From: an uncultured beta proteobacterium
GTDB taxonomy: Bacteria > Pseudomonadota > Gammaproteobacteria > Burkholderiales > Burkholderiaceae_B
Assembly (NCBI GenBank): GCA_903894155.1
Contig: CAITPF010000050.1
Span: forward strand, 1-34,172
DNA length: 34,172 nucleotides
Direction of reading: 5' to 3'
The position numbers and the translations under genes are program-made. The notes under the pieces were generated by a model. The model was given only the letters and a program-made list of their open reading frames with translations. It had not been told where the DNA came from and searched no databases. How positions within the stretch are numbered: the first letter of the stretch is position 1; each line of letters starts with the position of its first letter. Positions 1 to 34,172 of this stretch are shown one piece after another.

Positions 1-177
1 ATTCTTGCGGTTGCCCCAACCGCGCAGCCCATCGCCTGCGCCCGGCTGCTCGACTTTGATGACCTCGGCGCCGTGGTCGCCGAGCATCATGCCGATCATG
101 GGGCCGGCGATCAGGCTAGCCAATTCGACTACCCGGATCCCCGCGAGCGATCGTTCGTAATGTGGTACATTGTTCAT
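1..177 (-). CDS. CaiB/BaiF family CoA-transferase, N-terminal part only
   Basis: The reverse strand reads from an ATG at 177 to the window edge without a stop, giving 59 residues. The sequence LAGIRVVELASLIAGPM followed by LGDHGAEVIKVEQPGAGD is the typical start of a family III CoA-transferase: the first beta strand, then the GAEVIKVE motif of the CoA-binding Rossmann fold. Such enzymes move CoA from a donor such as succinyl-CoA to a carboxylic acid in the cytoplasm. The catalytic Asp would lie outside the window, so activity cannot be judged. The gene is divergent from the IclR regulator, only 29 bases apart, and is therefore a likely regulatory target. Family assignment is firm, substrate unknown. 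Confidence 0.88.
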   Translation of the reverse strand, partial: MNNVPHYERSLAGIRVVELASLIAGPMIGMMLGDHGAEVIKVEQPGAGDGLRGWGNRKN

Positions 178-206
178 AATCGCGAATCCTAGAGGAATAT
201 GGCTCC
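178..206. promoter_or_regulatory. Short divergent gap between CoA-transferase and IclR regulator
   Basis: Only 29 bases separate the two divergent start codons, so promoters and operator must overlap the coding starts. The regulator's ribosome binding site AGAGGAA lies at 191-197. It sits inside an imperfect dyad at 184-197 (AATCCTAGAGGAAT, 10 of 14 positions symmetric), which could be an IclR operator used for autoregulation. I see no convincing -35/-10 pair. Confidence 0.35.
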
Positions 207-1004
207 ATGGTCAAGGAACTCACGCCAACCTCCGGCGCGCATCGCGCCGCTGGCCGCATCCTCGACGTGCTCGAACACCTGGCCCAAGGGGGTCAAACGC
301 TGACCCTCGCCGACCTGAGCCACCGCCTCGGCGTCCCCAAGAGCAGCATGCTGCCGCTGCTGCGCACGCTCGTTGCGCGCAAATGGATCGAGCAACCGAC
401 GCCCATCAGTTATCGGCTTTCGGATCGCCACCCCATTGCGGGCCGATGGAACGCCGAACCGCTTGAGCTTCCCAAGGTGGCACGCCCCTTCCTCGAGCGA
501 CTGACGCACGACACCGGCGAGTCAAGTTTTATCGGCGTGCTGCCGCATGGCGCCGACAGTGTCGTCTACATCGAAAAGGTCGAAAGCCCACAGGTGATCC
601 GGTACAGCGCCGAACTGGGCGAGCAGCGGCCACTGCACTGCACCGCCGTCGGGATGGCCGTGTTTGCCTACCTGGCCCCCACCCAGCGCGACGAGTTGCT
701 GCGCAGCATTCGCCCGCGCAAGTTCACCGGCCGCACAAGCACCAGCCCCGCCACGATCAAGCGCAGGCTGTCCCAGGTGCGGCAAGATGGCGTCATCGTG
801 ACCCTCGAGGAGTATGTCCAGGGCGCGGGGGCAATTGCGGCGCCGATCTTCGACCGCAACAACGTGGTCGTCGGCGCTCTGTCGCTTGCCGGTCCGGCCG
901 ATCGCCTGCGCGCGCGGCTCGACCCATTGGTCGATGCAGTCAAGACCAGTTCGCTCGCCATTTCGGTCGCGCTCGGCTGGCGCCCGGCGACGGCCCCCCG
1001 TTAA
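207..1004 (+). CDS. IclR family transcriptional regulator
   Basis: A 265-residue protein of normal IclR length. An N-terminal winged helix-turn-helix spans about residues 15-75 (LTLADLSHRLGVPKSSMLPL is the recognition core). A C-terminal effector-binding domain follows, with the family-typical stretches VVYIEKVES, LHCTAVGMAVFAYL and GAIAAPIFDRNNVVVGALSLAGP. IclR proteins bind as dimers next to aromatic or aliphatic acid catabolic genes and respond to a pathway metabolite. The ATG at 207 is chosen because AGAGGAA stands about nine bases upstream; a nearer ATG at 199 is in another frame with no open reading. It is divergent from one CoA-transferase and 26 bases upstream of another, so it probably controls this catabolic island. 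Effector unknown. Confidence 0.93.
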   Translation: MVKELTPTSGAHRAAGRILDVLEHLAQGGQTLTLADLSHRLGVPKSSMLPLLRTLVARKWIEQPTPISYRLSDRHPIAGRWNAEPLELPKVARPFLERLTHDTGESSFIGVLPHGADSVVYIEKVESPQVIRYSAELGEQRPLHCTAVGMAVFAYLAPTQRDELLRSIRPRKFTGRTSTSPATIKRRLSQVRQDGVIVTLEEYVQGAGAIAAPIFDRNNVVVGALSLAGPADRLRARLDPLVDAVKTSSLAISVALGWRPATAPR

Positions 1005-1030
1005 TCGCTTCGCCCTTGCACGACACACAC

Positions 1031-2266
1031 ATGAACACGCTGCTCGATGGAGTTGTGGTCCTTGACCTGACGCGCTTTTTCTCCGGCCCACAATGCACCC
1101 TGCTGCTGGCGGGCATGGGCGCCGAGGTCATCAAGATCGACGACCCGCGCTCCGGCGACCCGACGGCCTTCGCCCCGCCGTTCGCCGGGCCTTCAGGCGT
1201 ATCCTTCGACCGGATGACGGACACCGATATGGGGCTTGCCTACCTGAAGCGCCAGCGCGGGAAGAAATCGATCACGCTCGACCTGAAATCGCCAGCCGGA
1301 CGCGATGTCTTCATGGATTTGGTCCGGACAGCCGATGTCGTCGTGGATAACTTCAGTTCCGGGGTCACGACACGCCTGGGCATTGACTACGCAGTTCTCT
1401 CGCAGGTGAACCCCGCGATCGTGTGCTGTTCGCTGACCGGATACGGGCAGACCGGCCCGGACCACGACGCCAAGGCCTATGACCTCATGGTGCAGGCCGC
1501 GGTGGGGCTGGTCGGCCTTTCCGGAACACCCGGGGGCCCGCCCGCAAAGGCAGCGACCGCGATGTCGGACGCGATCGCCGGCGTTTTCGCGGCGACCGGA
1601 ATCGTCTCCGCGCTCTTTCATCGCCAGAAAACCGGCGAGGGTCAGGCGATCGACGTATCAATGGCGGATTGCCTCTTTTCGCTCATCTTCGACGAACCGA
1701 TCGACTGCTATCAGCGACTAGGCGTGCAAACGCGGCAAGGCAACCGGATCATGCGGTTTTCACCCTTCAACGTCTATCGCGCGATCGACGGATGGGTGGC
1801 GATCGGCACGGCAACGCATGCAGAATGGCTGACGCTTCTGGATACCATGGGCCAGGGCGATCTGCCCCGCGAACGCCCCGAGTTCCTGCAGGCAAGCTGG
1901 AGGATCGCCAACAATGACGAGGTCGACGCGGTCGTCAACGCCTGGTTGCGCGACCTGACCTGCGCGCAGGTCATCGAAAGCCTTGGCCGCGCGGGCGTAC
2001 CTTGTAGTCTCGTGCGTTCGATTGACGATGTCCTGGCGTGGGAGCAATTGCGCGCCCGCAAGATGATCGTCGCGCTCACCAACCCGCTGTCCGGGGGCAC
2101 AGTCGACGCCGGCGCGCCCGGCTTCCCGCTCAAGTTCAGCCGCACGCCGGCCTCCTACGACGCGCCCGCTCCCGTGCCGGGCGCGCATACCGATTCGATC
2201 CTCGCCCAGCGCGCCGGATTGACCGAAGCGCAAATTCGCCAATTGCGTGCGGATGGCGTGATCTGA
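1031..2266 (+). CDS. CaiB/BaiF family (class III) CoA-transferase
   Basis: A 411-residue, single-unit family III CoA-transferase of normal length. It carries the N-terminal LDGVVVLDLTRFFSGP strand, GAEVIKIDDPRSGDP, the RGKKSITLDLKSPAG motif near residues 76-90, and VDNFSSGVTTRLGIDY. Asp180, in the context MSDAIAG, sits where the catalytic Asp of formyl-CoA transferase is found, followed by GEGQAIDVSMAD. All features needed for activity are present. The ATG at 1031 is preferred over a TTG at 1016 that would add five residues; neither has a strong ribosome binding site. It follows the IclR gene by 26 bases and probably supplies the CoA-activation step for the acid degraded by the neighbouring dehydrogenases. 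The substrate cannot be told from sequence. Confidence 0.92.
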   Translation: MNTLLDGVVVLDLTRFFSGPQCTLLLAGMGAEVIKIDDPRSGDPTAFAPPFAGPSGVSFDRMTDTDMGLAYLKRQRGKKSITLDLKSPAGRDVFMDLVRTADVVVDNFSSGVTTRLGIDYAVLSQVNPAIVCCSLTGYGQTGPDHDAKAYDLMVQAAVGLVGLSGTPGGPPAKAATAMSDAIAGVFAATGIVSALFHRQKTGEGQAIDVSMADCLFSLIFDEPIDCYQRLGVQTRQGNRIMRFSPFNVYRAIDGWVAIGTATHAEWLTLLDTMGQGDLPRERPEFLQASWRIANNDEVDAVVNAWLRDLTCAQVIESLGRAGVPCSLVRSIDDVLAWEQLRARKMIVALTNPLSGGTVDAGAPGFPLKFSRTPASYDAPAPVPGAHTDSILAQRAGLTEAQIRQLRADGVI

Positions 2267-2396
2267 TGTTTCACGCCTGGAGAATCGCGGCTCCCCCGTT
2301 GCGACGGCGCTATTGCGCAAACGAGCGGCTCTCCACTACCATGAACTTCAGTCGTGCAAGAAAAATAGCTGATAAAGAAAGGATGGAGACAGCACA
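2267..2396 (+). promoter_or_regulatory. Intergenic region before the SDR gene
   Basis: This 130-base gap is the longest inside the first plus-strand gene run and becomes AT-richer toward its 3' end (2341-2390), so it may hold a promoter for the SDR, acyl-CoA dehydrogenase and tandem CoA-transferase genes. A purine-rich ribosome binding site, AAAGGATGGAGA, lies at 2378-2389. I see no promoter pair I would defend and no hairpin. Confidence 0.3.
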
Positions 2397-3182
2397 ATGA
2401 ATTATGGACTTGAAGGCAAGACCGCCCTCGTCGTGGGCGGCGCAACCGGCATCGGCTTTGCCGCGGCAAGCCTGATGGGACACGAGGGCATGCGCATCGC
2501 AGTCGCCGACATCAATGCAGAATCCGCGCGCCTGGGCGCCGAGCGGCTCACGGCGGACGGCATCAAGGCGATCGGCATCCGTGCCGACGTCACCAAACTC
2601 GACGATGTGTTCGCAATGGTTGCCCAGGTCGAGGCTGAACTTGGCCCCGTCGACGTCCTGCTCAACAGTGCCGCGGTGCTCGATGACAAGCTGTTCCTTG
2701 AATCCTCGCCCCAGGATTGGGACCGCATGCTCAAGGTATGCCTTTATGGCCCGATGAACGTGCTGCACGCGGTGCTGCCGGGCATGGTGCAGCGCCGCCA
2801 CGGGCGTGTCATCTGCATGGCGTCCGACTCGGCGCGCGTCGGGCAGGCACGGCTTTCGTACTACGCGGCGGCCAAGGCGGGCGTGATCGCACTGGTGAAG
2901 TCCGTCGCGCAGGAAGTCGGCCCCAACGGCGTCACGCTCAATATCGTGTCGCCCGGCGCAACCAACACCGAGATGCGACAGGTGCGCGAAGAAGGCCTCA
3001 AAGCCTCGATGGGCGAAGAAAAATACGCCCGACGCGTGCAAACCGTTGTCAAGATGTACCCCACCCGCCGCATCGGCGAGCCCGACGACATCGCCAGCGC
3101 GATCCTCTATCTCGCCAGCGCCCAGGCGTCGTGGGTCACAGGGCAGGTGCTGAGCGTCAACGGTGGCTTCGTGATGCCATGA
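2397..3182 (+). CDS. SDR-family dehydrogenase, BadH-like
   Basis: A 261-residue classical short-chain dehydrogenase. The NAD(P)-binding glycine motif GGATGIG is at 14-20. The usual NNAG is changed to NSAA at 90-93. The catalytic triad is Ser143, Tyr156 and Lys160 (YYAAAK), and the C-terminus is the typical VTGQVLSVNGGFVMP. The stretch VLPGMVQRRHGR followed by MASDSARVG closely resembles, from memory, BadH of Rhodopseudomonas palustris (2-hydroxycyclohexanecarboxyl-CoA dehydrogenase), which has VLPGMVERRHGR and IASDAARVG. It probably oxidises a beta-hydroxyacyl-CoA to the ketoacyl-CoA, fitting the BadI-like hydrolase encoded downstream. It is followed after 9 bases by an acyl-CoA dehydrogenase. 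Fold and chemistry are firm; the alicyclic substrate is inferred. Confidence 0.9.
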   Translation: MNYGLEGKTALVVGGATGIGFAAASLMGHEGMRIAVADINAESARLGAERLTADGIKAIGIRADVTKLDDVFAMVAQVEAELGPVDVLLNSAAVLDDKLFLESSPQDWDRMLKVCLYGPMNVLHAVLPGMVQRRHGRVICMASDSARVGQARLSYYAAAKAGVIALVKSVAQEVGPNGVTLNIVSPGATNTEMRQVREEGLKASMGEEKYARRVQTVVKMYPTRRIGEPDDIASAILYLASAQASWVTGQVLSVNGGFVMP

Positions 3183-3191
3183 GGAGCTGAC

Positions 3192-4349
3192 ATGGAATTC
3201 AAACTCAGCCCCGACCAGGAAGCGATTCAGGAGTCCGCGCGCCGCATGGTGGCACGCGATATCGACCCGGTCACGCGCGCGCATGCAGCGGACAAACCAC
3301 TGCCCAAGGCAGCCCTTTTGCAGATCTACAAGGCGTTCGCGGCCATGGGCATCACGGCGCCGCGCATCCCCGAAGCCGAGGGCGGTGGCGGCCTGAGCAT
3401 GCTGAACTACGGGCTTGTGTTCGAGCAGTTGCCCCCGGCACTGGCGATTTCCCTGCTGGCGCACGAATGCACCGCAGCGCGGATCTACGCCGAAAGCTCT
3501 CCGCAGCAACGCGAGCGCCTCCTGCCTGACCTCTTTGCCGGGACGCGAATCTGCTGCACCGGCACCACAGAGCCTGACGTCGGGTCCGACCCCCGCAGCG
3601 TCACCACGCGCGTCGAGCGCGACGGCGACTGGCTTGCGATCACAGGGCGCAAGATGTGGATCACCAACGTCTCCATTTGCGACATCATCAATGTGTCGTG
3701 CGCCGAGGGGCGCGACGATCGCGGGCTCGCCCGAATGCGGCGCATCATCGTCGAGCGCGACGCGAGCCCCTTCGAAACACGCGAGATCCCGACGCTTGGT
3801 CTCAAGCAAGGCCATCTGGGCGAAGCCGTATTCGAGGGCACACGGGTGCCCGCCGACAACGCGCTGGGCTCGTCCGGGGACGTGGCGCGCGTGCTCACGC
3901 TCACCTGGAACGGCAACCGGCCGCTGGTGGGGCTTGCCGCAGTGCACCTGGCGCAGAAGGCGTTCGACGCCGCGCGCGAATACGCCAAGGTCAGGGTTCA
4001 GTTCGGCAAGGCGATCGGCAAGCACCAGCTGGTGCAAAAGAACCTCGCCGATATCGAGACCGCGATCGTCTCGGCGCGACTGCTGTGCTACTACGCACTG
4101 GATTGCATCGACCGCGGCATGCGCGCCAACGGTATCTCGGCGATGGCCAAACGGTACGCCACGACAGCCTGCGAGCAGGCGGTGTCGCTGGCGCTGCATG
4201 TGCATGGCGCGATCGGCATCAGCACCGAGCTCGGCCTGGAGCAACTCTACCGCGACATTCGCATGCTGCCGATCCCCGACGGCACCAACGACATTCTTAC
4301 GCTGATCCAGGGCCGGGAAATCACCGACCTCGAAGCGTTTCGCAACTGA
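3192..4349 (+). CDS. Acyl-CoA dehydrogenase, first of two paralogues
   Basis: A 385-residue FAD-dependent acyl-CoA dehydrogenase that introduces a double bond into an acyl-CoA thioester and passes electrons to ETF. Landmarks are the FAD/substrate loop CTGTTEPDVGSDPRS (122-136), KMWITN, the helix with RVQFGKAIGKHQLVQ (268-282), and HVHGAIGISTELGLEQLYRD (337-354). The usual catalytic Glu of the YEGT motif is Asp363 (IPDGT), and the alternative isovaleryl-type Glu position is Asn242. The protein is clearly paralogous to the dehydrogenase at 11931-13091, sharing long identical runs and the same Asp. It starts 9 bases after the SDR gene with GAGGAG (3181-3186) just upstream, and is followed after 6 bases by a tandem CoA-transferase. 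Function firm, substrate unknown. Confidence 0.94.
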   Translation: MEFKLSPDQEAIQESARRMVARDIDPVTRAHAADKPLPKAALLQIYKAFAAMGITAPRIPEAEGGGGLSMLNYGLVFEQLPPALAISLLAHECTAARIYAESSPQQRERLLPDLFAGTRICCTGTTEPDVGSDPRSVTTRVERDGDWLAITGRKMWITNVSICDIINVSCAEGRDDRGLARMRRIIVERDASPFETREIPTLGLKQGHLGEAVFEGTRVPADNALGSSGDVARVLTLTWNGNRPLVGLAAVHLAQKAFDAAREYAKVRVQFGKAIGKHQLVQKNLADIETAIVSARLLCYYALDCIDRGMRANGISAMAKRYATTACEQAVSLALHVHGAIGISTELGLEQLYRDIRMLPIPDGTNDILTLIQGREITDLEAFRN

Positions 4350-4355
4350 AAACTC

Positions 4356-6395
4356 ATGAACGCAAAACCACTGGAAGGAATCACGGTCGTTGAGCGCGGT
4401 GGGCGACTTTGCGCCGCCGTCGCGGCAACGCTGCTCGCCAATTGCGGCGCCACCGTGATCCGTCTTGAAGAAAGCGCGGGGCGCCCGCAATCGGATCCGT
4501 CATCGTGGCACCTGCACCCGATTGCGCGCGAAGGAAAGCAAATCGTCCAGCCCGATCCGGATCCAGAAGCGCGCGCGGCGCAATGGGACGCGCTGGTGCG
4601 ATCCGCCGACGTGGTGATCCAGTCGGTCGACGTCACGCCCCCGCACCGGGCAGACAGCCCACTCACGGCGGTGTTCACCGGACTCGGGCGCGACGAACCC
4701 GCTTCCCCCTATGGAGCCACGGTCGCTGACGAGTGGCGACTGCAGGCGCTGTGCGGCGTCATGGCGGTGTCAGGTCACCCAGGCCAGGCGCCACAGATCA
4801 CGGCAACCCCGATGCTCGAACTCTGGGCAGGCATCAATGGCGCAACCTCGATCGCCGCGGCGTTGCGCACCGCTGCGGCGTCACGGGGTGTTGTGCTCGA
4901 CCTGGCCATCTATGACACGGCGATGTCGCTGCTGGGCACCTTCCACAACACCGCGATCCTGACGCCCGCGCGTGTCTTTCGCGAAGGTTGCCGGCACCCG
5001 CTGATCGCGCCCTGGAACAGCTACCCGACCGCCGACGGGCGCATCGTCGTCTGCACCACGACCAACGAACACTGGAAGCGCGTGGTCGACCTGATGGGCA
5101 TGCCTGCGCTGGCCGACGATCCGCGATTCGCGCTGATGCCCGACCGGGTTGCGCATGTCGATGAAATCGACGTCCTGATCTCAAACTGGATGTCGGGCAA
5201 AACGACAGCCGAAGCGCTCGATTTGCTTGCCGGCATCGCCATTCCCGCTGGCGAAATCGCGACCATTCCGGACATGATCGCCTCGCAGCGCAAGCAGGGG
5301 CACATCCGGGAAACGGCGAACGACGGCGGCGCGCCACTTGTCTGCCCCGCCCCGATCATCGACATCGACTTTGAGAGTGCCAGCGGCACACCGGCACCCA
5401 AGGCGGCCACACCCACCGGAAACGGCAAGCCGCTGGACGGAATCCGGGTCGTGGAAATCGGCCCCTATACCGCCGGCCCCTTCACGGGCAGGCTGCTCGC
5501 CGCGCTTGGCGCCGAGGTCATCAAGGTCGAGCCTCCCGAGGGCGAAGTCTCGCGCAAGTGGGCACCTGACTTTGGCGGCTTCAGTGGCTACTACCATAAC
5601 TACAACGCAGGCAAGAAGTGCATGCGTCTGGATCTTCGCGATGCTGCGCAAACCGAGCGGCTATGGAGCTTACTGGAAGGGGCGCAGGTGCTGATCCAGA
5701 ACCTGAGTCCGGGCGCGCTTGCGCGGGCCGGTTTCGGCTATGAATCGGTGCGCGCGCGCGCGCCCGGGATCGTCTATTGCTCGATCTCGGGCTTTGGCGC
5801 AAGCGCCAGCCCGCGTCCTGCCGTCGACACGATTATCCAGGCCGCGAGCGGACTCATGGCGCTGGTCGGCAACGACCGCGGCACGCGTGACCAAATGCTG
5901 CTGAAGTCCGGGATTTCCGTGGGGGACCTGATTGCCGCCAACCTGTCCGCCCTGTCGATCATCGCGGCGCTCGCACAGCGTGACCGCAACGGCCAGGGTT
6001 GCCACATTGACGTCTCCATGCAAAGCGCGCTGGCCTGGATGACACAACTCGAGTGGAACACCGCCCCGGACGACCGGATGGACGCCGCGATGCTGTCCTG
6101 CGCAGACGGGTTCGTGTACGCGCCCGCCGTTGACCGGGCGCGCCAGTTCGAAACATCGCCACAAACGACGAGCAAGACCCGCGCGCAGGTCGTGGCCGAA
6201 CTTGCCGAGGCAGGCATCGAGGCCACCCCAGTCCTGGAGCCGCGCGAGGTGATCTCGGTGCACCGCATGGAGCGCCGCATGCTGCTGCAATGGCCGCCCT
6301 TCGGCGACTCCTGGGTTCCGATCCTGTCGTCGCCCCATCGGTGGTCAAGTCGCACGCCGATATCAACCGCTTGTGTCGACCTGGACGCCGCTTAA
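4356..6395 (+). CDS. Tandem two-domain CaiB/BaiF CoA-transferase, copy 1
   Basis: A 679-residue protein made of two CoA-transferase family III units in one chain. Unit 1 (about 1-345) begins LEGITVVERGGRL. It lacks the usual CoA-binding segment of about 70 residues after the first helices and has Glu155 (MLELWAG) at the position of the catalytic Asp. Unit 2 (about 357-679) begins PLDGIRVVEIGPYTAGPF, keeps GAEVIKVEPPEGE and has Asp524 (SVGDLIAAN) at the catalytic position. Unit 2 is also cut short after residue 575. The layout suggests a pseudo-dimer with one working active site. It lies 6 bases after the acyl-CoA dehydrogenase, in the same transcript. A related tandem protein is encoded at 7703-9757. 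Substrate unknown. Confidence 0.9.
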   Translation: MNAKPLEGITVVERGGRLCAAVAATLLANCGATVIRLEESAGRPQSDPSSWHLHPIAREGKQIVQPDPDPEARAAQWDALVRSADVVIQSVDVTPPHRADSPLTAVFTGLGRDEPASPYGATVADEWRLQALCGVMAVSGHPGQAPQITATPMLELWAGINGATSIAAALRTAAASRGVVLDLAIYDTAMSLLGTFHNTAILTPARVFREGCRHPLIAPWNSYPTADGRIVVCTTTNEHWKRVVDLMGMPALADDPRFALMPDRVAHVDEIDVLISNWMSGKTTAEALDLLAGIAIPAGEIATIPDMIASQRKQGHIRETANDGGAPLVCPAPIIDIDFESASGTPAPKAATPTGNGKPLDGIRVVEIGPYTAGPFTGRLLAALGAEVIKVEPPEGEVSRKWAPDFGGFSGYYHNYNAGKKCMRLDLRDAAQTERLWSLLEGAQVLIQNLSPGALARAGFGYESVRARAPGIVYCSISGFGASASPRPAVDTIIQAASGLMALVGNDRGTRDQMLLKSGISVGDLIAANLSALSIIAALAQRDRNGQGCHIDVSMQSALAWMTQLEWNTAPDDRMDAAMLSCADGFVYAPAVDRARQFETSPQTTSKTRAQVVAELAEAGIEATPVLEPREVISVHRMERRMLLQWPPFGDSWVPILSSPHRWSSRTPISTACVDLDAA

Positions 6396-6448
6396 CGGGG
6401 CAGGCTGCGCACTGAGACCGATGGGTCGCAGGCCGGCCAACACGGTGA

Positions 6449-7642
6449 TCAGGAGTTCGCGGGGCCTTTTCGCCGCATCAGGGCGCTTGCGCTGATCACC
6501 AGCGTCGCCACGCCGAAGAGCGCGAAACCAGTGGGATAGCTGCCGGTCGCCACAACGATCGAAGCAAAAACCGCCGGCCCGACCATTCCGCCGAGGTAGG
6601 CGAAAAAGAGCGAGGCGCCTGTCGTGGCCGCCGTGGTTCCGGGTGGCGCGATGCGCGCGACCTCAGCCATGTATACGCCATTCCATCCGATGGCTGCCGA
6701 TCCGAACACCATCATCAGCGCAACGACCGCGGCGAGCGACCACTGGGGTGTCATCAATGCAGTGGCGATCGACGCGAGCGACATGACGACGCCCAGAATG
6801 GCCAGCATCAAATTTGACGAAATAAAGCGATCGGCCACCCATCCCCAGAGGATGCGCGCCACGACGCTGGCAAGCTGGGTCGCAGCCAGCACGAAGCCGG
6901 CCAGCACGAACGGCATTGCCAGATACCCTGTGAGGTAGGCCACGAGATAAGTCGTCAGCGTAAGTTGCACGGTGCAGAATGCGAAGGACATCAGCGCGAG
7001 GCGCCGAAGACCCGCATGCGAGATGACAAACCGGATCGACGCGACGATCTTGCGCACGGAAAAAGGTTTGCCTGGCGTTCTATCGCAATCCAGCGCCTCG
7101 CGCAGTGACGTCGTGGTCAGTATGCAGGCCAGCGTCGCCAGCGCAATGAGCAACGTGTTGACCTGCCACCCGACAAACAGTACGAGCGTCGGTATCAGCA
7201 AGCCCGCGAGGAAGCCACCGAGTGGTACGCCGGTCTGGCGCACGGAGAAGGTCACCGCCATGCGATCGGGTGGCGTCGTCTTCGCCAGGATGTGCGAACT
7301 GGCAGGCGAAATCGGACCATAGCCCAAGCCGATCAGGACCGCACCGAGCACGACCAGCGGCATGAACGCCGTGGCGATCAGCGCCAGGCCGATGGCGCAC
7401 AGAACGAGTCCTGCCTGACACGTGCGGATCGCGCCGTGTCGTGCAACGAGGTTACCCGCGGCAATCGCCGAGAGCATGCCGGAGATGTAGACAATGGAGG
7501 TAACATACCCGACGTACACGGCGGAGAACCCGATCGAATCCGCGGCGACTGGTCCGAAGATCGGGATCGAATTGGTCACCAGCGAAGTGACGACCGTCAA
7601 GGCGAGCATCATCGCCGAAGGCGCAAAAGTTTTCATTGACAT
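6449..7642 (-). CDS. MFS transporter, probable organic-acid importer
   Basis: About 397 residues with twelve predicted membrane segments, typical of the major facilitator superfamily. The loop between segments 2 and 3 (NLVARHGAIRTCQAG) and the matching GWVADRFISSNL in the second half are family signatures. SVRQTGVPLGGFLAGL resembles segment 5 of the aromatic-acid/oxalate-type carriers. It is the only minus-strand gene between two plus-strand catabolic runs and is convergent with the first tandem CoA-transferase, 53 bases away. It probably imports the acid or a related compound across the inner membrane. The start is uncertain: ATG at 7642 is used, ATG at 7636 and GTG at 7657 are alternatives, and none has a clear ribosome binding site. 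Substrate and direction are inferred. Confidence 0.87.
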   Translation of the reverse strand: MSMKTFAPSAMMLALTVVTSLVTNSIPIFGPVAADSIGFSAVYVGYVTSIVYISGMLSAIAAGNLVARHGAIRTCQAGLVLCAIGLALIATAFMPLVVLGAVLIGLGYGPISPASSHILAKTTPPDRMAVTFSVRQTGVPLGGFLAGLLIPTLVLFVGWQVNTLLIALATLACILTTTSLREALDCDRTPGKPFSVRKIVASIRFVISHAGLRRLALMSFAFCTVQLTLTTYLVAYLTGYLAMPFVLAGFVLAATQLASVVARILWGWVADRFISSNLMLAILGVVMSLASIATALMTPQWSLAAVVALMMVFGSAAIGWNGVYMAEVARIAPPGTTAATTGASLFFAYLGGMVGPAVFASIVVATGSYPTGFALFGVATLVISASALMRRKGPANS

Positions 7643-7702
7643 GGCGTTGCCGGGCACTTGACGCCCGCGATCGAACCTGTCTCATCTGGAGGATGGAACT
7701 GA

Positions 7703-9757
7703 GTGTATCCGGTCAAACAACTTCGCGTGCTTTCCGACACGCGCGTCCTTGAGATCGGCACCCGCATCGGGGTCTCGATCTGCTCGGGTCTGCTGCGCGA
7801 CGCAGGGGCCAGCGTGACCTCGGCAGAGCCCACGAGCGTTGCCGACTTACGCGCGGCGGCGGCGCATGCCGACGTCGTGATCACGTCTTCCGACACGGAC
7901 CCGGCCTGGATCGGGCATGCCCTGCATGAGGCTGCCCAGGCCAATCCGCGCATCATCATGGTCGACATCACTGGCGCGGGCGCGTTCGGCCCGCTCGCCG
8001 GCCTGGCGCTTACGGATCTTCAGGTCCAGGCGATGTGCGGACTGATGGACTCAACCGGCGTGACAGGCGCCCCCCCGACCGCCATCGGCTTTCCCGTCGT
8101 CGAGGTTTCCGCGGGCATTTACGGCGCGATTGGCGCAGCCGTCGCCCTGATCTCGCGGGATCGCGATGGCATCGGCCAGGAAGTCGACGTCGCGCTCTAC
8201 GATTGCGCGGTCAATGCGCTGACGACCTTCCTGCCCAAGGCGCTTGCCGGCGGATCGGCGTCGCGCATCGGTAATCGACATCCGCTGGGCGCACCCTGGA
8301 ACACCTACCCGACCAGCGATGGCTGGGCGCTCATCTGCGCCGTATCCGATGACCAGTGGACGCGACTTTCAGGGATGATCGACCCGGCGCTCGCCAGTGA
8401 TTCCCGTTTTCGCGCCGTGGCTGATCGCGTCACGCATGTTGACGCGCTTGATGCAATCGTGTCGCGATGGACATCGTCGTTCTCGACGCTGGATTTGCTG
8501 GATCGCTGCGAGAAATTCAATATCCCCTGCGGTCCGATCATTCGCGTGGAAGATCTTGCCAGCGATCCGAACGTCTTGCATCGCGGCATGATCGTCAGTC
8601 AGAGCGCTGGTGGCGCCGGCCCGGCCGCGCGCATTCCCGGCATACCCTTCAAGATGCACACCGGTCAGGCCATCAAGGGCAAGCGCGCCGCGCGCGATCC
8701 GGGCGCCGGCGATCCCGCCGGACGCCCCGGTCACAAGCCCCCCCTGCGCGGCCTTCGCGTGGTCGAGGTGGGTCAATACACGACCGCACCGCTCGTCGCG
8801 AAGCATCTCGCCGCACTCGGCGCAGAAGTGATCAAGGTCGAACCGGCGGAGGGAGACGCCACGCGCTTCTGGAAGCCGGGGCAAGGCGACATGGGCTACT
8901 TCTTTGCGATGACCAACACCGACAAGTCGGTCGTCACCGTCGATCTCAAGAGCGCCGCCGGTCGCGACAATTTCTGCACGCTCCTGCGCGGCGCCGACGT
9001 GCTCGTCGAAAACATGCGCCCGGGCGCGCTTGAGCGCCTTCTGGGTGCGGGTTGCGCACCCGTCGAATTGAACCCCGCATTGGTGCATTGCGCGATCTCG
9101 GGATTTGGAGTGGATTCGGCCTACCCCGGCCGACCAGCCTTCGACACGATCGCCCAGGCAATGTGCGGCATGATGGACTTGACGCGCGCGGGCGGCGTTC
9201 CGACCAAGGCCGGTATCTCGGCGGCGGACATCCTGGGCGGTCAGGTCGCGCTCCTTGCGATTCTCTGCAGCCTGCGCGATGGCGCCGGGCCGACCCACGC
9301 GGGTGCGAGCGTGGATCTGGCAATGCAGGATGTCGGCGTGTGGGCGACCTACCCCGCCTGGTCAGGCCGGGTATCCCGCGAGGATCACCTGATCGTGTCC
9401 TGCGCCGACGCCGACTACATGGCCGAGGCACCTGCAACCACGCTCGGCGCGTGGGCCCGGCAAGCCGGCATCGCCGTGCAGGACGGGTGCGCGCGATTCC
9501 CTCGCCCTGCCAGCGAGCTCATGGACGCACTGGACGCGGCTGGTGTCACCCTGACCAGGGTTCGGCCGATCGCCGATGTACTGACTCAGCCCCACTTCCT
9601 GGCCCGCTGCCTGAATTCGGGGCGCGATGCCGCGGGGACATTCTGGCCCCTGGTCAACGCACCTTATCGCATGCGACTGACGCCTGCGATCAGCCAGGTC
9701 GTGCCGGGCCCGCTGGGATCGGACAACGCCCGCGTGTTCGGCATTGTGAACGATTGA
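7703..9757 (+). CDS. Tandem two-domain CaiB/BaiF CoA-transferase, copy 2
   Basis: A 684-residue second tandem CoA-transferase starting at a GTG with a strong GGAGG ribosome binding site (7688-7692). Unit 1 (about 1-340) is shortened in the CoA-binding region (AGASVTSAEPTSVADL replaces the GAEVIKVE loop and what follows) and carries Glu134 (PVVEVSAG) where the catalytic Asp should be. Unit 2 (about 347-684) keeps LRGLRVVEVGQYTTAPL, GAEVIKVEPAEGD and Asp509 (SAADILGG). This is the same degenerate-plus-intact layout as copy 1, so the two descend from one fused ancestor. It opens the second plus-strand run and is followed 151 bases later by the old-yellow-enzyme gene. One functional active site per chain is inferred; acyl substrate unknown. 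Confidence 0.9.
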   Translation: MYPVKQLRVLSDTRVLEIGTRIGVSICSGLLRDAGASVTSAEPTSVADLRAAAAHADVVITSSDTDPAWIGHALHEAAQANPRIIMVDITGAGAFGPLAGLALTDLQVQAMCGLMDSTGVTGAPPTAIGFPVVEVSAGIYGAIGAAVALISRDRDGIGQEVDVALYDCAVNALTTFLPKALAGGSASRIGNRHPLGAPWNTYPTSDGWALICAVSDDQWTRLSGMIDPALASDSRFRAVADRVTHVDALDAIVSRWTSSFSTLDLLDRCEKFNIPCGPIIRVEDLASDPNVLHRGMIVSQSAGGAGPAARIPGIPFKMHTGQAIKGKRAARDPGAGDPAGRPGHKPPLRGLRVVEVGQYTTAPLVAKHLAALGAEVIKVEPAEGDATRFWKPGQGDMGYFFAMTNTDKSVVTVDLKSAAGRDNFCTLLRGADVLVENMRPGALERLLGAGCAPVELNPALVHCAISGFGVDSAYPGRPAFDTIAQAMCGMMDLTRAGGVPTKAGISAADILGGQVALLAILCSLRDGAGPTHAGASVDLAMQDVGVWATYPAWSGRVSREDHLIVSCADADYMAEAPATTLGAWARQAGIAVQDGCARFPRPASELMDALDAAGVTLTRVRPIADVLTQPHFLARCLNSGRDAAGTFWPLVNAPYRMRLTPAISQVVPGPLGSDNARVFGIVND

Positions 9758-9908
9758 ATGGCCTAGCCGTCGCAACACGACACAATGGTTTCAACGACGA
9801 ATCGTTCGTGATACTCTGGTTTTCGCCGGGGGCAGACCGTGTCGCTCTCGTTCGCAATGCCGGACGTTTTCGGCGCACATAACGATAATCCTGCAAGGTG
9901 GGGAGACG
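9758..9908 (+). promoter_or_regulatory. Intergenic region before the OYE gene
   Basis: A 151-base gap within the second gene run. It contains GTGGGGAGAC at 9899-9908 as ribosome binding region for the next gene and an imperfect dyad around 9788-9805 (AACGACGAATCGTTCGTG). Length and AT content allow an internal promoter for the OYE, BadI-like and dehydrogenase genes, but I cannot name boxes with confidence. Confidence 0.3.
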
Positions 9909-11018
9909 ATGGCTACAAAACTATTTTCGCCGTTCAAACTGCGTGATCTCGACATTCCGAATCGCATCATGGTTTCCCCGATGGGACAGTATTCCGCCGT
10001 CGACGGATGCGCCGGCAATTGGCACATGATGCACCTGGGCACCATGGCCATCTCGGGCGCCGGCATGCTGGTGATCGAAGCCACCGCGATCAATCCCGTC
10101 GCACGCCTGAGCCACGGGGATTTCGGTTTATGGAACGATGCGCAGGTCGCCGCGCTCGCACCAATCCTCGACTTCTGTCGCAAGGTGGGCGGCGCGCGCA
10201 TCGGGATGCAGTTGTGGCATGCCGGTCGCAAGAGTTCCGTCACGGTGGCCTGGGAGCACCAGCGGGCCATCCCTCTGGACCAGGGCGGGTGGACGCCGCT
10301 TGGCGCCGATGATCGACCCTATCCGCGGCGCAATACTCCGAAGGCGATGGACGCGGACGACATGCGCTGCATTATCCAGGACTATGTCGACGCCACACTG
10401 CGCGCCGACCGGCTCGGGATCGAATTTCTTGAGCTGCATAGCGCCCACGGCTATCTGCTGCACAACTTCCTGTCACCGCTGACGAACAATCGAACGGACG
10501 CCTATGGCGGGAGCCTGGAAAACCGGATGCGGTTTCCGCTTGAAGTCTTCAAGGCAATCCGGCGCGCCTGGCCGGAGCACAAGCCGATGGGTACACGGAT
10601 TTCTTCAATCGACTGGGCACCAGGCGGCTGGACGATCGAGGACAGCGTCGAGTTCACGAAGGCACTGCAAGCGCTGGGCTGCGATTACGTCACCGCCTCG
10701 AGCGGCGGCGCCGTGCCCGAGCAGGCCATCACCGTCGAGCCGGGCTATCAGGTTCCATTTGCCGAGCGCATCCGCCGTGAAACTGGCATCTGCACGGCGG
10801 CCGTGGGGCTCATCACCGAGCCGCGCCAGGCCGAGGAGATCCTCCAGAAGGGTCAGGCCGACATCATCGCGCTGGGCCGCAGAATGCTGTGGGACCCACG
10901 CTGGCCATGGCACGCCGCATCCGAGCTTGGCGAGGAATTCTTTTATCCGAAGCAATACGAGCGCTCGCATCCGACGATGCAGGGCGGCGATTTCCTCGCC
11001 CCTGCGCGCAGCAAGTAA
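9909..11018 (+). CDS. Old-yellow-enzyme family NADH:flavin oxidoreductase
   Basis: A 369-residue FMN-dependent TIM-barrel protein close to the YqjM subgroup. It shows the N-terminal FSPFKLRDLDIPNRI, the QLWHAGRKSS motif, His177 and His180 in LHSAHGYLLHNFLSP (substrate-anion binding), AYGGSLENRMRF, and the C-terminal barrel closure ADIIALGRRMLWDPRW. Residue 26, a redox-tuning Cys in YqjM (SPMCMYS), is Gly here (SPMGQYS). Such enzymes reduce activated C=C bonds; OYE-like proteins also work on dienoyl-CoA or ring-reduced aromatic acyl-CoA (for example 2-naphthoyl-CoA reductase and BaiCD/BaiH). With a BadI-like gene next door, reduction of an unsaturated alicyclic acyl-CoA is the best guess. The short length excludes the additional Fe-S/FAD half of 2,4-dienoyl-CoA reductases. 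Confidence 0.92.
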   Translation: MATKLFSPFKLRDLDIPNRIMVSPMGQYSAVDGCAGNWHMMHLGTMAISGAGMLVIEATAINPVARLSHGDFGLWNDAQVAALAPILDFCRKVGGARIGMQLWHAGRKSSVTVAWEHQRAIPLDQGGWTPLGADDRPYPRRNTPKAMDADDMRCIIQDYVDATLRADRLGIEFLELHSAHGYLLHNFLSPLTNNRTDAYGGSLENRMRFPLEVFKAIRRAWPEHKPMGTRISSIDWAPGGWTIEDSVEFTKALQALGCDYVTASSGGAVPEQAITVEPGYQVPFAERIRRETGICTAAVGLITEPRQAEEILQKGQADIIALGRRMLWDPRWPWHAASELGEEFFYPKQYERSHPTMQGGDFLAPARSK

Positions 11019-11028
11019 ATCCGCAGCG

Positions 11029-11051
11029 GGCCCGCAGGGAGACTGCGGGCC
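11029..11051 (+). other. Perfect 9-bp stem-loop between OYE and BadI-like genes
   Basis: GGCCCGCAG at 11029-11037 pairs perfectly with CTGCGGGCC at 11043-11051 around a five-base loop. No T-run follows, so it is more likely an RNA-stabilising or partial-attenuation hairpin within the operon than an intrinsic terminator. Confidence 0.55.
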
Positions 11052-11087
11052 GCGCACCCAACCACTGATTCACGAGGAACGCCATCC

Positions 11088-11876
11088 ATGAGCGAAGCAG
11101 AATACAAGGACATACTCTACGAAGAGCGCGACGGCGTCGCGACCATCACCTTCAACCGTCCGGAAGTGCTCAATGCCTTTCGCATGGGCACGTACGAGGA
11201 AGTCACCGACGCCATCCATCGCGCGGGCTGGAACAAGTCAGTGGGCGTGATCGTGTTGACTGGCCTGGGACGCGCCTTTGGCGTGGGCGGCGACAGCAGC
11301 GACAAGAAATCGGATCGCGCAGGACGCGGCACGCTCGGGGTGCCTGTCGAAGCATTGCATGCGGCCATCCGTGATGTGCCCAAGCCCGTGATTGCCAAGG
11401 TGCGCGGCTATGCGATCGGTGGCGGCAACGTACTCGTGACACTCTGCGACCTGACAATCGCGTCCGACAACGCCATGTTCGGACAAGTGGGCCCGAAAGT
11501 CGGATCGGTCGATCCCGGATACGGCACCGCCTATCTCGCACGCATCGTCGGCGAAAAGAAGGCCCGCGAAATCTGGTATCTCTGCCGCAAGTACACGGCA
11601 GCCGAAGCGCTGGCGATGGGTCTGATCAATAAATTCGTCCCGGATGCCGAGCTCGACGCCGAAGTCGACAAGTGGTGCGCGGAGATCACGCAGATGAGCC
11701 CGACCGCGATCGCGATTGCGAAGCGCTCGTTCAACGCGGATAGCGAAAATATCCGCGGCATCGCCAACCTCGGGTTCCAGGCGGTATCGCTCTTCTACGC
11801 AACGGATGAGGCCAAGGAAGGCGGCAACGCGTTCCGGGAGAAGCGCAAGCCGCGTTTTCGCGATTTCCAAAAGTAG
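11088..11876 (+). CDS. BadI-like 2-ketocyclohexanecarboxyl-CoA hydrolase (crotonase family)
   Basis: A 262-residue crotonase-fold protein of the MenB/BadI branch. Key stretches are RGYAIGGGNVLVTLCDLTIA (106-125), FGQVGPKVGSVDPGYGTAYL (131-150, with Asp142 at the MenB/BadI catalytic-loop position), GEKKAREIWYLCRKYTAAEA and the C-terminal EKRKPRFRDF. The VDPGYGT form matches, from memory, BadI of Rhodopseudomonas palustris rather than MenB, which has FDGG(F/Y)GS. BadI hydrolyses 2-ketocyclohexane-1-carboxyl-CoA to pimeloyl-CoA by a reverse-Dieckmann ring opening. No other menaquinone gene is nearby, which also argues against MenB. It lies in a run with OYE and acyl-CoA dehydrogenase genes. The ring-opening role is strong; the exact ring compound is unknown. 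Confidence 0.87.
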   Translation: MSEAEYKDILYEERDGVATITFNRPEVLNAFRMGTYEEVTDAIHRAGWNKSVGVIVLTGLGRAFGVGGDSSDKKSDRAGRGTLGVPVEALHAAIRDVPKPVIAKVRGYAIGGGNVLVTLCDLTIASDNAMFGQVGPKVGSVDPGYGTAYLARIVGEKKAREIWYLCRKYTAAEALAMGLINKFVPDAELDAEVDKWCAEITQMSPTAIAIAKRSFNADSENIRGIANLGFQAVSLFYATDEAKEGGNAFREKRKPRFRDFQK

Positions 11877-11930
11877 CCGCGCCTGAGGCGACCTGCAGCC
11901 CCGACCCCATGATGAGACGGAGAACAACCC

Positions 11931-13091
11931 GTGCAATTCCAGCTAAACAGTGAGCAGCGCGAGATCCAGGAGGCCGTGCGCCGCATGGTCGACCGGGAGA
12001 TCAACCCTATCCTTGCCCGGAACGACCCGGATCGCCCGCTGCCCAAGGAGGATGTCAAGTCCATCCTGCAGATTTGCGCCACGCAGGGCCTGACCAGTGC
12101 GCGCGTGCCCGAATCGGCCGGCGGCGCCGGCATGCCCGCGCTCACCTACGGGATCATGGTCGAGCAACTTCCGCCCGTCGCGCTCTTCATGGTGATCGGG
12201 CAGGAGGTCACGGCGACACGCATCTATCACGAGAGCACGCCGGAGCAGAAAGAGCGCTTCCTGCCGGATATCATCGCCGGGCGCCGCATCACCTGCACCG
12301 GCACCACCGAACCCGATGTCGGATCGGATCCACGCGGTGTGAAGACCCGTGCCGACGACGACGGCCCCGACCACTTCCGGGTGACCGGCCGCAAGCTGTG
12401 GATCACCAACGCAAGCATCTGCGACCTGATCAACGTGACGTGTTCCGTGGGCAAGGACGACAGGGGCCTTGCCAACATGATCCGCCTCATGATCGATCGC
12501 GACGAATCCCCTTTCGAGGCCCATGAAATCCCGACACTGGGCCTGCGTCAGGGGCACCTGGGCGAAGTGGCGTTCGACAATTGCCGTGTCCCGAAGGCGA
12601 ACATGCTGGGCGAGGCGGGCGACGCCGCGCGCGTGCTGACGCTGACGTGGCTCGCGAACCGGCCGATCATTGCGCTCTCCGCGGTTCACATGGCACAGCG
12701 CGCGTTTGACCTGGCCCTGCGCTATGCGGGCGACCGCAAGCAGTTCGGCAAGGTGATCGGCGGCCACCAGCTGGTGCAGAAATTGCTGGCCGACACGGCG
12801 ATGGCCATCACCACCAGTCGCCTGCTCTGCTATCACGCACTGGAAATGATTGACGCCGGCGAGCGTGCCAACCAGATATCGGCGATGGCGAAACGCTATT
12901 CGCTGGAAGCCTGCCAGCGGGCGATCTCGATGGCGATGGAGGTACACGGCGCCATGGGCATCAGCCGCGAGCTCGGGCTGGAACAGTTGTTCCGTGACTG
13001 CCGGATGCTGCCCATCCCCGACGGCACCAACCAGATCCTGGCGCTGATCGAGGGACGCGAACTCACGGGGATCCAGGCGTATCGCGCCTAG
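11931..13091 (+). CDS. Acyl-CoA dehydrogenase, second of two paralogues
   Basis: A 386-residue acyl-CoA dehydrogenase starting at GTG 11931. It shares the layout of the 3192-4349 paralogue: CTGTTEPDVGSDPRG near 122-136, KLWITNASICDLINV, RKQFGKVIGGHQLVQ and VHGAMGISRELGLEQLFRD. The base position of the YEGT motif is again Asp (Asp364, IPDGTNQIL), and the alternative Glu position is Asn (LANRPII). An acidic residue near position 92 (GQEVTATRIY here, HECTAARIY in the paralogue) is kept in both. Two dehydrogenases would allow two successive desaturations, as in cyclohexanecarboxyl-CoA metabolism. It is the last gene of the second plus-strand run and ends at a hairpin shared with the convergent hydratase gene. 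Chemistry firm, substrate inferred. Confidence 0.93.
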   Translation: MQFQLNSEQREIQEAVRRMVDREINPILARNDPDRPLPKEDVKSILQICATQGLTSARVPESAGGAGMPALTYGIMVEQLPPVALFMVIGQEVTATRIYHESTPEQKERFLPDIIAGRRITCTGTTEPDVGSDPRGVKTRADDDGPDHFRVTGRKLWITNASICDLINVTCSVGKDDRGLANMIRLMIDRDESPFEAHEIPTLGLRQGHLGEVAFDNCRVPKANMLGEAGDAARVLTLTWLANRPIIALSAVHMAQRAFDLALRYAGDRKQFGKVIGGHQLVQKLLADTAMAITTSRLLCYHALEMIDAGERANQISAMAKRYSLEACQRAISMAMEVHGAMGISRELGLEQLFRDCRMLPIPDGTNQILALIEGRELTGIQAYRA

Positions 13092-13111
13092 CGAAGTGCA
13101 ACGCGGTTGAA

Positions 13112-13145
13112 CGGGTCCGCGCCCTGATGGGCGCGGTTTGACCCG
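13112..13145. terminator. Hairpin between convergent genes, probable bidirectional terminator
   Basis: CCGCGCCC (13117-13124) pairs with GGGCGCGG (13129-13136) around a TGAT loop. An outer CGGGT (13112-13116) can pair with ACCCG (13141-13145) across a TTTG bulge. It sits centrally between two convergent stop codons, where a terminator is expected. The T-run is weak (TTT only), so termination may be partial. Confidence 0.6.
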
Positions 13146-13151
13146 CCCGGG

Positions 13152-13934
13152 TCAGCGCCCCTTGAAGGTGGGCGAGCGCTTTTCCAGGAAGGCGCCAATC
13201 CCTTCGTTCTTGTCTTCGGTGCAGTAGATGGCCGTAACGAGGAACCGTTCGAATTCCACGCCCGACGCCTGGTCCATCTGCATGCCGGTGCGCACCGCGC
13301 GCTTGGCGTAGGCCAGGCTCAGGGGCGCGCGCTGCTCATAAACCTTGACCATGTCCAGCGCGGTCGCCAGGGCCTTGCCCGCCGGGACAAGCCGCTCGAC
13401 GAGGTTGATGCGATAGGCTTCGTGCGCGTCGATCGTATTGCCCGAGAACAGGATATCGAGCGCCTTGCCCATGCCCACCAGCCTGGGCAGACGCTGCGTG
13501 CCTCCGGCGCCGGGCACGGTGCCAATTTTGGAGGATGTCAGCGCGAAGCTCGCGCCGTCGCCTGCGACCCGGATATCGCAGGCCATGACGAACTCGAAGC
13601 CGCCTGTCATGCAAAAACCTTCGATCGCCGCGATGACCGGCTTTTCAAGCTTCTCGATCGTGTCGTGCAGGCGCTCCCAGTGCTTGAGGTAGGCGACGCC
13701 CTCCTTCGGCGATTTCACTTCCATGGCCTCGTTAAGATCGGCGCCCGAGGAAAAATATTGTTCGCCCCCGGTCACGATGACCGCCCGTACCGCGGGGTCA
13801 GCCTCTGCCTCCTGGGCAGCCGCGATCAGTTCGCCCATCAGCTCCTTGCTGAAGGCATTCTTGCGGTTGGGGCGGTTCAGGGTGATGACCAGCGCGGCAC
13901 CCTGGCGAGACAGCGTAATGGTGTTGGTTGTCAT
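13152..13934 (-). CDS. Enoyl-CoA hydratase/isomerase family protein
   Basis: A 260-residue crotonase-family protein. The ATG at 13934 is chosen because GGAG precedes it by about eight bases; an upstream in-frame extension looks non-coding. It has the N-terminal ITLNRPNRKNAFSKELM, the oxyanion-hole region FSSGADLNEA (61-70), GGFEFVMACD with Glu114 at the first catalytic Glu position, and PGAGGTQRLPRLVGMGKAL. The second catalytic Glu of true hydratases (FGQPEILLG) is Ser134 here (FALTSSKIG), so ordinary water addition is doubtful and an isomerase or variant hydratase role is possible. It is the distal gene of the minus-strand liv-type run, 22 bases after the LivG-like ATPase gene. It may supply the BadK-like step of the alicyclic pathway. 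Confidence 0.88.
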   Translation of the reverse strand: MTTNTITLSRQGAALVITLNRPNRKNAFSKELMGELIAAAQEAEADPAVRAVIVTGGEQYFSSGADLNEAMEVKSPKEGVAYLKHWERLHDTIEKLEKPVIAAIEGFCMTGGFEFVMACDIRVAGDGASFALTSSKIGTVPGAGGTQRLPRLVGMGKALDILFSGNTIDAHEAYRINLVERLVPAGKALATALDMVKVYEQRAPLSLAYAKRAVRTGMQMDQASGVEFERFLVTAIYCTEDKNEGIGAFLEKRSPTFKGR

Positions 13935-13956
13935 GATGGTGCTCCGTTGAGGGTCT

Positions 13957-14703
13957 TCAGGCGTCGCCGGACTCGATCGGCACGCCAAGGTAGGCTTCGA
14001 TAACTTCCGGGCGCTCGATGACCGCGTCGGGCAAGCCCTGCGCCAGTTCCATGCCGAAGTTCATTGCAAAAACATAGTCGGACAACTCCACGATGACGTG
14101 GACCAGATGCTCGATCATCACGATCGTCATGCCCGACTGGTGAATCCGGCGCAACACCACCATGAGGTCTTCGACTTCCTCGTGGGTGAGCCCGCCCATG
14201 ACCTCGTCGAGCAGCAACAGCCGGGGGCGCGTGGCCAGTGCGCGCGCGAGCTCGAGCTTCTTCTTGGCCCCCAGCGTCAGCGACCCCGCAGGCATCAAGG
14301 CCTGCCCGTGCAGACCGACGAGCTCGAGCGGCTCGATGCTGTCTTCGCGCGCCTGCGCAATCGTGCGGTGGCGCCCGTACTCGGAAAACAGCGCCCCCGC
14401 CATGACGTTCTCGAGGACCGACATTTCGGCAAAGGGCTGTGTGATCTGGAACGTGCGGCCAATGCCCAGCCGTGCAATGCGGTAGGGTGGCAGCCCCTGG
14501 ATCGGCTTGCCTTCAAACGTGATCGAACCGGAGGTCGGTGTGAGGTACCCCGTGACGAGGTTGAGCAACGTGGTCTTGCCCGCCCCGTTTGCACCGATGA
14601 TGCCGAGGAACTGGCCGGCCTGCACCGAGAGCGTCAGATCATTGATCGCCTTGATCCCGCCAAAGAACTTGCAGAGCCGGGAAACTTCAAGCATTGTCGA
14701 CAT
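13957..14703 (-). CDS. livG: Branched-chain amino acid-type ABC transporter ATPase (LivG-like)
   Basis: A 248-residue ATPase. Walker A is GANGAGKT (37-44), the signature region is LTLGAKKKLELARAL, and Walker B is LLLLDEVMGGL, followed by the LivG-type C-terminal tail (LAQGLPDAVIERPEVIEAYLG). The ATG at 14703 is taken because it overlaps the end of the upstream ATPase gene by 17 bases and a G-rich stretch precedes it; a much longer open frame upstream is only antisense-like extension inside that gene. With its partner ATPase it would drive uptake by the high-affinity HAAT permease encoded just upstream. In catabolic islands such systems commonly carry aromatic or alicyclic acids rather than leucine, so the symbol names the family position only. 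Confidence 0.9.
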   Translation of the reverse strand: MSTMLEVSRLCKFFGGIKAINDLTLSVQAGQFLGIIGANGAGKTTLLNLVTGYLTPTSGSITFEGKPIQGLPPYRIARLGIGRTFQITQPFAEMSVLENVMAGALFSEYGRHRTIAQAREDSIEPLELVGLHGQALMPAGSLTLGAKKKLELARALATRPRLLLLDEVMGGLTHEEVEDLMVVLRRIHQSGMTIVMIEHLVHVIVELSDYVFAMNFGMELAQGLPDAVIERPEVIEAYLGVPIESGDA

Positions 14704-15475
14704 GCGCCCCCCCGGGTTCCCGTTGATCAGACTCACCCGCGACGGGGTCACGACGCGTGCGGCGTGGTGCGAGAAACGATTCCTGCACCATCCTTGAGCC
14801 TCGCAGTTCCGCAGCCGTCCCCTCAAGCGTGATTTGCCCGTTGGCGAGCACGTAGCCCCGATGTGCAATCGACAGCGCGGCGTGCACGTTTTGCTCGACG
14901 AAAAGAATGCTGACACCCTGCTTGGCGGTCTTGACGACCGCCTGGTAGACGTCAACGATGATCTTGGGTGCCAGGCCCAGAGAAGGCTCATCGAGCACCA
15001 GCAGGCGCGGTCGCGCCATCAGCGCGCGACCGATCGCAAGCATCTGCTGCTCACCGCCCGACATGAGCCCGGCCTTTTGGGTCAGACGGTCCTCGAGCTT
15101 GGGGAAAATCTCGAAGACTTCGGCGAGCGTGCGCGCGCGGTGGCGCCGTGCGCTCGGTGAATAGGATCCGAGCAGCAGGTTTTCATGCACTGTGAGATTG
15201 GGGAACACCTGCCGCCCCTCAGGTGCCAGAGCGATCCCCATGTCGACACGCCGATGGGCCGGCACATGATCGATACGCTCGCCGGCGAACGTGAGGTGGC
15301 CCGCCCAGGCAGGCAACAGGCCAGTGAGGACTCGCGTGGTGGTGGTCTTGCCCGCGCCGTTTGCGCCGATCATGCAAACCACTTCGCCTTCTCGCACCGT
15401 GATCGAAAGATCCTGCAACACGGTGGATTCACCGTAGCCCGCGCGGATGTGGGCCATCGAGAGCAATTCGCTCAT
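14687..15475 (-). CDS. livF: Branched-chain amino acid-type ABC transporter ATPase (LivF-like)
   Basis: A 262-residue ATPase. Walker A is GANGAGKTTTT, the signature LMSGGEQQMLAIGRAL, and Walker B LLVLDEPSLGLAP, the last motif being diagnostic of LivF. It ends with VLANGQITLEGTAAEL and a charged tail. Its ATG overlaps the stop of the permease gene by four bases (ATGA), and its own end overlaps the LivG-like start by 17 bases, so the three genes are translationally coupled. It should pair with LivG as the ATP-hydrolysing dimer on the inner face of the membrane. The substrate of the system is unknown. Confidence 0.92.
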   Translation of the reverse strand: MSELLSMAHIRAGYGESTVLQDLSITVREGEVVCMIGANGAGKTTTTRVLTGLLPAWAGHLTFAGERIDHVPAHRRVDMGIALAPEGRQVFPNLTVHENLLLGSYSPSARRHRARTLAEVFEIFPKLEDRLTQKAGLMSGGEQQMLAIGRALMARPRLLVLDEPSLGLAPKIIVDVYQAVVKTAKQGVSILFVEQNVHAALSIAHRGYVLANGQITLEGTAAELRGSRMVQESFLAPRRTRRDPVAGESDQREPGGAHVDNA

Positions 15476-16449
15476 TTCCCACCCCCCGTGCCGGCACGCC
15501 CTTGACCTTTATTGGCATCGGGGCGGGGGTCCATCCAGCGATCAAGCGCGCCGCGGATGCCGCGTGGCAGAAACACCACGCACGCGACCAGCGCGACGCC
15601 GAAAAGGAGCAGGCTCACGCCCTCGAGCGATCCGAACCATGAGCGGGTGGCTTCGCCCAGCGCCATCGTCGCGATCGTGCCAAGGATCGGGCCCGAAAGC
15701 GTGTAAATGCCGCCGAGGATCGGGGCGATCTGCGACATGACCGTGGTGTGCAGGCTGAACGCGACCGACGGATCAAGGTAGCCGCCATTCCATGCCGCCA
15801 TCGCGCCGCCATACGACGCCATCGCGCCGGAGATCGTCACGATCATCATGCGGTAGAGCATCGGGTTGATGCCGACCATCTGGGCGGCGCGTTCGTTGGC
15901 GCGCATGGCGCGAAAGGCGTAATGGGATCGTGTGCGGCTGAGCACCAGGGACACGAGCGCGGCGAAAACCGCACCCAGGCTCGCCATGAAATAGACCGTC
16001 GTCGTGCCAGGGAACAACTCGGAATTCAGGTAGACGCCCTGTGCACCCCCCGTGAGCTCCGGCAACATGATCGCCAGCACCCGGAAGCCCTCGGACATCG
16101 CCAGTGTCGCAATCGCGAAGTAGATCCCGCGCAGGCGCCCGGTGATCGAGGCCAGGCCCAGGCCAATCAACGCACCAGCGACGATTGCGACGCCCAACGA
16201 GGGGAAGAAAGGCATCCCCAGCAGGTTGGCGCACAAGACCGCCGCATAGGCGCCAATACCCCAGAAACCCGATTGCCCCAGCGAAATCAGCCCGGCACCT
16301 GCCATGATGTTCCAGCTGATCGCGATGGTGGCGAGCGTGCAGGTACGAAACATGGTGTCGGCCAGACCAGGGAACCCCAGGAAGGGAGCGACCAGCGTAA
16401 AAATCGCCAGTGCGAAGCCAAGGTAACGAAGGAGGGATTCGAGTCGCAT
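15472..16449 (-). CDS. livM: Branched-chain amino acid-type ABC transporter permease (LivM-like)
   Basis: A 325-residue inner-membrane permease with about nine to ten hydrophobic segments. The LivM-type landmarks are ISWNIMAGAGLISLGQSGFW near residue 45, GRLRGIYFAIATLAMSEGFR, and the cytoplasmic coupling loop AFRAMRANERAAQMVGINPM. The ATG at 16449 follows the LivH stop by five bases. The frame stays open further upstream, but that part lies inside livH and does not resemble a permease. The C-terminus ends in a polar, basic tail (RPDANKGQGRAGTGGGK). It forms the heterodimeric pore with the LivH-like permease. Confidence 0.93.
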   Translation of the reverse strand: MRLESLLRYLGFALAIFTLVAPFLGFPGLADTMFRTCTLATIAISWNIMAGAGLISLGQSGFWGIGAYAAVLCANLLGMPFFPSLGVAIVAGALIGLGLASITGRLRGIYFAIATLAMSEGFRVLAIMLPELTGGAQGVYLNSELFPGTTTVYFMASLGAVFAALVSLVLSRTRSHYAFRAMRANERAAQMVGINPMLYRMMIVTISGAMASYGGAMAAWNGGYLDPSVAFSLHTTVMSQIAPILGGIYTLSGPILGTIATMALGEATRSWFGSLEGVSLLLFGVALVACVVFLPRGIRGALDRWMDPRPDANKGQGRAGTGGGK

Positions 16450-16454
16450 GCCGG

Positions 16455-17327
16455 TTAATGCTCCGCCTGGCCCATCAGCCCGCCCGGGCGCAGGATCAGC
16501 AATGAGATGATCAGCAGGAAGGCGACACCCTCGGACCAGCCCGCGCCCTCGGGGATGTAGTAAGCGAACCCCGTTTCGACCGCCGCCAGCATGAACGCCC
16601 CGATGGCCATGCCCCCGATGCTGCCCAGGCCGCCCAGGATCACGATCGCCAGCGCCTTGACCAGCATGGGGAACCCCATGAACGGCGTCACCGTGATGAT
16701 GAAGCTCACGATCACGCCGGTCGCCACGCCGAGCGCGGAACTCAGTGCGTAAGACATTGCGTAGATCGCGCGCACATTGATACCCATCAGGGTCGCCGCA
16801 TCCTCGTTCTGCGAGACCGCGCGAACAGCCCGACCCGACTCGGTCCATTTGAGCCAGGCGATCAGGATGCCAACCAGCAGCAGCGCGACCGCGCATCCGA
16901 CGAGCCGGCCGACGGGGATGAACACATCGCCCATTGTCACCGCAGCGAGCGCGTATTCGGGCATCGTGGAGCGCGAGTCTGCGGACCACAGGATCACTGC
17001 CACGTGCTGGATCACCAACCCGATGCCGAACGTCAGGAGGATCTGGTTGATATGCGGCGCCGAAAGCACCCGGCGGATCAGGGTGCTGAAAAGCAGCCAG
17101 CCAGCGGCGAAACCCGCGACGATGACGACGGGCAAGCCGACCAACGGATCCACGCCCCAGAGCTTGAACATCCAGAAGGCGCCGTAGGCACCCAGCATGA
17201 TGAACTCGCCATGGGCGAAATTGATGATGCGCGACACGCCGAACGAAAGTGCGAAGCCGATCGCCATCAGCGTGTAGAGCCCGCCCAGAAGGACGGAGTC
17301 GACCAGAAACTGAAAGAAAAGGGTCAT
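16455..17327 (-). CDS. livH: Branched-chain amino acid-type ABC transporter permease (LivH-like)
   Basis: A 290-residue inner-membrane permease of normal LivH length. It begins FFQFLVDSVLLGGLYTLMAI and continues with GVSRIINFAHGEFIMLGAYG, the signature of the first permease of this class. The coupling helix region has GRAVRAVSQNEDAATLMGIN, and FMGFPMLVKALAIVILGGLG lies near the C-terminus. It is separated from the binding-protein gene by 77 bases holding a strong stem-loop, and from livM by five bases. Family assignment is firm; the cargo is not determined. Confidence 0.94.
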   Translation of the reverse strand: MTLFFQFLVDSVLLGGLYTLMAIGFALSFGVSRIINFAHGEFIMLGAYGAFWMFKLWGVDPLVGLPVVIVAGFAAGWLLFSTLIRRVLSAPHINQILLTFGIGLVIQHVAVILWSADSRSTMPEYALAAVTMGDVFIPVGRLVGCAVALLLVGILIAWLKWTESGRAVRAVSQNEDAATLMGINVRAIYAMSYALSSALGVATGVIVSFIITVTPFMGFPMLVKALAIVILGGLGSIGGMAIGAFMLAAVETGFAYYIPEGAGWSEGVAFLLIISLLILRPGGLMGQAEH

Positions 17328-17340
17328 GTGCGGCCAACCC

Positions 17341-17385
17341 GCGCAATCGCCGGCGCGCGCCTCAGGCGGCGAGCCGGCATTGCGC
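17341..17385 (-). other. Large stem-loop between binding-protein and permease genes
   Basis: GCGCAAT (17341-17347) pairs with ATTGCGC (17379-17385), and GCCGGC (17349-17354) with GCCGGC (17373-17378), giving 13 pairs with one bulged base. An additional small GCC-TCA-GGC hairpin lies in the loop. No T-run follows on the minus strand. Such hairpins after a binding-protein gene protect its mRNA and lower expression of the membrane genes. Confidence 0.65.
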
Positions 17386-17404
17386 CAAAAAGTTCAGACA
17401 CCAT

Positions 17405-18661
17405 TTACTGGATGCAGGACTGGAGGGAGGCGGTCGCGAGTTCCTTCGGGTAGATCACCTTGCTGACGAACTTGTCGCCTTCCTTGACCTGCTGGAAGAC
17501 AACCATTTCGCCAAACGCCTGGTGCGGCGTGATCTCGCTGGGTAAAAACTTGCTCGAAAGGCTAAGCGGCGACTTGTAGTCTTGCTGTTCCAGCCAATCC
17601 TTGATTTTTTCCCGATCCAGCGAATGGGTCTGCTCGACCGCCAGCAAGGCCAGGATCGTCGAGACGTAGTAGCCGACATCCAGGAATTCTGGCGCCCGGC
17701 TGTACCTTGCGCGCCAGGCAGTCTCCCAATCGGCGGCCGATGGCAGCAACTTCGGTTCCCTGGGATCCGCCGGCAGCTTGAGCCCCGTGACCCACGTCGT
17801 CACGCCTGTCCAGCACTGCTGCGCCTGGCCCACGGCCTCCTGCCACTCAGGCAACTGCGCCTGCGCGGTGCCAACGAGGTAAGGCACGCCGATCTTCGCG
17901 GTGTAGACCTGCTTGGCGAACTGAACGGCATCGGTTGTCTGCATCAGCGCGTAGAGGATATCGGGCTTCGTCGCGCGGACCTTGATGATCGCCGAGTTGA
18001 AGTCGGAGGCGCCTTCGCGCACCAGTTCGCTCGCGACGATCTCGAAACCCGCTTCCTTCATGTGCTTGCGCGCGTCATCAATGTGCGCACGGCCATACGC
18101 GCCGTCGGTGTAGACGAACGCGATGCGTTTCTTTTCGCCCAGCGCTGCCTTGAGCGCCTTGGCATTGTTGATGTGGTAATAGTAGGCCCAGGCATAGGTA
18201 TGAAAGAAATACGGGTCAGGACCAACCGCCTTTTCGACCGTTGTGCTCGAGCCGCCTGGCATCAGCCAGATCGGGCGCTCCTTGAACTTCTTCCAGGGTG
18301 GCACAGCTGCCGCAGCGACGTTCGAGCCATCGGGCCCGATCATGACGTTGATCTTGTCCGACTGGATGAGCTGGTTGACAATCGAAACGGTCAGCGCATT
18401 GTCGGACTGGGTGTCGGACATGAGGAGCTCGATCTTGCGGCCATCCACCGTATCGCCCCGGACTGATTTCCACACCGCGAGCGCTTGCTCAACGCCGCTC
18501 TTGGCCTGGATGCCGTAGGCGACGTATTTGCCGGAAAGCGAAGCGGGAAGGCCGATCTTGAAAGGCTCCTTGGCATCCTGCGCCTGCACCGCCGCGCCAA
18601 CCGCGCACAGGGCCAGGCCCGCCAGCCAGGACTTGCATACACTGCTCATACGATCACGCAT
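17405..18661 (-). CDS. ABC transporter substrate-binding protein (LivK/amide-type)
   Basis: A 418-residue periplasmic binding protein. The first 27 residues form a Sec signal peptide (basic start, SWLAGLALCAVGAAVQA, cleavage before QD). The mature part starts EPFKIGLPASLSGKYVAYGI and holds the ligand-domain stretches LLMSDTQSDNALTVSIVNQL, IGPDGSNVAAAAVPPW, RIAFVYTDGAYGRAHIDDAR and ILYALMQTTDAVQFAKQVY. It is longer than leucine-binding proteins (about 370) and resembles catabolic-island relatives that bind aromatic or alicyclic acids. AAGGAG lies eight to nine bases before the ATG at 18661. It is the first gene of the liv-type set and is followed by a stem-loop before the first permease. Confidence 0.92.
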   Translation of the reverse strand: MRDRMSSVCKSWLAGLALCAVGAAVQAQDAKEPFKIGLPASLSGKYVAYGIQAKSGVEQALAVWKSVRGDTVDGRKIELLMSDTQSDNALTVSIVNQLIQSDKINVMIGPDGSNVAAAAVPPWKKFKERPIWLMPGGSSTTVEKAVGPDPYFFHTYAWAYYYHINNAKALKAALGEKKRIAFVYTDGAYGRAHIDDARKHMKEAGFEIVASELVREGASDFNSAIIKVRATKPDILYALMQTTDAVQFAKQVYTAKIGVPYLVGTAQAQLPEWQEAVGQAQQCWTGVTTWVTGLKLPADPREPKLLPSAADWETAWRARYSRAPEFLDVGYYVSTILALLAVEQTHSLDREKIKDWLEQQDYKSPLSLSSKFLPSEITPHQAFGEMVVFQQVKEGDKFVSKVIYPKELATASLQSCIQ

Positions 18662-18877
18662 CGGTCACTCCTTTTGCTCGCGGGGAACATGCCCTGCGGA
18701 ATTCCACTCCGGTCGCGGGCGCCCGCGATGCGTGACGCCGTACGATATCCGGAACATGCCCCAAAATAATTTTTTCTTGTCGATACAATTCAGTTCTTGC
18801 GCACCCCGAACTCAATGCGCAACTGCAGACGCAAGATTGCACACAACTGGCCTGAAGTCAATACGATTTACGCCGAG
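18662..18877 (-). promoter_or_regulatory. 216-base region upstream of the liv-type operon
   Basis: This is the longest gap on the minus strand. It contains an unusually AT-rich patch at 18763-18790 (AAAATAATTTTTTCTTG on the plus strand), which stands out against the GC-rich surroundings and is the likeliest place for the operon promoter. I could not place a -35/-10 pair with acceptable spacing. The ribosome binding site of the binding-protein gene is at 18670-18675. No gene is seen here. Confidence 0.4.
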
Positions 18878-19849
18878 TTACGGGCGCACAATGACTTTGC
18901 CGTGCGCCTTTCGATCGGTCAGCAAAGCGATGGCGCGAACGCTATCCTCAAGCGGCAGGCTCTGACTGACACACGGCTTGAGTTTTCCCTCGACGTACCA
19001 CTGGAATAGCTCCTGCACCGATTGGTTCATCTTCTGCGGCTCGTGCCATCGGAAGTGGCGCAGCGACGACCCCATCGCAGAGCGATTCTTCACCAGCAAC
19101 CGGTTCGCGGAAATCTGCGGCACGCCGCCCACGAAACCCACGATCAGAATACGGCCGCCCCAGCCCGTCGCTGAAAGCGCTGCGTCGAAAAGAGCGCCGC
19201 CGACCGGGTCGTAGACCACGTTGACGCCCTTGTCGAATGTCAGTTCCATCACGCGTTCGGTGAGATTCTCTGTCGTGTAGTTCACCAGTTCATCGGCGCC
19301 GTGCTCACGGGCAACCGCAAGTTTCTCGGGCGAACTCGCCGCGGCGATCACACGCGCGCCCATCGCCTTGCCGATCTCGACGGCGGTCAGGCCGACGCCT
19401 CCGGCCGCGCCAAGCACGAGCATCGTCTCACCCGGCTCGAGCCGCCCGAGCCAGCGGATGGCGACATGACTCGAGAGATAGGAAACGGGAAAGGCACCGG
19501 CCTCGTCAAACGACATGCTGCTCGGAATGCGGAACGTTTCGGCCACTTTGGCGATGGCGTATTCCGCAAGCCCGCCATAGGCGAGGATCGCCATCACGCG
19601 ATCGCCAGGCGCAAATTCGGTGACCCCCGGCCCGCACTCGGTGACCACGCCGGCCGTCTCGAGGCCCGGGGTAAACGGTAGTGCGGGCTTGGTTTGATAC
19701 CGCCCCGCGACCATGATCGAATCGGCGAAATTCACGGCGCTCGCCTCGACGCGAATCAGTACCTCGCCGTCGCCCGGCATCGGTTTGTCGATGTCCTCAA
19801 GCGTCAGCTGATCGATGCTGCCCCATTCATGGCAAACAATTGCTCGCAT
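18878..19849 (-). CDS. Zinc-free MDR quinone oxidoreductase-like protein
   Basis: A 323-residue medium-chain dehydrogenase/reductase of the QOR type. The N-terminal GroES-like domain has VEASAVNFADSIMVAGRY and PFTPGLETAGVV. The NADPH-binding Rossmann fold has VLGAAGGVGLTAVEIGKAMG, followed by ADELVNYTTENL and VVYDPVGGALFDAAL. The cysteine clusters that bind structural and catalytic zinc in alcohol dehydrogenases are absent. Such proteins reduce quinones or conjugated carbonyls and enoyl-CoA-like compounds with NADPH. AAGGAGACAGG precedes the ATG. It lies 76 bases after the amidohydrolase gene and 216 before the liv-type operon, so it could belong to either unit. Specific substrate not predictable. 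Confidence 0.9.
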   Translation of the reverse strand: MRAIVCHEWGSIDQLTLEDIDKPMPGDGEVLIRVEASAVNFADSIMVAGRYQTKPALPFTPGLETAGVVTECGPGVTEFAPGDRVMAILAYGGLAEYAIAKVAETFRIPSSMSFDEAGAFPVSYLSSHVAIRWLGRLEPGETMLVLGAAGGVGLTAVEIGKAMGARVIAAASSPEKLAVAREHGADELVNYTTENLTERVMELTFDKGVNVVYDPVGGALFDAALSATGWGGRILIVGFVGGVPQISANRLLVKNRSAMGSSLRHFRWHEPQKMNQSVQELFQWYVEGKLKPCVSQSLPLEDSVRAIALLTDRKAHGKVIVRP

Positions 19850-19870
19850 GTCCCCTGTCTCCTTGTTATC

Positions 19871-19896
19871 CGCCGTCAGGGCCTATCGGCCCGGCG
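19871..19896 (-). other. Hairpin between amidohydrolase and MDR genes
   Basis: GGGCC (19879-19883) pairs with GGCCC (19888-19892) around a four-base loop, and CGCC (19871-19874) with GGCG (19893-19896) around a small bulge. It lies just before the MDR ribosome binding site on the minus strand. It lacks a T-run, so it may be a weak terminator of the amidohydrolase gene or a leader structure. Confidence 0.4.
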
Positions 19897-19925
19897 TCTT
19901 CTTTATTCTGATGGGTCGCGCGGCG

Positions 19926-21368
19926 CTACGACGATACTGCACGGCGCAATACCCTGCCCGCCCGCGCTCCGCTGCTCGCGCCATCATGCCATGAGAGCAC
20001 GCCATTGACATAGACCCGCGCGATGCCCGCCGCGCAGAGCTTCGGGTCCTTGAACGTGGCGCGATCTGCGACGCGGTCCGGATCGAACACGACAAGATCG
20101 GCGCCATATCCGGGGCGCACGAAGCCCCTGTCCGCCAGCCCGAAGCGCGTGGCCGAAAGGCCCGTCATCTTGTGCACTGCCGTTTCCAGCGGAAATAGTT
20201 TGCGATCGCGCGTGTAGTGGCCAAGCACGCGGGGAAACGCGCCCCAGAGCCGGGGATGCGGAAACGTATCGTGGGGCAAGCCATCGGACCCAACCATGGT
20301 TTCCGGGTAGGCAAGGATGCGCTCGACATCCGCCTCGTCCATGATGAAGTAAATGGCGCCAGCGGGTTGAAGCGACTGCAGCAGCGACGTGAGGTCACCG
20401 CCCCTTTCCTTCAGCAAATCGTCGACGTAGCGGCCACTCGCCTCGGGCGACGCCTCCGACCAGGTAATCAGCGTGCGCGATGCCTGCTCGACCGCATCCT
20501 GGCGCAGCACCGTGGAGGCAGCTGTATAGGGATAGCAATCCAGGCACACATCGCCCTGACCCCGGGCGCGGTCGATCAGGGCGAGCGTCTCTGTCGAGCG
20601 CCCGAAGTTTGCGGACCCCATCACCTTGTGGTGCGAGAGCACCTGGCGCACGCCAAGTTCGTTGGCGATGGTCATCGCTTCAGTCATGGCGACCAGGACT
20701 TCGTCACCCTCGTTGCGCAAATGCGACGCGATGAGTGCGTTGGTGCCGCGCAGCGGCTCGCAAACCTCGCGCACCTCGTCAGCCGTGGCAGCCTGGGCCG
20801 GCGCGTAATACAGACCGGTCGACAGCCCGATTGCGCCCGCGTCCAGCGCCTCGCGCACCAGCGCCTGCATGCGCGCGATCTCGTCCGGGCGTGCCGCACG
20901 ACCCACATCATCCATACAAACGACGCGTAAAGTCGTATGCCCGACCAGGGACGCCACATTGACGGCGGGCGGGCTTGCCTCAAGCGCACCAAAATAGGAC
21001 ATGAACGTTTCAAACCGGTGCGCGGTCGGGTCGGCGACAAGGTTCAGGGGAGGCACCGGATCGTGCGACCCGAGCGGCGAAAGGCTGATGCCGCAGTTGC
21101 CCGTGATCACGGTCGTGACGCCCTGGCTCACCTTGGGCTGCATCAGGGGATCGGCAAGCAGCAACCGATCATCGTGGGTATGCACGTCGATGAAGCCCGG
21201 GGCCACCACCAGGCCCCCGACATCGACGACCTCGTCGGCACTCATGTGGTGCAGATCACCCACCGCGACAATCACACCCTGGTGCACCGCAACATCCGCA
21301 CGGTGCCGGGCCTGCCCGGAGCCATCGATCACCACGCCGCCAAGCAGCAGCAAGTCGCACTTTTCCAT
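19926..21368 (-). CDS. N-acyl-D-amino-acid deacylase (D-aminoacylase family amidohydrolase)
   Basis: A 480-residue zinc amidohydrolase. It has the small beta domain (LLLLGGVVIDGSG), then PGFIDVHTHDD with His63 and His65. GNCGISLSP places Cys92 as the Cys zinc ligand specific to D-aminoacylases. SHLRNEGDEV and LSHHKVMG provide further metal His residues, VGSDGLPHDTFPHPRLWGAF holds the catalytic Asp, and RFGLADRGFVRPGYGADLVV closes the beta domain. It hydrolyses N-acyl-D-amino acids to free D-amino acid and carboxylate, probably in the cytoplasm. ATG 21368 is preferred over an upstream in-frame start at 21425 because the homologous region begins there. It is divergent from the peptide transporter and carbamoylase operon, which suggests a shared job on N-blocked D-amino acids. 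Confidence 0.9.
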   Translation of the reverse strand: MEKCDLLLLGGVVIDGSGQARHRADVAVHQGVIVAVGDLHHMSADEVVDVGGLVVAPGFIDVHTHDDRLLLADPLMQPKVSQGVTTVITGNCGISLSPLGSHDPVPPLNLVADPTAHRFETFMSYFGALEASPPAVNVASLVGHTTLRVVCMDDVGRAARPDEIARMQALVREALDAGAIGLSTGLYYAPAQAATADEVREVCEPLRGTNALIASHLRNEGDEVLVAMTEAMTIANELGVRQVLSHHKVMGSANFGRSTETLALIDRARGQGDVCLDCYPYTAASTVLRQDAVEQASRTLITWSEASPEASGRYVDDLLKERGGDLTSLLQSLQPAGAIYFIMDEADVERILAYPETMVGSDGLPHDTFPHPRLWGAFPRVLGHYTRDRKLFPLETAVHKMTGLSATRFGLADRGFVRPGYGADLVVFDPDRVADRATFKDPKLCAAGIARVYVNGVLSWHDGASSGARAGRVLRRAVSS

Positions 21369-21466
21369 CGTCTGAACACCTATCAAAATCTGTGGTCGCC
21401 AAGGGTATTCGTGGTAGTCTAACATCGAGTTTCAGGCGGTTCGCCAGGCTTGGCGCGTAAGCTCAG

Positions 21467-21489
21467 GGGGTGTATTTACCCCGTTTTTT
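21467..21489 (+). terminator. Terminator-like hairpin in the transporter leader
   Basis: GGGGT (21467-21471) pairs with ACCCC (21478-21482) around a six-base loop and is followed by G and six T residues (21484-21489). This is the form of an intrinsic terminator, but it stands upstream of the binding-protein gene with no gene ending before it. It may act as a leader attenuator or block antisense readthrough. The stem is short, so function is uncertain. Confidence 0.4.
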
Positions 21490-21491
21490 CC

Positions 21492-21516
21492 GGTTCGCAG
21501 GCTCCCTCTGCGAACC
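21492..21516 (+). other. Perfect 9-bp leader stem-loop
   Basis: GGTTCGCAG (21492-21500) pairs exactly with CTGCGAACC (21508-21516) around a seven-base loop. The downstream arm can also pair with the earlier GGTTCGC copy at 21438-21444, allowing an alternative fold that would span the terminator-like hairpin. It ends 41 bases before the start codon. Confidence 0.45.
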
Positions 21517-21557
21517 AGGTGCGTTGTTTGGATTCATTGACCGGAAGGAATCGCAAC

Positions 21558-23165
21558 ATGTTGAAGAAAATTGCATCTCACCCCCGTCGCCTGGCACGCA
21601 ATGTCGCCGTCGGGCTCATCCTCGCGCTCGGCACAGCCACGTGCGGAACCGCGATGGCGCAAGGAAAGACCATCAAGTTCGTCCCTGAGGCGGATTTGCG
21701 GATCCTCGATCCGGTCTGGACAACGGCCTACATCACCCGCAACCACGGCTACATGGTGTACGACGTTCTGTTCGCGACCGATGCGGATTTCAAGGTCCAG
21801 CCGCAAATGGTCGACAAGTGGGAACTGAGCCCGGACAAGCTCACCTACACGTTCACGCTGCGCGATGGCCTGAAGTTCCACGACGGCGCGCCGGTCCGGT
21901 CAGCCGATTGCATCGCCTCGATCGAGCGCTGGGCCAAGCGCGACGTGCTCGGCCAGAAGCTCGGCGAAATGACCGAATCCTGGACAGCGGTCGACGACAA
22001 GACGTTCAAGCTCAAGCTTAAGAAACCCTTCGCGCTCACGCTCGAGGCGCTCGCCAAACCTTCGTCGAACGTGCCCTTCATCATGCCCGAACGCATCGCC
22101 AAGACCGATGCCTTCACGGCGATCACGGATGCAACCGGTTCGGGGCCCTTCAAGTTCGTCAAGGAAGAGTGGGTGCCGGGGAGCAAGGTGGTCTACGTCA
22201 AGAACACCGATTACGTCCCACGCAAGGAAGCCCCGTCCTGGGGTGCCGGCGGCAAGGTGGCCAAGGTCGATCGCGTCGAGTGGGTCTACATCCCCGACTC
22301 GGCCACCGCCGCGGCAGCCTTGAACACGGGGGAAGTCGACTGGTGGCAACAAGTCCCGGTGGATCTTGTGCCCCTGCTGCAGAAGAACAAGCAGATCAAG
22401 GTTGAGAGTGTCGACCCGCTCGGCTCGATCGGCGTTCTGCGCTTTAACCAGCTTCAGGCCCCGTTCAACAACGTCAAGCTTCGCCAGGCTGTCCTGGCGG
22501 TGCTGGACCAGAAGGACTACGCCGTCGCGATCGCAGGCGACGAAAAGAACGGCAAGCCTTGCCCGTCTTACTTCACCTGCGGCACGCCGATGGCCAGCAC
22601 CGCCGGCTCGGAAGCGCTGTCGGGTAAGCGTGACGTCGAAAAGGCCAAGGCGCTGGTCAAGGAATCCGGCTACAAGGGCGAGAAAATCGTGCTGATGTCG
22701 GCGACCGACCAGCCGATGGTCAGTTCGCAGGCGCTGGTGACCCAGGAAATCCTGCGCAAGATCGGCCTGAACGTCGAACTCGCCGCCAGCGATTGGGGCA
22801 CGCTGATCACGCGTCGGTCATCCAAGGAACCTGTCGACAAGAACGGCTGGAGCATCTTCCATACGTGGTTCGTCGGCCCTGACATGACCACCCCCGCCCT
22901 GAACTCGCCGCTGCGCGGCAACGGCGAAGCGGCCTGGTTCGGCTGGCCGACGGATGCGAAGCTCGAGGCGCTTCGCGAGCAATGGTTCCTTGCGGCAACG
23001 CCTGAAGAGCAAAAGAAGATTGCCGAGCAAATGCAATTGCAGGCTTTCGAGTCGGTGCCCTACATTCCGACCGCGCAATTCATCATCCCGACTGCTTATC
23101 GCACCACGCTCTCAGGCGTGATCAATTCGCCGGTCACCTTCCTCTGGAACGTCGAGAAGAAGTAG
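21558..23165 (+). CDS. Dipeptide/oligopeptide-type ABC transporter substrate-binding protein
   Basis: A 535-residue family-5 extracellular solute-binding protein. Residues 1-35 are a Sec signal peptide (basic start, VAVGLILALGTATCGTAMA, cleavage before QG). The mature protein has the family features ADLRILDPVWTTAYITRNHG, YTFTLRDGLKFHDGAPVRSA (the solute-binding protein family 5 signature region), ATGSGPFKFVKEEWVPGSKV and LNTGEVDWWQQVP. ATG 21558 is chosen because GGAAGGAA precedes it by seven bases and the signal peptide starts there. It is the first gene of a long operon with permeases, ATPases and amino-acid hydrolases, so its ligand is probably an N-blocked amino acid or small peptide rather than general peptides. 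Confidence 0.93.
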   Translation: MLKKIASHPRRLARNVAVGLILALGTATCGTAMAQGKTIKFVPEADLRILDPVWTTAYITRNHGYMVYDVLFATDADFKVQPQMVDKWELSPDKLTYTFTLRDGLKFHDGAPVRSADCIASIERWAKRDVLGQKLGEMTESWTAVDDKTFKLKLKKPFALTLEALAKPSSNVPFIMPERIAKTDAFTAITDATGSGPFKFVKEEWVPGSKVVYVKNTDYVPRKEAPSWGAGGKVAKVDRVEWVYIPDSATAAAALNTGEVDWWQQVPVDLVPLLQKNKQIKVESVDPLGSIGVLRFNQLQAPFNNVKLRQAVLAVLDQKDYAVAIAGDEKNGKPCPSYFTCGTPMASTAGSEALSGKRDVEKAKALVKESGYKGEKIVLMSATDQPMVSSQALVTQEILRKIGLNVELAASDWGTLITRRSSKEPVDKNGWSIFHTWFVGPDMTTPALNSPLRGNGEAAWFGWPTDAKLEALREQWFLAATPEEQKKIAEQMQLQAFESVPYIPTAQFIIPTAYRTTLSGVINSPVTFLWNVEKK

Positions 23166-23175
23166 TTCCGTCCTC

Positions 23176-23207
23176 TACGCGCGCCTCGCCCAGGCGGGGT
23201 GCGCGTA
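23176..23207 (+). other. Strong 15-bp stem-loop between binding-protein and permease genes
   Basis: Positions 23176-23190 (TACGCGCGCCTCGCC) pair along their full length with 23193-23207 (GGCGGGGTGCGCGTA), with two G-T wobbles and a minimal loop. No clean T-run follows. It begins 11 bases after the binding-protein stop codon, the usual place for a hairpin that stabilises the upstream mRNA and reduces permease expression. Confidence 0.7.
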
Positions 23208-23232
23208 TTCGTCGAATTTCGTTTCCAGTCAC

Positions 23233-24174
23233 ATGCTTCGATACCTGATCAAGCGCCTGCTGGCGACCATCCCTGTCATGGGCATTGTCGCGTTGCTGGT
23301 CTTTTCCCTGCTCTACCTCAGCCCGGGCGACCCTGCAGCCGTCATCGCGGGTGACATCGCCACGCCAGCCGACATCGCGCGCATCCGTGCCCAGCTCGGT
23401 CTGGATCAACCCTTTCTGGTGCGCTTCGGAAACTGGATCTGGGCCCTCGCGCACGGCGACCTGGGCACATCGATTTTCACTTCCCTGCCAGTTTCCAAGC
23501 TTATTTCGCAACGAATCGAACCAACGCTCGCGCTGACGCTCTGCACACTCATCGTGGCCGTCGGCCTGGCGATTCCCCTGGGCGTGCTGGCTGCCGCGCG
23601 CGCCGGCGGCTGGATTGACCGTCTCGTGATGGCGATCTCGGTCATGGGTTTTTCGGTTCCCGTTTTCGTGATCGCGTACGGCTTGATCCTGCTGTTCTCG
23701 GTGCAACTTGAATGGCTCCCCGTGCAGGGCTACCGCAGCCTATCTGACGGAATTGTCCCGTTTCTCAGCCACATCGTGCTGCCGAGTACGGCGCTCGGCA
23801 TCGTCTACATGGCGTTGATCGCACGCATCACGCGCGCGACGATGCTGGACATCCTTTCTCAGGATTACGTCCGTACCGCGACGGCCAAGGGGCTATCACG
23901 CAACACGGTGCTGATCCGCCACGCCCTTAAGAACGCTGCCATACCCATCGCAACAATCGTTGGCATCGGTGTGGCCGCACTGATCGGTGGCGTGGTCGTG
24001 ACCGAGACGGTTTTCGCTATTCCGGGGCTGGGCCGCCTGACAGTCGATGCGATCCTGCGCCGCGACTACCCCATCATCCAGGGCGTCACGCTGCTCTTCT
24101 CCGCCCTCTACGTCCTGGTCAACCTGCTGGTAGACCTTAGTTACTCGCTATTTGACCCGCGAATTCGCTACTGA
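23233..24174 (+). CDS. dppB: Dipeptide-type ABC transporter permease (DppB-like)
   Basis: A 313-residue inner-membrane permease. It has the DppB/OppB start MLRYLIKRLLATIPVMGIVA, a first periplasmic loop with the LYLSPGDPAAVIAGD and QLGLDQPFLVRFGNWIWA motifs, and the coupling loop TATAKGLSRNTVLIRHALKN that contacts the ATPases. It ends VNLLVDLSYSLFDPRIRY, which is almost invariant in the family. No clear ribosome binding site precedes the ATG, in keeping with lowered expression after the upstream stem-loop. The next permease gene starts one base after the stop. Family firm, substrate inferred from operon mates. Confidence 0.94.
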   Translation: MLRYLIKRLLATIPVMGIVALLVFSLLYLSPGDPAAVIAGDIATPADIARIRAQLGLDQPFLVRFGNWIWALAHGDLGTSIFTSLPVSKLISQRIEPTLALTLCTLIVAVGLAIPLGVLAAARAGGWIDRLVMAISVMGFSVPVFVIAYGLILLFSVQLEWLPVQGYRSLSDGIVPFLSHIVLPSTALGIVYMALIARITRATMLDILSQDYVRTATAKGLSRNTVLIRHALKNAAIPIATIVGIGVAALIGGVVVTETVFAIPGLGRLTVDAILRRDYPIIQGVTLLFSALYVLVNLLVDLSYSLFDPRIRY

Positions 24175-24175
24175 T

Positions 24176-25075
24176 ATGACCGGATCCGCAACTTCCTCCC
24201 CTCCCGCCGTGCTTGTCGCGCGGCCAGGCGCATCGCCTACCTGGCTGCGCATGAAGGACGCGTTTCGCCGGCATCCGACGGCGATTGTCGGCTTCATCGT
24301 GCTGTTGCTGATGGTGCTGATGGCCATCATGGCGCCCTACCTCGGCACCACGGATCCGCTCTCTGTCGTTCCCACCCGGCGACTGAAGCCGCCATCCGAA
24401 CAGTTCTGGTTTGGCACGGACATGCTCGGTCGCGATATTTACAGCCGCGTCATCTACGGATCGAGGCCCTCGCTGATCGTTGGCATCTCTGTGGCACTGC
24501 TGGCGACCGGCTTCGGCCTGGCCATCGGGCTGGTGACCGGTTACCTGCGGTGGCTCGACGCCATCATGATGCGTGTCATGGATGGCCTGATGTCGATCCC
24601 ATCGGTGCTCCTGGCGATCGCGCTGATCTCGCTGACCAAGGCCAGCCTGGAAAACGTCGTCATCGCCATCACCATCACCGAAATCCCGCGCGTCGTGCGG
24701 CTGGTGCGCTCTCTGGTGCTCACGCTGCGCGAGCAACCCTACGTCGAAGCCGCGATCGCCTCGGGCACCCGCCTGCCCGCCATCCTGATCCGGCACATTC
24801 TCCCCAACACCATCGCCCCTCTGCTGGTGCAGGCGACCTACATCTGCGCATCGGCGATGATCACGGAAGCCATCCTTTCGTTCATTGGCGCGGGCACTCC
24901 GCCCAACATCCCAAGCTGGGGCAACATCATGGCGGAGGCGCGCAGCCTGATCCAGGTCGCGCCGACGATCTTGCTGTTTCCGGGAATTTTCCTTTCTGCA
25001 ACGGTGCTTTCGGTCAACCTGCTGGGTGATGGAATGCGTGATGCGCTCGACCCGCGCCTGGCGAGGCGGATGTGA
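24176..25075 (+). CDS. dppC: Dipeptide-type ABC transporter permease (DppC-like)
   Basis: A 299-residue inner-membrane permease. It begins with a cytoplasmic tail, then [40 protein letters not shown] (the DppC hallmark), and the coupling loop [40 protein letters not shown] and [17 protein letters not shown] close the protein, both typical of the family. ATG 24176 is taken rather than an in-frame TTG at 24152, because the ATG follows the dppB stop by one base and the family N-terminus fits. It forms the heterodimeric channel with the DppB-like permease. Confidence 0.94.
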
Positions 25076-25077
25076 CC

Positions 25078-26121
25078 ATGGATTCCACCAACACCACTCC
25101 GCTTTTGCGCGTCGAGGGGCTGCGCACGCAGTTCCGCACACGCGACGGCATCGTGCGCGCCGTCGACGGGGTGAGCTTCGACGTTCATCCCGGCGAGACG
25201 CTGGCCATCGTCGGGGAATCGGGCTGTGGCAAAAGCGTTACCGCCATGTCCATCCTGCGGTTGTTGCCTATGCCACCCGCGCGCATCGTGGCCGGCTCGA
25301 TCACGTTCGACGGGCGTGACCTGCTCGGTTTGTCCGAAGACGAAATGCGCAATGTGCGTGGCAACCTGATCTCGATGATCTTCCAGGAGCCGATGACCTC
25401 GCTCAACCCGGTGCTCACCATCGGCGATCAGGTCGCCGAAGCGTTGATGCTGCATCGGGGTCTGGACCGCAAGGCGGCGACGGCACGGGCGATCGACATG
25501 CTCAACAAGGTGCAGATTCCGGAGGCCGCGCGCCGCGTTCGCCAATATCCGCACCAGTTGTCCGGCGGAATGCGCCAGCGCGTCATGATCGCCATGGCAC
25601 TGGCCTGCGGGCCGCGCCTGCTCATTGCCGACGAACCCACGACCGCGCTCGATGTCACCATCCAGGCCCAGATTCTTGAGCTGATGCGCAACCTGGGCCG
25701 CGAGACGGGTGCCTCGATCATCCTCATCACCCACGATCTGGGCGTGGTCGCCGAAATGGCGCAGCGCGTCGTCGTGATGTATGCGGGCCGCAAGGTCGAG
25801 CAGGCGAGCGTCGAGTCGCTGTTCGCGCACCCGAGGCATCCCTACACGGCCGGGTTACTCGGATCGATGCCGCACCTGGGCGGCTCGCTCAAAGAACCCG
25901 CAGACGCGCCACCGAAACGGCTGGTCGAAATCCCCGGCATGGTTCCTTCGCTCAAGGAGGAGACGCCCGGATGCCTGTTTGCGCCGCGTTGCCCCAGGGC
26001 AAGCGAGCGCTGCCGTCTCGAAGTGCCTGCGCTGGCCGAATTCGACCAGGGTCACTTTGCGGCGTGCTGGCATCCGATCAGTCAGGCGATCGCGACGGTT
26101 GATGAAGGGAGCCTCGCATGA
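25078..26121 (+). CDS. dppD: Dipeptide-type ABC transporter ATPase (DppD-like)
   Basis: A 347-residue ATPase. Walker A is [10 protein letters not shown], the Q-loop region [20 protein letters not shown], the signature [15 protein letters not shown], Walker [15 protein letters not shown], and the switch His is in ITHDLG. The C-terminal oligopeptide extension has the Cys-rich [12 protein letters not shown] typical of DppD/OppD. ATG 25078 is preferred to the GTG at 25072 because GAGGCGGA (25063-25070) is spaced well from the ATG and too close to the GTG. It is encoded two bases after dppC and overlaps the next ATPase gene by four bases. Confidence 0.94.
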
Positions 26122-27137
26122 CGACGCCGCCTGACGTTGCCGCCGCACTACTCGAGGTCAGGGGCCTGTGCAAGCATTTCCCAACCCAGCATGGCTGGCT
26201 GGGCCGTAGCCAACTGGTGCGTGCCGTCGATGGCGTGAGCTTCTCGATCGCCGAGGGCGAAACGCTCGGGCTGGTCGGCGAATCGGGCTGCGGCAAATCG
26301 ACCACCGGCAAGCTGATCCTGCGGCTTCAGGATCCGACCGCCGGCGAAATCCTCTGGAACGGCCGGCCAATTCACAACCTGTCGCAAACCGAGCTGCGGC
26401 CGGTTCGCCGTGAACTGCAAGCCGTCTTCCAGGATCCCTACGCGTCGCTGAACCCGCGCATCCGTGCCGCAGAAATCGTAGCCGAGCCGCTGCGCAACTA
26501 CGAAGCCATGAGCTCCGCGCAGGCACGCGAGCGCGTGGCAAGTCTGTTTGAGCGCGTCGGGCTGCGTCCCGACCAGATGGTCAAGTATCCGTTCGAATTC
26601 TCGGGCGGCCAGCGCCAGCGCCTGGGGATCGCGCGCGCCCTGTCTGTGCAGCCCAGGCTCATCGTCTGCGACGAGCCCGTGTCGGCGCTCGACGTGTCTG
26701 TGCAGGCCCAGGTCATCAACCTGCTGATGGATCTCCAGCAGCAGTTCAACCTGTCTTATCTGTTTATCGCGCACGATCTCGCCGTGGTTGAACACATTAG
26801 CCATCGCGTGGCGGTGATGTACCTCGGGCGCATCGTCGAGATCGCCCCGAAGCGCACGATTTTCACGAGCCCCCAGCACCCGTACACGGAGGCCTTGCTG
26901 GACGCAGTCCCGGTGCCCGATCCGCGGGTCCGCAAGAACCGGCGCGTGCTCACGGGAGATGTCCCAAGCCCGATTAACCCGCCACCCGGATGCCACTTCC
27001 ACACGCGGTGTCCCTACGCCGAGGAGCGCTGCAGGATTGAATCGCCGCCCATGCGTGAAGTCGCCCCGGGGCAGTTCGTCGCCTGTCACCTCCGGCAGCC
27101 GGCATCAATCGAGCACCCCACCGGAATTCCAGCATGA
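26118..27137 (+). CDS. dppF: Dipeptide-type ABC transporter ATPase (DppF-like)
   Basis: A 339-residue partner ATPase. It has Walker [32 protein letters not shown], the signature [15 protein letters not shown], Walker [15 protein letters not shown], the switch region [20 protein letters not shown], and the C-terminal [13 protein letters not shown] motif. Its ATG overlaps the dppD stop by four bases (ATGA), and its end overlaps the diaminopropionate ammonia-lyase gene by four bases, so transporter and catabolic enzyme are translationally coupled. It would form the ATPase heterodimer with the DppD-like protein. Confidence 0.94.
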
Positions 27138-28348
27138 GCCACCCTGCGCGCGCCATCGCGAACCCCAGTGCCGAACCGGCTTCGGCACCCTACGGCGCCG
27201 CCCGCGCTGCCGTCATGAGCCCGCAGGGATTTGACGCCGCGATGCGGGAAATCTCCAGCTGGCCCGGCTATGCGCCCACGCCGCTGCTCTCGCTCGACGG
27301 CCTGGCGAAAAACCTCGGGATCGGCGGATTGCATTACAAGGACGAACGCGGCCGCTTCGGACTGGGCAGCTTCAAGGCGCTCGGCGGCGCGTACGCCGTG
27401 GCCAACGTATTGCGTGACAAGGTCATGCGCGCACGCGGGCTATCGGGCGTGACGTCCAGTGAACTGCTTTCGGGCGTCTACCGCGACGTCGTCGGGGCCG
27501 CCACTGTCACCTGCGCCACGGATGGCAATCACGGTAGATCAGTCGCCTGGGGCGCGCAACTCTTTGGGTGCCGCTGCGTCATCTACGTGCACGAAACCGT
27601 CAGCCAGGGGCGACGCGATGCCATCGCGCGTTATGGCGCGCAAGTGCTGGAGGTCAAGGGCAACTACGACGACGCGGTTCGCCACGCCGCGACGACCGCA
27701 GCCGCCGAAGGCTGGACTGTCGTCTCCGACACCTCCTATCCCGGTTACCGCGACATTCCCCTCGATGTCATGCATGGATACGGCGTGATGGCGGGTGAAA
27801 TCGAACACCAACTGCAGGGAGCGCCGGCACCGACCCATGTCATCGTCCAGGCGGGCGTGGGCGCCATGGCCGCCGCCATCTGCGCCAGCTTCTGGATGCA
27901 CTGGCGTCAGGACCGCCCGCGATTCGTGGTCGTTGAACCCGGGCTCGCGGATTGCATCTACCGCAGTGTCGAACAGGGCCAGCGCGTGACCGTGCACGGC
28001 TCGCTTGAGACCGTCATGGCGGGCCTTGCGTGCGGCGAGGTTTCGGAACTGGCCTGGGAAATTCTCCAGGGCGGCGTCAATGCATGCGTTGCGGTCGATG
28101 ACGCCTACGCGCTGGACGCAATGCGGCGCCTGGCCCGTCCTCTGGCGGGCGACCCACCAGTCGTCGCTGGGGAAACGGGCGGCGCGGGCCTCGCAGCGCT
28201 GCTCGCCGCGATGGATCACACGGATATCCGGCGCACACTTGCCCTGGACGCGAACTCCCGGGTGATGATCATGGGCAGCGAGGGCGATACGGACCCTGTC
28301 ATTTATCGCGAGATCGTCGGTGCCGACGCCGCCGGAGTGCTTGGATGA
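27134..28348 (+). CDS. dpaL: Diaminopropionate ammonia-lyase
   Basis: A 404-residue fold-type II PLP enzyme, matching the usual length of about 400. Lys81 in [16 protein letters not shown] is the PLP-binding lysine. [13 protein letters not shown] holds Asp130 at the position of the Asp that handles the D-isomer in the E. coli enzyme. [20 protein letters not shown] and [14 protein letters not shown] are further family hallmarks. The enzyme converts D- or L-2,3-diaminopropionate to pyruvate and two ammonia. It overlaps dppF and the next hydrolase gene by four bases each, placing it in one operon with a peptide-type importer and N-carbamoyl hydrolases. Identification is strong; whether diaminopropionate arrives free or N-blocked is inferred. 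Confidence 0.93.
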
Positions 28349-29580
28349 GCCTGCGGGACATTCGCATCGATGGCGAGCGCCTGCTCGAAAGCCTCGAGCG
28401 ACTGGCACTGGTCGGGATGACCGAGGATGGCGCATGTTGCCGCCTCGCGCTGACCGATGAGGACCGCATCGGCCGCGACCTGGTCTCCGGCTGGATGCGC
28501 GAAGCCGGGTTGCAGGTGCACATCGATCCGATCGGCAACATCTTCGGGGTGCGCCCGGGCCGCGAAAACGTGGCCGCCGTCATGACCGGCTCGCACATCG
28601 ATACCGTGCGCACCGGGGGCCGCTACGACGGCAACCTGGGCGTATTGGGCGGCCTGGAAGTCGTTCGCACGCTCAACGCGGCAAAAATCACGACCCGCCG
28701 TCCGCTGGTGGTCGCTGCCTTTACCAACGAGGAAGGTGCGCGGTTCCAGCCGGATATGCTCGGTTCGCTCGTCTACGCCGGAGGGCTTGCGCTGGACGAC
28801 GCCTACGCCACGCGCAGTGGCGACGGCAAGAAACTGATCGATGAACTCCAACGCATCGGCTATCACGGCAACGCGCCGATGCCGTATTGCGTGCCCGAGG
28901 CATTCGTCGAGTTGCACATCGAGCAAGGCCCGGTGCTTGACATCGAAGGCGGGCTGATCGGCGCCGTGCGCGATCTTCAGGGGATCTCCTGGCAGGAAAT
29001 CACCATCGTCGGCCAGTCGAACCACGCTGGCACCACACCGATGCGACTGCGGCACGATGCGGGCTACAGCGCCGGCGCGATCGCGGTTTGCGTGCGTCAG
29101 ATTGCACGTGAGATGGGCGGCGCGCAGGTCGGCACGACCGGCGCAATCCAGCTCCACCCGAACCTGATCAACGTCATCGCGGCGCGCGCCACCATTACCG
29201 TGGACCTGCGCAACACCGATGAAGAACAGTTGCAGGAATCCGAGCGGCGCCTCGCCGCCTTCCTTTCCACGCTCGCGCGCGACGAGGGCGTGCAGATCAG
29301 CGCACGCACGCTGGCGCGCTTCGAGCCCGTGCGGTTCGACGCGCAGGTTGCCGACCTGATCACCGAAACCGCGATGCAACTCGGCATGGACTGCCGGCCA
29401 ATGACCTCGGGCGCGGGGCATGATGCCCAGATGATGGCGCGGCTGTGCCCGACCGCCATGATCTTCGTGCCATCGGTCAAGGGAATCAGCCATAACCCGG
29501 CCGAGCATACCGAACCTGCCCATCTGGTTGCGGGCGCCAATCTGCTTCTGCACACGTTGCTGGAGCTCGCTGACCGTTAA
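28345..29580 (+). CDS. M20 family Zn-dependent hydrolase, L-carbamoylase/ureidase type
   Basis: A 411-residue dinuclear metalloenzyme of the amidase/hydantoinase-carbamoylase branch. Metal ligands fit TGSHIDTVRTGGRYDGNLG (His84, Asp95), FTNEEGARF (Glu129 and Glu130) and ELHIEQGPVL (His of the HIEQG motif). The dimerisation domain carries NHAGTTPMRLRHDA, and GAGHDAQMMARLCPTAMIFV ends the catalytic domain. Relatives hydrolyse N-carbamoyl-L-amino acids, beta-ureidopropionate or allantoate to release CO2 and ammonia. Its start overlaps the ammonia-lyase stop by four bases. Together with the lyase it could remove a carbamoyl or similar N-cap to give diaminopropionate. The exact substrate cannot be separated within this family by eye. 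Confidence 0.9.
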   Translation: MSLRDIRIDGERLLESLERLALVGMTEDGACCRLALTDEDRIGRDLVSGWMREAGLQVHIDPIGNIFGVRPGRENVAAVMTGSHIDTVRTGGRYDGNLGVLGGLEVVRTLNAAKITTRRPLVVAAFTNEEGARFQPDMLGSLVYAGGLALDDAYATRSGDGKKLIDELQRIGYHGNAPMPYCVPEAFVELHIEQGPVLDIEGGLIGAVRDLQGISWQEITIVGQSNHAGTTPMRLRHDAGYSAGAIAVCVRQIAREMGGAQVGTTGAIQLHPNLINVIAARATITVDLRNTDEEQLQESERRLAAFLSTLARDEGVQISARTLARFEPVRFDAQVADLITETAMQLGMDCRPMTSGAGHDAQMMARLCPTAMIFVPSVKGISHNPAEHTEPAHLVAGANLLLHTLLELADR

Positions 29581-29619
29581 GCACACCGGCAGCAACCCAC
29601 TATTTCGAGGACCCATCGC

Positions 29620-30585
29620 ATGACCAGGATCATTACCGTCGGTGCTGCACAGCTCGGGCCAATCGCACGCGCCGAATCCCGCAGCCAGGTCGTTGAACGC
29701 ATGCTGTCGCTCATGCACCAGGCCAAGAGCAACGGATGCGACATCGTCGTATTCCCGGAGCTCGCGCTCACGACATTTTTCCCGCGCTGGTATTTCGAGC
29801 GCCAGGACGACATCGATGCGTTCTTCGAGCGCGAAATGCCAGGCCCCGAGACGCAAGCGCTGTTCGATGCGGCGCGCAGGCTTCAAATCGGGTTCTATCT
29901 GGGCTACGCCGAGCTCGTGCAGGAGGGTGGCCGCCTGCGTCGCTTCAATACGTCGATCGTCGTCGACCGTAACGGAAAAATCGTCGCGAAGTACCGCAAG
30001 ATCCACTTGCCCGGACATGACGAGCATGAACCATGGCGAAGATTCCAGCACCTGGAGAAGCGGTACTTCGAGACGGGCAACCTCGGCTTCACGGCATTTC
30101 GCGGTGACTGGGGCGATGTCGGCCAGGAGCCGGGCAAGCAGGGTGTCTTCGGCATGGCCATCTGCAACGATCGGCGCTGGTCCGAGACCTACCGGGTCCT
30201 TGGACTGCAAGGCGTCGAGATGATCTTCATCGGCTACAACACGCCGGTGCACAATCCCCCGGCACCCGAGCATGACGCGCTATCGCATTTCCATAACGAG
30301 CTGGTGATGCAATCCGGCGCCTATCAGAACGGGACGTGGGTTGTCGGTGTCGCCAAGGCGGGCAACGAGGAAGGCGTCGAGCAAATCGGCAATTCCATCA
30401 TCGTTGCGCCCTCGGGCGAAATCGTGGGCGCATGCACCACGACGGGCGACGAACTCGCGATCGCACGCTGCGACCTCGATCTCTGCAATTCCTACAAGAC
30501 CACGACGTTCAATTTCGCGCGCCACCGCCAGCCCGAGCACTACGGGATGATCGTCGAACGCAAGGGCGCCATTCCACCGGCCTGA
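29620..30585 (+). CDS. N-carbamoyl-D-amino-acid hydrolase (nitrilase superfamily)
   Basis: A 321-residue nitrilase-fold amidase. The catalytic triad is Glu47 (VFPELALTTFFPRW), Lys127 (KYRKIHLPGHDE) and Cys182 (MAICNDRRW). Long stretches such as FQHLEKRYFETGNLGF, YNTPVHNPPAPEHD and FNFARHRQPEHYGMI closely match, from memory, the Agrobacterium D-carbamoylase, so substrate class is well supported: N-carbamoyl-D-amino acid to D-amino acid, CO2 and ammonia. It is slightly longer than that enzyme (about 304) because of roughly ten additional residues just before the catalytic Cys. It follows the M20 hydrolase by 39 bases and is the last gene of the operon; no hydantoinase gene accompanies it in the window. 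Confidence 0.93.
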   Translation: MTRIITVGAAQLGPIARAESRSQVVERMLSLMHQAKSNGCDIVVFPELALTTFFPRWYFERQDDIDAFFEREMPGPETQALFDAARRLQIGFYLGYAELVQEGGRLRRFNTSIVVDRNGKIVAKYRKIHLPGHDEHEPWRRFQHLEKRYFETGNLGFTAFRGDWGDVGQEPGKQGVFGMAICNDRRWSETYRVLGLQGVEMIFIGYNTPVHNPPAPEHDALSHFHNELVMQSGAYQNGTWVVGVAKAGNEEGVEQIGNSIIVAPSGEIVGACTTTGDELAIARCDLDLCNSYKTTTFNFARHRQPEHYGMIVERKGAIPPA

Positions 30586-30600
30586 AAGCACGTGCCGTCC

Positions 30601-31716
30601 TCACCAGGCCGCGTGCAATAGCGTCAGATACTCCTCGTGCGAAACCGCACGGGGATTGGTCTTGTGGGCATTGTCCGCCAGAGCGGCACGGGCGATCCCC
30701 TCGAACTGCTCCGGCGATACGCCAAGCGCGCGCAATCCTCTGGGCAACCCCAGACGCTGATTGAGATCCGCAAAGGCCGCCTGCAGGTCGCTGCCCCGGC
30801 GCAATCCCATCGCATCGCAGAGCCCATCGAGCCGCTCGCCAATCACGGGCGCATTGAATTCGAGCACGGCAGGAAGCATCAATGCATTGAGCGTTCCGTG
30901 ATGATGTCCCAGCGCGCCAAGCGCATGGGATATCGAGTGAACGGCGCCCAATCCCTTGCCAAAGCACAGTGCACCCTCGAGCGCGCCCATCATCATGCTC
31001 CAGCGGGCCTCGCGATCCGTGCCATCGCGGGTCGCGCGCTCGATATGCGCATGGAGCCGGCGCAGGCCATCGAGCGCGATCGCGTCAAGCGGCGGGTTGA
31101 AGGACGGGGAACAGTAAGTCTCAACGCAGTGGGAAAGCGCATCCATGCCCGTCGCTGCCGTCATCGCGGGTGGAAGTGTCAGCGTGAGCTCCGGGTCGCA
31201 AATCGCAGCGCGCACGATCGTCGGGCAACCGACACCCGCCTTGATGCCGTTATCGAAAATGATCACCGCCGAGCGCCCGACTTCGCTTCCGCTTCCTGCT
31301 GTCGTGGGCATCAGCACGACGGGTGGCGGATTGACGATGGGCCGGGGGCGCGGATTGCGATTGCAATACTCCCAGAGCGGCGCTGGGTCGCCGCACATCA
31401 CGGCGATTGCCTTGGCAAGATCCAGGGTCGCGCCGCCGCCGATCCCGACGACACCGTCGCAACCAAGCGCGGCATAACGCGCGTACCCCGCCTCGACAGC
31501 CCTTTCCGTGGGATTCGGTGGCGTTTCGTCGAACACCTGTTCGGCAGCGACTTTGCTCACGCTTTCAGTCGCAAGATCGAACACGCCTGCTGCCCGGACA
31601 CCGCGATCCGTCACGAACAGTGGTCGGTTCATGCCCAGGCCGGCAAGCTCCGAAGCCAGGACGGCTCGCTCGCCATGCCCAAAATGGACACGCACATTAA
31701 ACGTAAAAACCGGCAT
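30601..31716 (-). CDS. Iron-containing alcohol dehydrogenase (group III)
   Basis: A 371-residue group III metal-dependent alcohol dehydrogenase. The NAD-binding GIGGGATLDLAKAIAVM is near 91-107, with PTTAGSGSEVGRSAVI at 137-152. Metal ligands fit Asp192 and His196 (GMDALSHCVE), His260 (GAVHSISHALG) and His273 (GHHHG). Relatives include lactaldehyde reductase, 4-hydroxybutyrate dehydrogenase and maleylacetate reductase; sequence alone does not decide among them. GAAGGGG precedes the ATG. It begins nine bases after the Bug binding-protein gene on the same strand, suggesting a two-gene operon, and is convergent with the D-carbamoylase gene 15 bases away with no visible terminator. Confidence 0.92.
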   Translation of the reverse strand: MPVFTFNVRVHFGHGERAVLASELAGLGMNRPLFVTDRGVRAAGVFDLATESVSKVAAEQVFDETPPNPTERAVEAGYARYAALGCDGVVGIGGGATLDLAKAIAVMCGDPAPLWEYCNRNPRPRPIVNPPPVVLMPTTAGSGSEVGRSAVIIFDNGIKAGVGCPTIVRAAICDPELTLTLPPAMTAATGMDALSHCVETYCSPSFNPPLDAIALDGLRRLHAHIERATRDGTDREARWSMMMGALEGALCFGKGLGAVHSISHALGALGHHHGTLNALMLPAVLEFNAPVIGERLDGLCDAMGLRRGSDLQAAFADLNQRLGLPRGLRALGVSPEQFEGIARAALADNAHKTNPRAVSHEEYLTLLHAAW

Positions 31717-31725
31717 GCCGCCCCT

Positions 31726-32778
31726 TCAGCTTACGGTAATGCCGGCGCGCCGCACCAGTTGTTGCAGGAGCGGGCGCTGCCGGTCGAGCCAGCTCGAAAA
31801 TTCTGCGGACGTATTGCCGACCGGGACTTGCCCGGCCTGGTCGAGGTTTTCCATCAAGGCCGGCGACCTGGCCGCTTTGGCGACGGCCTGCTGCATTTGA
31901 CTGACCACCTCGGGCGCCACGCCGGTCGCGGCGAACAAACCGTACCAGTCGTCCATGTCGTAGCCGGGGAACCCGCTCTCGGCCAGCGTCGGGACATCCG
32001 GAAAGGCGCTGCTGCGCTTCTCGCTCGTGACCGCAAGGACGCGCGCCTTGCCTGCCTTGTGCGGTCCGCGCGCCGAAGACGCCGTGATCAGGATCGAATC
32101 AATCTGCCCGCCCATGATGTCACGCGCAGCGTCCGCGCCGCCGCGGTAGGGGGTATGGATGAACTTTACGCCGGCTCGCTCTTCAAGCAGGGCAAGCGCC
32201 AGATGCGCCATGCCGCCCGAGGGCGGCGTGCCGCACGATACCTTCGCCGGGTGCGCTCGCACATAGTCAAGGAATTCACCGATGTTCGCGGCGGGGAAAT
32301 CCTGCCGGACGGCCACGACCTGCGGTGCCCGCGAAGCGAGTGTCACGGGGACGAACGCCGTGGCATAGTCAAACGGCAAGTCCTTGAGCAGCACGGGATT
32401 GGTGATGCAGTTGGCCGCATCCAGGATAAAGGTGTAGCCATCGCGCGGCGCGCCCAGCACGGCGCCCGCCGCCACCACCGCATTGCCGCCCGTACGGTTT
32501 TCGATGACCACGCTCTGGCCCAGGATATCGTTAAGGGGCACAGAATAGGCCCGCGCAGAGGTATCCGCAGCGCCGCCGGCGGAAAACGGCACCACGACCC
32601 GAATGGCTCGACTCGGCCACGCTTGTTGCGCATGGACGGGCGCCGCGCCCAGCAGGAATGCCGCCAGTCCGCCCAGCAAGACTTCACGTCGCTTCGCGCT
32701 TGCGATCGCAATCGCGCTCTCATGGGCCGCAAAGGCCTCGCTCTCATGGGCCGCAAAGACCTGATCGTGCAAACTCAT
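31726..32778 (-). CDS. Bug family (TctC-type) periplasmic solute-binding protein with Tat-like signal
   Basis: A 350-residue tripartite-tricarboxylate/Bug receptor. The mature part starts QAWPSRAIRVVVPFSAGGAA, the family signature, and continues with IENRTGGNAVVAAGAV and the DVPTLAESGFPGYDM stretch. The leader is unusual: about 30 polar residues come before SAKRREVLLGGLAAFLLG, which looks like a twin-arginine signal, with cleavage near VHAQQ. That polar part contains an eight-residue duplication. ATG 32778 has GGAGGAAGG just upstream, which supports it over the upstream in-frame start at 32808. No TctA/TctB membrane genes are in the window, as is common for orphan Bug proteins. Ligand unknown. 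Confidence 0.92.
   Translation of the reverse strand: MSLHDQVFAAHESEAFAAHESAIAIASAKRREVLLGGLAAFLLGAAPVHAQQAWPSRAIRVVVPFSAGGAADTSARAYSVPLNDILGQSVVIENRTGGNAVVAAGAVLGAPRDGYTFILDAANCITNPVLLKDLPFDYATAFVPVTLASRAPQVVAVRQDFPAANIGEFLDYVRAHPAKVSCGTPPSGGMAHLALALLEERAGVKFIHTPYRGGADAARDIMGGQIDSILITASSARGPHKAGKARVLAVTSEKRSSAFPDVPTLAESGFPGYDMDDWYGLFAATGVAPEVVSQMQQAVAKAARSPALMENLDQAGQVPVGNTSAEFSSWLDRQRPLLQQLVRRAGITVS
32715..32762. repeat. 24-bp tandem duplication inside a signal-peptide coding region
   Basis: Two adjacent 24-base copies, 32715-32738 and 32739-32762, differ at one base (G at 32735, A at 32759). They are in frame and encode the doubled octapeptide within VFAAHESEAFAAHES of the Bug protein leader. 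The near identity points to a recent slippage or duplication event. Confidence 0.85.
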
Positions 32779-32933
32779 GATGCCTTCCTCCGCTACCCCG
32801 AACGTCATGGCGCCGGGTTTCGATTTTACTTGCGTACCAGCGGGCTACAGTAGATCATTGCCCCGGGCAAGGCAAGATCGCGGGGGGCGCCCAGCTTATG
32901 CGGGAGCCCCGGAACAACAGCGAGGAGACATCG
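32779..32933. promoter_or_regulatory. Divergent control region between two Bug genes
   Basis: A 155-base region. A perfect inverted repeat, TTGCCC-C-GGGCAA at 32858-32870, is a good candidate operator. On the plus strand, TTGCGT (32830-32835), 17 bases, then GATCAT (32853-32858) is a possible weak sigma-70 promoter whose start point would fall in the repeat. Ribosome binding sites flank the region: GGAGGAAGG for the minus gene and GAGGAGA (32922-32928) for the plus gene. Confidence 0.4.
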
Positions 32934-33932
32934 ATGATCCGACTGATGTGCAATATCCTGAGACGAGGCTGGCGCGGCCTTGCGGTCAGCGTCGCGTGCG
33001 CCTGCGTCGCTACCGCACCGGGTCGCGCGAGCGCGCAGTCCTTTCCCGACAAGCCCATCCGCCTGCTCGTCCCCTATTCCGCCGGCGGCGGCGCCGACAG
33101 CAACGCGCGCGTGATGGCTCAGCCCATGTCGGCGATCCTCGGCCAGCCGATCGTGGTCGAGAACCGGCCGGGCGCCAGCGGCGCGGTGGCCGCGATGGCC
33201 GTCATCCAGTCACCCGCCGATGGCTACACGCTGATGTTCGACACGTTCCCCTACGCGGTCAACGCCGTGCTGCGCAAGCTGCCCTACGATCCGCTCAAGG
33301 ACCTGGTGCCCGTTTCACAGGCGATCAACATGCCGCTGATCCTGGTGGTGCCCGAATCGGCCCCCTACCGCAGCCTGAAGGATCTGGTCGACTTCGCGCG
33401 CGCCAATCCCGGCAAGCTCGACTATGCGTCGTACGGCGCCGGTGGAGCCGCGCACCTCGCTGCGGAGATGCTCGCACGCGATGCCGGCATCCAGTGGGTG
33501 CACGTGCCTTACAAAGGCGGAGCCCCCGCCATGGCGGACCTGATCGCCGGGCGGGTCTCGGCGTACTTTGCCAATCCTGTGTCGGGTCTTGCCCAGATAC
33601 AGTCGGGCCGCGCACGCGCGCTCGCGACCACCGGAGCCCACCGCATGCCCGCGCTGCCCGATGTCCCGACCGTCATGGAGTCAGGCTACAAGGACTTTGA
33701 AGTCATCGAATGGAACGGCTTCTTCGTGCCTGCGGGAACGCCGGTCGCCGTCATCGACACGCTCGCGGCAGCCGTGCACAATGCAGCGCGTCAGCCGGAA
33801 ACCCAGAAGCGGCTGCTGGCCTCCGGCATCGAACCGGTAGGCAATACGCCCGCCGAATTCGCGGCTTTCCTTAAAGGCCAGATCGAGCGATGGACAGCGC
33901 TGGTCAGGAGCAACAATATCCAGGCTGACTGA
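32934..33932 (+). CDS. Bug family (TctC-type) periplasmic solute-binding protein
   Basis: A 332-residue Bug receptor with an ordinary Sec signal (MIRLMCNILRRGWRGLAVSV, cleavage after ASA near residue 34). The mature sequence begins FPDKPIRLLVPYSAGGGADS and shows VENRPGASGAVAAMAVIQSP, ADGYTLMFDT, PYKGGAPAMADLIAGRVSAY and LPDVPTVMESGYKDFEV, all characteristic. ATG 32934 with GAGGAGA upstream is preferred over an in-frame ATG at 32898. It is divergent from the other Bug gene and not obviously linked to membrane components. Bug proteins bind carboxylic acids such as citrate, dicarboxylates or pyrrolic acids; the ligand here is unknown. Confidence 0.94.
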   Translation: MIRLMCNILRRGWRGLAVSVACACVATAPGRASAQSFPDKPIRLLVPYSAGGGADSNARVMAQPMSAILGQPIVVENRPGASGAVAAMAVIQSPADGYTLMFDTFPYAVNAVLRKLPYDPLKDLVPVSQAINMPLILVVPESAPYRSLKDLVDFARANPGKLDYASYGAGGAAHLAAEMLARDAGIQWVHVPYKGGAPAMADLIAGRVSAYFANPVSGLAQIQSGRARALATTGAHRMPALPDVPTVMESGYKDFEVIEWNGFFVPAGTPVAVIDTLAAAVHNAARQPETQKRLLASGIEPVGNTPAEFAAFLKGQIERWTALVRSNNIQAD

Positions 33933-33974
33933 AAGGCTCTCCTACCCCTGACGCCGATCCCCTCGCTACCCGCT

Positions 33975-34172
33975 ACGCACCATTCATTACGCACCATTCA
34001 TTACTCACCATTCATTACTCACCATTCACTACTCACCACTCACCACTCACCACTCACCACTCGCCACTCACCACTCACCACTCACCACTCACCACTCACC
34101 ACTCACCACTCACCACTCACCACTCACCACTCACCACTCACCACTCACCACTCACCACTCTCCAGTCACCAC
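33975..34172. repeat. Heptamer tandem repeat array (consensus ACTCACC), continues past window
   Basis: From 33975 the sequence runs in strict 7-base phase to the window end: 28 full units plus two bases. The first eight units alternate as 14-base pairs (ACGCACC/ATTCATT, drifting to ACTCACC/ATTCACT). From 34031 nearly all units are ACTCACC, with single variants ACTCGCC (34059), ACTCTCC (34157) and AGTCACC (34164). The plus strand has no stop in any frame of the array, while the reverse strand has TGA in all frames. No start codon or ribosome binding site is seen, so I treat it as non-coding. The 42 bases between 33933 and 33974 hold nothing recognisable beyond a pyrimidine-rich lead-in. Confidence 0.95.

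Follow-up and report, generated by a model that had tools for sequence, protein, structure and literature searches.

A gene cluster with fused CoA-transferases and an arginine-loop BadI-like hydrolase seems to encode a bacterial ring-opening pathway in a form not yet described

How would an alicyclic acid be activated, and its ring opened, where CoA-transferase genes rather than a CoA ligase gene accompany the candidate ring-opening genes? This question is raised by contig CAITPF010000050.1 of an uncultured beta proteobacterium (assembly GCA_903894155.1), in which the window, i.e. the whole stretch of DNA that was analysed, measures 34,172 nt. Genes were called from open reading frames and family models (Pfam, NCBIfam). 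The cluster looks like a form, not described before, of the pathway by which bacteria open six-membered carbon rings, and we regard a variant form of the bad-type alicyclic pathway as its probable identity; the gene content, the hydrolase subclade, the neighbourhood and the residue changes are observations, from which we infer every reaction, the CoA donor and the substrate.

The genes include an IclR-family regulator (207..1004, forward strand; PF01614 at 4.7e-37, and PF09339) and a LivG, LivF, LivM, LivH and LivK importer (13957..18661, reverse strand), a candidate for organic acid uptake, in which LivG was recognised by ABC_tran, LivK by PF13458, and LivF, LivM and LivH through matches to annotated Pseudorhizobium liv genes. 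These, together with the two acyl-CoA dehydrogenases, the Old Yellow Enzyme (OYE) and the crotonase treated below, had been named in a preliminary description of the locus and are borne out by open reading frames and family models or matches. As for the MFS carrier that it also listed, a gene is present (6449..7657, reverse strand), but its model matches are weak (TIGR00881 and TIGR00893, about 51 bits each, far below the cut-off).

The predicted ring-opening hydrolase (11088..11876, forward strand) was placed in a tree of 91 BadI-side rows (22 of its own subclade and 69 other BadI) and six MenB-side rows. The tree divides BadI from MenB with a support of 100/100 and groups the hydrolase with BadI, within a separate subclade of 22 rows (100/97); its VDPGYGT motif, reported previously, is present at residue 141. 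Against the BadI equivalog model TIGR03210 it scores 404.8 bits, below the cut-off of 467.6; three subclade relatives score 402–418.6 bits and two other BadI proteins 473.6 and 500. Among families with solved structures, MenB (1,4-dihydroxy-2-naphthoyl-CoA synthase) is the closest, and the best 50 matches listed in a fold search with the AF2 model of the hydrolase (pLDDT 89.5) were all MenB-type, yet a MenB identity is extremely improbable and was rejected on the model scores and the tree split: the two MenB models that score best trail the BadI model by 79 and 107 bits (PRK07396, 325.7 for a cut-off of 380; TIGR01929, 297.8 for a cut-off of 342.7; both below), most subclade rows have P, V/I/L, E at columns 86–88 where the majority of MenB-side rows have N, V, L, and no other men enzyme was found among the window proteins run through family models. 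Since the hydrolase lies on the BadI side, the clustering with MenB that the preliminary description had set as a refutation of its reading does not occur.

What distinguishes the subclade is a single column of the substrate loop. Arg77 of the hydrolase (codon 11316–11318) corresponds to Arg in 22/22 subclade rows, vs. Tyr in 69/69 other BadI and 6/6 MenB-side rows. The matching residue of Escherichia coli MenB, Tyr-97, hydrogen-bonds the carboxyl of the substrate analogue OSB-NCoA (PMC3637252; this and the other papers given by PMC number are cited from partial text). Because that Tyr meets the carboxyl of the analogue, its replacement by Arg suggests, by analogy, that the ring bears a further group that is acidic or strongly polar, and argues for a substrate other than plain cyclohexanecarboxylate, without naming which. 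Perillate, pinonic-type acids and tricarballylate-type products were considered as hypothetical candidates. Arg77 might nevertheless be structural, as Tyr-97 makes no ligand contact in the MenB product-analogue complex (PMC3637252). The idea that the loop had gained two positive charges was dropped: only Arg77 is new, Lys73 being discounted because its column holds Arg in 5/6 MenB-side rows and the E. coli residue, Arg-91, is a loop-helix contact (PMC3637252).

The same change, fixed in 22/22 rows, could alternatively mean that the subclade hydrolase acts on another beta-oxo acyl-CoA, open-chain or with a five-membered ring, and opens no six-membered ring at all, the remaining genes forming a branched dicarboxylate pathway. 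HMG-CoA lyase, CitE, MaoC and MmgE/PrpD genes around related copies point to such branched di- or tricarboxylates. We find this rather unlikely, given that all rows, among them 22/22 of the subclade, retain Ser140 and Asp142, and that the hydrolase is accompanied by an SDR, a hydratase and acyl-CoA dehydrogenases with an AliB-like Asp.

The SDR (2397..3182, forward strand), a putative ring hydroxyacyl-CoA dehydrogenase, has the BadH model TIGR03206 as its best NCBIfam match (218 bits, below the cut-off of 431.2), only 18.5 bits ahead of FabG (199.5). Both stretches on which its likeness to BadH had been based, VLPGMV.RRHGR and ASD.ARVG, were found, but the strict pattern fits 18/49 BadH-type neighbours and only 2/10 window-type SDRs, and these motifs are weak evidence. 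The two acyl-CoA dehydrogenases, ACAD1 (3192..4349) and ACAD2 (11931..13091), both on the forward strand and assigned by family models and alignment, score 149.8 and 132.3 bits against the AliB model TIGR03207, below its cut-off of 575.35; strict membership in BadI, BadH or AliB thus fails at all three curated cut-offs. Judged by eye, the Arg with which glutaryl-CoA dehydrogenase binds glutarate is presumably missing in both, a point against the pathway favoured below. Within a PDGT motif, they share with AliB an Asp where a Glu base is usual (11/11 window-type and 30/30 AliB-type rows), while the preceding residue is Pro in 11/11 window-type vs. Gly in 30/30 AliB-type rows. For that position, at which a residue smaller than Tyr would be expected with a ring (alpha-branched) substrate, Phe, Leu and Val are associated with alpha-substituted and Gly with beta-branched substrates, Pro being unnamed in the cited part of the paper (PMC11659651).

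The NamA/YqjM-like OYE (9909..11018, forward strand; PF00724) scores best with PRK08255 (OYE part, 404.6 bits), then with NamA (337), both under the cut-off, and its nearest solved chain is 5ocs. A 2-aminobenzoyl-CoA pathway, prompted by the PRK08255 score, was dropped as an explanation: a hydroxylase part is absent from the gene, and the solved chains closest to its product are plain OYEs. Finally, the crotonase (13152..13934, reverse strand; PF00378, 5.7e-64), an enoyl-CoA hydratase with a possible BadK role, belongs to a family occurring in 11/24 of the loci compared.

Where four CoA-transferase genes had been counted, there are three, all on the forward strand and holding five PF02515 halves; PF02515 scores of 364–410 bits (gathering cut-off 23.3) place them in class III. 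One is a single CaiB-type gene (1031..2266; PF02515, 1.1e-108) with its motif Asp at residue 151; the others are fused tandems, x2a (4356..6395; PF02515 in three stretches), with Glu126 in the N-half motif and Asp491 in the C-half motif, and x2b (7703..9757; PF02515, alignment and an AF2 model with pLDDT 87.0 and pTM 0.91), whose C-half Asp481 is invariant in 12/12 aligned rows. The catalytic Asp is therefore present in the single transferase and in both tandem C-halves. A two-domain class III enzyme is known in DddD. A Foldseek match links the cluster transferases to the class III fold of BbsEF, the succinyl-CoA:(R)-benzylsuccinate CoA-transferase (PDB 9fn0, 9fol), which we take to be a two-subunit enzyme, as the PDB titles suggest; the separate subunits of BbsEF contrast with the one chain of the tandem, at an identity of 24–25%. 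In the literature, mostly open-access journals, neither the cluster nor tandem CaiB fusions beside BadI were described among the matches listed.

SDR, ACAD, OYE and tandem transferases recur near related hydrolases in other bacteria. A tandem transferase neighbours 11/22 subclade vs. 1/69 other BadI rows, a window-type SDR 10/22 vs. 0/69, a window-type ACAD 10/22 vs. 0/69 and an OYE 6/22 vs. 0/69, whereas AliA/AliB neighbours show the reverse (0/22 vs. 32/69) and a single CaiB no clear enrichment (8/22 vs. 11/69, p=0.067). After dereplication at 90% and with more than 8 kb required on both sides (12 subclade and 28 other BadI rows), the tandem transferase (6/12 vs. 1/28) and the SDR (5/12 vs. 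0/28) were retained, and the OYE (2/12 vs. 0/28) lost significance. In whole genomes, a tandem transferase was found in 16/19 subclade genomes, L036, L046 and L062 being those in which the search returned none, vs. 0/20 genomes with other BadI. A chance neighbourhood was rejected on these context counts and the whole-genome search. Counting against the favoured reading, locus L077 has tandem transferases and HMG-CoA lyase beside a Tyr-type BadI. Judged by record names, which are no test of habitat, some carriers seem to be marine.

The preliminary description had seen no ligase, and indeed none was found in the window, where for none of the open reading frames a ligase query gave the best match and no ligase appeared among the proteins run through family models. 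Elsewhere the situation differs: eight ligase-family proteins on other contigs match the AliA model at E<=1e-60, the best reaching 435 of the 792.3 bits needed, a cut-off that is also narrowly missed, at 781.5 bits, by the ligase encoded at L044, a control locus linked to AliB. An AliB-type gene over the cut-off (703 bits) lies on contig G000:C416. A ligase step is consequently conceivable. Genes on other contigs may be foreign to the genome, the contamination of the assembly being estimated at 5.57%. The cluster could alternatively belong to a bad-ali pathway of the ordinary kind, acting on cyclohexanecarboxylate or on a terpenoid acid, with ligase and AliB encoded on other contigs and the nearby transferases serving a different substrate; a ligase-family neighbour in 4/22 subclade loci and the ligase GeoC of the similar Castellaniella monoterpene mrc cluster (PMC4109377) are in keeping with it. 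We hold this to be unlikely, if quite conceivable, since the genome has no match over the AliA cut-off, the AliB-type gene adjoins a sulfate permease both here and in a sister genome, nothing of bad type being recognised along the stretch read, the tandem transferase tracks the subclade and the loop Arg is fixed in it. That subclade genomes lack AliB was also considered and rejected, as 10/19 carry an AliB-type gene elsewhere (three over the cut-off), vs. 15/20 controls (seven over).

In the favoured bad-type variant, an organic acid would enter through the Liv system and receive CoA from the class III transferases, one single and two acting as built-in heterodimers, with a donor such as succinyl-CoA and no ATP spent; alternatively, the transferases may move CoA between carboxyl groups. 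ACAD1 and ACAD2 would desaturate the ring adjacent to the thioester, the crotonase would hydrate it, the SDR would oxidise the product to a 2-oxo acyl-CoA, and the BadI-like enzyme would open the ring hydrolytically to a substituted pimelyl-CoA; the OYE would reduce a double bond that is conjugated or lies in the ring. A resulting 3-substituted glutaryl-CoA might be processed by a module of hydratase, HMG-CoA lyase and acyl-CoA dehydrogenase resembling the one on contig G000:C218 in the same genome, where ECH, HMGL and ACAD genes, with CaiB upstream, follow the order seen in a parallel island, carried by a Pseudorhizobium plasmid, that adds HMG-CoA lyase, CitE and Etf.

A broader and distinctly speculative proposal, which we think improbable, is a ligase-free ring opening of alicyclic polycarboxylates across several bacterial groups, in which tandem transferases would shuttle CoA between the carboxyls of one molecule and the Arg-loop BadI would cleave the carboxylated ring. 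If true, such a route might serve as a dedicated enzymatic access to the carboxyl-rich alicyclic matter (a term used in PMC5395668) within dissolved organic matter. Independently of this, a subclade of predicted ring-opening hydrolases, separated by Arg vs. Tyr at one column among the 91 BadI-side rows sampled, is tied to an unusual fused CoA-transferase; it would be overlooked or wrongly named if alicyclic degraders were sought through AliA/AliB or the BadI equivalog model. Should the extra-carboxylate reading hold, the breakdown of carboxylated alicyclic compounds would be directly testable in a cultured carrier such as Pseudorhizobium flavum YW14.

The preliminary description stands confirmed in part as an observation and supported in part as an interpretation. 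The bad-ali clusters of Rhodopseudomonas palustris and Aromatoleum sp. CIB share with the present one a BadI-family hydrolase, a BadH-type SDR, an acyl-CoA dehydrogenase, a hydratase and hydrolytic opening (PMC9795900); the cluster differs by having neither AliA nor AliB, by its CoA-transferases, including tandem fusions, and its OYE, by the loop Arg in place of Tyr, and by IclR instead of the MarR/TetR BadR, which is of the MarR type in Gram-negative bad-ali clusters (PMC9795900). Contrary to what had been stated, not all cyclohexanecarboxylate routes begin with a CoA ligase: in Geobacter metallireducens, the alicyclic acid is activated by a CoA-transferase, as proposed here, but by description that route continues via a cyclohexadiene and BamR/Q/A, not BadI (PMC9795900). 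A BadI-like hydrolase is likewise found in mrc of Castellaniella defragrans (PMC4109377) and lrc of Syntrophobacteraceae LiM6 (PMC12583861), which differ in relying on the GeoC ligase or on perillyl-CoA formed from limonenylsuccinate; for lrc, cleavage of a 3-substituted glutaryl-CoA at the tertiary carbon has been proposed (PMC12583861). Azoarcus KH32C has MaoC and CoA ester lyase genes near a BadI-like hydrolase that lies outside the subclade, has the loop Tyr and is presumably the MrcE relative named in that literature. Finally, ThnP and ThnO of anaerobic naphthalene degradation also pair a CoA-transferase with an acyl-CoA dehydrogenase, their substrate being a cyclohexane dicarboxylate, but ThnP is a family I transferase (PMC11659651), whereas all three in the cluster are of class III.

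The placement of the BadI-like hydrolase (11088-11876) was analysed in a tree of 97 rows, comprising the window, 80 loci, 10 plasmid loci, three annotated menB and three unannotated sequences, the latter grouping with the annotated menB. The BadI and MenB sides are split with a support of 100/100, and the hydrolase falls on the BadI side, as the preliminary description had proposed, inside a 22-row subclade (support 100/97). It scores 404.8 bits against the BadI model (cut-off 467.6) and 325.7 and 297.8 bits against the best MenB models, also below their cut-offs; BadI-model scores are 402-418.6 in three subclade relatives vs. 473.6 and 500 in two other BadI. Ser140 and Asp142, aligned to MenB Ser-161 and Asp-163, are kept in 97/97 rows. 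That the hydrolase would work like BadI is well supported by this placement and the kept catalytic residues. Strict membership of BadI, BadH (SDR) and AliB (acyl-CoA dehydrogenase) fails, since the window proteins miss all three curated cut-offs. The window's genome also carries, in L123 (7771-8655; contig C224), a second BadI/MenB-like crotonase (45%) that adjoins a further CaiB transferase.

At alignment column 77, Arg is found in all 22 subclade rows vs. Tyr in 69/69 other BadI and 6/6 MenB-side rows. By alignment and spacing to Arg-91 (taken from PMC3637252), this column is MenB Tyr-97. According to the available text of that paper, Tyr-97 and Tyr-258 bind the ortho-carboxyl group of OSB-NCoA, a substrate analogue, through short hydrogen bonds, and Tyr-97 makes no contact with the product analogue HNA-CoA. 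At the position of Tyr-258, 18 subclade rows have Tyr and four have Phe, and the 75 others all have Tyr. The fixed Arg77 suggests the binding of an acidic or strongly polar group, a structural role being the alternative; the sequences allow no prediction more specific than a further acidic group on the ring. Block 71-80 is the least confident part of the AlphaFold model (mean 60), in keeping with the MenB loop, which is disordered without ligand.

Concerning the neighbourhoods, AliA (CoA ligase) or AliB accompanies 0/22 subclade vs. 32/69 other BadI rows, the ligase-linked type of BadH 0/22 vs. 46/69, and any ligase family 4/22 vs. 33/69. Conversely, relatives of the window's SDR (2397-3182) and of its acyl-CoA dehydrogenases are each found beside 10/22 vs. 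0/69 rows, tandem CoA-transferases beside 11/22 vs. 1/69, OYE 6/22 vs. 0/69, MmgE/PrpD 4/22 vs. 0/69 and HMGL 3/22 vs. 1/69; single CaiB neighbours (8/22 vs. 11/69) do not differ significantly (p = 0.067). After dereplication at 90%, with more than 8 kb present on both sides, the counts are 6/12 vs. 1/28 for tandem transferases, 5/12 vs. 0/28 for the SDR, 0/12 vs. 12/28 for AliB and 2/12 vs. 0/28 for OYE (p = 0.085). MmgE/PrpD proteins (Pfam) occur in L040 (3557-4951), L036 (6379-7776) and L030 (749-2176), the family of the first two being present in 7/24 compared loci. Beside BadI, L038 carries a TPP enzyme and an RraA-like aldolase (7593-9867; Pfam), families both found in 4/24 loci (L038, L040, L041 and L043). 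Within the subclade, the branch of Sphaerimonospora, Pararhodobacter and Sinorhizobium fredii GR64 (L037, L084, L114) shows a mixed form, with tandem transferase, ligase-family protein and thiolase-type neighbours.

In whole genomes, tandem transferases (E <= 1e-70) were matched in 16/19 subclade vs. 0/20 control genomes, although in one of the 16 (L032) only one half matches, within a 730-residue open frame. At this threshold none was found in the genomes of L036, L046 and L062, which form one branch. Two observations speak against a simple story: AliB-type genes (E <= 1e-120) are present in 10/19 subclade and 15/20 control genomes, and L077, with two tandem transferases and HMGL, nonetheless lies outside the subclade and has the loop Tyr.

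Four CoA-transferase genes had been announced; open reading frames and family matches give three, namely a single class III enzyme (1031-2266) and two fused pairs of class III halves, x2a (4356-6395) and x2b (7703-9757). A motif search finds the active-site Asp in the single enzyme and both C-halves; of the two N-halves, one has Asp and one Glu at this position. All 12 aligned tandem rows share the C-half Asp (residue 481 of x2b). The AlphaFold model of x2b (pLDDT 87.0, pTM 0.91) is weak at residues 1-5 and at 322-342, the link joining the halves, and its fold matches class III transferases, including BbsEF. We infer that the tandem fusion is a heterodimer within one chain. Such tandem transferases (E <= 1e-100) occur in 3/150 genomes, the window's own included, and a hydrolase copy above 50% identity (98%) in 1/31 other genomes of the genus, hence a patchy distribution.

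Ligase queries found no ligase among the window ORFs, as previously noted. For AliA, the best of eight matches in the window's genome (E <= 1e-60) reaches 435 of 792.3 bits; its AliB (703 bits) is located at the end of a contig and has a sulfate permease as neighbour, an arrangement shared by the sister genome. Activation by CoA transfer is the simplest reading, with a precedent in Geobacter, as described in PMC9795900. As a whole, we regard the cluster as a variant bad-type pathway for ring opening; no description of it was found among the papers listed in the literature searches, which covered subscription journals only to a small extent.

Acyl-CoA dehydrogenases usually have Glu as base. 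Both window enzymes, ACAD1 (3192-4349) and ACAD2 (11931-13091; aligned to 1ukw), have Asp there, common to 11/11 window-type and 30/30 AliB-type rows, while the preceding residue, instead of Tyr, is Pro in the former and Gly in the latter. The available text of PMC11659651 ties smaller residues before the base to alpha-substituted and cyclic substrates (Phe, Leu, Val) and Gly to beta-branched ones, Pro being unnamed there. Overall similarity to AliB is low, and the Asp is thus read as a shared feature, not as AliB membership.

The other genes claimed for the window were recovered as ORFs with clear family matches (weak for the MFS carrier), the window being contig C50 of an assembly of 5.15 Mb in 502 contigs (estimated completeness 99.45%, contamination 5.57%). 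The window also carries a peptide ABC type solute-binding protein (21558-23162), upstream of a diaminopropionate ammonia-lyase (over cut-off), a hydantoinase/carbamoylase-family amidase and a carbon-nitrogen hydrolase (27134-30585); together these genes may serve the use of N-carbamoyl compounds or amino acids. Two TctC/Bug binding proteins lie in opposite directions (31726-32763 and 32934-33929); the family including the ORF at the latter place is found in 5/24 compared loci.

A parallel island is present on plasmid 2 of Pseudorhizobium flavum YW14, typed as conjugative. Its identities to the window are 52% (OYE), 60% (SDR), 64% (ACAD1), 38% (tandem transferase), 68% (BadI), 63% (LivK) and 58% (one of its hydratases), and the same single stretch holds MmgE/PrpD, two CaiB entries, IclR, HMG-CoA lyase, further ACADs, Liv, MaoC, CitE, EtfBA, ETF-QO, MFS and pyruvate carboxylase. 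Neither ligase nor thiolase is listed in its gene table, which is incomplete. The island's HMGL scores above the cut-off of its NCBIfam subfamily model (249.1 vs. 246), and its CitE-type lyase is nearest to RipC, below cut-off. In Pseudooceanicola sp. (L038), the contig with BadI carries ahead of it CaiB, SDR (65%), ACAD1 (68%), tandem transferase and the IclR-ECH-HMGL-ACAD set. Contig C218 of the window's genome has, in this order, ECH (61%), HMGL (51%) and ACAD (62% to that of the island), and CaiB lies upstream; because this genome has five HMGL-family matches (E <= 1e-10), a link of this module to the window pathway is suggestive. In the proposed limonene route, as presented in the available part of PMC12583861, a 3-substituted glutaryl-CoA is likewise split at a tertiary carbon.
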